Assembly: GCA_949358305.1 (NCBI GenBank)
Contig: OX442320.1
Coordinates: forward strand, 1,180,501-1,244,500
Source of the DNA: Strigamia acuminata
Lineage: Eukaryota > Arthropoda > Chilopoda > Geophilomorpha > Linotaeniidae
Direction: 5' to 3'
Length of the DNA stretch: 64,000 nt
Positions within the stretch are counted from its first letter, which is position 1; each line of letters starts with the position of its first letter. Shown piece after piece: positions 1 to 64,000 of the stretch. The position numbers and the translations under genes were made by a program. The notes under the pieces were generated by a model. That model saw nothing but the letters and a program-made list of their open reading frames with translations. It was not told the DNA's origin and did no database searches.

Positions 1-2046
1 TTCAGTTAGCCATCGTTTGAAATGACCCAAAACCTCCCCTTTGGTTTTCATCATAATTATCCACATATACCGTGAATAGTCGTCCACGAGAATAAAATAG
101 TAATTAGCCCCACCTAAGGAAGGACCCTGTGATTTCCCCCAGACATCCATGTGTACAATGTCTAAAATCCCTTTGGTTGAAATCGCAACTATAGGGGGAA
201 AGCTTGCTCTCGTGCTTTTGGCGGTTGCACATGCGTCACAGGTAGACAATTCCTTAGTGGACAGGTTAATTCCAAATACGTCATCAGACTTTTCTAATGT
301 TGAAATGCCTTTAGCATTGAGATGGCCCATCCTCGAATGCCATGTGTCCATGGTTTGGGGCCGCTCCTGGTTTCTAACTTTCACATCATTGGCGTTTCCG
401 CCGTTAGCTTTCGCTGTCGCATTAGCTTGGGGAATATTTGCAGGAGGTGTCTGAACCTCATTCCCCGCTTTCGGTAAATTAATCGCCGCAGGCGCTGACG
501 TTTTCTCGCTCACTTGCGCACTCAAATTAGCTGCGGACGTCCCTTTATCCGACTTACTCAAACTTTTTAGTAATGCGTTCTTATAGTCTAAAATGGTTAG
601 TAACGGTTGCACAAATCTTTCATCCTTTACAGATGATTTGATCAAGTCGAGGACAGCAGCCGCATTCTGTTGCGCAGTTAATGCAGCTGTGTTTACATTC
701 CCAACCTCGATACGACAGTTAACTTTATACAATCTATTCGAAGTTCGAACTGCCGTAATCGATGGTTCCTCGATCTTATCTTTATAAATAAACATTTCCC
801 CATTTTTGACAAATGTGCACATCCCAGCCTCATCGGTGCGTCCAAGTGAGATGAGATTCTTCCGAAAATTGGGTGCGAAGAAAACATTCTTCAAAGTAAT
901 GTCCCTATGTCGGGTTCCATAAAGCGTGGTGATGACAACATTTCCGACTCCTTCGATTTTCGATTTGCCTTCACCTTGTTGTACGCTGAAGTTAGACAGC
1001 GGTCTAAAGTCCGAGAACCAACTCCGGTTGAAAGAGAAATGGTCGGTCGCCCCTGTGTCCACGTACCATTGAGAATCACAATTGCCGTGCGACACAAGGG
1101 ATAATGGCTGCGCAGGTTTTTCCTCCAATACTGCCGAGTATAAAGTGTGGGGCTCATCCGCATACGGGTCCAGCTGTGTGAGATTTGCTCTCTGTTGCCC
1201 TTTTCCACGGCCCCTGCCGCGTCCACTTCCTCGATTTAATTGGGCCGGCGAACCAGCAGCGGCAGGAAAAGTCCCAAAAGTTCCTTGCTGTTTTGGAGGC
1301 GACGGGCACTCTCTAGCGAAGTGACCCGTCCCTCCACAATTAAAACAAGTGCCCCGTGAGGGCCCAGCAGCTGTTGAAGGTTTCCCACGTGGTTTCCATT
1401 TTTGCTTGGCAAATAATGCAGTATTGTCCATTTGTTGAGTTAGGACACCGAATTCGTTGCTTGATTCGTAAAGGCGATTGTATTCGCCAAGCAACCTCTC
1501 TTTCACGTTTTTAGCCGTGAACTCAGTATCTTCCCAATGATACGCTGTCTGTTTAATGTTCTCATATTGTGGGGGTAAGTGGTCCAAATACTGGAAAGCG
1601 TGGAACTCGTCGGAGACGTCGATTTTCACGTCTTTTAATTCCGTGACCTTCCGATCGACTCGCCCCGTGAAAACGAGCATTTCCTCGCCTTCTAACATTT
1701 TCATGTTCAAAAAGTCACGGCGCAGTCGAGCGCGGCGTGCCCTCGTCGTCGGTTGATAAGCGTCTTTTAACGCTTCCCAGACTTTTGCAGCAGTGGGACA
1801 AGAGACGGCAATGACTTGCTGAGGTTCCGCGCAACTCATGCAAAGGGTTGACATGGCTTTGTCCTCTCGGACTTTGAAGTCCCTTTTCTCCTTTGCTGTG
1901 GCGGTGTCAGGCGGTTCTTTCTCCGTACCATCCACGTGGCCCCAAACACCGTTGTATTTGAGGAGCAGCTGGACCTGCACCGACCACGTAGCATAGTTCG
2001 TGCCGTCGAGTTTTTTAATATCCTTATAGTCGTCGTGTTTTGACAT
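1..2046 (-). CDS. Copia gag-pol polyprotein of element D, 5' part (cut by window edge)
   Basis: Minus-strand frame starting at the ATG complementary to 2044-2046. It gives 682 codons before the window ends, with the same length as the matching part of element C (26860-28905), so no indel has accumulated. It covers the Gag region, a CCHC zinc knuckle (CFNCGGTGHFAREC), the aspartic protease motif DTGA, the GAG-pre-integrase HHCC region and the first part of the integrase core. The retrotransposon polyprotein would make the particle and copy and insert the element. RT and RNase H lie beyond the left edge. The leader is split by element F, so normal full-length transcription of this copy is not expected. 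Confidence 0.9.
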   Translation of the reverse strand, partial: MSKHDDYKDIKKLDGTNYATWSVQVQLLLKYNGVWGHVDGTEKEPPDTATAKEKRDFKVREDKAMSTLCMSCAEPQQVIAVSCPTAAKVWEALKDAYQPTTRARRARLRRDFLNMKMLEGEEMLVFTGRVDRKVTELKDVKIDVSDEFHAFQYLDHLPPQYENIKQTAYHWEDTEFTAKNVKERLLGEYNRLYESSNEFGVLTQQMDNTALFAKQKWKPRGKPSTAAGPSRGTCFNCGGTGHFARECPSPPKQQGTFGTFPAAAGSPAQLNRGSGRGRGRGKGQQRANLTQLDPYADEPHTLYSAVLEEKPAQPLSLVSHGNCDSQWYVDTGATDHFSFNRSWFSDFRPLSNFSVQQGEGKSKIEGVGNVVITTLYGTRHRDITLKNVFFAPNFRKNLISLGRTDEAGMCTFVKNGEMFIYKDKIEEPSITAVRTSNRLYKVNCRIEVGNVNTAALTAQQNAAAVLDLIKSSVKDERFVQPLLTILDYKNALLKSLSKSDKGTSAANLSAQVSEKTSAPAAINLPKAGNEVQTPPANIPQANATAKANGGNANDVKVRNQERPQTMDTWHSRMGHLNAKGISTLEKSDDVFGINLSTKELSTCDACATAKSTRASFPPIVAISTKGILDIVHMDVWGKSQGPSLGGANYYFILVDDYSRYMWIIMMKTKGEVLGHFKRWLTE

Positions 2047-2939
2047 CACGACGACACAATGCACAATAATAATGAAGGATGCACGAAAAATCACTAAATT
2101 CGGAAATTATTCCGCACAAAAACACTTCACTCAAAACAAATCACACAGTGCACACTTGTCACCCACCAAAAATGAAGGCGAAAAAACAATTCCACCCGTG
2201 GGCAAACCGCTATAAGAGCGGCGAGCAAACCTTGACTGGTCGTTCCCCAACTCTTCCGTCCGACCACCTGGGGTCGCGGGATCGGTTGGGTGGCCGTGAA
2301 CAAGCCCAGACAAGAATACAGTGCCACGTGCCCGACTGGACGTAGGGTGGCACCGATACTAAGAGGGAAACCCGAACAAAAACTTAAATGTAACAGAGTT
2401 TCACGACAAAATGATAAATACACTTTTGCGTTGTTAAGATGGGCGGATTGCGGGATCCGATCGTCGCAATCGCTTCCGTCCAGCGTAGAACGTTGTTTAG
2501 ACGTTATCGGTGCGCGGAAATGGGGCTGACGCGCTACCGCTCGCACACGTCCGTGCAAAGCGGGGAAAAACGATCCAAAATCGTCGTCGCGCCCGTCCGC
2601 GCCTTCGTGTAGCACTCCGGGGTGCAAAACACGGCTTTTCCGGTCAAATATTGTCGTGTACGCAGACTTATGCGTACAGAGACACTCGAAATTGGTTTCC
2701 ACCGTCGACGGCGATGAAAATCCAAACAAAAATGGCCGCTGGTGAGGATTTGTTCTCCACCGGCGATCCACTGCTGATTTCCGATCGTTTTCGGTAATTT
2801 TCGCCTGATTCGGGGCGAAAATGCGTCGTATCGACGTTGATTCTCGTTGTTTCGGCGAGAATAATCGTCGTCTCGGCAAAAAACTGGCGTCTAGGCGTGT
2901 ATCGGCCCGAAAACACGTCGTTGCTACGTCGGCCGCACT
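2047..2939 (-). other. Leader of copia D, 3' part
   Basis: Untranslated leader between PBS and gag, corresponding to about 25974-26859 of element C in inverse orientation. It holds the leader motif shared with other copia elements here (GTCGTGAAACT followed by a T-rich run and GGTCCC, about 2365-2410). Open frames across this stretch and into the neighbouring F LTR are not genes. Confidence 0.8.
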
Positions 2940-3474
2940 TGTAGGTCGGTAGCAGAGGAAAACGACCAAAAAGCACTCGAGACTTCGAGTGTAACGTCGC
3001 AAAGGCGTCGCACTACTCGTACGAACGTGTGGGCGACGTCGGGAGCGAAAAAGAATGAAACGACCGCGCAAATGCGCTTATATGTCGTGCAATAAACCAG
3101 GCAGTGTTTAAAAACATAAAAATAAGTTTACTAAACCAAAATACTTACAAATGAAGCAATTACATAGTGAGATCATAAGGGCGAGAGCCAAGACGATGGT
3201 CGCCGCCATCTTGGAAGGTGATAAGAACACTAACGACACCTGGTGTCGTGAATTGGCGTTACGGAATTGAGAAATTCCGTAAAGCTTAACAAAAGCACTG
3301 GGAATAGCATGGTACTCCATGCAAAAACGTAACAAATGCATATAAATGCGGGAAAAGATAAACAATATCGAATATTGATAAAAATGGGAAAATACATCGA
3401 AATAAATGAAATGAGGAGTCGGAATGTGATTCTATATCACATCGATATGTATCATTTGGTTTCTTAGACCAACA
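2940..3474 (-). repeat. 3' LTR of copia F
   Basis: 535 bp, TGTTGG...CTACA on the minus strand. It pairs with 22345-22879 with one difference seen (T against G at the seventh plus-strand base). Near its inner end it carries CCTCTGCTACC, the complement of the element's own PBS. The polypurine tract AAAGGGGGAAT lies directly upstream (complement of 3475-3487). Confidence 0.95.
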
Positions 3475-3673
3475 ATTCCCCCTTTCGATGGAAATAGAAT
3501 CAGGGGAAAAATTACAGTTACTGGAATTACAGTAGGTAATTGAAAATAAATAATAGAGTCGAATCGCCGAGCCGGGTACTGTTATTGAAAACGCCACGTA
3601 GGCCCGAATATTCCCTCAGGAACTCGGTGATCCTCGAAGTCGGGTAAATAACGAAAGAATGTCACGATAAAGT
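3475..3673 (-). other. 3' untranslated region and polypurine tract of copia F
   Basis: About 200 bp between the gag-pol stop codon and the 3' LTR. The only recognisable signal is the polypurine tract at the LTR edge, used to prime plus-strand DNA. Confidence 0.7.
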
Positions 3674-4779
3674 CTAAAGTCGGAACACACGAGAGATCAA
3701 CGACTGAAGACGCTCAGAACTGAGCCACTTAGTGAATATGTCCGCGACGTTGTGCTCGCTGGACACTTTTCGGAGATCAAAACAGCCTGCCGTAAACCAT
3801 TCCCTGAGCCAGTGATACTTGACGCGGATATGCTTCGTCTTCGAGTTTTCCACGTCGTTGGATGTGAATTGTATGCTGGCTAAGGCATCGGAATAAATGA
3901 TCGGACGAGACAGGCGGTTCAAAATCGGGAATTCGGTGAAGATGTTATCGAGCCAAAAGGTTTCCTTCACGCATTCAACTAGGGCGAGGAATTCGGCTTC
4001 CATAGTTGAACACGCGACAGTCGATTGTTTTCGACACGACCAGCCAATTGGCACATTCCCGATATATGTTATGAAGCCGCCGAAACTTAAAGATGTCGCC
4101 AAATCGCTAGCCCACGATGCATCCGTATATGCCCATAACTGGCTTGAGGCGCAGTTCGAAAGTTCGATACGATAATCAATAGTATTCGCCACGTACTGGA
4201 GAACTTGAAGTAGGGCTCGGATGTGGGTGTTGTCGTAGCAAGTGTTAAATTGCGAAAGCGAGATGACGGAGAATAAGATGTCGGGGCGCGTTCGTGATGC
4301 CAGAAAGAGTAATGACCCGATAAGTGAGCGGTAGGGAAAGTCGATCAGGTCCTCTGTCGATGCTCGGACTAATGTTGTTCCGGGTGTTACTGGCACTTTA
4401 ACAAGTCGGTTAGTCGATGTCCCGTACTTCTGAACGAGTTTAGCGATGTATGCACGTTGAGAGATGTAAGTGCGTCCCAATTCGCGGATAAACTCGACGC
4501 CTAACAGTTTGGTAATTGGGCCGAGGTTGACTATATCGAATTTCGAGGTAATGAGTCGAATAATCCGGTCCAAAACACTGTCGGCTGCGTAGAAAAGTAC
4601 AATATCATCGACGTAGACTAGCATAACTGCACAATTGCCATAGATGTAAACGCAATTGCAAGCGGGCATTTTTCGGAATCCGAGGGCTCGAAGTGCTTCG
4701 TCCAGTTTCAAATACCACTGTCGGCCAGACTGGTGGAGTCCGTAAAGAGATTTCACGAGTAACCAAACGTTGTCAGGGT
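3674..4779 (-). CDS. Copia gag-pol of element F, 3' part (RT end and RNase H)
   Basis: Second half of F's polyprotein, separated from 17505-21403 by element G. It begins in the reverse transcriptase, has the copia signature SLYGLHQSGRQWY, then the RT active-site motif YVDD (near 4610) and RNase H with YTDAS, the acidic EAEF motif and YSDALASIQ, ending in a normal stop. This is the expected C-terminal order for Ty1/copia. The ATG near 4873 is inside the LTR of G and is not a real start. Without G the frame joins that of the 5' part directly. Confidence 0.92.
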
Positions 4780-4784
4780 GATTA

Positions 4785-5219
4785 TTTGATAAGTCCGTGG
4801 AGGCCAGGAAACATCGGAAAGGAGTTGAAACCAGCTTAAAATGTGCGGGGAGCTCGCACTTCGCGCCCGCCATGTTTTAATCACATGAAAGCATAAAAGC
4901 AACTGGGTTTGAGGCTAATTGGTCTCAAACCGTACAAAATATGACAATAGGACAAATCAATAGCAACAAGCATTGATTTGTTCTTTACAATATAAGTAAT
5001 TGTTAACCTAGGCATAATTAACCGATAAACAACACGGAAAACAACATTTATCGCTCTCTCAAGCAGACGACACAAGAAACATAGAATATGTGTGTTAACA
5101 CACAAGAGTAGCATTAATATGCGCTACACGGGTATCCAAAGGATGCCAACACACATATCTGCCATGCCTATCCAGAAATGCATGGGGAAACGGACAAAAT
5201 AATTAATCGCATACTAATA
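4785..5219 (-). repeat. 3' LTR of copia G
   Basis: 435 bp, identical by eye to 17065-17499. It contains the short GNRA-loop hairpin (complement of 5053-5064) also found in C, D and H LTRs. Its boundary is set by the GATTA duplication on the left and by comparison with the right copy. The TAAAT duplication made by H overlaps its last two plus-strand bases. Confidence 0.93.
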
Positions 5220-5222
5220 AAT

Positions 5223-5891
5223 TGTTAGTATTTGGAGCAGACATATGGTCACAGCCAGTTAATCTTGCGTGTTTCTATATTGTAAGCGGCTCATGTAGCG
5301 CGGTGATCGATTGTTGAGTCGTCTGCTCGAAAGAGCTTATCGTTTAGTCTGTTTTGGTGTGTTATCACTTGATAATACATGGCTTTATTCTATAATGATA
5401 CGCGTTTCCGGATTAGCGTATTGATGACATTGTCTTGTATCACATATCGAGTTGTGTAGTATTTCCCATCTCTGTATCTGTATAGCGTGTCTACGTGGGA
5501 ATGCACATAATCTATGTTAACAATAACATATGTCTAGTGGTGTATTGTAATTAATTAGTTGGATCTCAAATGGTATGATCTTATGTTATAAGAAGTGTAA
5601 TATAACATCGAATATTTATTACAATTATGTATAAGTTGTTTTAGTTATTTCTTAATGGTTATTGTATTATTTTCCAAGTTATAATGTAGACTTGTCTTGT
5701 GTATAACCATTTTATGTCACATGTCAACTGTAGTGACACATGTCACAATATTGAATGATTTGTTCTACCTGTATTGTTTTTGACACACTTGGCTTTGTTT
5801 TCTGCCAATAAAGATGGCGGCACGATTTGTGCACTTCACGCACAGCTAGAAAATTGCTTGGGACTCACCTTATTCCGATTATAGGCCAACA
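5223..5891 (+). repeat. 5' LTR of element H
   Basis: 669 bp, TGTTAGTATTTGG to AGGCCAACA, identical by eye to 10408-11076. GCTC-GAAA-GAGC at 5325-5336 can form a hairpin with a GNRA loop. A likely polyadenylation signal AATAAA lies in CCAATAAAGATGG near 5808. Confidence 0.96.
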
Positions 5892-5892
5892 G

Positions 5893-5904
5893 TGGTAGCA
5901 GAGG
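5893..5904 (+). other. Primer binding site of H (initiator tRNA-Met)
   Basis: TGGTAGCAGAGG, one base after the LTR, is complementary to the 3' end of metazoan initiator tRNA-Met. F, G, C and D have the same PBS. Confidence 0.9.
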
Positions 5905-7567
5905 CTTGCGTTTGGTGAGTTGCTGTCATCAATAAGCATTTTCTCGGCGAATTTTTCCACGTCGCGGACGGCCACGACGCACGGAAAACGGGGACGGGAC
6001 GACACGAGACGTTTCCCGCACGTCGCCGAGCAGAGAAGCCGACGATAGGAGCAGCCAAGCAGTATTTTCGCCAAAATTCGCCTGCGAATAGCGAATTCCA
6101 CGTGTTTGATGTTGTAAACACATTTTCGGACGTTTTGGAGCCCAATTGCGTTCGAAAATTGGTGGAAAATTTGACGGAAACCTCTTTTCTGGATGAAAAC
6201 GGCGAACCACTTTTTCGGAAATCCAAGATGGCGGCGCCCACGACTGTACGAGTCTGAGGCCGTGTTTGGACTGTTTTCAAGTCGACGAGTGGATCCCAGC
6301 GCTGGAAATAACAACGTGGGATCACATAAGGAGCCAAGGAAGTTTTTGGAACCGGTTTGGAGTTGAATCGGATTGTTCTTCGTCGGAAACGAAGCATTTT
6401 TCGGCGGCGACGAGTGCAAACATAGTTCGCCAACGTTTAGAGGCTTACCGCACGTATTAAATACGTGCCCACCGATTTGAAGGCGTTTAGCAAACGTATT
6501 TCGGTGGGAAGAGAAGTTTTTCGTGTCCGGGACACGACAAACGAACGGTTGGAACTGGTTATGGAGCGACGAGACACGCTGTGAACGAGCGGCGTCGCAT
6601 TCGACGATAAAGCGTCGAAAACCAGTGAATTTCGATTGGAAATCACGGGAATCAGTGCCTGGAAAGCAGGAAGGATTGCTAAGAGACGGTAGGAACACAA
6701 AATATAATTTATTTGTTGTATTTTTGCCGATTTTCCACCATGATGTGCGGTGCAGCCAGATCCAAGATGGCGCCGCCCATGCCAAGCTGGTGAAAAAGGA
6801 CGAGAATCGTTGCCAACGAGTATTTGGAGCATCTCCATCGTTGGATAACGTCGGGAAGACGTTCTACGGAACAGCGGCTAGTGTTTCGAGAGGTTTTTGG
6901 AATTTTTTTCGGCGAACATTTCGATTTTTGGAGCGATTTTTCGCACGCGACGTGCGAATCGAGATTTTGGAATCACGGATTGGCCCGTACAGGGTATCTG
7001 TGCATCGTTGGACCGGTTAAGTCTTGTACCAGGTGTACAAGTGAATTGCAACGGATTCCAGCGTTAGGAGCGACGTTTCAGCGACGTCTTCGCGGGATTT
7101 GCGACGCAAAAATCCCGCAAATTTCAACGACAACGTGCCAGCATTGTTTTGTTTATTTGGGATTGTCGTGAAACTCTGTTATAGTTATTTAAGGTTTTGT
7201 TTTGGGGTCCCTTTGTTTGTTCCTTGCCCTTTACTCGGTCGAGTAGCAAGGTCCTATTTCCTCACAGGCTATTTCTGGCCACCAAGTGTCCCGCGGGCCC
7301 AGGAGCACCGGTCGGAACTTGGGAAATACTGTGGTGGAGTTTGTCATCTCACTTAGTGAGATTAGCCCAAGGGAAGTTGTGCATTTTCTCCTTCATTTTG
7401 GTTGGGAAAAATGTTTTTGTGTATTTTCAAAGTGGAAAAGTGTTTCTAGTGAAAGTGCTACGGTTGAATTTGTGGAAATGTGTTTTGTGCCATCACTAAA
7501 TTTATTAGTGAGTGTGGTGTGGTTGTGTGGCTCAAGTTTTGTGCACACAGTGTTTTGTGCAACGAAA
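5905..7567 (+). other. Leader of element H
   Basis: Long untranslated leader without a convincing gene. It holds a motif at 7164-7215 (GTCGTGAAACT, T-rich run, GGGGTCCC) that is shared with the leaders of G (complement of 16251-16300), C (about 26499-26545), D and, more weakly, F. A conserved leader segment in autonomous and non-autonomous copies is what a packaging or dimerisation signal would look like; that role is inference. Confidence 0.65.
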
Positions 7568-10222
7568 ATGTCTGTAACAGACAATGGGAATGCCTGCAGC
7601 AAACAAACAATGGACAATACACACAAAGCTCAATTGAAGACGGAAACACACGAACAAAGTGTCTCTAACGGACAAACAGTGCGTAACGCACTTGATGAAC
7701 AATTGGAGAAGAAAATTGATTCTTTTGAGAAAAAATATTTGAATTTGGATTTGAATGCTGATTTAAATGTGGATAAAATTGCATTATTACTAACCCATTT
7801 AATTGATAAGAGCGAATTAACAGACAACATAGATACTGTGATAAAGGGCATGGCTAATTTAATCTTAGCAATTAGTAAAATGCGTGTGCAAGAAGAGAAA
7901 GCAAATGGGGTTAGTTATGGCAAAGTGCGGGGCACTAGCAGTTTAAATCAGAGCAATGAAATGGTTGATTCAAATAGAATGTCGGATGACTTGAATGATT
8001 TGAGCGTAATCTCAAATGGTGATGTAGGAAACATCAAATCCCAACATGGAAACGGGAATTTAGAGTTTTTGGACCAAGTTCAAATGAAAGCTAGCAATGG
8101 AAATAAGAAATTGAATTTCACCACAGTTAAAAGTGGTAAACCCCTCAATTGGAATAAGAAAAATGGGGAAAATAACCAATGTAGGATTGGTAACTTAGAA
8201 TTTTTGAACCGGGTTCGGAATAGAAAGAGAGAGGGGAACCCAAATAGGAGTGATCTTTTAATAGAGATTTCAGGGAAATCTAATACGGGTTTGAGTAACC
8301 AAAAGTCAAGTATGACAACAGGGATTAAATGGAATGGTCCCCTGAATTCTGGTATTAAAAACCAGAAAAAGAATTATAAAAATGTGACAAAGCAGAAAGG
8401 AGAGTGTAACAAGGACAGGGTCCTTCCATTCTCATTGTGGCATACCCGGATGGGGTATTCGAATGAAGAGAGTGTTTATGCCATGAATGGGTCACAAAGT
8501 GTGTTTGGTGTCCGATTAGAAGACACGGGGACCGCCCCTATAACAGGGGATTTTGCAAATACAAATATTTGCCCGACACAAAGAGATAACGGCAGGAAAG
8601 CTTTAGAAGCTGTGCATTTGAGTGTTTGGAAGGCCCCAACTAAGGAAAAATATCTCATTATAATAGATAATTGTTCTGAATACGCATGGTTTAGACCATT
8701 AAAGGAAAACAGCATTGTACTGGAATTTCAAGATTGGTTAAATGAAATTAAATGCTTTCCAGGAACTGTGAATAAAATTTATTTAGGCCCTGGGATGGAA
8801 TTTTCCACAGAAGAATTGACAGCGTGGGTAGAAGTAATGAAGAATTTCGGGATTACAATTGATAATTTAGATTCTGATAACCCAATGGCTGACTCCATCT
8901 CCGAGAGGGCTAATGCAGATATTGTAAATGGGGTGGAAAGTTTGATTGTAGAAAATAAATTCCCCAGTAATTTGTGGTTGGAGCTGGCCAACACAATGGT
9001 CTATTTAAGGAATAGAGCCCCCAGGATTAATTTAGACTGGAAAACCCCATACAACGTATTGTATGACCGATGTGTATCGGTACGGCATCTCAGATGCGTT
9101 GGGTCAAAAGTTAGAGTTTTCCACATTAATGATGGGAAGAGGTGTTCCTGGGTGGGCGCCTTAGTTGGGTATTCGACATTTAATAGAAAATACCGGGTCT
9201 GGGACCCATTGAGAGATAGGATTTTTCAAACGAATAATGTACAAGTAGATGAGTGGAGTTATTGGCACGAGGGGGAAGTTAAACCCTCTCTGGGAATTTC
9301 TAATGTGGGCCAAACTTCAGGTAGTGAAGGAATTGAAATTCCATCGACGGTTGTTGGAGTGCCAACATCTCCTCAGTTTGAAATGCTTTCCTTATGGCAA
9401 GTAGGATCTGAGAATCCCCCATTGTCATTAAGCAAAGAAAGGGAACACTTAGGAAGTGTTGAAAGTGTTAAAAACGAGGGGGAACATTTAGGAACATTTA
9501 CTTCAAGTGATGAAGAGTTTTGTGCGGGACTGGCTTGTGAACAGCAATCTTCCCCTTTGGTGAACACAGTGGAAGATGAAATTTCTCCATTAATTGAGAC
9601 AGAGGGGGAGTTTAAAAAGAAACCGGAAAAATTGGAACAAGAAGGGAAATTTAGTGATAGGGTAAATAATTTGCCACTAGGAATTCCTCCCGAGTTAACA
9701 CATGAGGAATCTGAGCCAATTGCAAACAAAAGTGAAGGATTAGAACAGTTTGCATTGGATTATGAGCCCAAGTCCGTTGAAGGGATTAGGCAGGATCCCA
9801 TGAAAGTTTGCGATATTTCTTCGACGTCACGGGAAGATGACATTTCCCCAACACCGGTAGAGACACTGATAGGTGTGGGTGAAGATAAAGTCTTTAGGAC
9901 AGAGGGGGAATGCGGAAAGACTAAAAGACGCAAGAAAAGGTGTAGGAAATCCAAGAATGTTGTTTTAATGAAAACAAAGGATGATGAATATCGTTTGGCG
10001 GTTAATGAACCGATATTGGATAATGAAACAACTAAAAATGTTACGTTGATGGAAGCGGATGACATGGAATGTGAATTGATGGCTGGTGAGCCGGATTGTA
10101 TTAGTTATGTCCTGACCGAAGGGGATGTGAAATTTGAAGAGCTAAGCGAACGGGACAAACAAACTATAATTGATAAGTTAGGATTCACGTGGGACAAAAA
10201 CTTCATTTACCCCAAATATTAG
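7568..10222 (+). CDS. Pseudo-integrase protein of element H
   Basis: Open frame of 884 codons from the ATG at 7568; it stays open upstream to 7286, but the leader comparison with C and G places the start near 7568. Residues 1-280 are Asn/Lys/Ser-rich with no capsid or zinc knuckle I can recognise. Residues about 290-570 align with the copia GAG-pre-integrase and integrase core: LWHTRMGY, IIIDNCSEY, ERANADIVNG, LRNRAP, VSVRHLRCVGS, YRVWDP. The second His of the zinc module is Tyr, the CxxC pair is lost, and the TDNGGEF motif reads LGPGMEF, so the second catalytic Asp is gone; the first Asp and the Glu remain. The acidic C-terminal third contains a basic cluster near residue 785 (KTKRRKKRCRKSK), a possible nuclear localisation signal. 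No RT follows. It is unlikely to be an active integrase. A dosage-control or DNA-tethering role would be inference. Confidence 0.88.
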   Translation: MSVTDNGNACSKQTMDNTHKAQLKTETHEQSVSNGQTVRNALDEQLEKKIDSFEKKYLNLDLNADLNVDKIALLLTHLIDKSELTDNIDTVIKGMANLILAISKMRVQEEKANGVSYGKVRGTSSLNQSNEMVDSNRMSDDLNDLSVISNGDVGNIKSQHGNGNLEFLDQVQMKASNGNKKLNFTTVKSGKPLNWNKKNGENNQCRIGNLEFLNRVRNRKREGNPNRSDLLIEISGKSNTGLSNQKSSMTTGIKWNGPLNSGIKNQKKNYKNVTKQKGECNKDRVLPFSLWHTRMGYSNEESVYAMNGSQSVFGVRLEDTGTAPITGDFANTNICPTQRDNGRKALEAVHLSVWKAPTKEKYLIIIDNCSEYAWFRPLKENSIVLEFQDWLNEIKCFPGTVNKIYLGPGMEFSTEELTAWVEVMKNFGITIDNLDSDNPMADSISERANADIVNGVESLIVENKFPSNLWLELANTMVYLRNRAPRINLDWKTPYNVLYDRCVSVRHLRCVGSKVRVFHINDGKRCSWVGALVGYSTFNRKYRVWDPLRDRIFQTNNVQVDEWSYWHEGEVKPSLGISNVGQTSGSEGIEIPSTVVGVPTSPQFEMLSLWQVGSENPPLSLSKEREHLGSVESVKNEGEHLGTFTSSDEEFCAGLACEQQSSPLVNTVEDEISPLIETEGEFKKKPEKLEQEGKFSDRVNNLPLGIPPELTHEESEPIANKSEGLEQFALDYEPKSVEGIRQDPMKVCDISSTSREDDISPTPVETLIGVGEDKVFRTEGECGKTKRRKKRCRKSKNVVLMKTKDDEYRLAVNEPILDNETTKNVTLMEADDMECELMAGEPDCISYVLTEGDVKFEELSERDKQTIIDKLGFTWDKNFIYPKY

Positions 10223-10407
10223 AGGGGGAATGAGATTGTACGTTAATTGAACTGGAGTCTTTAACATCAAGTACGTTTTGGTTAGGAGAGAACAACTTGT
10301 AACCCTAGATAAATGCATTTTCGGGGCGCATTTGAAATACTGCGCAGTGATGGGGTTATTGCGTATTCTTCTGTCCGGTTTAGACCATATGCTGCTCAGA
10401 GGGGGTA
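10223..10407 (+). other. 3' untranslated region and polypurine tract of H
   Basis: 185 bp between the stop codon and the 3' LTR. It ends with the purine run CAGAGGGGGTA, the expected plus-strand primer. Confidence 0.75.
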
Positions 10408-11076
10408 TGTTAGTATTTGGAGCAGACATATGGTCACAGCCAGTTAATCTTGCGTGTTTCTATATTGTAAGCGGCTCATGTAGCGCGGTGATCGATTGTT
10501 GAGTCGTCTGCTCGAAAGAGCTTATCGTTTAGTCTGTTTTGGTGTGTTATCACTTGATAATACATGGCTTTATTCTATAATGATACGCGTTTCCGGATTA
10601 GCGTATTGATGACATTGTCTTGTATCACATATCGAGTTGTGTAGTATTTCCCATCTCTGTATCTGTATAGCGTGTCTACGTGGGAATGCACATAATCTAT
10701 GTTAACAATAACATATGTCTAGTGGTGTATTGTAATTAATTAGTTGGATCTCAAATGGTATGATCTTATGTTATAAGAAGTGTAATATAACATCGAATAT
10801 TTATTACAATTATGTATAAGTTGTTTTAGTTATTTCTTAATGGTTATTGTATTATTTTCCAAGTTATAATGTAGACTTGTCTTGTGTATAACCATTTTAT
10901 GTCACATGTCAACTGTAGTGACACATGTCACAATATTGAATGATTTGTTCTACCTGTATTGTTTTTGACACACTTGGCTTTGTTTTCTGCCAATAAAGAT
11001 GGCGGCACGATTTGTGCACTTCACGCACAGCTAGAAAATTGCTTGGGACTCACCTTATTCCGATTATAGGCCAACA
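10408..11076 (+). repeat. 3' LTR of element H
   Basis: 669 bp, identical by eye to the 5' LTR at 5223-5891, followed directly by the target duplication TAAAT. The GNRA-loop hairpin lies at 10510-10521. Confidence 0.96.
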
Positions 11077-11095
11077 TAAATCCCCCTTCGATTAA
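11077..11095 (-). other. Polypurine tract of copia G
   Basis: CGAAGGGGGAT on the minus strand directly after the gag-pol stop. Without H it would abut the 3' LTR at 5219. Confidence 0.75.
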
Positions 11096-14000
11096 TCAAT
11101 TTGTCGCGACAAAAATGTGCTCGCACAACGCGTCCAATTTTGCGCGGGACAACCACTTTGTCATAATGTCCGCGACGTTGAGGGTCCCTGGGATGTGCCT
11201 GATTCGAAAAACACCTTTCTCGAACCAGTCGCGCAAGAAATGCAATTTCACGTCTATGTGTTTGTTTGCGCGATTTTCTATGCGGTTTTTCGCATATTGA
11301 ATCGCAGGCATCGAATCGGCATAAACACATGGTATTTCCCGGTCAAACCCGTCAATCATCACTTCCGCGTCAAATATGCGTTCTAACCAAATTATCTCCT
11401 TCACACCGTCCACAACCGCCAAGAATTCGCTTTCCATAATGGAAAGAGCGGTAATGGTCTGCTTATGGCAGTTCCAGGAGACGGGGACACCACCCAGATA
11501 GATAATGTGCCCGCCAAAACTTCGGCGCTTGTCTTGGTCCAGCGCGTAAGACGCATCTGTGTAAACAGTTAACTTGTCACTTTGACAGTTCCCAAGATTA
11601 ATGGAGAAATTCGGCGTATTAGCCAGGTAACGCAACACTTGAAGCAGCATGTTTACGTGTCGTGTCGAGTGAGTCTCGTTGTATTGAGACAATACAATTA
11701 CAGAAAACAAGATATCGGGTCTTGTGCGACTTGCGATGAAGAGCAAACTTCCGACAAGAGACCGATATGGAAAACTCGAATTAACACGTTCTCCCGTTTG
11801 GACTTTTTGGATCATAGTGCCGGGCGTGCCAGGCACTCTAACACGGTGAGATGGGTCAATACCGTATTGCTTGCAGAGCTTCGCAATATAGGTGCGTTGA
11901 TGAATGAGGATATTCCCCCCGTCCCTACAAAACTCAATCCCTAATAAAAGGGTGACGGGGCCCAAATTGACAATCTCAAAGGATTGTTGAATCCATTCTA
12001 AAACGCACTCTTCTGCCAACTCATCCCTCGAAAATAATACAATATCGTCGACGTAAAAGATGAGTATGGCGTCCGAACCCAAGCTATACACACAGTTAAG
12101 ACCCAAAACCGGTTCAAAACCTATTTCAATCAGCTGGTCGTGTAAGCGCTGGTACCACATACGACCAGACTGATGAAGCCCATAGAGAGATTTTCTCAAC
12201 TCCCAACATTTGTGTTGGTTTTCAGGTGTTCGATATCCCTTGGGGATGTTGATGTACTGCACCTCATCGAGGTCCCCATATAGATATGCGGCCTTGATGT
12301 CAAGGTGTAAGTCACGCCAGCTCCTTAATACTACAAGAGTACAAAAGAACATCATGACCAACACAAAGTTGACTACGGGGGAGAAGACCTCCGTAAAGTC
12401 AATGCCGGGCTTCTGCTTGAACCCTTGTGCAACAAGACGAGCACGATATCTGCTAATCGCACCCGTATGATCCCTTTTGAGTTTATAAATCCACTTTGAT
12501 CCTAGCAAGGTTTTATCCTTGACTTCACTTTTGTCAACCTCGACATACACCTCTCGTTCTTTAAAGATGTCGATTTCGTCCTCCATTGCCCTTTCCCAAT
12601 CAGGTTTCCCAACACCTGTCACAGCCTCTTCGTAGGTGTCAGGCTCTACAGAGCAGCAACCAGCAAAACCGACATTGATGTCTTTGAAGTTGAACAATTC
12701 CGAGATATACTCGTATCCCTCGTCCCGACACCACCGCACAACTTCAACACGACTTCGAATTCTGTCATGCTTTGGTGAAATGTAATAAACATCAACCTGT
12801 CCAGCCGTTGCGCCTGATTTTCGCACAGACTGCCGTCTTTGCCATTTAGACATGTCCAACGGCAATAACCCACCAGCTGGAACTGTGCGTTCCCCTGTAT
12901 CCTTTCCTTTTCGTGGGGGATTACGACGCACAGGTGTAGGTGACGTTCGGGGGGATAGTTGAGGACTCGCATCAGGATCCTCAATTTCATCCTCGTCATC
13001 GGGGTAAATACTGAAGAAATTCTCATCGTCCCCCTTTGCCCCACCAATTTCATCAACATTTGCATCTCTAAGGACATCTTGCACTATATCCTCGATGACA
13101 TCTTCCACGACACCAGCGTTCTCAACTTGTTCAGGTGCCTTTTCGGGCGCAGGTTCCTGAATTGGGGGTGGGGGAACCACTGCTTCCGGTAGGGGGCCAC
13201 CATGAACGCTGTCGTCGTCTGACGAGGAGCCATCCTCGTTTGAAGAATCAGACACGCTGTCGAAATATGAGGGGCTCGAGGGAGGAATTTTCAAATTTTC
13301 ATACCAAAAATTCTGTTCCAATATTTTGACATGTTTCGAGAGGAACACTTGGTTCCGTTTCGGGTCCCAAATTCGATACCCACGGGTGGAAGCCGCATAA
13401 CCAATTAATGCCCCTGCCCACGCCCTTTCTTTCAATTTCCCACCCCTTGTCTGGGAAGGAATGTGGACATATGTCAATGCCCCAATGCATTTGACATGAC
13501 GCAGGGACAATTTCTTATTGTAAAACACATTGTAAGGTGTTTTCCCTCCTAATCCCGTGTGTGGGAATCGATTTTTCAAATAAACGACAGAAACTGCAAG
13601 TTCTGCCCACAAAGTTGGGGAAAAATTATTCTCAAAAAGAAAAGCCCGGATTCCATTAAGAATGGTGCGGTTCGCTCGCTCAGCAACCGAATTCATCTCG
13701 GGGCTGTATGTATTCGTCCTCATACATTTCAACCCAATGCTGTCAGTATAAGCATTCCATTGTTTCGATATGAATTCCCCACCATTGTCAGTTTTAATGG
13801 CTTTGACCTTTTTAGAAGTAAGCCGTTCAATTTCCGTCAACCACTTCTTGAAATGACCCAAAACTTCATCTTTCGTTTTCATGATGATAATCCACATCAG
13901 TCGGGAGAAATCATCAACCATAATTAGGTAATAAAATGCCCCACCAATGCTCTTAACCGGTGAGGGCCCCCAAACATCTAAGTGAACAATTTCCAAAATC

Positions 14001-15907
14001 CCTTTAGTGGAGATATTAATAATGGGAGGAAAGCTTGCACGTGTGCTTTTCGCCCTCGAACAAGCATCGCAAGCCGACAATTCATTGTTGGAAAGTTTCA
14101 GCCCAAATACTTCATCGGATTTCTCCAACAATGCAATCCCTTTCGCATTAAGGTGCCCAAAACGTGAATGCCAAACATCCATCGTTTGAGGTTTGTCAGG
14201 CTTAATAAGAGCCTTATTCCCACCATTATCTTTCAAACTGTTTTGCACACCTTGTTTGGAAATCTTCGCAGTCTTTGATTTATTCCCATTGTTGACTACC
14301 AGGCCAGTGTGTGTGTTATTCAAAACGTTCAATTTCTGTTTCGGACTCGCATTATTCGCAACGATCGCTGGCGCATTGTTCGCAGCAGTCACTTGCCCCA
14401 TATTCGCAATTGCAGGTTTCCCTGTCTTACTCAAATTTTGGGTTAATGCAGTCTTAAAATCTAAATGAGTTAGTAATGAATTAACAATTTCTTCACCCTT
14501 TAAAGGTGGACTAGGCTCCACTGCCGCATTCTGTTGCGCAGGTAATGCAGCAGCGTTAACAATGTGTGCAGTATTCACTTGACAATTGACTTTATACATT
14601 CTATCACTCGTACGTGTCGCAGTGATAGAAGGCGCATCAATACTGTCATGAAAAATGGACATTTTTCCATTCTTTACAAATGTGGTAGCCCCAGCTTCAT
14701 CTGCACGACCTAATGAAATCAGATTCTTTCTGAAGTTTGGAGCGTAGAAGACATTTTTCAATTGTAATTCCCGTTTCTTTTGTCCATAAAAAGATATTAA
14801 TGTCACAGTCCCGATGCCCTCGATTTTCGACTTTCCTTCGCCCTGCTGGACGCTGTAACCAGTTAATGGTTTGAAGTCGGAGAACCAGGACTTGTTGAAC
14901 GAGAAATGGTCTGTCGCTCCTGTATCGACGTACCATTGCGAATCAAAGTTCGCATGTGACACCAGCGATACGACAGGAGATTGCTCTTGATTCGAAATCG
15001 CTGCGGAGAAGTAAGAGATGGGGACGTCATCAAAAATATTCATTTGGGTGACGGCGGCCTTTTGCCGGCCTTTTCCACGTGATTTTCCTCGTGGATTGCC
15101 CCTAAACTGTCCTGTTGATCCGCCTCTTCCAGTAAGTTGCTGTTTAGGTGGAGAAGGGCAGTCGCGGGAAAAATGGCCTGTCCCACCGCAGGTAAAACAC
15201 ACACGTGGGGAACTGGGCGCGGTTCCGCCGCGTCCACGTTGACCACTGCCTCCGCCAAAGAAGGCTCCAGTGTTTTCCAACGGTGTCGGGTTGGGCACTC
15301 CAAATTCGTCCCCCTTCTCGTAAAGGCGATTATACTCGCCTAAAAGTCTTTCTTTCACGGCAGCGGCCGTAAATTCCGGGTCGGGCCAGTGATACACTGT
15401 CTGTTTGACTGGCTCGAATTGGGGCGGCAAAAGGTCCAAGTACTGGAAAGCGTGGAACTCATCCGAGACCACAATCTTCACGTCGGCGAGTTGTGTAACT
15501 TTCCGGTCGACACGGGAAGTAAAGACGACCATCTCTTCATCCTCCCGTAGACGCATATCGAGGAATTCCCGCCGGAGTCGGGCTTTGCGTGCGCGCGTGG
15601 TCGGCTGGTAAGCCGCTTTCAGCGCTTCCCACACACCCTTCGCGGTTGGGTGGGCCACAGCCACGACTTGCTGTGGTTCGTTGCAAGCCAGACAAATGGT
15701 GGAGCGGGCTTTTTCTTCGCCCTTTTCGTAGTCACGAATTTCCTTTGCCGGCGATCCAGCAGGCGGTTCCTTGATTTTGCCGGTCACATGTCCCCAAACA
15801 CTGTATGATTGAAGCAAAAGCTGGATCTGCATGCTCCAGGTGGGATAATTGGAGCCGTCCAGTTTGCGTACATCCTTGTAATCATCATGTCGGTCCCAAT
15901 TCGACAT
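11096..15907 (-). CDS. Complete copia gag-pol polyprotein of element G
   Basis: Intact minus-strand frame of 1603 codons. The ATG at 15905-15907 is preferred over an in-frame ATG ten codons upstream because it aligns with the start in element C (both MS..HDDYKD). Order: Gag with a zinc knuckle near residue 240 (CFTCGGTGHFSRDC); protease DTGA near 330; GAG-pre-integrase WHSRFGHL...CDAC near 580; integrase core with Asp in HLDVWGP, TDNGGEF and AERANRT (640-745); an acidic, proline-rich linker; reverse transcriptase with FYVDD near 1285; RNase H with YTDAS near 1450 and SEFLAVVDG. All catalytic motifs are present, and length and order are standard for Ty1/copia. It is one of two complete copia coding regions in the window and the likeliest source of enzymes for H. 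Confidence 0.96.
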   Translation of the reverse strand: MSNWDRHDDYKDVRKLDGSNYPTWSMQIQLLLQSYSVWGHVTGKIKEPPAGSPAKEIRDYEKGEEKARSTICLACNEPQQVVAVAHPTAKGVWEALKAAYQPTTRARKARLRREFLDMRLREDEEMVVFTSRVDRKVTQLADVKIVVSDEFHAFQYLDLLPPQFEPVKQTVYHWPDPEFTAAAVKERLLGEYNRLYEKGDEFGVPNPTPLENTGAFFGGGSGQRGRGGTAPSSPRVCFTCGGTGHFSRDCPSPPKQQLTGRGGSTGQFRGNPRGKSRGKGRQKAAVTQMNIFDDVPISYFSAAISNQEQSPVVSLVSHANFDSQWYVDTGATDHFSFNKSWFSDFKPLTGYSVQQGEGKSKIEGIGTVTLISFYGQKKRELQLKNVFYAPNFRKNLISLGRADEAGATTFVKNGKMSIFHDSIDAPSITATRTSDRMYKVNCQVNTAHIVNAAALPAQQNAAVEPSPPLKGEEIVNSLLTHLDFKTALTQNLSKTGKPAIANMGQVTAANNAPAIVANNASPKQKLNVLNNTHTGLVVNNGNKSKTAKISKQGVQNSLKDNGGNKALIKPDKPQTMDVWHSRFGHLNAKGIALLEKSDEVFGLKLSNNELSACDACSRAKSTRASFPPIINISTKGILEIVHLDVWGPSPVKSIGGAFYYLIMVDDFSRLMWIIIMKTKDEVLGHFKKWLTEIERLTSKKVKAIKTDNGGEFISKQWNAYTDSIGLKCMRTNTYSPEMNSVAERANRTILNGIRAFLFENNFSPTLWAELAVSVVYLKNRFPHTGLGGKTPYNVFYNKKLSLRHVKCIGALTYVHIPSQTRGGKLKERAWAGALIGYAASTRGYRIWDPKRNQVFLSKHVKILEQNFWYENLKIPPSSPSYFDSVSDSSNEDGSSSDDDSVHGGPLPEAVVPPPPIQEPAPEKAPEQVENAGVVEDVIEDIVQDVLRDANVDEIGGAKGDDENFFSIYPDDEDEIEDPDASPQLSPRTSPTPVRRNPPRKGKDTGERTVPAGGLLPLDMSKWQRRQSVRKSGATAGQVDVYYISPKHDRIRSRVEVVRWCRDEGYEYISELFNFKDINVGFAGCCSVEPDTYEEAVTGVGKPDWERAMEDEIDIFKEREVYVEVDKSEVKDKTLLGSKWIYKLKRDHTGAISRYRARLVAQGFKQKPGIDFTEVFSPVVNFVLVMMFFCTLVVLRSWRDLHLDIKAAYLYGDLDEVQYINIPKGYRTPENQHKCWELRKSLYGLHQSGRMWYQRLHDQLIEIGFEPVLGLNCVYSLGSDAILIFYVDDIVLFSRDELAEECVLEWIQQSFEIVNLGPVTLLLGIEFCRDGGNILIHQRTYIAKLCKQYGIDPSHRVRVPGTPGTMIQKVQTGERVNSSFPYRSLVGSLLFIASRTRPDILFSVIVLSQYNETHSTRHVNMLLQVLRYLANTPNFSINLGNCQSDKLTVYTDASYALDQDKRRSFGGHIIYLGGVPVSWNCHKQTITALSIMESEFLAVVDGVKEIIWLERIFDAEVMIDGFDREIPCVYADSMPAIQYAKNRIENRANKHIDVKLHFLRDWFEKGVFRIRHIPGTLNVADIMTKWLSRAKLDALCEHIFVATN

Positions 15908-17052
15908 GGTGAAGAATTTGGTGAAAAATCGATGCACAAATCACAAAATTCACAAATTTCGGCGAAAAACACTCGAAAAATTCACCAATTTGATGAAAAC
16001 ACACACTAATATTCACAATTCCGGTGAATATGCCGTGCAGAGAAGCGAAAACACCCCCAAAAATTGAAGGCGAAACAATCACAAACTTCCCTTTGGGCAC
16101 CTCAATAAGTGAGGTGAAAAACCCGAATCTGGTCGCCCTACTAGCTTCCGACCGACCCACCTGGGGGCCGCGGGACGACTAGTTGGCCACGGACAAGCCC
16201 AGACCGGAATGAGACTGCACGTAGGCGACTGCCTAAAGGGTGCAGAATAAACAAAAGGACCCCAAAACAAAAACCTTAAGAATTAACAGAGTTTCACGAA
16301 AATAGCAACTAAAATACACTTTTCAGATGTGAAGTTGGCCAATTACGGGATCCTTGCGTCGTAATTGGTTCCCACGTTGCAGTAAACGTCGGCTTCACGT
16401 TGTCTTCGCACGGAACTGGGCTGACGTGCAGACCGCGTACACACTTCCGTGTATCGGCCAAAATCGATGTTGCGTACGTCCACGCCTTCGTACCCGCTTT
16501 CCTGGATGCGAAGCACGGAAATAACCGCCTGCACACACGCTTATCGTGTGCAGGACTTCTCGGTGATCGCCGGATTAAATTCGCGAGTTGAATCTCGTCG
16601 TTCTTGACGAAAAATCCAACGAAAATGGCTGCCGGTGCAACAATCGTCGATTCGCGACGATTTCTTCGCAAAATGACGGTTTCCAGACGTTCCCACGCTG
16701 GAAAGACACCAAATGCGGCGGCTAATCGACGTATTCGTTCGTCGAAACGTTGGGCGTGCGTGTGTCGTTCCGTACACACTCGTAGACACGCTAACTTCGC
16801 AAACAAAAATGGCGCCGCCCGAGAAAAACTCGGTTATATCGGCGAAAAATAAACGAAATGCAATGTTCCTTACACCGTTTTGCTCCAAATTCACTGTAGA
16901 ATTGTCCGCACACGTCGTCACGGCTGTCCTTCGCGAAAAATTCCGGTTTTCGGCGATACGTCTCGGCGACGATCTGCGACGAACTTCCAACGTTCGTTTT
17001 CGCCCGAAAAACCTCACGAACTCGTCAATAACCTGTTGGCCCGATCGTGAGA
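15908..17052 (-). other. Leader of copia G
   Basis: 1.1-kb untranslated leader between PBS and gag. It contains the shared leader motif (complement of 16251-16300) and a CCGCGGNCCCAGG-like block near 16160, also found in H and in altered form in C. No convincing coding capacity. Confidence 0.7.
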
Positions 17053-17064
17053 CCTCTGCTACCA
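17053..17064 (-). other. Primer binding site of G (initiator tRNA-Met)
   Basis: TGGTAGCAGAGG on the minus strand, adjoining the inner end of the 5' LTR. Confidence 0.9.
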
Positions 17065-17499
17065 TTTGATAAGTCCGTGGAGGCCAGGAAACATCGGAAA
17101 GGAGTTGAAACCAGCTTAAAATGTGCGGGGAGCTCGCACTTCGCGCCCGCCATGTTTTAATCACATGAAAGCATAAAAGCAACTGGGTTTGAGGCTAATT
17201 GGTCTCAAACCGTACAAAATATGACAATAGGACAAATCAATAGCAACAAGCATTGATTTGTTCTTTACAATATAAGTAATTGTTAACCTAGGCATAATTA
17301 ACCGATAAACAACACGGAAAACAACATTTATCGCTCTCTCAAGCAGACGACACAAGAAACATAGAATATGTGTGTTAACACACAAGAGTAGCATTAATAT
17401 GCGCTACACGGGTATCCAAAGGATGCCAACACACATATCTGCCATGCCTATCCAGAAATGCATGGGGAAACGGACAAAATAATTAATCGCATACTAATA
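17065..17499 (-). repeat. 5' LTR of copia G
   Basis: 435 bp, identical by eye to 4785-5219. The hairpin GCTT-GAGA-GAGC is the complement of 17333-17344. Confidence 0.94.
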
Positions 17500-17504
17500 G
17501 ATTA

Positions 17505-20500
17505 CAGGTGGCACCTGCCGGGATGCGCATATAGACCTTGTGCTCGAGGTCCCCGTACAGGTATGCACATTTGACGTCGAGGTGTGCATCTTTCCATCCT
17601 CGTAGCACTACCAAAAGGCAAAAGAATAGACGAATGAGGACGAAGTTCACTACTGGGCTGAAGACCTCGTCGTAATCGATTCCGAAAGTTTGGCGAAAGC
17701 CTTGGGCGACAAGTCGAGCACGATATCGAGTAATCTTGCCGGTCGCGTCTGATTTGAGTTTAAAAATCCATTTACAACCCAAGATTGTCGTATCGGGCGG
17801 TTTCGGCACTTCGACATAGATTTCCCGCTCTTTAAAAGTTCCTAACTCTTCATCAATGGCTTCACGCCATTTTGGAGCGTCGTCGAATTTGGGAATTTCC
17901 GCATACGATGACGGTTCGGTGCGACAGAGGTGAGCGGCATGTCGAGCTGGAGGAATCAACGGTAGCGTATGCTCCATGTTGCCGAAAAAGAATAACTCGG
18001 GGTCGTAAGGGAGATTGTTCATGGCACAGAATTCTTCGACGTCTCTACGAGATCGAAGTCGGAGGCCGGGTTCCGGGAAATAATAGACGTCGATGTCTAT
18101 CGAACCTGGCTGCTGGTCCTTTCGTAGGTGTTCTTCGCGAACCCATCTGCGAAACACTGTGTTCCCGCCGACATAACGCCAATAGAATGATGTCTTGCCG
18201 GCAGAAGGAGCTGCAACATGTGTTGCGCCAGGAGGCAATGGAGACATTTGCCCCTGATCAAAGATTGGCATTGTGTGCTGCAGAATGTTCGGACCAGCTT
18301 TCTTTCGTAACGTGATGAAACGATTTGGTGATCTCGGTGGTGAAAGGCCGGGAGAACTGGCATTGGACGTTTCCGGTGACACGTGTGCAGACTGATTCGG
18401 TCGCAATTCTTCCGCGTCCGGTTGAACCGCAAATTCCTCGATCTGCTCGGCGTCATCGTCGGTGTCCTGCCCTTCAGCTATCTGTTCGTGTTCCTCATTA
18501 GTAATCGGATGCGACACGGAATGACGAGCTGGAGTTGGCAATGTCGATGCACAAAGTTCTAACAATTGTCGTTCCGGCGTTGATGGGGGTGGAATGTGGA
18601 CAATCGGTATCGGTGGCGTCTTTGATTTGGAGGCCGACTTGGATACGGATTTTTCTTCGGATATCGAATGCTCATCATCTGACGCTGGTTTGATCGACCA
18701 GTCCGCATATTGGACGGTGTCGTTGAATGACACTCTTTGTTGTTCATTGTTGGGTTCATAGAAGGATTCGTTGTTGCCATTTGGTACGCTTCGTAGGGAT
18801 TTGCGATACGATTGATGTTCGTCTATGCGGACATGTGCAGACTCCGTGACCTTGTTATCAATGGGATTCCAAATTCTATAGCCACGAGTTGCAACCGCGT
18901 ACCCAACGAGATATCCTTCCCATGCGCGTGGATCAAGCTTTTTACGGCCCGGCGCTGTGTAGTGGACCCAACATTTGGATCCGATCTTTCGTAAGTGTCG
19001 GAGAGATAACGCTCGCTCACGCCAAAGTACATAGGGGACTTGATTCTTCAAACGTGAGTGAGGGCTTCTGTTCTTGATATAAGCGAAAGTCACTGCAAGC
19101 TCTGCCCATAGACCGGCCGGAAGTTTGGTCTCTTCATGAATCGCGCGGATATTGTCCGCCATCGTCCGGTTAATGCGTTCGGCCGTTCCATTCATCTGTG
19201 GGCTCGATGGGTTCGTTCGCTGCCCTTGGATTCCTTTGTCTTTCAAATAGCGCTCGAATTCATTTGACATGAATTCCCCGCCACGGTCTGTGCGAATGGC
19301 CTTGATCGTTGTATTCGCAACCCGTTCGACTCTGGCGGCAAAGTCTTTAAAACATGCGAAGACTTGGGACTTCTGCGCCAATGGGGTGATCCAAGTATAT
19401 CGTGTAGCGTCATCAATGATCGTTAGAACAAAACGAGCTCCACCGAAAGATGTTGCAGGAGCCGGCCCCCACACGTCCATATGCAGGAGGTCGAGTGCTT
19501 TAGTAGTACTCGGGTGAAGGTCCGGTTTGTGTGAAATCTTGATTGATTTTGCAAGGCGACAGTCGTTGCAAGCGAGTTCTTGTTTTACTTCTCCCGGTTC
19601 CATTCCGTATACTTGTTCGTTGTTTGCCAACAGGCGCATTGCATTTGTGTGCAAATGCCCTAATCTGCTATGCCATAGGCCCGTAGCATCCTTTACGTTT
19701 GCAGGGTTAGCGATTGCCTTCTTTGGTGACTTGGAAGGATTGCTCGGAGGAAGAGGTATGGCAGGAGGAATATTAGGTAATGGCGTGGTCGGAATGGATT
19801 GGAGAACGTTGGAATAGGAATGGATAGGAGGATCTGGTTGGATAGGCGTGGATTGGGGAACAGGCAGAGACTGGGTCGGATTGGAAATTTGATTCTGAAT
19901 TTGCTTCGGAATCGGCGGCATTTCTATTCGAAAATCCGTGTTGCCTCCTTGTCTCGATTTCCCCTTTTTCGGTTTCGGAATGTTCTCAAAATCCACTTCT
20001 GTGGTGACATAAGTCAGCGCCGGCGTTTGCTGAACGGGTGTCGGAATTATCGTTGACACTGGGGTCGAAATCGCCGCAGACACAGAAGGAGTCGAACATA
20101 AACCGTCCACATAATACAATCCTGCCTTCTCCTTTGCTCGTAGAATAGAGCTCCGAATGTCCGATTGATAGATGTTAACTTCACCGTTGTAGAAATGTAT
20201 GTGATGACGTGTTTTGTCGATTTTGGAAACCGAAATCAAATTGGCCTCGAAATTCGGTGCAAAAAGTACATTCGTCAGATTCACAATACAATTGCAGTCA
20301 TCTATCCTCGTGAGCAGTCGGACATTTCCTTTTCCCGTCACCTTGGACTTGCCTTGTCCGAGCTCGATGTCGAAAGGCACGATGTCCACAAAATCCGTAA
20401 ACCAAGCTCGAACATATGAAACGTGGTCCGTCGCGCCACAGTCGACAATCCATTCGTTGGATTGCATGAAATGAGCAACTGGGCGCGCCGGGGCTTGTGG

Positions 20501-21403
20501 GGCACTGGCGAAGAATGTCCCTTCTCGTGTCGGACGAGAACAGCCTCGCGGACGCGTATCGTCGGGCTTGGGCGCGGAGTTTTTGTTGCGCTTCTTGCTC
20601 TTGCTTCGAGAGCGTTGGAAAGAAGCCGATGCCGGGGGTTGATTGTGATCCTCCCGTCGTGGATGGGGACACTTGTTCGCGTAGTGGCCCATCTCATTAC
20701 AGTTGAAACATTTAATTTCCGATAACGGTCGACGAGGACGGGAATTCTTCCGGGATTGTTGGCCTTTTACGGACGAATGCACAGAAGATGAGTGTACATT
20801 ATGCAATCCCATCGGTTTTAACCGTAAATATTCGGAAATCAATTGTTCGGCAACTTTAGTCGGCGTAAAGTCTTGATCAGGCCAGTGATATATCGCGAAC
20901 GTTGCTTGAGCGTATTCGGGCGGTAGTCGGTTGAGGTACTGGTATGCATGGTGATCATCTGTCGTAACCTCTTTGATGTCGGCTAATTGACGGACAAAAT
21001 GATCCACTCGATTGATGAAATCCTGCATTTCCTCATTGGGTTCGAGATGCAAAGTCAAGAACTCCGACCGTAATGCTGCCCGTCGCGCCCGCGAACTAGG
21101 CGCGTACGCTTTTGCCAGGACGTCCCATGCCTGTTTGGGAGTGTCACAATTGTCCAGGGCTGAACGTTTCGGTTCGCTGACATACATGTAGATGTGTCCG
21201 AGAGCTTTGTCCTTTTTAACCATGTAACGTTCTTTCTCTTTGTCCGTTAAAGTTAGGAGATGGTCGGCCTCCTTCTCCTCCGTTACATGCCTCCAAAGGC
21301 CCTCGGATTTCAAAAGCATCCGCATCGCCCTCTGCCAGGGCTCATAATTCCCGACAGAGAGGATGGGAATTCTGCTGACCGTCGTTTCCGTTGTCTTTTG
21401 CAT
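17505..21403 (-). CDS. Copia gag-pol of element F, 5' part (Gag to RT start)
   Basis: Minus-strand frame of about 1300 codons. The start is taken at the ATG giving MQKTTETTV; an ATG 11 codons upstream is possible. Order: Gag; zinc knuckle CFNCNEMGHYANKC near residue 233; protease with DCGA near 318, where most copia elements have DSGA or DTGA; GAG-pre-integrase WHSRLGHL...CNDC near 574; integrase core HMDVWGP, TDRGGEF and AERINRT (640-745); a long charged, proline-rich linker; and the start of the RT (WIFKLKSD, VFSPVVNFVLIRLF, YLYGDLEH). Element G cuts it in the RT, so the last few codons of the open frame come from G's LTR. It is a distinct copia family from C/D and G, with diverged sequence throughout. 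Confidence 0.94.
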
Positions 21404-22323
21404 CGTTTCGAAGATTCGGCACACCACGCAAAGCACACGGACTCAGAGAAATGGTATAACGGCGATCGAAGCACTTCACTAAGGCACAAAGAAGTGTGGA
21501 CGAATGTTTGTTCACACAAAATCGTTGCACTATTCACTAAATCACCTCCCACGTGGTTCAAAGCGGATATCACCAGATGGGGAGCCAATGCTAAAATTGG
21601 CTGAGAACCTAAAGCAAGTGTCCCCCTAGCTTCCTTTATAGCCACCTGGGGCTGCGGGAGTGCTAGGTGGCGCAGGGCTCAGCCTTGCTTTAGAATACAA
21701 ACACCGCTTGGACAGACTTGTCCGTAGGGCAGTGCCGATGCTAAAGGATCCCTTCCAAAATACCCACTTAAAACTAACAATATAATAAACGACAGGAAGG
21801 AGAAATAGATGAATCCCCCGTGGAAGGTCACACGGGCTCGCGGCAAAGCACGAGACAGGTTTTCTCGAAAAACCTGCTAGAAAAGCGCAATTCGGCTTCG
21901 AAAAACCGAATTCATCTCGATTTAACGAGGCTCTTCGTGAAAAATACACAAATCGTCGTAATAATTCGAAAATCGGCGATACTACATGCACTCCGGGGTG
22001 CATGAAGCGAGAGTCGTCTCGTTTCTCGATGGAGAACGTCTCATCGACGTTGTCGAAACGGAAAATCGTCGAAAATCTGAAAAATACAAAAATTCGCCTC
22101 GAAATTTGCGAGACCGCACAATTTCGGGCGAAATTAGCTGGAGAATCACGTGAGGCGTGGCGCAGGTCGCTTGTGAACGTTGGTAGGACGTTGCCGACGT
22201 TCAAATCACGGGAATCCAGCTTGAAAATGGTGAAAAACCTGAAAATATAAATTCGCCGCAAAATTCGCGAAATTCGCGTAATTTTCGGCGATAATTAGTA
22301 GCAAATGAAGCGTGCAGAGGATT
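21404..22323 (-). other. Leader of copia F
   Basis: Leader of about 0.9 kb between PBS and gag. It keeps a weak version of the shared leader motif (complement of about 21750-21800). Small open frames here are not supported as genes. Confidence 0.65.
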
Positions 22324-22342
22324 AAACCATCCTCTGCTACCA
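22324..22342 (-). other. Primer binding site of F (initiator tRNA-Met)
   Basis: TGGTAGCAGAGGATGGTTT on the minus strand is a 19-base perfect complement of the 3' end of metazoan initiator tRNA-Met including CCA, the longest PBS match in the window. Two bases separate it from the LTR. Confidence 0.93.
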
Positions 22343-22344
22343 AT

Positions 22345-22879
22345 TGTAGGGCGGTAGCAGAGGAAAACGACCAAAAAGCACTCGAGACTTCGAGTGTAAC
22401 GTCGCAAAGGCGTCGCACTACTCGTACGAACGTGTGGGCGACGTCGGGAGCGAAAAAGAATGAAACGACCGCGCAAATGCGCTTATATGTCGTGCAATAA
22501 ACCAGGCAGTGTTTAAAAACATAAAAATAAGTTTACTAAACCAAAATACTTACAAATGAAGCAATTACATAGTGAGATCATAAGGGCGAGAGCCAAGACG
22601 ATGGTCGCCGCCATCTTGGAAGGTGATAAGAACACTAACGACACCTGGTGTCGTGAATTGGCGTTACGGAATTGAGAAATTCCGTAAAGCTTAACAAAAG
22701 CACTGGGAATAGCATGGTACTCCATGCAAAAACGTAACAAATGCATATAAATGCGGGAAAAGATAAACAATATCGAATATTGATAAAAATGGGAAAATAC
22801 ATCGAAATAAATGAAATGAGGAGTCGGAATGTGATTCTATATCACATCGATATGTATCATTTGGTTTCTTAGACCAACA
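22345..22879 (-). repeat. 5' LTR of copia F
   Basis: 535 bp, TGTTGGTCTAAG...CCCTACA. Ten bases from its inner end it has CCTCTGCTACC, complementary to the adjacent PBS, so LTR and PBS could pair in RNA as an 11-bp stem. Confidence 0.95.
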
Positions 22880-23177
22880 GCACTGCCGAATCCAAAATGG
22901 CCGCCGAAGAAAATTTGCTTCGTAACGGCGTGGAAAAGTGCTTATTTCGCACTGAAAATAAATATTTCGACACTGCTTACTGTCGTAATAGTCCGTTGTA
23001 CTGTCCGCACACACAATCCCGACGATTTGAAAAAGTTGGCGAAGTTGTTTCGCACGTCGCCGGCGATTCGTGTCTGCAACGATCTCGGCCGACGTCCTGC
23101 ACTCGTTTCGTCTCGAAATGTTCCGGAAAACTCCCAAAAACTGCTGGCCTTATCGTCGCACAGCCTCTGCTACCACT
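22880..23177 (-). other. PBS and first part of the leader of copia D
   Basis: PBS TGGTAGCAGAGG (complement of 23164-23175) and leader up to the GCACT duplication created by F. It matches 25674-25973 of element C. Confidence 0.85.
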
Positions 23178-23654
23178 TGTGAGGTTATTCCCGGCAATTC
23201 TGCAAACGAAATCAAAAGAAACATCAGTTGAAACGGTGCGCGAAACCGACATGCGTGCGCCATCTTTTATTCGTGAGAATATCAGGTGATACACGGTTAG
23301 AGGCTATTTGCCCTCTCAAACAACATAGGATAAATCATTGTCAAGTTTCCAATGATTTGTCCTTTACAATCGCAAGTAAAAACACCGACATTAATAATCG
23401 ATAAACCAAGGAAAAAGGATAAAACACAAATCGCTTTTTCAAGCAGACGACATCAGGGACGTGTGCTGTAAAGGAGAGAATATTCAACCGCGGTACATAA
23501 CAAGCATTGATAAAAATCATTATCGGTTGAACACTGGATCGGGACATTAATTTACAACACACTTGTTACACATACTCGGAAATTGTGTAACCAATAAATC
23601 ACGTAACACAGGAACAAATATTTAAGCACTTCAAAATGGGTTTGCAACCCAACA
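23178..23654 (-). repeat. 5' LTR of copia D
   Basis: 477 bp, TGTTGGGTTGC...CTCACA. It is the same LTR as in C (479 bp) with few differences and carries the GCTT-GAAA-AAGC hairpin (complement of 23433-23444). Its inverse twin in C starts only 1541 bp away. Confidence 0.94.
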
Positions 23655-25189
23655 AACATCTTCTTGAACTTTCCAAACAATACCCAACATCTTGATAATG
23701 TCCAAGTCCTTAAATTCCTCTGCTCTCATATGAAAATCTTCTCCCTTAAGCGCGTTGAAAACCTCAGCACTTGAAGTGGCCCACTTTACAAGAGGCAATT
23801 TTCCCTCATCTAGAATAGTTCGTAAATTCACGCAATGTTGCGTCGTCTTTGCAGCGTTATCGTCGCCGGACGTCAGGTCATCCATGTAAATTCCCTTGTC
23901 CAGGGCGTCTGCTTCCTTCGGAAAAAGGACTAAATATAGACGCCCCTGCGCTCGAATAACCGCGCAGAGCAAAAACGGGGATGAGTTGACACCGAAAGGC
24001 ACAACTATCATCCGTAACACAACCAAATGGTCCCATAAGTTTTGCCATGAATATTCGTTCTGAAAATATTCGTCGGAAACCCACAAAAATCTTAAGTAAT
24101 CGCAGTGTTCTAACTTAATCAATACCTGAAGAAAGGCTTGTTTAATGTCCGCTATCGCAACCACACAGTAAAGTCGGAAACGAACAATTACTGGCACAAT
24201 GTCCGGATTAAGGCTCGGACCAGGGTATAAGCAGTCGTTTAAAGAAGGAACTCCTTTCTTTGAAGACGACGCGTTAAAAACTACTCTAAACTTCGTTGTA
24301 TCTCTATCCTCCCTAATCACTGGATGGTGCGGAATAACATAAACGCCAGACTTCTTGTATCTTTCTGCAAGAGGTACTACTTCTGCGTGCTCTTCGCGCA
24401 CGTAGTCCCACATGGCTTTGTGGTAGCGTTCTTTGTGGTCACTGCTGCTGTCAATCCTTCTCAACGTGTGCGACAACTGATTCAATGCCAAATCCCAATT
24501 GGATTCCAACGAACCAATTCGCTCATTGAAAGGTAAGCAAACTTCATAACGACCATCTTCTCTTCTTGTCTTTGTTTTCTCGAAACGATCTCTAATAAAA
24601 TCGGAATCACGCTCGCCGGCACTAATACCAACGGCTTCTAAACTCCATAGCTTCTCCAAGTCTCGGTCTGTTTTAATATCACAGGTGTTGCAGCAAGAAA
24701 CGTCGCGCGAGCTCTCTGAGAAGACATCAGTCGACCCAGCTGCTCCTGATAACACCCACCCAAAGATGGTGTTCACCAAACCCAGTCGACCATCCAGGCG
24801 TTTGCGTCCATCCAAGCAGATTTCCCACCAGACATCAACGCCAAGCAAGATATCAACATTGCCTGCAGTTGAAGGTAAGTCCTCAGCCAATTCAAACCCC
24901 AAATTCTTAACTTTCTGAATAACATCTGGGCTGGCTATCCCATACACATGGGGTAAGCTCTTTGCGCTTAAAGCTGTCACCTTGAGCTCTTTGGCTCCGT
25001 GTCGAGACTGAAGCAAGATCTTGTAGACGTCATAAGACGCCGACCCTGCGTTCTCCTCATTGAGACGTTGGGCTGTGGCCTCTATTGACCCACAACTCTT
25101 CAGCCGTATCCGGTCAGCTACGCTCTTAAGAATATAAGAACGGTGACTTCCAGGATCTAACATCCCACGTACCGTGTGCGAACCACCAG
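23655..25189 (-). CDS. BEL/Pao pol, protease and RT part (broken by D)
   Basis: Continuation of B's gag-pol after copia C. It opens in a retropepsin-like region (MLDPGSHRSYIL); most BEL proteases have DSG here, so DPG is a change at the active site. Next comes the BEL-specific domain before RT (ILLGVDVWWEI, GLVNTIFGWVLSG, a Cys pair) and then the RT with VVFNASS, PGPSLNPDIVPV, IADIKQAFLQV and the active-site YMDDLTSG. The frame runs straight into the LTR of D, which adds six foreign codons and a stop. RNase H and integrase are missing from the window. This copy is inactive. Confidence 0.92.
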
Positions 25190-25194
25190 ATTTC

Positions 25195-25673
25195 TGTTGG
25201 GTTGCAAACCCATTTTGAAGTGCTTAAATATTTGTTCCTGTGTTACGTGATTTATTGGTTACACAATTTCCGAGTATGTGTAACAAGTGTGTTGTAAATT
25301 AATGTCCCGATCCAGTGTTCAACCGATAATGATTTTTATCAATGCTTGTTATGTACCGCGGTTGAATATTCTCTCCTTTACAGCACACGTCCCTGATGTC
25401 GTCTGCTTGAAAAAGCGATTTGTGTTTTATCCTTTTTCCTTGGTTTATCGATTATTAATGTCGGTGTTTTTTTACTTGCGATTGTAAAGGACAAATCATT
25501 GGAAACTTGACAATGATTTATCCTATGTTGTTAGAGAGTGCAAATAGCCTCTAACCGTGTATCACCTGATATTCTCACGAATTAAAGATGGCGCACGCAT
25601 GTCGGTTTCGCGCACCGTTTCAACTGATGTTTCTTTTGATTTCGTTTGCAGAATTGCCGGGAATAACCCCACA
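25195..25673 (+). repeat. 5' LTR of copia C
   Basis: 479 bp, TGTTGGGTTGC...CCCCACA, identical by eye to 31705-32183. The hairpin GCTT-GAAA-AAGC is at 25405-25416. Followed by AG and the PBS. Confidence 0.97.
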
Positions 25674-25675
25674 AG

Positions 25676-25688
25676 TGGTAGCAGAGGC
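25676..25688 (+). other. Primer binding site of C (initiator tRNA-Met)
   Basis: TGGTAGCAGAGG, complementary to the 3' end of initiator tRNA-Met, two bases after the LTR. Confidence 0.9.
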
Positions 25689-26859
25689 TGTGCGACGATA
25701 AGGCCAGCAGTTTTTGGGAGTTTTCCGGAACATTTCGAGACGAAACGAGTGCAGGACGTCGGCCGAGGTCGTTGCAGACACGAATCGCCGGCGACGTGCG
25801 AAATAACTTCGCCAACTTTTTCAAATCGTCGGGATTGTGTGTGCGGACAGTACAACGGACTATTACGACAGTAAGCAGTGTCGAAATATTTATTTTCAGT
25901 GCGAAATAAGCACTTTTCCACGCCGTTACGAAGCAAATTTTCTTCGGCGGCCATTTTGGATTCGGCAGTGCAGCCGACGTAGCAACGACGTGTTTTCGGG
26001 CCGATACACGCCTAGACGCCAGCTTTTTGCCGAGACGACGATTATTCTCGCCGAAACAACGAGAATCAACGTCGATACGACGCATTTTCGCCCCGAATCA
26101 GGCGAAAATTACCGAAAACGATCGGAAATCAGCAGTGGATCGCCGGTGGAGAACAAATCCTCACCAGCGGCCATTTTTGTTTGGATTTTCATCGCCGTCG
26201 ACGGTGGAAACCAATTTCGAGTGTCTCTGTACGCATAAGTCTGCGTACACGACAATATTTGACCGGAAAAGCCGTGTTTTGCACCCCGGAGTGCTACACG
26301 AAGGCGCGGACGGGCGCGACGACGATTTTGGATCGTTTTTCCCCGCTTTGCACGGACGTGTGCGAGCGGTAGCGCGTCAGCCCCATTTCCGCGCACCGAT
26401 AACGTCTAAACAACGTTCTACGCTGGACGGAAGCGATTGCGACGATCGGATCCCGCAATCCGCCCATCTTAACAACGCAAAAGTGTATTTACCATTTTGT
26501 CGTGAAACTTTGTTAATTTTAAGTTTTTGTTTTTGGTCCCCTCTTAGTATCGGTGCCACCCTACGTCCAGTCGGGCACGTGGCACTGTATTCTTGTCTGG
26601 GCTTGTTCACGGCCACCCAACCGATCCCGCGACCCTAGGAGGTCGGACGGAAGAGTTGGGGAACGACCAGTCAAGGTTTGATCGCCGCTCTTATAGCGGT
26701 TTGCCCACGGGTGGAATTGTTTTTTCGCCTTCATTTTTGGTGGGTGACAAGTGTGCACTGTGTGATTTGATTCTAGTGAAGTGTTTTGTGCGGAATAATT
26801 TCCGAATTTAGTGATTTTTTCGTGCATCCTTCATTATTATTGTGCATTGTGTCGTCGTG
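25689..26859 (+). other. Leader of copia C
   Basis: Leader of about 1.2 kb before gag, with the shared leader motif near 26499-26545. Open frames seen on both strands across this stretch match those in D's leader only because the two copies are near-identical; none resembles a protein family. Confidence 0.7.
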
Positions 26860-29800
26860 ATGTCAAAACACGACGACTATAAGGATATTAAGAAACTCGA
26901 CGGTACGAACTATGCTACGTGGTCGGTGCAGGTTCAGCTGCTCCTCAAATACAACGGTGTTTGGGGTCACGTGGATGGCACGGAGAAACAACCGCCTGAC
27001 ACCGCCACAGCCAAGGAGAAAAGAGACTTCAAAGTCCGGGAGGACAAAGCCATGTCAACCCTTTGCATGAGCTGCGCGGAACCTCAGCAAGTTATTGCCG
27101 TCTCTTGTCCCACTGCTGCAAAAGTCTGGGAAGCGTTAAAAGACGCTTATCAACCGACGACGAGGGCACGCCGCGCTCGACTGCGCCGTGACTTTTTGAA
27201 CATGAAAATGTTAGAAGGCGAGGAAATGCTCGTTTTCACGGGGCGAGTCGATCGGAAGGTCACGGAATTAAAAGACGTGAAAATCGACGTCTCCGACGAG
27301 TTCCACGCTTTCCAGTATTTGGACCACTTACCCCCACAATATGAGAACATTAAACAGACAGCGTATCATTGGGAAGATGCTGACTTCACGGCTAAAAACG
27401 TGAAAGAGAGGTTGCTTGGCGAATACAATCGCCTTTACGAATCAAGCAACGAATTCGGTGTCCTAACTCAACAAATGGACAATACTGCATTATTTGCCAA
27501 GCAAAAACGGAAACCACGTGGGAAACCTTCAACAGCTACTGGGCCCTCACGGGGCACTTGTTTTAATTGTGGAGGGACGGGTCACTTCGCTAGAGAGTGC
27601 CCGTCGCCTCCAAAACAGCAAGGAGCTTTTGGGACTTTTCCTGCCGCTGCTGGTTCGCCGGCCCAATTAAATCGAGGAAGTGGACGTGGCAGGGGCCGTG
27701 GAAAAGGGCAACAGAGAGCAAATCTCACACAGCTGGACCCGTATGCGGATGAGCCCCACACTTTATACTCGGCAGTATTGGAGGAAAAACCTGCACAGCC
27801 ATTATCCCTTGTGTCGCACGGCAATTGTGATTCTCAATGGTACGTGGACACAGGGGCGACCGACCATTTCTCTTTCAACCGGAGTTGGTTCTCGGACTTT
27901 AGACCGCTGTCTAACTTCAGCGTACAACAAGGTGAAGGCAAATCGAAAATCGAAGGAGTCGGCAATGTTGTCATCACCACGCTTTATGGAACCCGACATA
28001 GGGACATTACTTTGAAGAATGTTTTCTTCGCACCCAATTTTCGGAAGAATCTCATCTCACTTGGACGCACCGATGAGGCTGGGATGTGCACATTTGTCAA
28101 AAATGGGGAAATGTTTATTTATAAAGATAAGATCGAGGAACCATCGATTACGGCAGTTCGAACTTCGAATAGATTGTATAAAGTTAACTGTCGTATCGAG
28201 GTTGGGAATGTAAACACAGCTGCATTAACTGCGCAACAGAATGCGGCTGCTGTCCTCGACTTGATCAAATCATCTGTAAAGGATGAAAGATTTGTGCAAC
28301 CGTTACTAACCATTTTAGACTATAAGAACGCATTACTAAAAAGTTTGAGTAAGTCGGATAAAGGGACGTCCGCAGCTAATTTGAGTGCGCAAGTGAGCGA
28401 GAAAACGTCAGCGCCTGCGGCGATTAATTTGCCGAAAGCGGGGTATGAGGTTCAGACACCTCCTGTGAATATTCCCCAAGCTAATGCGACAGCGAAAGCT
28501 AACGGCGGAAACGCCGATGATGTGAAAGTTAGAAACCAGGAGCGGCCCCAAACCATGGACACATGGCATTCGAGGATGGGCCATCTCAATGCTAAAGGCA
28601 TTTCAAAATTAGAAAAGTCTGATGACGTATTTGGAATTAACCTGTCCACTAAGGAATTGTCTACCTGTGACGCATGTGCAACCGCCAAAAGCACGAGAGC
28701 AAGCTTTCCCCCTATAGTTGCGATTTCAACCAAAGGGATTTTAGACATTGTACACATGGATGTCTGGGGGAAATCACAGGGTCCTTCCTTAGGTGGGGCT
28801 AATTACTATTTTATTCTCGTGGACGACTATTCACGGTATATGTGGATAATTATGATGAAAACCAAAGGGGAGGTTTTGGGTCATTTCAAACGATGGCTAA
28901 CTGAAGTGGAAAGAACGACTTCTAAGAAAGTCAAATGTATTAAGACTGATAATGGCGGGGAATTTATTTCTCGGGATTGGGACACTTACGCTTCCAAGAT
29001 AAGATTAAAATGCATTCGAACAAATGCATATTCTCCGGAAATGAATTCCGTGGCTGAAAGGGCCAACCGTACAATTATTAGCGGGGTGAGGGCTTTGATG
29101 CTCGAGAACAGTTTCCCCTATCCCCTTTGGGCTGAATTGGCGACTTCCATCGTCTACTTAAAGAATAGGTTTCCTCACCAGGGGATTGAAGGCAAAACAC
29201 CTTACTCGATATTTTTCAATAAGAAACTATCTTTACGACACATTAAATGCATTGGGTCGAAGACTTTTGTTCATGTTCCATCCCAGACTCGCAAAAGCAA
29301 ATTGGAGGGTAGGGCATGGGCAGGAGCATTGGTTGGCTATGCCATCTCCACTAGGGGCTATAGGATCTGGGACCCTAAAACAAATCAAGTTTTTGCGTCA
29401 AAACACGTGCGGATCTTCGAGGACTCGTATTGGTACGAGATTGGGAAGAGATTACAGACTCCAGTTCGACAACCTCAAGGGGGATCCGAAGAATTTAAGA
29501 GTTTTGGCTACTCTTCCTCCGACACCGAGGAAGATGACGATGATTCCGTTGTCCCTGTTGGACAGCCACCACCCTTTATGCCACCTCCTATCCCACCGCC
29601 CATTCCGCCCCCTATTCCACCTAGAACCCCAGGACCTGCTTTGAGACCAAATGTGCAGCGGACAATTGAGTTGCCTGCAATTGGAGTTGATCCTATTGGG
29701 GATGATGAGGAAATTGGTGGGGCGCAGGGTATTGATGGAGATAATCCAGTTGAAGAAATTGGTGGGGCGAAGGGGGATGATGAAAATTTCTTAAACGTTT

Positions 29801-31686
29801 ATCCTGACGACGATGAGGATCCAGATCTGGCACCCCCTCCTGGGGTACAAACTCGTCGTGGTTCGGGTAAAAAGGGAAAGGTGAAAGAGAAAGAAACCCC
29901 AGACCCAATGTTATTGCCGCTGGATATGACGAAATGGAGGAGAATCCAGTCTGTCCGGAAAGCCGGGGCAACGGCTGGAAAAGTTGACGTTGTTTATTTC
30001 TCGCCCAATGATGACAAACTTAGAAGTCGAACTGATGTTGCACGGTGGTGCGATGGAGAAGGTTACGCATACGATCCGAACCTTTTCGACTTCAAAACGT
30101 TAGAAGGGGAGGAACCCTTACCTTTTGCGGGGTTTTGTGCAATTGAGCCCGACACCTACGAGGAGGCGATCGAGGGCATTAACAAACCCTACTGGGAAGG
30201 GGCGATGAAGGACGAGATTGACATTTTTGATGAACGAGAAGTCTATCGTGAAATTGACAAGCCTAAAGACGTACAGCTTTTGGGGACAAAATGGATATAT
30301 AAGATGAAACGCGATCACACCGGAGCAATTCAACGCTACCGGGCCCGATTGGTGGCCCAAGGGTTTAAACAGAGGCCTGGAATTGACTTTACGGAGGTAT
30401 TTTCCCCCGTTGTCAATTTCGTCCTCGTTATCGTGTTCTTCTGCACTCTGGTAGTGCTTAAGGGCTGGCGTGACGTGCACATCGATATTAAGGCCGCCTA
30501 CCTCTATGGCGACCTCGATACAGTGCAATATTGTGAAGTCCCCAAGGGTTACAGGACAGCGAAAAACCGACATAAGTGTTGGATGCTGCTGAAGGCCTTA
30601 TATGGCCTTCATCAGAGCGGACGAATGTGGTACCAAGCGCTCCACGATTGTCTGCTCCAATTGGGATTTGAGCCAATGCTAGGACTGAACTGTGTCTATT
30701 CTCTGGACAACGAAGCAGTAATCATTTTCTACGTCGACGATACCGTACTCTTTTCAAGAGACGATTACGTCGAAAAATGCGTCCTGAAATGGATTCGCGG
30801 TTTCTTCGACATTGTTGATTTGGGTCCGGTGACCCTATTGTTGGGCATCGAATTCGACAGATCCGGGGGGCGAATCCGTATTCACCAGAGAAAGTACATA
30901 GAAAAGCTGTGTAAGATGTATGGAGTGGATCCGTGTCACCGTGTGCGAGTGCCAGTGACCCCTGGCACAATGATCCAGCAAGTTAAAGAGGGTGAACGGG
31001 TGAACACGGTATTTCCGTACAGGAACTTGGTCGGGAGTCTCCTTTTTATTGCGAGCAGGACTAGGCCTGATATCCTCTTTTCGGTTATAGTCCTCTCGCA
31101 ATACAATGAAAAACATTCGGCGCGTCATGTTGGAATGCTGATGCAGGTATTGCGATATTTAGGGAACACACCAAACTATGCCATCGATTTATCGAATTGT
31201 AGGAATGATTCCCTTACTGTCTACACTGACGCGTCTTTCGCCCTAGACCAAGACAAGAGAAGAAGCTTTGGGGGCCATATAGTGTACCTAGGGGGGGTTC
31301 CAATCTCATGGAACTGCCATAAGCAGACAATGACCTCCCTGTCGATCATGGAGAGTGAATTTCTGGCCGTGGTCGATGGGGTGAAGGATATTATATGGCT
31401 TCACCGACTGTACGACGCAGACATTATGTTTTGTGTCGAACGCGCAACCCCGTGCGTATATGCCGACAGTATGCCGGCGATTCAGTATACGAAAAATAGA
31501 ATAGAAAACCGCGCTAATAAACATATAGATGTCAAACTGCATTTCGTCCGTGACTGGTTCGAAAAAGGAACGTTTTCTATTAGACACATTGCCGGGGTTC
31601 TGAACGTGGCAGATATTTTAACCAAATGGTTAGCGAAACCAAGGTTAAACACTCTTTGCGAACACATTTTTGTTATGGACAAATAG
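26860..31686 (+). CDS. Complete copia gag-pol polyprotein of element C
   Basis: Intact frame of 1608 codons from the ATG at 26860 (MSKHDDYKD, matching the start in G). Domains with approximate residues: Gag 1-225; zinc knuckle CFNCGGTGHFAREC at 233; protease DTGA at 330; GAG-pre-integrase WHSRMGHL...CDAC at 568; integrase core with HMDVWG at 632, TDNGGEF at 696 and AERANRT at 732; a proline-rich linker with PPIPPPIPP; reverse transcriptase from about 1100 with FYVDD at 1290; RNase H with YTDAS at 1455, SEFLAVVDG and KHIDVKLHF near the end. The active-site motifs I can check are present. It is closely related to G's protein and nearly identical to the visible part of D's. Confidence 0.97.
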   Translation: MSKHDDYKDIKKLDGTNYATWSVQVQLLLKYNGVWGHVDGTEKQPPDTATAKEKRDFKVREDKAMSTLCMSCAEPQQVIAVSCPTAAKVWEALKDAYQPTTRARRARLRRDFLNMKMLEGEEMLVFTGRVDRKVTELKDVKIDVSDEFHAFQYLDHLPPQYENIKQTAYHWEDADFTAKNVKERLLGEYNRLYESSNEFGVLTQQMDNTALFAKQKRKPRGKPSTATGPSRGTCFNCGGTGHFARECPSPPKQQGAFGTFPAAAGSPAQLNRGSGRGRGRGKGQQRANLTQLDPYADEPHTLYSAVLEEKPAQPLSLVSHGNCDSQWYVDTGATDHFSFNRSWFSDFRPLSNFSVQQGEGKSKIEGVGNVVITTLYGTRHRDITLKNVFFAPNFRKNLISLGRTDEAGMCTFVKNGEMFIYKDKIEEPSITAVRTSNRLYKVNCRIEVGNVNTAALTAQQNAAAVLDLIKSSVKDERFVQPLLTILDYKNALLKSLSKSDKGTSAANLSAQVSEKTSAPAAINLPKAGYEVQTPPVNIPQANATAKANGGNADDVKVRNQERPQTMDTWHSRMGHLNAKGISKLEKSDDVFGINLSTKELSTCDACATAKSTRASFPPIVAISTKGILDIVHMDVWGKSQGPSLGGANYYFILVDDYSRYMWIIMMKTKGEVLGHFKRWLTEVERTTSKKVKCIKTDNGGEFISRDWDTYASKIRLKCIRTNAYSPEMNSVAERANRTIISGVRALMLENSFPYPLWAELATSIVYLKNRFPHQGIEGKTPYSIFFNKKLSLRHIKCIGSKTFVHVPSQTRKSKLEGRAWAGALVGYAISTRGYRIWDPKTNQVFASKHVRIFEDSYWYEIGKRLQTPVRQPQGGSEEFKSFGYSSSDTEEDDDDSVVPVGQPPPFMPPPIPPPIPPPIPPRTPGPALRPNVQRTIELPAIGVDPIGDDEEIGGAQGIDGDNPVEEIGGAKGDDENFLNVYPDDDEDPDLAPPPGVQTRRGSGKKGKVKEKETPDPMLLPLDMTKWRRIQSVRKAGATAGKVDVVYFSPNDDKLRSRTDVARWCDGEGYAYDPNLFDFKTLEGEEPLPFAGFCAIEPDTYEEAIEGINKPYWEGAMKDEIDIFDEREVYREIDKPKDVQLLGTKWIYKMKRDHTGAIQRYRARLVAQGFKQRPGIDFTEVFSPVVNFVLVIVFFCTLVVLKGWRDVHIDIKAAYLYGDLDTVQYCEVPKGYRTAKNRHKCWMLLKALYGLHQSGRMWYQALHDCLLQLGFEPMLGLNCVYSLDNEAVIIFYVDDTVLFSRDDYVEKCVLKWIRGFFDIVDLGPVTLLLGIEFDRSGGRIRIHQRKYIEKLCKMYGVDPCHRVRVPVTPGTMIQQVKEGERVNTVFPYRNLVGSLLFIASRTRPDILFSVIVLSQYNEKHSARHVGMLMQVLRYLGNTPNYAIDLSNCRNDSLTVYTDASFALDQDKRRSFGGHIVYLGGVPISWNCHKQTMTSLSIMESEFLAVVDGVKDIIWLHRLYDADIMFCVERATPCVYADSMPAIQYTKNRIENRANKHIDVKLHFVRDWFEKGTFSIRHIAGVLNVADILTKWLAKPRLNTLCEHIFVMDK

Positions 31687-31704
31687 TTTAAGCAAAGGGG
31701 GATT
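31687..31704 (+). other. Polypurine tract of copia C
   Basis: AAGCAAAGGGGGATT directly before the 3' LTR. Confidence 0.85.
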
Positions 31705-32183
31705 TGTTGGGTTGCAAACCCATTTTGAAGTGCTTAAATATTTGTTCCTGTGTTACGTGATTTATTGGTTACACAATTTCCGAGTATGTGTAACAAGTGT
31801 GTTGTAAATTAATGTCCCGATCCAGTGTTCAACCGATAATGATTTTTATCAATGCTTGTTATGTACCGCGGTTGAATATTCTCTCCTTTACAGCACACGT
31901 CCCTGATGTCGTCTGCTTGAAAAAGCGATTTGTGTTTTATCCTTTTTCCTTGGTTTATCGATTATTAATGTCGGTGTTTTTTTACTTGCGATTGTAAAGG
32001 ACAAATCATTGGAAACTTGACAATGATTTATCCTATGTTGTTAGAGAGTGCAAATAGCCTCTAACCGTGTATCACCTGATATTCTCACGAATTAAAGATG
32101 GCGCACGCATGTCGGTTTCGCGCACCGTTTCAACTGATGTTTCTTTTGATTTCGTTTGCAGAATTGCCGGGAATAACCCCACA
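31705..32183 (+). repeat. 3' LTR of copia C
   Basis: 479 bp, identical by eye to 25195-25673, followed by the ATTTC duplication. Hairpin copy at 31915-31926. Confidence 0.97.
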
Positions 32184-32188
32184 ATTTC

Positions 32189-33621
32189 GTCTTTAATTCG
32201 GCAGTAAAAATCATCAATTGGAGCGTTGACGAGATCGCCAAGGAAACGTTAGCACTAACGTCCTTAGGCTTCTCTGCCCCACCTGGACTCGTAACGATTG
32301 ACTTCCTGCAAATGCTGGAGTGGTGTCGACCACCGCACGTCCTACAAGACGTCTTCAATCGGCATCTAATGGCCATATGTCCGCTTTGCAGACAATTGTA
32401 GCAAAGCCGATTCTTTTGCGCAATGGCAGACTTGTCCTCAACGCTAATCTCTTTTTTGCAAAAGGAGTTAGCGTGCCCTTCCTTGCAAAAAATGCAAGTC
32501 GCTTTATCGACTGTCAACTTGGGATTACTCGAGCTCTTTGTCCCTTGAGCCAATGCACAAGTGGACATTGTCCCTTTTCGTTGCTCTTTTTGGTCGCTCT
32601 TATCGACCTTGTCCTTCTTAATGTGAAGGAGATTGGATCCCATAACGTCTTCTACTTGCTCTAGAAGCTTAACTTCTGTGGCAAAAAAGTCCAAAATCGT
32701 CAATAAATTTGAGGATTTGGTTCCATGGGATCTGTAAAACTGAGTGACCATAACCGGCGGGAACTTCCTCAACACGTCAGGTGCTAAAAGAAAGCCCGCT
32801 GTCTGAACAGGAACACTTAACTGCTCAAGCACCCTAATGGTTGCAGACAACTTTGTAAGTTGCGCCTTCACCGCCTTGACAGGGTGTACTTCTGTGATTG
32901 GTTTCAATTCCTTAAGAGACTTGAGCAAAGCTGCTCGTTGCGCTTCGTCGTCCCCGTAACTTCGAATCAATTCACTACGAGCTAAGTCGTAGGATCCATC
33001 CACTTGTCTAAAGGTGGATATTAGCGTTGCTGCTTCACCTGTGCAGAATGACTGCAGGTATTGCAGCTTCTCTACTTCCGAGAGGTCTGAGTTTGTGTGC
33101 ACTGTTGAGTCAAATCGATCCAAAAAGGACTTGAACTCAACAACTTCTCCACCAAACTTTGCTATTTCCAACTTTGGAAGTTTAGCATTGCGATTTCTTC
33201 GCGCTAATTGTGAAAGACTACTTTGTTGTGAAACATTAGTCTGATTCTGGCTTGTATTGGCAGACAACGTCGACGCATTTGCTGTCCAATGCGACACAAA
33301 TCGTTGCGCCACTTGGCTACGGTGCTTCAACACCGCCATAGGCGTGTAATAACCCTCAATCTCCTTAAGGTTGGTCATGTACTGATCTCTGGGTATCAGT
33401 GGTTGCATCAGGTTCAGGTCATCAACCATCTTCTTAATCTGTTCCTCTGCGGCTAAAGCAGTTGCTTCTAGCTCTGCAGGATCGGTAATGGCCTTTGAAT
33501 CCTTCAACAACTCCTCAACTGCGACCCCAACCGTCTCAAATCGAGAGGTCAAAACGTCCAACTCATCCGGCTTAGGAATTGTAACCGGTGCAGGTGAGGT
33601 TCTTCCTGGTGACGTAGACAT
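32189..33621 (-). CDS. BEL/Pao gag of element B (5' part of gag-pol, broken by C)
   Basis: Minus-strand frame from the ATG at 33621 (MSTSPGRTSP) to copia C. It has a helical N-terminal part, a capsid-like region typical of BEL/Pao Gag (LPKLEIAKFGGEVVEFKSFLDRF, the DUF1759-type start, through YLQSFCTGEAATLI), and Cys/His knuckles near the end (CIFCKEGH..FC, CYNCLQSGHMAIRC, CRTCGGRHHSSIC). The last codons before the stop come from C's LTR. In the empty site the frame continues into the protease at 25189. Function: structural protein of the retrotransposon particle. Confidence 0.93.
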
Positions 33622-35687
33622 GCTGATCGCACCTGAAAAGGTTGGAAAGCAAAGACAATTACTACGGTCACCTTACACCAACACACAACACACACGTTAA
33701 ACTTAAGACGAACCTTTAGAATCTGAGTGCTTAAACACCCAAACTCTCTGCTATACAGACAAACTCCAAGAGGATTTCTAATATAATTTGAGTGGTTGAA
33801 TCACAGACTCACTCAAAATCTCAACTAAAACCTTTTTAGAATAAATCCCTAACAATTCTGAGAATGTAAATACTCAGACTGACTAACTCTCTTCTAAAAT
33901 TACAAGTAAACTGCTTCTGTTTACAAATAAATGCTCTAAGAGAATTTAAATAATCCCTGTTCACAAGAATTCCACTAAAAATCATGCAAACTATAGACTA
34001 CTCTAGCTAAATCTGTTGCTCTCCTGCTTATGCAGTTATAGTAGAGCCAAAACTTATTTTATATCACTTAAAATGCAATAGCAAGACTCATATCTCCCCC
34101 AAAAAGGACACAAGTAACAACCCAAAGCAAAACCCATCAAAATCACAAAGAAACAACTGAATGTCATCTTCAAAAACATGGCGAACTGCTGCACATTGCG
34201 TTGTGTCACTTGAACTGGACCCCTGGCATTGATGGTCGCTTCTAGACGATTCTCAGCTGCACAAACTTGAACGGAAATACATGCGGAACCAGCCGCTAAC
34301 TGCACAAACCGTCCTGTTGTCTCAAATCCCCTGAATCGTCTGTGAAGTGGCCAAACTCTAGCTTCACGCACGGTGATCAAACGCGCACGAATCCGGGTCA
34401 CAGGCACCAAAAAACAACTTCCCCTGTTGCAAACAGACATGTCGAACTCGGAAGTCGCGTGGTACATTCATAGGCAACTGTCCTGTTGCGCATCCATGAT
34501 CGTATAGTAGAAATTCCAGCAGCAGAAAGCGTTAGGCCTAGCACTAGGCCTAGTTCTCAAACAGTAGATCAGATGGGAAAAACATCTCAGCTAATGGGCA
34601 AGCAAATGTGTCTTCAAGGAGGAGGAGAGTCAGCTTGGCTCTCTACTCACTCTTCATGTCTGTTGCAAGTGTGCAAGTTAGTCCAAATAAATACTCCATG
34701 TAAATGGAACAAAATAACAAGGAGAACTTTTAATTCTAACCTAACAACCACACTTCATTTTACAACAACTACTACTAAGCCTAACAACAACAAGCGCCTA
34801 GCAACCGTGAACAATGGCGCTAAAAAAATAGGCTTAATTACAAATGACAATTACTCATTATAAATAACTTATTGCCTCCAAAGAGGGCGCTACGTGTCTC
34901 AAACTTAACCCTTTTTACATCAAATTGATAATAAGTAATAAAAGCTTAAACTTAACATCTATTAGAGGCATAAAATACATAAATAAACAAGTATTAACAA
35001 TTCCCATTCTTAGTTTCAGAGGAAAGCCAACTTTCCTTCTCAAAGACAAAAGCCAACCGCTCATCATGCAAGATGGCGGCACAGCAACTTGCTAACAGCT
35101 GTGCAGGCGAACAGGAGCGAGCCAGACAGACTTCCATAGCCGCCCTTGACCAGACATCGACGCAAGGACCTTCCAAACAGCGTGGGGACTCGAACGAGAG
35201 TCCAAACCAAGGCGTATCGACGCCGCTCTAGACACACACGCGGATCCGATGCGTCCAAATGCCGTCAACTGTCACGGGAGCTTTACGCCGCTCGCCACCT
35301 GCTGCCTCACGTCTTGGAAAGTCGCTGACCCCCTAAAACATCAAGCAAAAGGTAAACAACAATCAAATAAAATATGCCTATCTCAAAACAACTCTAATAA
35401 TTCTTAAACTAATACACAGAATTACTAAACCACTAAAACGATCACATCAAAACGACCACAAGTGACCGACAACACATCTCCCGACCAATCCAGGTGCGAC
35501 TGGCAGCATGACGACCGTCAAGGACATCACCAAACAAGACCGCTGGTCAGCCAAACAACCGGACATCTCAGATATGTCTCCAACTTGTGTCAAAAACTAA
35601 AAAGCAAATTAAAAAGTCAAATCTTCTTTTCAGAAGCCAAAACGTGGAAAACTTCTAAATCTTTTTGTTGCGTTCCTGCTCGCAACA
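33622..35687 (-). other. 5' leader and probable 5' LTR of BEL element B
   Basis: About 2 kb upstream of gag. The outer edge is placed at 35687, where the minus strand begins TGTTGCGAGCAGG and J's reading frame resumes. I could not find the inner LTR end or a PBS by eye. Apart from the small membrane-protein-like frame at 34054-34467 I see no gene; the stretch is AT-rich with short homopolymer runs. Confidence 0.5.
34054..34467 (-). CDS. Small ORF with a C-terminal membrane segment, possible envelope-like remnant
   Basis: Minus-strand frame of 137 codons directly after an in-frame stop. It has several cysteines in the middle and near its end a clear hydrophobic span (TFSCFFVILMGFALGCYL) followed by a short Cys-rich tail. 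That layout resembles the membrane anchor of an envelope or other type I membrane protein, and some BEL/Pao elements carry env genes, but here the frame lies upstream of gag rather than downstream of pol. It could be a leftover of an older element, or a chance frame. No family is recognised. Confidence 0.25.
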   Translation of the reverse strand: MYHATSEFDMSVCNRGSCFLVPVTRIRARLITVREARVWPLHRRFRGFETTGRFVQLAAGSACISVQVCAAENRLEATINARGPVQVTQRNVQQFAMFLKMTFSCFFVILMGFALGCYLCPFWGRYESCYCILSDIK

Positions 35688-35688
35688 G

Positions 35689-36171
35689 GCGCGTTATCCA
35701 GGTGATTTCGATTCGGACACCGACGATGGACAGCCGCTGCCACCAGCACGAGCGCGAGAGACGCATGAATTGATGAGAGAATTACGAAATAATGCCACTG
35801 CAAATTTACAAAAAGCTCAAATTAGACATAAACGTTGGTTCGATCGAAAAAGAAGACCACACGATTTCAAACCGAGCGATTTTGTGTCTATTAAAAATCG
35901 ACAATTGTCATCAGCGGACCGACAGTTTGCTGCAGGACTTCGACAGAGGACGGAAGGTGTTTACGTAATCCATAAATTAACCGGGCCCAACACTGTCATT
36001 CTAATGGACAAGGATGGTCGTCGAATGCTGCCGTATAACGTCGTAGAATTGCGTCATTGGTTCAATAATGATGATGATTTAGACCAAACGGACGCAACAA
36101 TGATCGAAAAACATGTTGCTGCGTTTACATCGGAAATTGAAACCATCATCGCTTCATTTTCGATAAAATAA
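35689..36171 (+). pseudogene. Gypsy pol of element J, C-terminal part of integrase
   Basis: About 160 codons remain after BEL element B interrupts the frame on the left. The sequence shows the basic linker (RHKRWFDRKRRP), the beta-barrel-like domain (FKPSDFVSIKN, LRQRTEGVYVIHKLTGPNTVIL) and the terminal LPYNVVELRHW typical of the GPY/F module at the end of Ty3/gypsy integrases. It ends at a normal stop, then 500 bp later the third ORF starts. On its own this piece cannot act as an integrase. Confidence 0.85.
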
Positions 36172-36702
36172 CCTAATTTCTTTTCATTTTATAATTTTAT
36201 TTCTTTCTTTACTTTACCCAACCTTCTTTCCTTCTTGTGTTTATAATTTTCCCTGCTTTAAACCAAATATTTACGGAGGATAGACGCTGAAAATAGTAAG
36301 TAAAGATTAGTTTAGGAATTTGAAATTCATCAATTTAAAATGATGATACGAAAATTTACTAAGTCCAAACTCATGCTTCTTCGAAGTGCGTGATTAAATC
36401 TCGTTCACGCGAGAGGTCCGTGTCATATTTTATGACGAGGCGACCCCGTAGCGAGACCGCGTGTATTAAAGACATGTGAGGGCACGACTTAGCCACATTT
36501 TAATTTGCGTCTGAATAGTCGCGCCTCAAAAAACTTAACAATTACAAAAATTGGATAAATATTGTTAGAAATTGTGCGCCTATCACCCGTAAGTACTTTC
36601 TATCTCACAACAATTCATTTTTAATTGAATATTTTTGTTAAAATAACTTTTTCTTCCTGGAAAATTTCCATTTCTTTTAGTTTCACTTTACGATAACTTA
36701 TT
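36172..36702 (+). promoter_or_regulatory. Spacer with a 5'-UTR intron upstream of ORF3 of J
   Basis: No coding capacity. A good splice donor (CCC/GTAAGTAC at 36589) and acceptor (TTTCTTTTAG at 36680) define a 92-bp intron just before the ORF3 ATG at 36703. The donor may serve a subgenomic ORF3 transcript; an upstream promoter is not clear by eye. Confidence 0.5.
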
Positions 36703-39567
36703 ATGGCGTCCTACGATCCAAAAGTAACAATTACGATCCCAAAACCAACTCAAAAAGGCTATCCAAAGTACCTGCCGATGCCACCAATCGAAGCGTCGGG
36801 CGAAGGACTGGTGCCACGCTTTCATCCTGACCACCCGAATGATCAAAGCTTTCCTAACTATGAACTGTGTCCAGTCTGTAGCGGTACAGGATTTGAGATT
36901 TATCAATTGCGGGCGCCACGAGAATGCCGAGCGTGTCGGGGCGGCGGTGACTTGCGTCGTTGCAAATTCCGGAAATGGATGCGCCTTATGTTCGCGTATG
37001 TACTTGGTTATGAGTCGATAGATAAAACTTCGTTGGCAGGAGTGGATTTTCCGCCGCCAAGGATTCCGTTCGGCAGTGCGAGCGCCATCGCTCGTTTTCG
37101 TCATGCGCACGCATCATATTTGGCACGCATAAAACAATTAGCGAAGGAGAAAGGAATCCGGCCGTTGACTTGGAAATATCCGGAGGGAGCATACATAATA
37201 GCTGGTGAACAGCCTGCCGAACTTCCGGACCAGTTTGTGACGCCTGAAGGAAAAACCTACGACGTAGAATCGGGCCTGGAACTGTGTTTGACGGCGCCTA
37301 GTGTAATCGCGGATGCGAAAAGAGCGTATTCGGAGCCGGAGAGAGTTGCAGCCGATTTGCCATTTCAACATTCAAATCTGCGTCCACGACATACGTACGA
37401 GGAGCGGAGCACGCACCGTTTGAAGGAATACACGCAGAAAGTAACAAAGAGGATTGGAGCGGAGGTGAACCGGGACACTCACTTCGTGACGGGACGATCC
37501 AGACCAACATTGAACGCGTCTTCGATTATAGTCGAGGAAAATGGAGCGGTTGGAGGAGCGCCTGCCGCCTTGCCCGTCGTTGAACCAACAGAAGAACTTT
37601 CGTTGGGCGATCAAGTGATTAAAAAGGTAAAGAAGAATGAAGAAAACAGAAGAGAGAGAGAGAAAATTAGTAATATCAACACGATGTCGACCCCGATCAT
37701 CAAAACGGAATCGAATGTGACGGCGGCAGAGGCAAAGTCAACCAACGTTACAACGGTGACCACTGCTGCGCCAATCGTCATTCCTTATTTTTATGTCGTA
37801 AAAAACAAATCATCTTCGATTGAGACGTCCGAATCGAGCCAAGCTGCCCGACCTATCGATGCCACCACTGTGACTCAATCAAATGTGACGCCCAAGATGA
37901 TGACTTCAGTCGCTGCGACATCGGTGCCGATTACGTACTCCAAAATTGCAACTTCAAACACACAAATGGACACAATTGCTGATTTTAACAAAAAACTAAT
38001 TAAAGCTGATTTTTCCCCACAGGTTGACCGAGATATTAAGGCGTTGCTAAACTTCACACCGTCTTCATCCATCGCGAATATCGCTGCTGAAATTGCGAGA
38101 GATGCGGAGGAGTGCGCAAAGATCCACGACGTCAAGAAATTGGAGAACAAGATTTCTAATCCAATTGCTAAAGCCATTTCTGCTGTTTCGAGCGGATCGA
38201 CGTCATCGGAGGGATGCGCATCTCTGAAGCCACGTTATCTCCAGGGATTCGACCGAAATGGATGTACGATGCGCCCAGACCGTATCTTCACCCAGATGTC
38301 CGAAATATTCCGGCGCCATGAGCTTGAGATTCTGTACCCCATGGAGAACAGGGGCCAAGGACGAATCAACCTGAGATCTGAGGGATGGAAGGAACTTTTC
38401 AAGATGTCAATTAACCTGGATTTCAACGTTAGCGCCTCGGACTTCAAGACGGTCGTCGGAACGATTTTCGGACGCCTCGGAAGCATCGCAAAGGAAATTG
38501 AAGCGAAAATGACAAAAGACTGTACCGGAGACGAACATGCGGTGCAGCACCTCATTGTGCACGCCGTGCACTTTAATTTAAAAGAAATCATCACCCAAAT
38601 GCATCAGAGTCGTCGTGACGCTGTCAAACGATTTCGAGAGGCCGACGCGCTCAGGGAGGCCCAGAGACTTGAGGACGAGAAAAATGCGCCCGCTAAGCCA
38701 CCACTGGACCCGGAGTTGATCATGACGGAGGATGAAATTAAGAACTTTTCAGAAAAGATCCTCATCGAGTTGGCGCCTGAAAAATTGGTGCAACAATTTG
38801 AGGATGCAGTTGCCGAAAATCCGAAATTGGCAGATCCTCGGACCAAATACTCATTCCGATACGACCCCGTAATCGTGGCGGACACAGGAATACTCGCCTC
38901 GGAGTTATCATCGGATGTGGATTATTCAATGTCGGATGTTGAGTCGCTTCGCGAGTCAACGGGCGACGAGGAGAACCACAAAGCATTCCTGGCGGCGCGA
39001 GAACACAACAAAATTGAAGTAATTCAGGTCGACGAGCCTTTCAGACTTCCTGGAGTTGGACGGGCCGGTGCAAAAGCTGGACGTCGATCGCCATTGATGT
39101 CGAGGATGCCAAAAATGATTTTGACACCGCCGAAGGAGAGTGACGACAATACAAGCGAGGTTGTCACACGTGAGAGTTTGCGCGAACCGGTCGAACCGAA
39201 GCTTAAGGAGAAGCGTCTCGTGGAGCCAACTTGCGCATTGGCAATCATGGAGGAGATTATCCCGATTGATGATATTTTCTACTCATTGCCGTGGGAGCCC
39301 AAAATCGAATTGGTCGTGGATTGGAATATTCTGACGCGCCTTTTCGAAACGATCATCTTTTCGGACTTGCAACTTGACCACAGCGCGGGCGAAAAATTGT
39401 TGTCCCTCATTAAACAATATTATGTTGGACATTTCCTTTACCGAGTGAACAGAATTAGCCAAAAGTGTTACGCGACTTCTAAACAGCAGGTGAGAGTGAT
39501 CCTCGTGAAAACAGCGCTTAGACTGGTCTATTATGTGATGGACGGTCAGGGCGCGTCTGCATTTTAA
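36703..39567 (+). CDS. Third ORF of gypsy J, Cys-rich N-terminus, unknown function
   Basis: 954 codons from the ATG at 36703, downstream of pol and upstream of the 3' LTR, where an env or accessory gene would lie. I do not recognise the family. Residues about 56-90 hold paired cysteine motifs, CPVCSGTGF and CRACRGGGDLRRC, resembling zinc-binding pairs of DnaJ-type or zinc-ribbon modules. Residues 210-420 are Ser/Thr/Val-rich and probably disordered. The second half is charged and helical (NLKEIITQMHQSRRDAVKRF, EAQRLEDEKNAP) and the last 70 residues look folded and hydrophobic (LLSLIKQYYVGHFLYRV). No signal peptide or obvious membrane span, so it does not look like an envelope. Gypsy I has a Cys-rich spliced ORF at the same place. 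Confidence 0.8.
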   Translation: MASYDPKVTITIPKPTQKGYPKYLPMPPIEASGEGLVPRFHPDHPNDQSFPNYELCPVCSGTGFEIYQLRAPRECRACRGGGDLRRCKFRKWMRLMFAYVLGYESIDKTSLAGVDFPPPRIPFGSASAIARFRHAHASYLARIKQLAKEKGIRPLTWKYPEGAYIIAGEQPAELPDQFVTPEGKTYDVESGLELCLTAPSVIADAKRAYSEPERVAADLPFQHSNLRPRHTYEERSTHRLKEYTQKVTKRIGAEVNRDTHFVTGRSRPTLNASSIIVEENGAVGGAPAALPVVEPTEELSLGDQVIKKVKKNEENRREREKISNINTMSTPIIKTESNVTAAEAKSTNVTTVTTAAPIVIPYFYVVKNKSSSIETSESSQAARPIDATTVTQSNVTPKMMTSVAATSVPITYSKIATSNTQMDTIADFNKKLIKADFSPQVDRDIKALLNFTPSSSIANIAAEIARDAEECAKIHDVKKLENKISNPIAKAISAVSSGSTSSEGCASLKPRYLQGFDRNGCTMRPDRIFTQMSEIFRRHELEILYPMENRGQGRINLRSEGWKELFKMSINLDFNVSASDFKTVVGTIFGRLGSIAKEIEAKMTKDCTGDEHAVQHLIVHAVHFNLKEIITQMHQSRRDAVKRFREADALREAQRLEDEKNAPAKPPLDPELIMTEDEIKNFSEKILIELAPEKLVQQFEDAVAENPKLADPRTKYSFRYDPVIVADTGILASELSSDVDYSMSDVESLRESTGDEENHKAFLAAREHNKIEVIQVDEPFRLPGVGRAGAKAGRRSPLMSRMPKMILTPPKESDDNTSEVVTRESLREPVEPKLKEKRLVEPTCALAIMEEIIPIDDIFYSLPWEPKIELVVDWNILTRLFETIIFSDLQLDHSAGEKLLSLIKQYYVGHFLYRVNRISQKCYATSKQQVRVILVKTALRLVYYVMDGQGASAF

Positions 39568-40399
39568 GAAAATAAAACTCATGGATTGACTTCAAGAACC
39601 TACAGTGACTTTGCGCCTTCTAAAAACCCATATACGAACTGTTGTGTGTGTGGACTTATTGTGATAATTGTGATACAAACAATGAGTGTTATAATTGTTT
39701 AAAATGTGATTGTTATGCGCCTCGATGAAGATTTTTTACGTAAAATTCCGTGAAAATCCAAACGCCTACGAAAGAAGATAATATTCGTTTGCGAACTTTT
39801 TATTTTTTGATATTTATATTTTACTAATCATTTTTGCTAATCGTTTTCATTAACCATTTGTGATCATTGAAATTTTGCTATCTTTATATTGTGATAATTG
39901 ACGCCAAATCAGCGCCTAATCAATATTTTTATTTGCTAATAATTTACATTTTTATAGAAATTTTGCCACCCATAGGTATTGTTAATTAATCTTGAGATAT
40001 TTAATCCTCTAGTCATAACAAAAAATATCATTGTTAATTCCAAGTGTTATCAAATAATTCCACAAATTTTATTATTTTATATAGAATTTAGTCGCGATTA
40101 GCGCCTAAACGTCTATTGATTTTGTTAATTTTTAATCAAACGATTTTTTACAATATTCCTCTCCTAAACCCATTTGTTTGTGTTTGTTTGTTCTTGTCTG
40201 TAATTGCGCCAAGTTGTGCGCCTGTTGCGTCTGTCCAAATAAATCCCTACCTTTGTTATGTGTTTATTATGAGATTAATGTTGTTGATTCATTATTTTTA
40301 TTTATTTATATGTTCAAATTTTTATCAATCATGTTTGTTAACTCCATTTAGATGTTGATTATATAGAAACCATATAATAAACATCTAGGTGGGGGGGAA
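39568..40399 (+). other. 3' untranslated region and polypurine tract of gypsy J
   Basis: Very AT-rich 0.8-kb stretch without a gene, ending in the G-rich polypurine tract CTAGGTGGGGGGGAA at 40385-40399, which abuts the LTR. Confidence 0.7.
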
Positions 40400-42298
40400 T
40401 GTCACGGTCCTGACTTTGAGCAGTAGAAATTTTCAAAATTTTAAGCGCATTTTGCGCCTTTTCCCTAGTTTTTCCCAATTTTATTGAGAAATTGTTTTAA
40501 TTCCTTTAATTTATTTTATTTTTCCCAAATCTAAATTTATTATTTTATTTTATATTATTTTCCTTATTTTTGACATTTATCTTTGATTTGGCCTGGTTTT
40601 AATCACCCCATCCAGACAATTCATGAGAATTCTGCGATAAGTTGATATAATCGCGCTCTAAATTTACATATTTCACCCCTGATCGCCTGTTTTCTGCCCA
40701 GTCCCCATTGGGAATTGACTTGGCCTTTGACATGTGATCAGAGGTGACTTGTTCTGTCAAGACAACTTGGACAGAGAGAATAATTTTCGCCTTCGACTAG
40801 ACAACAGCTCCTGTCTCAACTGGGAGATTTCCAAGTGCGATTTATGTTGCGTCTCAACGCATACGGTCATTATGCAGCCCGAATTCTCATGTTAGTCTAA
40901 CTAACCACAACCTTTATTATTTGCCCATTATTTGCGTACAAATTACTGGAAAAACGGCGTATTCGACGGTCTTAATTCGTCAATACATTTTATGCCACGA
41001 CTGTGACTTCCTCTTCAGCCTAGACATTTTGAACTCATACTCGTCTCAATTGCGTATTCATTTCATTATCGACGGTTCGACGACGTTGTCTGCGGTTTGG
41101 TACCTGTTTGCGCGTTCACCCAACGTTTGCGCGTGTCCAGGAGAAGAAATATACTCTTCGTAAGTACGCCTAGCATATGACGACATTTTCCCTAGTGAAG
41201 AGCGATATTTTGGTCTTAAATTCGAAGTATCAACGTTCGCCATTTTGTACGGCGCCCGAATTGAATCCTGCACCCATAAAATACAGATTTCACGAATAGA
41301 CGCTGTCTTAACCTAGCTACCACCCCCGGCAAAGTTTTAAGAGTTGCAGCGCCTGCGAACCTAAATTTTCTGGTTATTACCAGTGTTGGGCACGGTACAG
41401 TACCGGTACCGGCGGTACAGTACCGCCGGTACCGGTACTGTACCGCAGCCCTGTACCGCGGTACTTTTGTAGCCCACGGAAGTAACGCGTAATTGTACCG
41501 CGGTACTTTCTGTGGAAACAGCAAGTACCGGGTACTTGTACCGCGGTACTTTTTGCGCCAAGCAGTACCGGTACCGTGAATTTGCGGTACTCTCGCGGTA
41601 CACGGGAAAACGCGAGAAAACACGAGATTTTTGTGTTTTTTCCCGTTTTCCAGTTTAAAGTTAAAATTTTGATTTTTACATTGTTTACACTCATTCAAAT
41701 TGAGTGGAAACAATAATTATTACTAATGATAATGATGTAAAACGAATTACTAATTTAGTAATTCGCCAAGTACGCGAAAAAAGAGTGCGCAGACGACTGT
41801 GTATCGTTCTGCTCAAATTCGACGGCAATCGTTAGCAACGTGTGCCACGCGTTATGGCCTGGCTTCGGCGCCTGCACACTTTTTTTTTGCGTACTTGGCG
41901 AATTACTAAATTAGTAATTCGTTTTACATCATTATCATTAGTAATAATTATTGTTTCCACTCAATTTGAATGAGTGTAAACAATGTAAAATCAAAATTTT
42001 AACTTTAAACTGGAAAACGGGAAAAAACACAAAAATCTCGTGTTTTCTCGCGTTTTCCCGTGTACCGCGAGATGTACCGCAAAATCCCGGTACCGGTACT
42101 GTACCGGGATCGCGGTACTTTTTGTTGAAGCGGCCTGTACCGCGTACCGGGACCGCGGTACTTTTGTTGAAGCGGCCTGTACCGCGTACTTGTAACGCGG
42201 TACGTGTTGGGAGTACCGTGCCCAACACTGGTTATTACAATCCCTGGAAATTCTTAAATTTCCGAAACCATTGTTAAAAAGTCGACTACGACGTGACA
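40400..42298 (+). repeat. 3' LTR of gypsy J with a hAT MITE inside
   Basis: Begins TGTCACGG after the polypurine tract and ends CGACGTGACA at 42298, giving the inverted ends TGTCAC/GTGACA. The span is 1899 bp, of which 858 are a MITE plus its duplication, so the native LTR is 1041 bp. The right end is supported by the Polinton reading frame starting at the next base. The 5' LTR is not in the window. Confidence 0.85.
41381..42230. mobile_element. hAT-type fold-back MITE
   Basis: 850-bp element with inverted ends CAGTGTTGGGCACGGTAC, like the CAGTGTTGGG ends common in hAT transposons, flanked by the perfect 8-bp duplication GTTATTAC (41373-41380 and 42231-42238). Arms of roughly 360 bp are near-perfect inverted copies around a short centre (about 41775-41880). 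The outer parts of the arms are degenerate arrays of GGTACC/CGCGGTAC blocks. It codes for nothing; the frames crossing it are artefacts of palindromic sequence. Confidence 0.93.
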
Positions 42299-42896
42299 AG
42301 TCTTTAGTATCAAATCTGATTCCAAACACACGGTCTATATTACCCGCATTTGCAGAATAATAACTTATAAAAGATTGCAGATACGTGTCTTCCGGATTTG
42401 TTTCTTTCTTTTTCCATTCGAGACTTCTACGTACTTCCGTGCGATATTTATCAGAAACATCATCAGCATCAGCATCGTCACCAAGATTTGCTTCTTCTTC
42501 TTCCACACTTCGAAGTGATGTATTGTTCTCTTCATCGTGATCAACTAAACTTTGAGGAGTTCCACGATGACTAGAGGACAAGCTTTGGCGTAAGAACTGT
42601 CTTTTAATGGATGCATTTTCCCAATTTCTGACGGGTGTCTCTATATCCATTTTTGACATTGTCTTCTCAGGCTCGCTTTTAACGGTAGTGGAAGGTGACG
42701 GTTTGAAAGACATGGGTTGGGGTGGAGATACTTGCTGCTGCTGCGGCAGGCTATGCAATGCGGCAGTTACCGGTTTGAAGAATGCACCGAGCGCTTCATC
42801 TTCGGATTCTCTGTTTAACTTATCTTGCAGAAACTTTTTTTTCAAGCTCTGTTTTAATTTCTCGTAATTTCCACGCTGTTGTTTATTCATGTTCAT
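42299..42896 (-). CDS. Polinton ORF next to the ATPase, truncated by gypsy J
   Basis: Minus-strand frame starting MNMNKQQRGN, with 199 codons before J's LTR interrupts it. The charged helical start followed by a motif of the type (D/E)EALGAFFKPV, a disordered middle, and a C-terminal segment with SNxxxDRVFGIR matches the layout of the uncharacterised ORF often found beside the ATPase in insect and other Polintons; I recall this pattern but cannot run a search. The final conserved segment of that family is missing because of the J insertion. The start overlaps the ATPase stop by 14 bp. Confidence 0.65.
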
Positions 42897-43560
42897 TTTT
42901 TAAAAATGGGGAAAATTTATTTTTATATCTCCCGCTCGACATAGACTTGGTCTTGTCTATCGTGAGAAAGCCGAACGTATCATCGTCCCAACACGACTTA
43001 CACATGTCTCTGAATCGAACGTACGTCATGTCCGTTCCAACATGGTTGTCAAAAACGTGTTTCATGTTTCTTTCGTCTTGTCTGAACATGATTATTAAAT
43101 TGGCATTGTCTCTTATCACCTGTTTTGGGATCCGGCTATAAGTCTGACACAAGTAAAAAGAGTCTACGTTACTATGACGGCCCTGGGCAAAATATTTCTC
43201 AATATTATGTTGCTTGTCGGTCATCACATCGTCAAACACAAAAATAGACTTGTTCACAGTTTTATCAAAAAGTTGTTCGGGAGACGGCACATCTTCGTTG
43301 CTCGGGAAGAAATGAGCTACCTGTTCGCCCAATTCCGATTCTAGATCCTCGAACAACTCTCTTAACCGCTCGTATTTTGGTTGAAATAAAGTTTTAGAAA
43401 ACACCATCAGCTTGTCAAATCGTAACCAGTGCAGGAAGTTTAGCAACAGATTCGTTTTCCCACATTCAGCCGGGCCACACATGATGCATCTTATGTTTTT
43501 TGGCAGAATCGACTTATCACATTTATCCAAACGCCCCGTGTCAAAATTTATGACATTCAT
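42883..43560 (-). CDS. Polinton packaging ATPase (FtsK/HerA, A32-like)
   Basis: Complete minus-strand frame of 225 codons. Walker A is GPAECGKTN near residue 29 and Walker B is SIFVFDDV near 115. Between and after them are the features of the A32-like genome-packaging ATPases of Polintons and related viruses, including the FAQGRHSN and YLCQTYSRIPKQVIRDN segments. The length (about 225-250 aa) is normal for the family. Role known for the family: pumping element DNA into particles. The frame is intact although the element around it is destroyed. Confidence 0.92.
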   Translation of the reverse strand: MNVINFDTGRLDKCDKSILPKNIRCIMCGPAECGKTNLLLNFLHWLRFDKLMVFSKTLFQPKYERLRELFEDLESELGEQVAHFFPSNEDVPSPEQLFDKTVNKSIFVFDDVMTDKQHNIEKYFAQGRHSNVDSFYLCQTYSRIPKQVIRDNANLIIMFRQDERNMKHVFDNHVGTDMTYVRFRDMCKSCWDDDTFGFLTIDKTKSMSSGRYKNKFSPFLKNEHE

Positions 43561-43596
43561 TTTTTATATTCCCGTAATAAAAAAAAGAAGACAAAC

Positions 43597-43640
43597 ATGT
43601 TTTGCGTTAAATGTAAAAAGTCTACTCCTACCGGCACGTT
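43597..43640 (+). pseudogene. Start of a small CxxC ORF (DUF5679-like), cut by gypsy I
   Basis: Divergent from the ATPase, the first 14 codons (MFCVKCKKSTPTGT) survive before the LTR of gypsy I. The CVKCKKxT start resembles the short DUF5679 zinc proteins of Polinton-like elements and large DNA viruses. The rest lies beyond the right edge, if it survives. Confidence 0.5.
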
Positions 43641-45386
43641 TGTGACGATTCTACTTTCAGGGCTGATTTATTAGTCCAATTGAGATAGATAATTCGGTTT
43701 ATACAAGACGTTGCTAAGTTTAGCAACAACCTAACCGAGATAAGCTACGGAAGTCTTTATAAACATGGCACGTGATCGAATAGAAATAACTTACAGTTTT
43801 AGTGTGACATAACATATTTATTACTAAATATTAACGACAAATGATGGGTTCTTGACGCGTGTAAACGGGCGGCATCAACTGGTTGAGGATCCGGGCGAAG
43901 CCAGAGGGGTACGGCTGACTTGCGGCATCGTCACAAATATCGCTACGGAGACGTATTTGGTCCGCAGCTCGAGTATCTAATAATGTGAAGAGTCCTTCGC
44001 ATAAGTAGGAATATTCAGCAGAATATTCCATGTTCCAAATGAATAAAAGTAAAGTAATTAGTGGAATACAACAAATGCATTGTTGTATAAATATTAATTG
44101 GGCGGGGACCGTCACGACAATTGAGAGAACGTCGCGGGAGTTGTTGAGACTCCATCCGCCAGCATGCCTTACGACGACAAGATCTCGTGATCAGGCGCCG
44201 AGTATTTAATTGTGTGCTTTAACTCGCTATCGGTGGTACCAACCACCAGGTAAACATTTCTATGGACTTACCGGTATGAAAGGATATTGCCAATACAGGA
44301 TTACCAATGCCCGAGTAATTTGTTTAACACAGTGTTGTTCAACTCCTGTTCACGGGTTACTAACCCGGAGGGTACGATGGGGCGGGGACCGTCACGACGG
44401 TCGAGAGAACCATCGCGGGAGGATTTGACTCCTCCATCCGCCAGCATGCCTTACGATGACGGGATCCAAATGATCGAGCACCGGGTAAAATATTAATCGG
44501 CCACTGCCGTTGGATTACCATTATCCAGGTAGTTATTTCTCGCAACATCTGAAGATATTACTCACGGGCTACCAACCCGGCGTGTCACCTGTGCATTAGG
44601 CCTTTACCGACTTTTAACGAGCGGAAGGACCAATCGTAGAAAGACGGGAACCTGCGTGGGCTGTTTACAACAACCATCCTGCAGCGGACTGTGGCCAGTT
44701 AGCTGAGGGACCTACTTTCATTTAGCAAGGTCGTACTGTATACGACCGTTATATTAAGCCACCATACGAAGTCCTACTGTCCCGTAGAACAGCTGGCTAA
44801 CGTTACGGGGCCATTTCATGCGAATGCATGTCTATTACCGGAGTTAGCCTTCCCGAAATAGCCCTACAACAGCAATAACAGATAGTAATGAATACTATCT
44901 GTGGAGAGCTGAGGTGGCCTGATGTGTCGATAGAGAATAATGAAATCAAACGATAACAATTCAACTACAGACAGTATACAAGTTCAGTTATCAAGCAAGC
45001 CAGGGGGAAGTGAGAAACTGATGCTTATATAGTTCTGTAGAACTACTAGATTGGCGACAGCCAATCAGCGTACGAATCGGCGGATTCGTGGGTCACTAGT
45101 CCGGACCTAATATATGACTATGTCCAGATGGGCCCAGTTGGGGTCCGGAAGGGTCCAATTGGTTCCCTTCGACAGGTAAGTAAAGTAGATATTGATTCGA
45201 TAGAATCAACATCATCAAGTAATTAATACTTAATTTATATCGAATAAAATAGTTATATTTTATTCACCGTGTCTAAATAATTATTTATCACATTTTTTAG
45301 TCTTTAACCGAGTTTGAAATACGCGCGTTGGTTAAACAGCGCCATCTATGGTGAACATTGATAACTATCGATTTGTAATCATCACA
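43641..45386 (-). repeat. 3' LTR of gypsy I
   Basis: 1746 bp, TGTGATGATTAC...AATCGTCACA on the minus strand, with matching inverted ends. The inner edge abuts the polypurine tract CCGGGGGATG (complement of 45387-45396). The first 456 plus-strand bases recur at 63545-64000. It contains a diverged tandem duplication of about 280 bp (44099-44660) and the palindrome GTTGCTAAGTTTAGCAAC at 43710-43727. Confidence 0.88.
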
Positions 45387-46131
45387 CATCCCCCGGTGAC
45401 AAGCATAGAGTTTACTAACTCTCGATTGTCATTCTTAATGGATAAGAATGTTCACCTAATTCTATCGAATTAATCCACTTGGTAAGTATTTTATTAACTT
45501 AATCATGTTATTTCTTTCAGAAACTTCGTCACCCGATTAGACTAATCGGCTTCTCTGCACGGCGCAACTCCCGGTTGCTAAGCGACGGAAATGAACTCGT
45601 CCGAACATGAACACATGTTCGAGAAAATTAATTTCGATAGAAATTTTATTTTCTCCATCAAATAAACTTATTTATAGCTTATTAATCAACAAGATAATCA
45701 ATAAAAATAAATTTATGCAAAACTTTATTTATCGAAAATCTAAACTACTAATTTTTATTACGATTGTCATAAAAATTATTGAATTTCAACTTGAAATTCT
45801 TAAACACTTTGATCAAAGCAAAATAAACACAAAATTTCCACAAGTAATTATGAAATTGCAAATAAATCAAACAAACATATATTAATATGATTAGTTCAAA
45901 ATAACAACCAAATTGAATTCGGAAAACAAAACAAATTAAATTGAATCCAATTTTAAATCAAACTATATTCTTATGAATATTTAAATAATTAGTTCAAGAT
46001 CTTGAAACCAAACAAACACAACACTCATGAGAATATTTCTTAATTGCAAAAACACAACAAAACACTTGGAGTATTTTTAGTCATAAAAATCTCCACTCGG
46101 AAAAAATAAACGAATGTTAACTTTGTCCCTT
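45387..46131 (-). other. Polypurine tract and 3' untranslated region of gypsy I
   Basis: Contains the polypurine tract at the LTR edge. Otherwise AT-rich with no gene. A block at about 45531-45600 resembles 62600-62680 in the element's leader (both have TCTGCAC followed by a GGTTGCTA motif), suggesting a shared regulatory or duplicated segment. Confidence 0.6.
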
Positions 46132-46966
46132 TTACTCCTTCTTTTCGACGTTAGTCGAATCTTTTTCTTCCTTTTTCTCGACTTCAGCTGAAGTCAGAAA
46201 ATCCGACTCTTCAGTCGCCTCTGTCGAGACGGCGGAAAACACAGCTTCTTCCGGCGCTTCGATTTCATCCGGACTCGGAGGCGGAAACGGCAGATCCTCG
46301 AGCAACTCCGCCACGAAATCGACGACGGAAAGCAACTCTTCAGCGTCCTCGAACTGTGTTTCGTCCGAAGTTTCAGACTTGGGCGCGATAGGAGCGCTCG
46401 ACACGTCGATTACGACCGCTGGAGGATCCTCCACGGGTTTGGACGACGCTTCTACGGCCTGTTGGAGCTTACGAGCTCGCCCTCGTGCCAAGATGTTGGT
46501 TCGTTGAACCTTGGCAATTTCTCTCGCTCGGTCGAGCGTCAGACAGCCTCGCCCTCGCGACATCGCTCTTGGTCGAACGAATTCCTCTTGCACCTCGCTT
46601 CCGGCGCTCTCGACGGCCTGGACAGTTTCAGTTGAAACTTCGGAGTCCTCGGACGGCGGCGGTGACTGTCGAAGGAGTTCGACTCTTACGCCGGCGTTGG
46701 CTTCAGCACGGGTCCAGGTGAGGAAGCGCGGGTCGATGTAAACCGCTTCGCCGCGACTATTCAAGAAAAGTCGGCACTTTGGGCAGTGAGCCCAACATCG
46801 CTTTTCGTTCGGCTTAATGCCTTTCACCACGTGGGGCTGAACCTCCTTGCGCCACGGCTCCGAACGCGGTCGCGTTTTCCTTCCACGGCAGTTTGGACAA
46901 CGCATAAGCGAAGAACCTGCGGATGCACCGCAGCACCACCCACAGCCAACGCAAAATGGGCATATC
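46132..46966 (-). CDS. Third ORF of gypsy I, C-terminal part (Cys-rich)
   Basis: Continuation of the frame that starts at 48213, after the solo LTR. The first part is rich in cysteine pairs (CPFCVGC, GWCCG, CPNCRGRK, CWAHCPKC), suggesting one or two zinc-binding modules. Then come a Ser/Glu-rich stretch, an RGRG-type basic patch (RAMSRGRG) and a strongly acidic C-terminus (DDETQFEDAEE-like, ending KKEEKDSTNVEKKE). No family recognised. The CPNC/CPKC pairs echo the CPVC/CRAC start of the third ORF of gypsy J at the same genomic place. Nucleic-acid binding is plausible but inferred from composition only. Confidence 0.7.
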
Positions 46967-47522
46967 TGTTGGTCTATTGGACCGCCAGTTGTGTCGATGT
47001 GACATAAAATCTGTGTCGATGTGACATAAAATCACATTCTCATTGCCTAATTATCTAATCTCGATGTATTTATCCCGTACTTATTTATATCCGATGATAT
47101 TTGCTTATTTAGATATTTTACATTTGTTTATTACTATTTAACACACAGTATCATGCTGTGTCCAGTGTTTTCTCTTAATTCAAGCTTTGTTTGATTATGT
47201 AATTCGTTTTCACGACACCAGGTGTCGTTAGTATTCTCATCACCTTCCAAGATGGCGGCGACCATCGCTTTGGCTCTCGCCCTTATGTTTTCACTTTGTA
47301 ATGACTTCATTTGTAAGTATTTTGGTTTAGTAAACTTATTTTTATGTTTTTAAACACTGCCTGGTTTATTGCACGACATATAAGCGCATTTGCGCGGTCG
47401 TTTTATTCGTTTTTCGCTCCCGACGTCGCCCACACGTTCGTACGAGTAGTGCGACGCCTTTGCGACGTTACACTCGAAGTTTCGAGTGCTTTTTGGTCGT
47501 TTTCCTCTGCTACCGACCTACA
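46967..47522 (+). repeat. Solo LTR of the copia F family
   Basis: 556 bp, TGTTGGTCTATTGG...GACCTACA, with the perfect duplication ATATC (46962-46966 and 47523-47527). It is a diverged relative of the 535-bp F LTR: the half toward 47522 matches F closely, while the start has a 22-bp tandem duplication around 46996-47031. It keeps the PBS-complement CCTCTGCTACC near its end. Formed by recombination between two LTRs; it interrupts ORF3 of gypsy I. Confidence 0.93.
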
Positions 47523-47527
47523 ATATC

Positions 47528-48213
47528 GTCTCCGTGGCTTGGTCCGTCACGATGTTATCGTGAGGTATTCCGGCTGCCATGTCTCGTTCGCACTGCTCCT
47601 TGCGCAGGCGGGCCTTCTCATCCTTCTTTTTCGCCTTATTGGCCGCTCGGTACTCGCGGTTGCGAGAAACAGGCTCCGAATAACGCAGAGCGCCCGGTGG
47701 CGGCTCGTTCCATCCATACTCTGATGCCGAGGATTCAGCACCGGCAGGGAGGTGCACAGCAGACGTTGATTGTCCCGCCACAGTCGGTGCAGCCGCATTC
47801 GACGTGTTGGCGACGGTGGGCGCCACGCTTGCAGTTGGCGGCCGAAATTCGGGTGAATGCGGAGCCAACGGGACGTTGACAACGTTCGCGGGCGGATACG
47901 CCACCTGGGCCAACGGGGCCAATTGCGCCGACTCATAAATAGTTGGCTGCGCAGAAGTGGATGGGGCCTGCATCATCGCATTTAAGTCGAGCGGAAATCC
48001 GTCCGGATGGACGCTCAGCCAGTTTAGCGTTGCGAGTTGCAACGGCGTCAGGGCGTACATCGAGGCGGGCGCCGTCGGTATCGGTTGGGCCCTCATGTAA
48101 GCACGTTCCGCTGAACGGCGTTGCTCGTCACTAGACGAGGTGGACGAGCTGGACGAGCTTTCATGACGGTGTCGTCGATGACTCCGTTTTGAGCGGTGTT
48201 TACCACTTCCCAT
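47528..48213 (-). CDS. Third ORF of gypsy I, N-terminal part
   Basis: Starts MGSGKHRSKRSHRRHRH at the ATG (48211-48213) that directly follows a splice acceptor, CTGCAG/ATG. It has a very basic head, a poly-Ser run, then a Pro/Ala/Thr-rich middle, and ends in a Lys/Arg helix (RAANKAKKKDEKARLRKEQ) before the solo LTR breaks it. Removing the solo LTR and one ATATC copy leaves the frame open into 46966. The upstream intron suggests expression from a spliced transcript, as for env or accessory genes. Function unknown. Confidence 0.7.
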
Positions 48214-49268
48214 CTGCAGACGCAAATAAATTATTTTATTAAAAATAATTCCACTCTAAATAATCATTCCTTGAGTCCAAAGAATTAAAACGTATTGTTC
48301 GCAACGAAAAATACACAACTCGAGTTATTTATAACCCCTAACACGTGACACTAATGAGTCACATTCCCCTTGTGTTTATGACACGAGAATGGACTCGCCT
48401 GCCAGCGATTTTCATCGAAAATCGCAACTTGTTGATTTTTCAAAAGAAAAATCCCCTTAGTTTTGTAAACTATTTAATCCAACTTCCGAGTATCAAAGAT
48501 AACTTTTCGTATTAATTAATTAACACTTAGTCTAATAAATATCTCAAATCGAAAATTCACCGCTAAATAATTTCTGCAAGCCTCGACCGCGACTTGATTT
48601 AAATAATTAGTGCCCACGTACTTAAACTTAATAAATAATTATTAAATTTTAACCTAACTATTCGACTGAATAGCTAAACTTCCAGAGTGATTTAATGCCT
48701 ATTCACGCTTATAATAACACGTGAATTTCTTAACTTTTATCGGGACGCCGATATTTTCAATTGTTGCGAACAATTTTTTTGTTTCAATTCTTTGGTCAAA
48801 GAATATATTTGAAAACTACTTACTGTTGAAGCTTGTTTTCCTTGCTGAAGTTGCTAATTGAATTAGCGTTGAAATCTCGAGTCGAAAAGTGAAGAGGGAC
48901 GAAGGGACGAAGTCACTTATATCCACGTGTTTAACGAAGTGTTTGTGTGCAATGAACCCTGGGAATTTTATTCCCTATTAATTGTCGGGTTCGAGGTTTA
49001 ATCACACCTCGTAAGTCTCGTACCTTCGTAATTACGCGAGATTATCACTTTTCAAAGTAATTCTCTGTATTTTGGTTAAAATACATGTAAATACGACCAA
49101 AAAATTAAAATATTCTACCGAATATTTAATTCATCGCAACAAATTCATATTTTTAATATAAATTTCAATAAATATCGTAATATCTTGTCCCCCGGTGTTG
49201 AGATTATAAATCACTACACCTGTCAGTCATGTAAATAATTACAGTCCTCAAGTTTTGAATAAAACTTA
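48214..49268 (-). promoter_or_regulatory. Spacer with promoter-like and intron signals upstream of ORF3 of gypsy I
   Basis: No coding capacity. On the minus strand a TATAAG box (complement of 48916-48921), a short exon and a strong donor (AACA/GTAAGTAG, intron from 48823) precede the acceptor at 48214, giving a 610-bp intron before the ORF3 ATG. A purine tract CACCGGGGGA lies at about 49192-49200, close to the pol stop and similar to the true polypurine tract at 45387. Confidence 0.5.
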
Positions 49269-50321
49269 TCAATTCCAACAGAACTTTGAGGCTTTTCCTC
49301 GTTGTTGGTATGGTTTTTTAAATACTGCAGTGATGTTTCGCACGAAATTTTCATCTGCATATTTAGGATTTGGTTTTCGTTCTCGTCGTGGACGAGTGCT
49401 AGTTCGTGGAACTATCGGTTGGGGTTTGCGGGGTTTTCGAGGCGGTTTCTTTGGAATTTCGCCTCTTTTTAACGCCGCTTTCCTTTCTATAGCAGTTAAG
49501 CGTTGTCTATGTCTATGTTTAGACTTTGTGGGCGCAGATTTGTCAATTTGCACCGAAGTTGAGTCGGATAATTCCATTGGAATTTCTGAAGAAGTTTCAG
49601 GAATTAATTCCATTTTTTCAGCATCCGGAAGTTGGTTACTTTCATCCATCCATTTAGGATTTTCCTGAGGCGAGTAAGAGGCGGACTTTTGTCCTACTTT
49701 CCAAGTCTCAATTGGGTACGACGGAGTATAGGGATACAACGCTTTAATATTTACTGATTTTTCAATCGAACCATCAGATAATTTGCGTAATTTATACGCT
49801 CCGCCTGGAAGTACTTTAGTAATTTCCCACGGACCATCTCTCTTTTCCGCGAAACCAGCAGAAATATTTTTATCTGCGCACGAGAGAATGTGAGTTTGTT
49901 TCCAAACTAAATCTCCAACTTCGAACTCCGTAATTACGAACTTTTGTTCGTGTATTTTTCTATGTCGTTCAAAATTCAATTGAATTCTGCGATGCATCTC
50001 TTGATGCGATCTGCGCAAGACATCCAATAGTACTCTGACATATTTTTCTGGATTTTCTTTGTCAAATGGATTGGCATGTTTAATAATCCTTGGGTCGAAA
50101 GGTAATGTTACGATTCGTCCCGTGTTCAGTAACATCGGGCTTGAGCCCGTTGCCGCTGAGACATTATTTCTCATCGCGAACGCGAATTCGTCTAAATATC
50201 GTGGCCATTGCGTGTGCACATCTGTGTACAAAGCCAGCATCGTCTTTATATCTCTATTGGCTCGCTCTGTCGGGTTCGCCTGAGCATGATACGTGCTCGT
50301 ATGAGACGGGCGAATGTTGTA
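49269..50321 (-). CDS. Gypsy I pol, C-terminal part of integrase
   Basis: Continues the integrase from 55157 after the Tc1 element, in the same frame once the transposon and one TA are ignored. It begins with the end of the catalytic core, including the third catalytic residue (Glu in PTERANR) and WPRYLDEFAFAMRN. It then has the C-terminal module (FEVGDLVWKQTH, KRDGPWEITKVLPGGAYKLRKL) and a long basic, proline-rich tail (PKKPPRKPRKPQP, RPRRERKPNPKYAD), ending at a normal stop. It belongs to the Ty3/gypsy GPY/F-like type. Confidence 0.92.
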   Translation of the reverse strand, partial: YNIRPSHTSTYHAQANPTERANRDIKTMLALYTDVHTQWPRYLDEFAFAMRNNVSAATGSSPMLLNTGRIVTLPFDPRIIKHANPFDKENPEKYVRVLLDVLRRSHQEMHRRIQLNFERHRKIHEQKFVITEFEVGDLVWKQTHILSCADKNISAGFAEKRDGPWEITKVLPGGAYKLRKLSDGSIEKSVNIKALYPYTPSYPIETWKVGQKSASYSPQENPKWMDESNQLPDAEKMELIPETSSEIPMELSDSTSVQIDKSAPTKSKHRHRQRLTAIERKAALKRGEIPKKPPRKPRKPQPIVPRTSTRPRRERKPNPKYADENFVRNITAVFKKPYQQRGKASKFCWN

Positions 50322-51446
50322 CAGTCATGGACAAAAAAAACTTCCCTGTAGTGCTGCTGTTTCAAGTTTGCTCACCAGAGGCATGAAAATCAACCGAGTC
50401 TGTGTGACATCACAGTCTGATCCTGGATCTCAAAATGGCCGATTTGTTTACTTCTGCACTGACTGTTAGACTGTTGTATAGTTGTTTTAAGAATCTTTGA
50501 AAATTATTACAACAACTTCATAGCCCCGCATGTGGAGAGACGAAACAGGTGAGAAAATTAAATCAAATTTATTTATTTTACCAATAAAAATATTTTACTT
50601 TCCTCTCACCACCAAAACCGATACCAAAAATTAGAAGAATCAACGACAAATCAACGCGAGAAGAAGGCCTACGCAAACTAGAGGTAAAATTAGATGAAAC
50701 CACTGCTTGTCACGCATTTATTTATCTATTCTTTAATATTTTTTCCGCCTCAGAAACAAGAAAAACGTGTGCAGCATGCGGTGAAAGAGACAGAATTCCT
50801 ACGCCTGAAACGTTCGCGTTTAGGAGTGGAAGATTTCGACCCGATAAAAGTGATCATAATGTTAATTGAAACAGATTAAATGTTAAAGGTGAGATTGAAG
50901 TCTGATACCTGTTAAGTAGATTCCTGTTTTAGCTAATTTAATTTATTTTCTAAATATTTATTTGAGTGTAGGAATAAATATTACTTTTGAAATGTAGAAA
51001 TCCTTTGTAGCATCTAGAAAAAACTTGGATTTGAAATAAAATATGCTTTCACAATTGTAAGTATTCTGACAAATACCAAATGATTTAAAAAATTAAAAAT
51101 AAAAACCAATAAATCACAAACAGAATAAAAACTCGTTGAATAATAATAATAAGTGTTAATTTATTTCATCACAAATATATAAAGCATTAAATAATTAATA
51201 ATAAATAATAAATAATAATTAGTGATAATATATTATGCACACGTTAATTCAAAAATAAATGAGCGGGTTTTGATGAGAACATAAACAATGGTATTTATTC
51301 ATGGCGCTCATTACAATTTGCCATTTTAGCAAACTTAATTATTAACAAATAAAATAGTTAAACACAAAATATCATAACATAACAAATAAATAATAAATAA
51401 TAATAAAAATGCTCTTTTTTCAGTATTTGCTCCAGTGGCCATTCAT
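50322..51446 (+). repeat. Left TIR of the Tc1/mariner element
   Basis: About 1125 bp, inverted copy of 54032-55156. Positions in the two arms sum to 105478 throughout, so the arms are collinear. Contains the kinase fragment at 50637-50879. Similarity continues weakly past 51446, where the left arm keeps a decayed copy of the transposase 3' end. Confidence 0.93.
50637..50879 (+). pseudogene. Captured NDR/STK38-like kinase fragment in left TIR
   Basis: Two exon-like blocks with a precise 70-bp intron (GT at 50684, AG at 50753). The first ends TREEGLRKLE and the second reads KQEKRVQHAVKETEF then LRLKRSRLGVEDFDPIKVI, after which the match ends and a stop follows six codons later. NDR kinases (STK38, Tricornered, SAX-1) have this arrangement: an EEGL segment, the KETEFLRLKR block and (L/V)EDF..(L/I)KVIG where the kinase domain begins. 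The glycine loop and all catalytic parts are absent, so it cannot be a kinase. Thr and Arg of KETEFLR, which in human NDR1 help bind MOB proteins, are retained. Upstream exon limits are uncertain. Confidence 0.8.
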
Positions 51447-51767
51447 TTCATATCAATGACTTTCTGGATCCATACAGAATCTGTTTCTATTCTGGCAGAG
51501 CAACAACATTGCACCACCACAGCTCCATCTAATGACTGCATCATAAACTACAATCAATACTTTTCTAAATTATTATAATTATTATTATTTGTAAAATTTA
51601 AAAATATTTTTAAATAAAATTATTAAATTCTAACTCAAATAGTTTGCTTTAATTTTTTCTTTTGCAAATTTATGAATTGTTTGGAAAATTTCATTGTATG
51701 CAAATTTTCTAAATAAAAAACTGCAGACACAAAATATTTTATTTTGACAAGGAAGGAAAAAATCAAA

Positions 51768-54058
51768 ATGCCAAGACTCTCAACACATGAAAAAGATAGA
51801 TTAACTGGAATGTTTGATGCAGGGGTATTATTTTAAGTGTTAAAAACTTATTGCTTTATATTTCCAAACAAATTATTAAAAAACAAATTAAGAAAAACAG
51901 ATTAAGAAAAAAAGAATTTTATAATTTTACAACATTTTTATTAAATCTCAAAGCTAATACTGATAAACTATAAAACAAAATTTTAAAAAAATATATTTAT
52001 TTAAAAGATTAATATTTAATACATTTTTAAAAACAGAATCACATAAAAAAATACAAATTCAAATTTTAAAACAAAAACAAAATCACAAACTCAATAAATA
52101 AAACAAAAACAAAATCACAAACTCAATAAATAAAACAAAAACAAAATCACAAACTCAATAAATAAAACAAAAACAAAATCACAAACTCAATAAATAAAAC
52201 AAAAACAAAATCACAAACTCAATAAATAAAACAAAAACAAAATCACAAACTCAATAAATAAAACAAAAACAAAATCACAAACTCAATAAATAAAACAAAA
52301 ACAAAATCACAAACTCAATAAATAAAACAAAAACAAAATCACAAACTCAATAAATAAAACAAAAACAAAATCACAAACTCAACAAACAAAACAAAAAATC
52401 AAAAATTTATATTAAAAAAAAAACACCAATACATCATAAATTTTCCTTAATAAAACAGAAAAATCATAAATTTCTTTTTTAAATAAAAAAATCACACATT
52501 TCACTAAAAATTAACAGAAAAAAGGCACAAACATTAATAAATTCATAAAATACTTATCAATTTCACAAAAAATAAAATAATTACAAATTTTACAAAAAAT
52601 AAAAAAATAAAAAAAATCACAAATTTCATTAAAAAAAATAAGAAATTTCCCAGCCAATTACAGAAACTCGATCTTATACACAGCAAATCTTGAATCCATT
52701 ATAATGTTTTCAGGCTCTCGTGATCTCACCCACAACAATCGCCTTTTGCAAAATTCGCATTATTACATCACTATGAGAACAGAAAAAAGCACAAACATTA
52801 ATAAATTTATATAAAAATAAAAAATTTCCCTATAAAATAAAAAAATTACAAATTTCACTAAAAAAAATTACATATTGCACCAAAAAAAAGCCAAAATATC
52901 ATAATTTTCAACTAAAAAATAAATATTGAACAAAACATATTTCTCTATTTAAAAAAAATATTTTTTTTCCCCAGATGCCTCTCTCAGACATTGCTAGAGA
53001 GCTAGGGTGTAGCCAAAAAACTGCTAGAAAGTGGGCAAATCAATGGAGGGACGAACACAATGTGGATCGTCAAGTGGGCAGTGGGAGACCCAGAAAAACC
53101 AACCCACAAGAAGATGAAGACATTGTCACCCATTCCCTAGCCAATCCCTTTGATGGCTCACAGGCAATAAAGGCGGAGCTCCACCTGCCAGTCACTTCAA
53201 GAACAATTCGGAGGCGCCTGTGCGAGCACGGGTTACACGGGCGAGTTGCGGCACATAAAGACTTCCTCACTGACAACCATCGGGCTCTGAGAAGACAGTT
53301 TGCAGAGACTCAGAGACTCAGAGACTGGAGCAATGTTGTCTTCTCAGACGAGTGCCATGTCAGTGTTGGTGGAAGTGGGCAAGTCTTTGTTCGCAGACCA
53401 ATTGGTGACAGATTCGACCCAGCTTTTATAAAGCTAAAGGTAAAACTTCTGTAATTTATAAATAATTTTAAATTTATCTAATATTTATCTAATTTTAGAA
53501 ACAAAGTGGCCGATTTGGTGTAAGTGTGTGGGGGTGGATGTCTCAGAGTGGGCTTGGGGAAATTAGCAGACTCACCGGCTTTTTAAATTCAAATGCATAT
53601 GTTGATATCTTGGGTCAAACCTTATTGCCCAGTGCTGGAATAAGATTTAATAATCAGCCGTGGGTCTTCCAGCATGACCGAGCCCCCCCACACACTGCCC
53701 GCAACACCCGTGACTGGATAGGACAAAACATGGGCCCGAATCAGCGCATTGAGATTTTGGAGTGGCCAGCCAAAGGGGCTGACTTGAACCCCCTAGAGAA
53801 CATCTGGGCAGTTTTAAAGTCAGATCTACAAAAAAGAGTAAATTAATTAGAAATGAGAAATTAATTCTTTACAATTTATTTTAATTTACTAAATTATTTC
53901 AGGCACTTGCTAGAAATACCGATGATTTATGGGGCCAAATACAGGACATTTGGCAACAGCTGGCATTGGATCCAGAGCTGACTACTAATTTGGTCAATTC
54001 AATGCCAAGGCGGATCCAGCAAGTCATCGATATGAATGGCCACTGGAGCAAATACTGA
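51768..54058 (+). CDS. Tc1/mariner transposase, four exons
   Basis: Exons 51768-51824, 52975-53439, 53499-53837 and 53903-54058, with GT-AG introns all in phase 0, give 338 aa, a normal Tc1 size. The N-terminal helix-turn-helix (MPRLSTHEKDRL...; SDIARELGCSQKTARKW) is followed by an RPRKT-like linker and a second DNA-binding part (SRTIRRRLCEHGL). The DDE domain has the first Asp in VVFSDECH, the second in QHDRAPPHTA and the Glu in ADLNPLENIW. I count 39 residues between the second Asp and the Glu, against 34 in classic Tc1. The first intron (1150 bp) holds a tandem array. The enzyme would cut and paste the element at TA sites. All catalytic residues are present. Confidence 0.9.
52066..52386 (+). 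repeat. 32-bp tandem array in transposase intron 1
   Basis: Ten near-perfect copies of a 32-bp AT-rich unit containing CACAAACTCAATAAATAAAAC. It lies within intron 1 of the transposase gene. Flanking intron sequence is A-rich and low in complexity. Confidence 0.95.
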
Positions 54059-55156
54059 AAAAAGAACATCTTTATTATTATTTATTATTTGTTTGTTATG
54101 TTATGATATTTTATGTTTAACTATTTTATTTGTTATTAATTAAGTTTGCTAAAATGGCAAATTGTAATGAGCGCCATGAATAAATACCATTGTTTATGTT
54201 CTCATCAAAACCCGCTCATTTATTTTTGAATTAACGTGTGCATAATATATTATCACTAATTATTATTTATTATTTATTATTAATTATTTAATGCTTTATA
54301 TATTTGTGATGAAATAAATTAACACTTATTATTATTATTCAACGAGTTTTTATTCTGTTTGTGATTTATTGGTTTTTATTTTTAATTTTTTAAATCATTT
54401 GGTATTTGTCAGAATACTTACAATTGTGAAAGCATATTTTATTTCAAATCCAAGTTTTTTCTAGATGCTACAAAGGATTTCTACATTTCAAAAGTAATAT
54501 TTATTCCTACACTCAAATAAATATTTAGAAAATAAATTAAATTAGCTAAAACAGGAATCTACTTAACAGGTATCAGACTTCAATCTCACCTTTAACATTT
54601 AATCTGTTTCAATTAACATTATGATCACTTTTATCGGGTCGAAATCTTCCACTCCTAAACGCGAACGTTTCAGGCGTAGGAATTCTGTCTCTTTCACCGC
54701 ATGCTGCACACGTTTTTCTTGTTTCTGAGGCGGAAAAAATATTAAAGAATAGATAAATAAATGCGTGACAAGCAGTGGTTTCATCTAATTTTACCTCTAG
54801 TTTGCGTAGGCCTTCTTCTCGCGTTGATTTGTCGTTGATTCTTCTAATTTTTGGTATCGGTTTTGGTGGTGAGAGGAAAGTAAAATATTTTTATTGGTAA
54901 AATAAATGAATTTGATTTAATTTTCTCACCTGTTTCGTCTCTCCACATGCGGGGCTATGAAGTTGTTGTAATAATTTTCAAAGATTCTTAAAACAACTAT
55001 ACAACAGTCTAACAGTCAGTGCAGAAGTAAACAAATCGGCCATTTTGAGATCCAGGATCAGACTGTGATGTCACACAGACTCGGTTGATTTTCATGCCTC
55101 TGGTGAGCAAACTTGAAACAGCAGCACTACAGGGAAGTTTTTTTTGTCCATGACTG
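54032..55156 (-). repeat. Right TIR of the Tc1/mariner element
   Basis: Inverted copy of 50322-51446, ending CATGACTG at the TA duplication. Its inner end contains the last 27 bp of the transposase coding sequence. Confidence 0.93.
54599..54841 (-). pseudogene. Captured NDR/STK38-like kinase fragment in right TIR
   Basis: Mirror copy of 50637-50879, with the second exon at 54599-54724, the intron at 54725-54794 and the upstream exon from 54795. The 61-codon frame spanning intron end and second exon is identical to the left copy. Because TIRs are homogenised during repair and transposition, the identity shows shared history, not necessarily selection. Confidence 0.8.
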
Positions 55157-58100
55157 TACATATCGCAATACTCATTGTAAATATCGGAAACAAATTGTTT
55201 TCCGTTATCGCTCACAATCTTTTTGGGGTGTCCCCATCTGTTTGTAACAGATCTTAATTCTTGAACGCAGTTAGCGCTCGTGGCTTTTGTCAAAGCCTTA
55301 ATTTCAACGAACTTGGTACAATTGTCAATAATGACAAAAATATACTGGTTTTGGGACCTTCCCGCGGGTTTTGGGCCCATCAAGTCCATGTTAATACATT
55401 CCCAAGGATTGGTCATGTTGTGTGGTGTGTAAGGAGCTGCGTGCCTTTTCTGTTGAATAGGCTTGTACTGAGCACAGTGCGTGCAGCTTTTGACGTAGTT
55501 CCTGACACTTCTACTCATACCAGGCCAGAAATATATTAAACGCGTTTTCTCAAGCGTCTTACTCATCCCAGCGTGACCGCTTAGGGGGTGGCCATGACAA
55601 GCGAAGAGTACTCGTTTTACGAGTGCACTGGGTACAACGGCTTTAAAGCCATTTCCCGAATCGTTTAATTCCTCTTCAAACGAAGGGTTAAAATAGATGA
55701 TCATTTGATCACCATCAACTTCTTTTTTGTCCAAACAATAGTTTTTGACTTTATTTTTCCATTCTTTTATTTCAGATTGTGGTATCCCAACAACCTTGTC
55801 ATTCAATAAATATTCTCGAATGCGTTTGCATTCAGTATCTAGTAACTGAGCATCTATTATTTCTCTCCTTGTAGGAGGGACTTCTTTAAGTACTTCAGTC
55901 AACGCACTGTACAAGGTTTCTTGTACTTCCTCCCCCTCCTTTTCTTCAGAACATTCTTTAGAATTTTCTGAAAAATAGGAACGCACACTAGCCAAATATT
56001 CTCGTTTCTCTGGGGCACGATTTAATGAAACAGAAGGATTTCCGTCCCATTCAGGCCAATATTGTTTAATTTCGACAGGTTCCACATGATCACGAAGAGG
56101 AATGTCTTCCTCTGTTAGTGGGGCTCTAGAAAGTGCATCTGCAACTTGGTTAGCAGCACCTTTTCGAAAAACAATTTTAAAATTTCCACATTGGATTCTT
56201 AAGGCCCATCGGCCAAATTTCCCAGATGGTTCAGGCGTTCGCATCAACCATTTCAGTGCTTCTGCATCTGACTCTAAAGTGAATGTACCATATTCGAGAT
56301 ATGGTTTAAATCGATCAATTGCCCACACAACTGCGAGACATTCGAGTTCCGGCGTTGTATAACGCTTCTCCGCTCCACGTAAAACTCTGCTTGCATAAGC
56401 TACAGGTCTGGGTACAGAAATGTTTTTCTGCTTCTTTTCATCGAATATATCGACGTCTTGGCAAAGGACAGCTCCTAAGCCTTCATGTGAAGCGTCAGTC
56501 ATGACGACAAATGGCAAAGTCATATCTGGTTTGTGTAGACAATTGTCACCACAAAGTAGCTCTTTAATTTTATTAAAAGCTTCTGTCTGCTCATCTCCCC
56601 ATTCAAATGGAGTTTTCTCATTCATCATACGTGTGTATGGTGCGGCAATAGTTCCGTGATTTGGAACAAACTTCCTGAAGAAGTTAGTCATGCCGTGAAA
56701 GCGCTGAATATCTTTAGCACACGTGGGGGTGGGAAATTTCATGATTGCCGATATTTTATCGGGATCACCGAAGAGACCTTCGGGTTTAATCCAGTGGCCC
56801 AAGAATTTTAATTCTGTACGCCCAAAACGAGATTTCGCTTTATTTATTGTCATGTTGGCTTGGTTAAGCCTTTCCAAAACATCTCGAACATGTTTGAGAT
56901 GATCATCCCAATTATCTGAATACACAATTACGTCATCCAAATAAACTAACGCGTAGTCTTGTAAAGCTGAGCCTAAAATGCCTTCCATCAGACGCTGGAA
57001 AGTACATGGTGCATTGCAAAGGCCGAATGGCATTCGTACAAATTGATAAGGGCCGTTTGGCGTATAAAACGCCGTTTTTGGACGATCTTCCTTACACATT
57101 TCGACTTGGTAGTAACCTTTGACAAGGTCAATAGACGTAAAATACTTTGCCGGACCAGTATTATGCAACAAAAGGTCAATACTTGGCATTTGTATTACTT
57201 CGACTTCAGTGATGGCATTTAGCCACCGGTAGTCAATGCACATCCTATACGAGCCGTCAGGCTTCGCAACGATGACTGGATGACTTATAAATGGCCCTTT
57301 GGCCTTTTCAATAAGTCCATCCTGTTCAAGTTCTGCAGCAAGTTTGGTCATAATGGCTCTCTTGGCCGGGTTGTACATTCTATACTGCATTTTGGGCAAT
57401 GAATGCCCTTCTTTGAACTTAATACGATGTTGGGTCACGTTAGTGCACCCAACTTGATCACGAAATACATTCGGTATCGAGTTAACCACTTCGCGAAGTG
57501 CTAGTCTTTGTTCTGGAGTGCAGTCGCTCTCCTCAACTAATTTTTCATCCCAAGTTAACACAGGGGTGTCTGTTAACTCAATCGAGTTGAGAGTGGACGA
57601 CAGTCCTAAATAATCGAAAGTAATTCGATTTAACGGGGCGAGGGCCAAATTGGCTTCTTCCGACTCATAAGGGGCGGACCAATTGGGTTTATCTGCACAA
57701 GAGAACTCTTGTAGATGTGGATGCGGACTAATTTTCTGTCTGCGCATGAAATTGTGACCAAGTATCAAGCCACAAACTCGTTTTGCTAAAACGATGAAAT
57801 TCATTGGTGTAAATTCATCAGCCCATTGCACGCACAAAGTTATTTGTCCGACAGGCTTGTGTGCTACGCCTACAGCGTTAACCAACATATTTCTGGGGGC
57901 CTCTTGCAAAAATTCTGGCAAAGCCTGAGTTTCAGACAAGAGTTGTTCCCCAATGTAACATTGAGATGCTCCTGTATCCATGAGCGCATTGTAGGTGAGC
58001 CCACCAATTGTGATCTTCATTCGAGGATCATCCTTATTATTACCTAAAGTAATATTGTGCAAATTATTACCACCTATGACTCGATTGAGTCGACGGAGTC

Positions 58101-58304
58101 TACAGAATTTCTTCGTGTAGCACTTGTGTGGAAACAATGTCAGATTTTTTAATTGTTCTGTCATTTCTTGCAGATTTTCCTCTACTCCGCCACTATGACT
58201 AGTGGCTACTTCAAGACAAGTTGTGTCTACATCCATAAATAAAGATTCCGACGTAGCATTAGCCACTTCTGGGGGATGGAATAAACCTTCGTCCCCCGGA
58301 TCTA
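55157..58304 (-). CDS. Gypsy I pol: protease, RT, RNase H, integrase N-terminal part
   Basis: Minus-strand frame of about 1040 codons. It has no ATG at its start, as expected for a frame entered by -1 frameshifting just after the slippery site at 58305-58311. Domains: retropepsin with MDTGAS; RT with FTSIDLVKGYYQVEM, MPFGLCNAPCTFQRLM and active-site YLDD; RNase H with MTDASHEGLGAVL, ELECLAVVWA and VADALSR; integrase zinc module HGHPLSGHAGMSKTL...CTHC; core with Asp in INMDLMGP and in VSDNGKQF. The Tc1 element then interrupts it at 55157 and the rest is at 49269-50321. The order PR-RT-RH-INT is diagnostic of Ty3/gypsy. Confidence 0.95.
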
Positions 58305-58311
58305 GTTTTTT
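58271..58311 (-). promoter_or_regulatory. -1 ribosomal frameshift signal of gypsy I
   Basis: On the minus strand the slippery heptamer A-AAA-AAC (58311 to 58305) lies in the gag frame and is followed directly by the gag stop UAG. Seven bases later, GGGGGA (58297-58292) can pair with UCCCCC (58276-58271) as a stem-loop, with a small extra GG/CC pairing inside. Slipping back one base enters the pol frame. Heptamer, 7-nt spacer and stem match the retroviral pattern. In this copy a hAT-like element sits one base upstream. Confidence 0.85.
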
Positions 58312-58359
58312 GAACTAGTCGGGGTGCCGTCCGAACGGCGAATCGCCTAAGGGCGAATT

Positions 58360-58660
58360 TTGCCATAGTGATTAATGGCGAAAAAATAAATTTTTTCGCC
58401 AAAAACATTTCCAATGGCGAATTTGCACACATTCGCCATTGGAAATGTCCAATTACATCTCCAATGTCGAATCGGTGTAAAATTAAATCGATTCGACATT
58501 GGAAATGTCAAATTACATCTCCAATGTCGAATCGATTTAATTTTACACCGATTCGACATTGGAGATGTAATTGGACATTTCCAATGTCGAATCGATTTAA
58601 TTTTACACCGATTCGACATTGGAAACGTGTTTGGTCATTTCCAATGGCGAATCGGTCAAT
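58360..58660. repeat. Left subterminal palindromic array of the hAT-like element
   Basis: About five units of roughly 60 bp in alternating orientation, each with CCAATGTCGAATCG or its complement followed by an AT-rich spacer (GATTTAATTTTACACC). Extensive hairpin potential; no coding function. Confidence 0.85.
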
Positions 58661-58998
58661 ACTGTTGTCAATTTTTAGTTTTCCAGAACCACCGACTACC
58701 ACATGGAGGACTTAGACACATGGACGTCAGTGGATTGAACAGGGACACAACATGACACAACAGGACACAAACAACCTATTTTTGTTTATTTTTTGTTTTA
58801 CGTTTTTGACTTATAACTTATTTGTATCTCGCCACATGTGTTATTATTTTTAAATAAAAATGGAAAGTATGAATTGTAACCTGTTTTGCTTTTGTTTTTA
58901 CATTACTTAGTAGCATTCAATAAATAATGTCTACTCCGCTTCATCATCTTGTGTTTGACATTAGTGTTATTGTACAAACCACGTTTTTTCACTCTGAT

Positions 58999-59397
58999 TC
59001 AATCACTGTTTAACGCCATTGGAAACTCAAACTTTTGCGACAGATACAAGCACAAAGTGGTTATTCGTTGCAGTATGTCGTGCTCTGGACTGCACAGAGA
59101 CATAAAAATATTCGAATCCGAAATAAATAACACATTTAAATGTGGAAACCAGATCAGAGCTTGTGAAGGAATGCCGGAATAAATTATTTCGAAGCTTAAA
59201 TCGACGAGGTTTTGACAAACTCGGCCGATTTTGTCCAACACGAGACTCGTGGGCTCGTCGAACCGGAGCAAATGGTGTGCGGATTTGGTGCGGGAATGAA
59301 TGAATGTGTTTGTGTGCAAAAGTTGGGAGGTGATTGTGAATTGCTGCTGACAAAGTCGCTCGTAAGTTTTGGCAATGAATGCCGAAGGTTGCTTCAC
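58999..59397 (-). pseudogene. Possible captured gene fragment, leucine-rich-repeat-like
   Basis: Open frame of 132 codons in the unique middle of the hAT-like element. Segments such as DKIGRVCQNLVDLSF, LIWFPHLNVLFI and RITTLCLYLSQ have the spacing and hydrophobic pattern of irregular leucine-rich repeats of F-box-type proteins. It could be a piece of a host gene picked up by the element. The pattern is weak and another frame overlaps it, so chance is possible. Confidence 0.3.
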
Positions 59398-59447
59398 TAA
59401 TTCGTCTTACAGCTGCTTGAAATTAGCGATTACAGCTCGTAAAGACA

Positions 59448-59970
59448 AAATGGCGAATTGGTCAACAATTCGCCATTAGAAAGGTACAATTACATTTCTA
59501 ATGGCGAATTGGTTTTAATGTTGACCAATTCGCCATTAGAAATGTAATTGTACCTTTCTAATGGCGAATTGATTTTAATTTTGACCAATTCGCCATTAGA
59601 AATGTAATTGTACCTTTCTAATGGCGAATTGATTTTAATTTTGACCAATTCGCCATTAGAAAGGTACAATTACATTTCTAATGGCGAATTGGTCAAAATT
59701 AAAATCAATTCGCCATTAGAAAGGTACAATTACATTTCTAATGGCGAATTGGTCAAAATTAAAATCAATTCGCCATTAGAAAGGTACAATTACATTTCTA
59801 ATGGCGAATTGGTCAAAATTAAAATCAATTCGCCATTAGAAAGGTACAATTACATTTCTAATGGCGAATTGGTCAAAATTAAAATCAATTCGCCATTAGA
59901 AAGGTACAATTACATTTCTAATGGCGAATTTTCCTAGATTCGCCATTGGAAATGTCAGAATAGGTTTCTA
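59448..59970. repeat. Right subterminal 60-bp array of the hAT-like element
   Basis: About eight 60-bp units built on AATTCGCCATTAGAAA and its complement with a spacer GGTCAAAATTAAAATC. The first three units run in one orientation and the next five in the other, so the array is itself a large inverted repeat. The repetitive frame across it is a by-product. Confidence 0.9.
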
Positions 59971-60024
59971 AGGGCGAATCTCAAAAATTCGCCCTTAGGC
60001 GATTCGCCGTTCAGACTGGTACTC

Positions 60025-62242
60025 AACTAGTCGCACTTGAATCTGTCGATTCGGGCTTGATCAAAGTTTTGACCATTTCTGCCAACGAGTTGGTCAGCGA
60101 AGTTTGTAACTTATTTTCAAAAGTATTTAATTTCGCATCAAGTTTAGCATCTAGTGTTGCATCCAACACTTCTTGAGTTATCCATCTGTTATTAGGACGT
60201 TTAGAAGTAGGATCCACAGTCGGGGAATCCGGCGTACTTCGTTTTTGCAACTCTTCAGAGTTGAAATTTGCACGTAGTTTTAAATCTGGACATTCTCGAC
60301 GCATGTGTCCTGGTTTCTTACAGTGGTAACAAACTAATTGACCACGTCTGGTCTGATCCACTACTCCATTTATTAGATAAACGGCCTCGCATTCCTCAGG
60401 TAACTCTTCATCACAAATATTAAGTTGTTCTTGTGAATCCAAAGTTAAAGATTTAACATTTGTCTTTGGCTGAGGACGAGTGTCAGTTTTCCGAGATGGG
60501 AAAACAACTGGATTGGAAATATTTTCCCTTGCTCCATTAGCTGTACGACTGTACAAGCCTTTATTTTTAGTTATAACGGTATAAATCTCTGTCAGAGGTA
60601 AATCCGCTATGCCTTGCGTATGCAAAAGCAAATCGTTAGCAGGAGTTACACTCCCAATAAAAAGACAACCAGCCCCTTTTGCATCAAGACTGTCTTGTAA
60701 TATCCATAACTGGTAATATTTGTGCATAAAGTCGTAAAGACTTTCTGTTTCCAGTTGTTTCAACTTGGTTAGTTGGTTCGTCCGCTCTTGTCGAGTGGCT
60801 ACAAACCGTTCTTTGAACGCCTGTTCAAATACTTCCCAAGATATGAAATCTTCTCTCCTTTCATGAAACCAACCATGCGCTTGCTCGGTTAAATAACCGG
60901 CCACGCCTTTAACAAGCATGTCATCGAGTGACATGTTTCGCAGAAAAGCGACATTTTTTACAATATTGAGAAAGCGTTCGCTTTCTTCTGCTTTTCCGGA
61001 GAAAACAGGGATATCTGGCGGTTTCAAACAGTTAGTTTGAGGGACAGAGGCGGAACTTTTTCCTGCCTGCATCAACTTGTGCATGGTTGTGGCAATTGAC
61101 GCGAGGTCATCAGCCGTCATTCCAAAGCTACTGGGGGGGCGCGAATTGTCATTTGACGATCCGCCATTGTTTGGTTGACTCGAGTTATTTTGACTTGAGC
61201 CACCACTATTAGGGTTGAAATTATTCGACCCTCCTTGATTCGGTCTACTGTGGTTACCAAAATTCGAATGGTTATTCGAATTACCTTGGTTCCCATAATT
61301 CGAATGATTATTAGAATTATCTCGATTGTTAAAATTCGGGCGATTGTTCGAACTTTCTTGATTACCAAAATTCGGACGATTGTTCGAATTACCTGGCGTA
61401 CCCCGATTCAAATAGTTATTTGAATTTCCTGGAGTTCCAGTAGAAGGATTATTTGGGTTATTCGAGTTCGGAGGAAATGGGTGACCCCTTTGCATATTGG
61501 GTGCTGGACTAGAATTGTTTGCAAATCTAGAATTTGGGTCAAAACGGCGGTTTGGACCTCTTGTCGCACCTGAATTTGGGTTCAAATTTCCAGCGAGATT
61601 CGGACAACTATTTGATCCGTTTGGTAAACTTGGATTAGGGTTGGCCATATTAGGCGGACCCAAATTCGCTCTGTTGAACGTATTCTCAAAGTTCTCTGGA
61701 TTTGTAAATCCTCTTTGTTGGTTGCGAGCGAAGTTATTCGCTCGTAATCGTTGCTGGAAAGCACGATTAAAATCTCCTGGTGTCAAATTCGACTGATCTT
61801 GACGAGGAGGTTGTGCATTTTTATTTCTATATCTAGAAATAGGCGTCGAAGGAGTGGGACTAAAATTATTTAATCTTTGGCTGGCTGGGGAATTAGGTTG
61901 CTCCGACGTAGTACGACGCGCGTGCACGAAATCTAATACTTCGGTCAAAGATCTAAATTGGTTTGGGTTCAAACCGTGATCCTGACAAAATAATAGACCG
62001 CCTCGGCCTAAATGAGAACCTTCAGGAATGCATTCCTCTTCTCCAGGCGGAGTAGGTTCACGTGGAGCCCTATTCTCTCCAGATGGTCCGGCTGTTTCAT
62101 TTGAAACGCCATTACGGACCGCGTGGTTTCCCACTTCTTCAGTTCCATTAGGAACAGGTATAAACCCGGATAGATTCATTCCACCGGTCAAACAAGTTCT
62201 TTCCTTACCACGGGTGTTCATGTGATGCTGGTTATTAGTCAT
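60025..62242 (-). CDS. Gag of gypsy I
   Basis: Minus-strand frame of about 739 codons from the ATG at 62242 (MTNNQHHMNTRGK). Residues about 215-375 are low-complexity, with repeated N/S/G-rich units such as NSNNRPNFGN. A retrotransposon capsid region follows (PPDIPVFSGKAEESERFL, WEVFEQAFKERFVATRQ, LYDFMHKYYQL), then a CCHC zinc knuckle CYHCKKPGHMRREC near residue 645. The last stop is created at the hAT insertion; in the empty site gag would read a few codons further to the UAG behind the slippery heptamer. Function: particle capsid and RNA binding. Confidence 0.92.
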
Positions 62243-63526
62243 AACTAAACTTAAAACTAAGAAAATTTCCTAAGTCTGAGAGATAACGATGAAGTTGCAA
62301 ACGTTCAGGAGGATCGCAAACGAAGCAGTGGTCACACTAGTTCGAAGGGAAGTAAGGGTACTTCGATACACCTCTCTGATTGGTCAAGTATCAACGCTAG
62401 TCTCGCGAGAGTCCAATCTCGTCCGAGATTGGTAGAAATCATCAAGTTCGTGGAACCGTAATCTTGACAGATTCCAGTGTTATGACGTAGTCACCAAACA
62501 AAATGGATACTTCTTAAAATATTTTAAAATATCACCGCATTTATTAATAAATGAATGATCACCTTTATGGAATTTTTTTAAAGTTTTAAAACTCGTAATT
62601 TCAAAAGACGCGCCGATTCGTTTGAATCGACGGCTTTTCTGCACAACACGGGTTGCTAGGCAACACAACAGCGAGAATTCTTCTTCGCTAAAATTCGAGT
62701 GGTATTCCATTCGTAAATTTCGATTTCAATGGCTTGAGATCACGATTTTTAACCAACAATTTAATGTAGATCAAGTCTGTAAAATAAGGTAAACCCACTT
62801 TGAAATAAAATATAAATTTTAATTCCTTTGAAAAACGTCAATTTTCTTTCTAATTTATTTAGGCAAATAAATTTAGGTTTAACTTGAAGTCTCAAGCAAA
62901 ATACATGTGAAAAACATTTCTAAAAATAAAACAACTGTTAAATTGATAGAATTCTTTAAGAATTCCATCAAGAGTCAACTTTTCAAAATTAGGCCCGACC
63001 GCGTGGTTTGGTCAGATCGTCGATGACAAAATGACGTTACCCGGGCGGATCCAACTTCAACAAGTTCGGGCAAGATTCCCATTCTCGGGGTTAGGCCTTT
63101 AGGCCTGACCACGCGGTAGAAATTATTATTTTGTTAAAACGTATAATTTCCACGACGGAGAATAAAGAACAAAGTGAGTTACACTTATTATCTTGGTAAG
63201 ATGTTCTAAAATAAAAATATATTAAACACATATTAATTTCAAACGAAATTTATTTTTACACACAAAAATCACCATAAACATTACACTACTCGAATTCATC
63301 ATAGACATGCAAAACTTCAAATTTATTTAAAATTTGGCAGCCTATCTCGGTAGAACCTCCACTTCTGACGGTTCTAACGAGATTCCTATAAAAAGAAAAA
63401 CATTATACATACATGGATTCTGTCACACAAAAATTTCATTTGAAATTTTATCACCGCAAGCACATTTCCGAATTCTCATAAACACACGAAAAACTTCCAA
63501 ATTTATTTTAAATTTAGGCAGCCTAT
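62243..63526 (-). other. Leader of gypsy I
   Basis: 1.3 kb between PBS and gag without a convincing gene. Features: GTTGCCTAGCAAC (minus strand, near 62655), which resembles an RFX/X-box site; a near-inverted pair built on CCGCGTGG (about 62999-63115); and a second copy of the PBS-LTR junction region at about 63240-63370. Confidence 0.6.
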
Positions 63527-63542
63527 CTCGGTAGAACCTCCA
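63527..63542 (-). other. Primer binding site of gypsy I (tRNA-Gln)
   Basis: TGGAGGTTCTACCGAGAT on the minus strand, two bases inside the 5' LTR, complements the 3' end of eukaryotic tRNA-Gln at 17 of 18 positions, the one mismatch allowing a G-U pair. A second copy of the same stretch lies at about 63335-63352. Confidence 0.8.
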
Positions 63543-63544
63543 CT

Positions 63545-64000
63545 TGTGACGATTCTACTTTCAGGGCTGATTTATTAGTCCAATTGAGATAGATAATTCG
63601 GTTTATACAAGACGTTGCTAAGTTTAGCAACAACCTAACCGAGATAAGCTACGGAAGTCTTTATAAACATGGCACGTGATCGAATAGAAATAACTTACAG
63701 TTTTAGTGTGACATAACATATTTATTACTAAATATTAACGACAAATGATGGGTTCTTGACGCGTGTAAACGGGCGGCATCAACTGGTTGAGGATCCGGGC
63801 GAAGCCAGAGGGGTACGGCTGACTTGCGGCATCGTCACAAATATCGCTACGGAGACGTATTTGGTCCGCAGCTCGAGTATCTAATAATGCGAAGAGTCCT
63901 TCGCATAAGTAGGAATATTCAGCAGAATATTCCATGTTCCAAATGAATAAAAGTAAAGTAATTAGTGGAATACAACAAATGCATTGTTGTATAAATATTA
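63545..64000 (-). repeat. 5' LTR of gypsy I, partial
   Basis: 456 bp up to the window edge, matching 43641-44096 with one noticed difference (C against T near 63884). It holds the second copy of the GTTGCTAA/TTAGCAAC palindrome at 63614-63631. About 1.3 kb of the LTR should lie beyond the edge. Confidence 0.93.

Follow-up and report, generated by a model that had tools for sequence, protein, structure and literature searches.

Conservation of a non-catalytic integrase as the only protein of a family of non-autonomous Ty1/copia-type retrotransposons in Strigamia acuminata

Why should an LTR retrotransposon that lacks gag, protease, RT and RNase H keep a long open frame for an integrase whose catalytic residues are gone? 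The question is raised by H, an element of 5854 bp lying in a window of 64,000 nucleotides of Strigamia acuminata DNA (contig OX442320.1, positions 1,180,501 to 1,244,500), in which one long ORF is enclosed by two mutually identical LTRs of 669 bp each (Table 1). H ends in TG..CA and carries a primer site, a polypurine tract and a short target duplication, the hallmarks of a Ty1/copia-type LTR element; the LTR pair, the perfect duplication (TAAAT), the primer site and the polypurine tract, all named in the first-pass annotation made from the sequence of the window, were confirmed. The primer site is presumably complementary to the 3' end of tRNA-iMet.

Table 1. Features of H, with positions counted from the first nucleotide of the window
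Feature	Position	Strand	Remark
H, complete non-autonomous LTR retrotransposon, nested inside element G	5223..11076	+	
Target-site duplication TAAAT, left	5218..5222	.	
Target-site duplication TAAAT, right	11077..11081	.	
5' LTR	5223..5891	+	
3' LTR, same sequence as 5' LTR	10408..11076	+	
Primer binding site TGGTAGCAGAGG	5893..5904	+	
Polypurine tract AGAGGGGG	10398..10405	+	
Segment 98.5% identical to gag-pol element L055 on C3 (its positions 156-1018)	5378..6240	+	
Leader block, ~70% identity to leader of G	7152..7406	+	
Pseudo-integrase ORF, 914 codons, from conserved ATG	7478..10222	+	
N-terminal hydrophobic segment, 28 residues	7478..7561	+	
Palindrome TCACTAAATTTATTAGTGA within ORF start	7493..7511	+	exact in 14/17 family sequences
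Basic motif, type LEFLNRVRNRKREG, two copies in H (relatives: 1-3)	8060..8248	+	
Degenerate zinc region + integrase core + SH3-like domain	8438..9274	+	
First catalytic Asp position = Ser codon	8621..8623	+	
Second catalytic Asp position = Gly codon	8786..8788	+	
Catalytic Glu position = Glu codon (retained)	8903..8905	+	
SH3_retrovirus domain PF25597, residues 530-596	9065..9265	+	Pfam, E 6e-9
Lys/Arg-rich stretch KTKRRKKRCRKSKN, nuclear-localisation-signal-like	9917..9958	+	family alignment; putative function

The frame had been read as 884 uninterrupted codons starting at 7568. It is indeed open, and its start moves 90 bp upstream because the relatives have the ATG at 7478 in common, which gives 914 codons. 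The MCFVPS start is common to 16 of 17 family sequences, an in-frame stop lies five codons or fewer before it in 8 of the 17, and a Met at the 7568 position occurs in three only (H, L028 and L031). Apart from the SH3-like retroviral domain, nothing in Pfam scores above cut-off on H, and tblastn with the gag, protease and RT/RNase H regions taken from G, C and the C3 gag-pol element gave no match to it at E 0.01, which bears out the absence of a zinc knuckle, protease, RT and RNase H noted earlier. The gene set of an autonomous element (gag, protease, active integrase, RT, RNase H) is thus not found in H; what its protein shows is homology to copia pol, some 300-380 residues aligning with G and C at 31-33% identity.

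The hallmarks of an active copia integrase, namely the D,D,E triad and the HHCC zinc site, are not present in the H family. The first-pass annotation had rightly seen that H has LGPGMEF in place of TDNGGEF, Tyr at the second zinc His and no CxxC pair; it overlooked that the first catalytic Asp is gone too, VHLDVW having become VHLSVW. Among 24 compared copies, the first Asp position is Ser and the second zinc His position Tyr in every one, the second Asp position is Gly in 23 and Ser in one, its flanking Leu and Pro are kept throughout, and the surviving catalytic Glu is replaced by Lys in three. Because the same replacements stand at both Asp positions and the second His position in 24/24 copies, that single Ser apart, the loss of catalytic residues is, as judged from the alignment, ancestral to the family and the replacements are fixed. 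The predicted structure of the H protein is a weak model (mean pLDDT 56.5, four sequences), against which the best 50 Foldseek matches listed are all retroviral integrases with TM-scores of 0.28-0.49. A sequence search of the PDB with H returned 3 matches, every one with E >0.5, and the G integrase found chain 7z0h_W (E 3.3e-8), which we take to be Ty1 integrase. The zinc domain of retroviral integrases aids multimerisation; the corresponding region is degenerate in H, a point that we counted against the explanation favoured below.

Four copies of H stand at four sites in the genome. Three are complete, identical over 5854 bp and flanked by different target duplications (AGAAT, TAAAT, CATTC), and the fourth (C8) agrees with them fully in its 5' LTR and interior, its 3' LTR being interrupted. 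H has transposed, since the complete copies are identical and each has its own target duplication. Diverged relatives are also present in the genome, and for this wider family 51 loci were scored out of 2529 first-look candidates. At 33 of the 51 the frame is open over at least 830 codons with a stop-free main match, one of these (C5) having stops in its second match and several being near-identical copies. Nine loci have stops within the best match, and further copies have shortened frames; the 14 family frames that were read span 859-1121 codons. In five other members the two LTRs agree at 99.7-100% over 349-478 bp, and those of L052 are 100% identical over 388 bp. L052, in which the 5' LTR (1-387) is joined directly to a point some 85 nt upstream of the ATG, was considered as the product of a spliced RNA and rejected as such, the junction being a 4-nt microhomology without GT-AG that we read as a deletion. 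Of H and six relatives, all examined over their full length, none showed any part of pol other than the integrase, with the sole exception of a 17-residue remnant of the pol end in L019. No autonomous relative with a normal pol is among these seven, and H is not a one-off deletion.

Where does this protein come from, and what might it do? In a tree of 23 rows, the pseudo-integrases form one clade (support 100/100) that is sister to G+C (89/75); the tree took 13 of the 16 sequences of the selection set described below, L019, L028 and L046 having been missed by the motif pattern. The integrases of the autonomous copia elements G and C are, on this tree, probably the closest kin of the pseudo-integrase. 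Outside this genome, no protein match was obtained among 7982 candidates scored, and G as query matched 12 proteins, one of which (P0001) also bears an MBD. Pfam MBD matches G and C and, below the cut-off, the C3 element; titles and abstract starts of the literature searched hold nothing on an MBD domain in a copia pol. A chromatin or nuclear tether, by which the protein would deliver or target the cDNA, could use the MBD-like tail that aligns in L031, L041, L052, L053 and L054 together with the Lys/Arg stretch, which is found across the family. This tail is, however, absent from H and other members, and Pfam MBD gives no score on the four H relatives scanned, so that we regard a tether as unlikely, if worth keeping in mind. 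The dead integrase might instead join the integrase complexes of a helper element and damp its copy number in a dominant-negative manner, which would suit an integrase fold kept without catalysis. H depends, however, on an active helper integrase, so damping would cost H itself, and selection for such a trait would be hard to sustain in a mobile element; we hold this role to be improbable.

It could also be that the protein does nothing, H being an ordinary deletion derivative in decay, its ORF a remnant of pol under no selection that has yet to gather stops. Decay would not yet be visible in the four young H copies, and the stops in nine of the 51 relatives fit such a reading. The family as a whole nevertheless refutes it. 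For the integrase core, omega is 0.356 in 16 sequences over 292 codons (lnL -6263.2, against -6383.6 for the best omega=1 run) and 0.405 in 24 sequences that include partly broken copies (lnL -7556.2, against -7673.9 at omega=1), so that neutrality of the core is rejected by about 118-120 lnL units. The smaller set joins L013 and L027 to the 14 complete frames, and leaves out ten partial-frame relatives and the near-duplicate L050; the larger one restores eight partial-frame relatives and leaves out L016, L020 and L050. A copy fetched under two locus names (for example L013/L025, L017/L026 and L049/L053) was counted once, and close kin are among the counted copies (L017/L027, L015/L039). Pairwise omega in the integrase and SH3 segments is 0.25-0.29, with many synonymous and few amino-acid changes; beyond the core, dN/dS is about 0.6 and thus only mildly low. 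In neutral simulations, the 914-codon frame was still open in 12% of runs at 0.02 substitutions per site and in 0 of 300 at 0.1, and family members differ by a median pairwise dS of 0.49. The residues that replace the first Asp and the second zinc His are, moreover, invariant. Decay is therefore a most improbable account of these frames, and the dN/dS check suggested with the first-pass annotation comes out well below 1 for the core. Selection on RNA or DNA signals within the ORF rather than on the protein, which the low dS of the first 30 codons (median 0.24, the overall value being 0.49) and a palindrome exact in 14 of 17 sequences would favour, may apply to the beginning of the ORF, but is disfavoured by the codon-level constraint on the core and has very little chance of explaining the frame. 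The earlier suggestion of a frame selected for a non-enzymatic role is thus strongly supported by the family. Since the protein is preserved by selection though catalytically dead, its function is probably not to cut and join DNA but something else.

An element without gag, RT and active integrase would need these supplied in trans, and H carries what may be a trace of its supplier. Its 5' end, comprising most of the LTR, the primer site and the leader (863 bp), differs by 13 mismatches from L055, which carries gag and pol, in different overlapping frames in that copy. Sequence matching part of this segment at 76-85% occurs at 26 further places, and at 15 of them a copia RT follows in the same orientation, 4.7-5.8 kb downstream; short matches aside, the segment is missing from the six H relatives whose 5' ends were compared. 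Because the segment recurs beside copia RT and is absent from the relatives, it looks to have been captured by H from the C3-element lineage as a helper trace. G and C had been named as the likely helpers from features shared with H. The primer site is indeed shared with both; the leader block aligns with that of G over 266 columns, and the likeness to C is limited to 50 bp at 78%. The H LTR has no blastn match to the LTRs of G, C or F, which rules out G or C as helper by LTR, and the C3 gag-pol element takes their place. Such a trace was found for H only: LTR and leader searches for four other families, each scoring 40 of 153-240 candidates, recognised no partner, and the RT search scored 96 of 3128.

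The reading that we favour, and think somewhat better than evenly supported, is that H represents a long-established lineage of Ty1/copia satellite LTR retrotransposons in which the element's own protein is an integrase conserved without catalytic activity. An ancestor related to G and C would have lost gag-protease and RT-RNase H and retained a stretch of pol comprising the protease-integrase spacer and the integrase, with the MBD-like tail in some families. Both catalytic Asps and the zinc site would have been lost before the family radiated, and purifying selection, evident in the integrase core, would have acted on the protein ever since. Gag, RT and active integrase would come from autonomous copia elements, and the 863-bp transfer would most likely have arisen through template switching between co-packaged RNAs, with gene conversion as the alternative. 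The H protein would then play a non-catalytic part, acting on the RNA or cDNA of H itself; most likely it would bind nucleic acid and escort H RNA into helper particles or the cDNA into the nucleus, by means of the basic N-terminal region, the integrase/SH3 fold and the lysine-rich tail. This escort role is our best guess, drawn from analogy and charge. Whether there is a whole satellite class, in which the integrase turned non-enzymatic and was kept by selection across many families while LTR and leader were taken from helpers, seems to us evenly balanced; such a class would be to retroelements what satellite viruses that supply a protein of their own to the particles of others are to viruses.

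Non-autonomous LTR elements without an ORF or with gag alone are known kinds; we know of no selected lineage whose sole protein is a dead integrase. TRIM elements are short and lack an ORF, and LARD elements are long and lack coding capacity. Both resemble H in being non-autonomous and in having a primer site and a polypurine tract, but H, with 5854 bp and a 914-codon ORF, is not a TRIM, and an ORF family under purifying selection excludes a LARD. BARE-2 lacks gag, keeps pol, and has its LTR, primer site and leader in common with an autonomous partner. H is likewise a non-autonomous copia element sharing cis sequences with a gag-pol element, L055; unlike BARE-2, it lacks protease, RT and RNase H as well as gag, and its only ORF encodes a dead integrase. 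In chromoviruses, which are gypsy elements, the integrase is followed by a chromodomain. G, C and some H relatives similarly have a chromatin-reader-like domain after the integrase, although it is MBD-like, stands in copia rather than gypsy elements and is missing from the tail of H itself. TR-GAG elements, for which transposition is reported in Arabidopsis (PMC8704663), are non-autonomous LTR elements with a single ORF, as is H; their ORF is gag, whereas that of H is integrase-derived with no gag domain or zinc knuckle. HIV-1 integrase is reported to anchor viral RNA inside the capsid (PMC13102720) and so offers, as an RNA-binding structural module, an analogy for the role proposed here, but it is also an active enzyme, whereas the H protein is catalytically dead and H has no capsid protein. 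Dead-integrase-only LTR elements did not appear in the literature searched, where most subscription journals fell outside coverage.

If this explanation is true, the H protein would be a natural separation-of-function integrase, in which catalysis is gone and everything else is under selection, and the extra roles of integrase, namely RNA anchoring, nuclear entry and particle assembly, would become directly testable. It would also mean that a satellite retroelement can retain a protein for its own benefit though its enzymes come from others.

H is a complete LTR retrotransposon with the features claimed for it in the first-pass annotation, namely identical 669-bp LTRs, a target duplication, a primer site and a PPT. 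It lies between the ORF and the 3′ LTR of G, an autonomous copia element which itself splits another, F. A three-level nest (H in G in F) thus occupies window positions 2936-22879, and LTR identities of 100%, 99.8% and 99.6%, respectively, indicate ages that agree with the order of insertion. A search of 237.5 Mb in 157 contigs found four copies of H in the genome. Three are complete, do not differ over 5854 bp and have different 5-bp target duplications (AGAAT on contig C69, TAAAT in the window and CATTC on C1), while the fourth, on C8, is identical in its 5′ LTR and interior and has an interrupted 3′ LTR. The copies are separate and very recent insertions, and H is a mobile, recent, non-autonomous element.

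Features of the window discussed here
Feature	Position	Strand	Detail	Source
H, complete LTR retrotransposon	5223-11076			
H primer site			TGGTAGCAGAGG, directly 3′ of 5′ LTR	
H tract			AGAGGGGG, 5′ of 3′ LTR	
LTRs of G	17064-17503 and 4784-5223		99.8% identical	
LTRs of F (copia)	2936-3474 and 22341-22879		99.6% identical	
G, autonomous copia	11099-15937	-	MBD between integrase and RT	Pfam
C, autonomous copia	26842-31683	+	MBD between integrase and RT	Pfam
Further direct repeats	43640-44096 and 63544-64000		457 bp, 99.8%, 20 kb apart, cut by window end	
Short tandem arrays	52041-52495 and 59466-59930			

The single ORF of H is 31-33% identical to the integrase region of G and C. As had been proposed, it contains neither protease nor RT: the gag, protease and RT parts of G, C and the C3 element (L055, a gag-pol element on contig C3) have no match at E 0.01 in H, nor in its relatives L051, L052, L053, L054 and L013. 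In another relative, L019, there is a single match, of 17 residues, to the end of pol (E 0.005); this fits deletion ancestry. Aligning the D-D-E and zinc positions in the 24 copies with an open core extends to all of them two losses first noted in H: the second zinc His is always Tyr, and the second catalytic Asp has become Gly in 23 copies and Ser in one, invariably with Leu before it and Pro after. The first Asp is lost as well, to Ser in 24/24. A wider alignment of 27 rows has the same residues at every covered site, and 85 of the 279 core columns are invariant among the 24 copies. The last catalytic residue, Glu, is Lys in three copies; the replaced sites are thus more constant than the surviving catalytic residue. 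Judged by these residues, the integrase is dead and the loss old and ancestral. In a weak structural model of the region (mean pLDDT 56.5, based on four window sequences), strands and helices succeed each other as in an RNase H-like core, and there is also an SH3-like barrel. Retroviral integrases make up the best 50 of 1041 Foldseek matches, at TM-scores of 0.28-0.49 and a lowest E of 9.7e-8, with the integrase-RNA filaments 9rmx and 9rmu among them.

Purifying selection acts on this dead integrase. First of all, median pairwise dN/dS (16 sequences, at most 120 pairs) is 0.47 for the whole ORF, falling to 0.29 in the integrase and 0.25 in the SH3-like segment, with about 0.6 in the N-terminal region and spacer and 0.45 in the tail. 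Second, a codon model of 292 core codons gives ω of 0.356 (lnL -6263.2), far better than the best of five runs with ω = 1 (lnL -6383.6). Picking open stretches lowers ω a little, and including eight partly broken copies, which offsets this bias in part, gives 0.405 (lnL -7556.2 against -7673.9). Third, when the ORF was evolved neutrally in silico to 0.1 substitutions per site, stops averaged 9 and the frame stayed open in none of 300 runs. The earlier view that selection keeps the frame open is thus upheld. Along the family, dN/dS is well below 1 in the core, but nine of the 51 best genome matches have stops and others are cut short; the stop-bearing copies are dead members, as expected of any transposon family.

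The start assigned to the ORF, at 7568, has to be revised, since Met at this position occurs in only three of 17 aligned family sequences (H, L028 and L031). An ATG at the 7478 position (MCFVPS) is common to 16 of the 17, and in eight of the 17 an in-frame stop precedes it by at most five codons, so that the ORF runs over 7478-10222 (914 codons). The protein opens with 28 hydrophobic residues, and this hydrophobicity is conserved in 14/14 complete frames (19-residue Kyte-Doolittle maxima 1.44-2.35). Beyond them, the N-terminal region carries a net positive charge and a repeated basic motif of the type LEFLNRVRNRKREG (two copies in H). The degenerate zinc region comes next, ahead of the integrase core and SH3-like domain, and the protein closes with an acidic spacer, a stretch rich in Lys and Arg, and a short tail. 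A 19-nt palindrome with a 7-bp stem (7493-7511) lies within the first codons and is exact in 14 of the 17 sequences; dS around it is about half the ORF average, which suggests that an RNA or DNA signal overlaps the coding sequence here.

A tree built from 23 integrase domains places its 13 pseudo-integrases in one group (support 100/100) on a long stem of 1.25 changes per column; G and C are probably sister to it, with support under the usual mark (89/75), and the C3 element comes next. L051, L052, L053 and L054 are 50-56% identical to the H protein, and their LTR pairs are 99.8-100% identical, which indicates recent movement in several branches. In L052, whose LTRs are identical over 388 bp, a deletion at a microhomology has removed the primer site together with almost the whole leader. 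At G000:C7:350918-368474, at least three L054-type copies lie on one strand at about 5.7-kb spacing, apparently as in a tandem array with common LTRs. By eye, an LLTHL motif in the N-terminal region looks like the spacer between protease and integrase in G and C, and the tail is alignable to their MBD-like region in L031, L041, L052, L053 and L054. The Pfam MBD model scores in G and C, falls just below cut-off in the C3 element and does not score in four H relatives scanned. MBD-bearing G and C may be a copia counterpart of the chromodomain integrases; a metagenome protein, P0001, also has an MBD.

H has exchanged sequence with a gag-pol lineage. The C3 element has 539-bp LTRs (99.8% identical), a gag frame of 361 residues and a pol of 1290 residues with integrase (D, D and E present), RT and RNase H; gag and pol overlap in different frames, possibly reflecting frameshifting or a broken copy. 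Element positions 156-1018 of H, a segment comprising most of the LTR, the primer site and 349 bp of leader, show 13 mismatches to the C3 element in 863 bp; on either side the sequence is that of the H family (LTR start 1-166; leader from about 994 onward). The U5-leader part of the segment matches 26 further places at 76-85%, 15 of which have, 4.7-5.8 kb downstream, a copia RT in the same orientation, whereas the 5′ ends of L013, L016, L019, L051, L053 and L054 hold only short matches to the segment. This distribution makes transfer from the autonomous lineage to H the most likely direction. Two template switches during reverse transcription, in a particle with both RNAs, would provide the route; gene conversion in DNA is a possible alternative. 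The 5′ ends of L051-L054, with 40 candidates scored per search, returned pseudo-integrase elements and places without assignment, and no recognised autonomous partner. L051 and L052 have 387 bp of LTR in common (99.7%) and different integrase cores, a second sign of exchange.

Satellites that lack gag, such as BARE-2, are already known. So are single-ORF satellites with gag, namely TR-GAG (PMC8704663); the single ORF of TR-GAG is gag, that of H, on the other hand, a dead integrase. Searches of the open-access literature, a scope outside which most subscription papers fall, yielded no account of any lineage whose defining feature is a dead integrase, and there is a fair chance that H represents a new class. 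We infer that Gag, RT and active integrase come from a helper. Escort of RNA or particle by the H protein is a tentative proposal, suggested by the basic N-terminal region and tail and by analogy with HIV-1 integrase, whose binding to viral RNA holds that RNA in place within the capsid (PMC13102720). That the protein serves as a tether in the nucleus or to chromatin is unlikely, and copy control is a still more doubtful role. As for the escort, a selected protein would have to favour its own encoding RNA, or close kin; an RNA-binding partner translated from that RNA fits this requirement.
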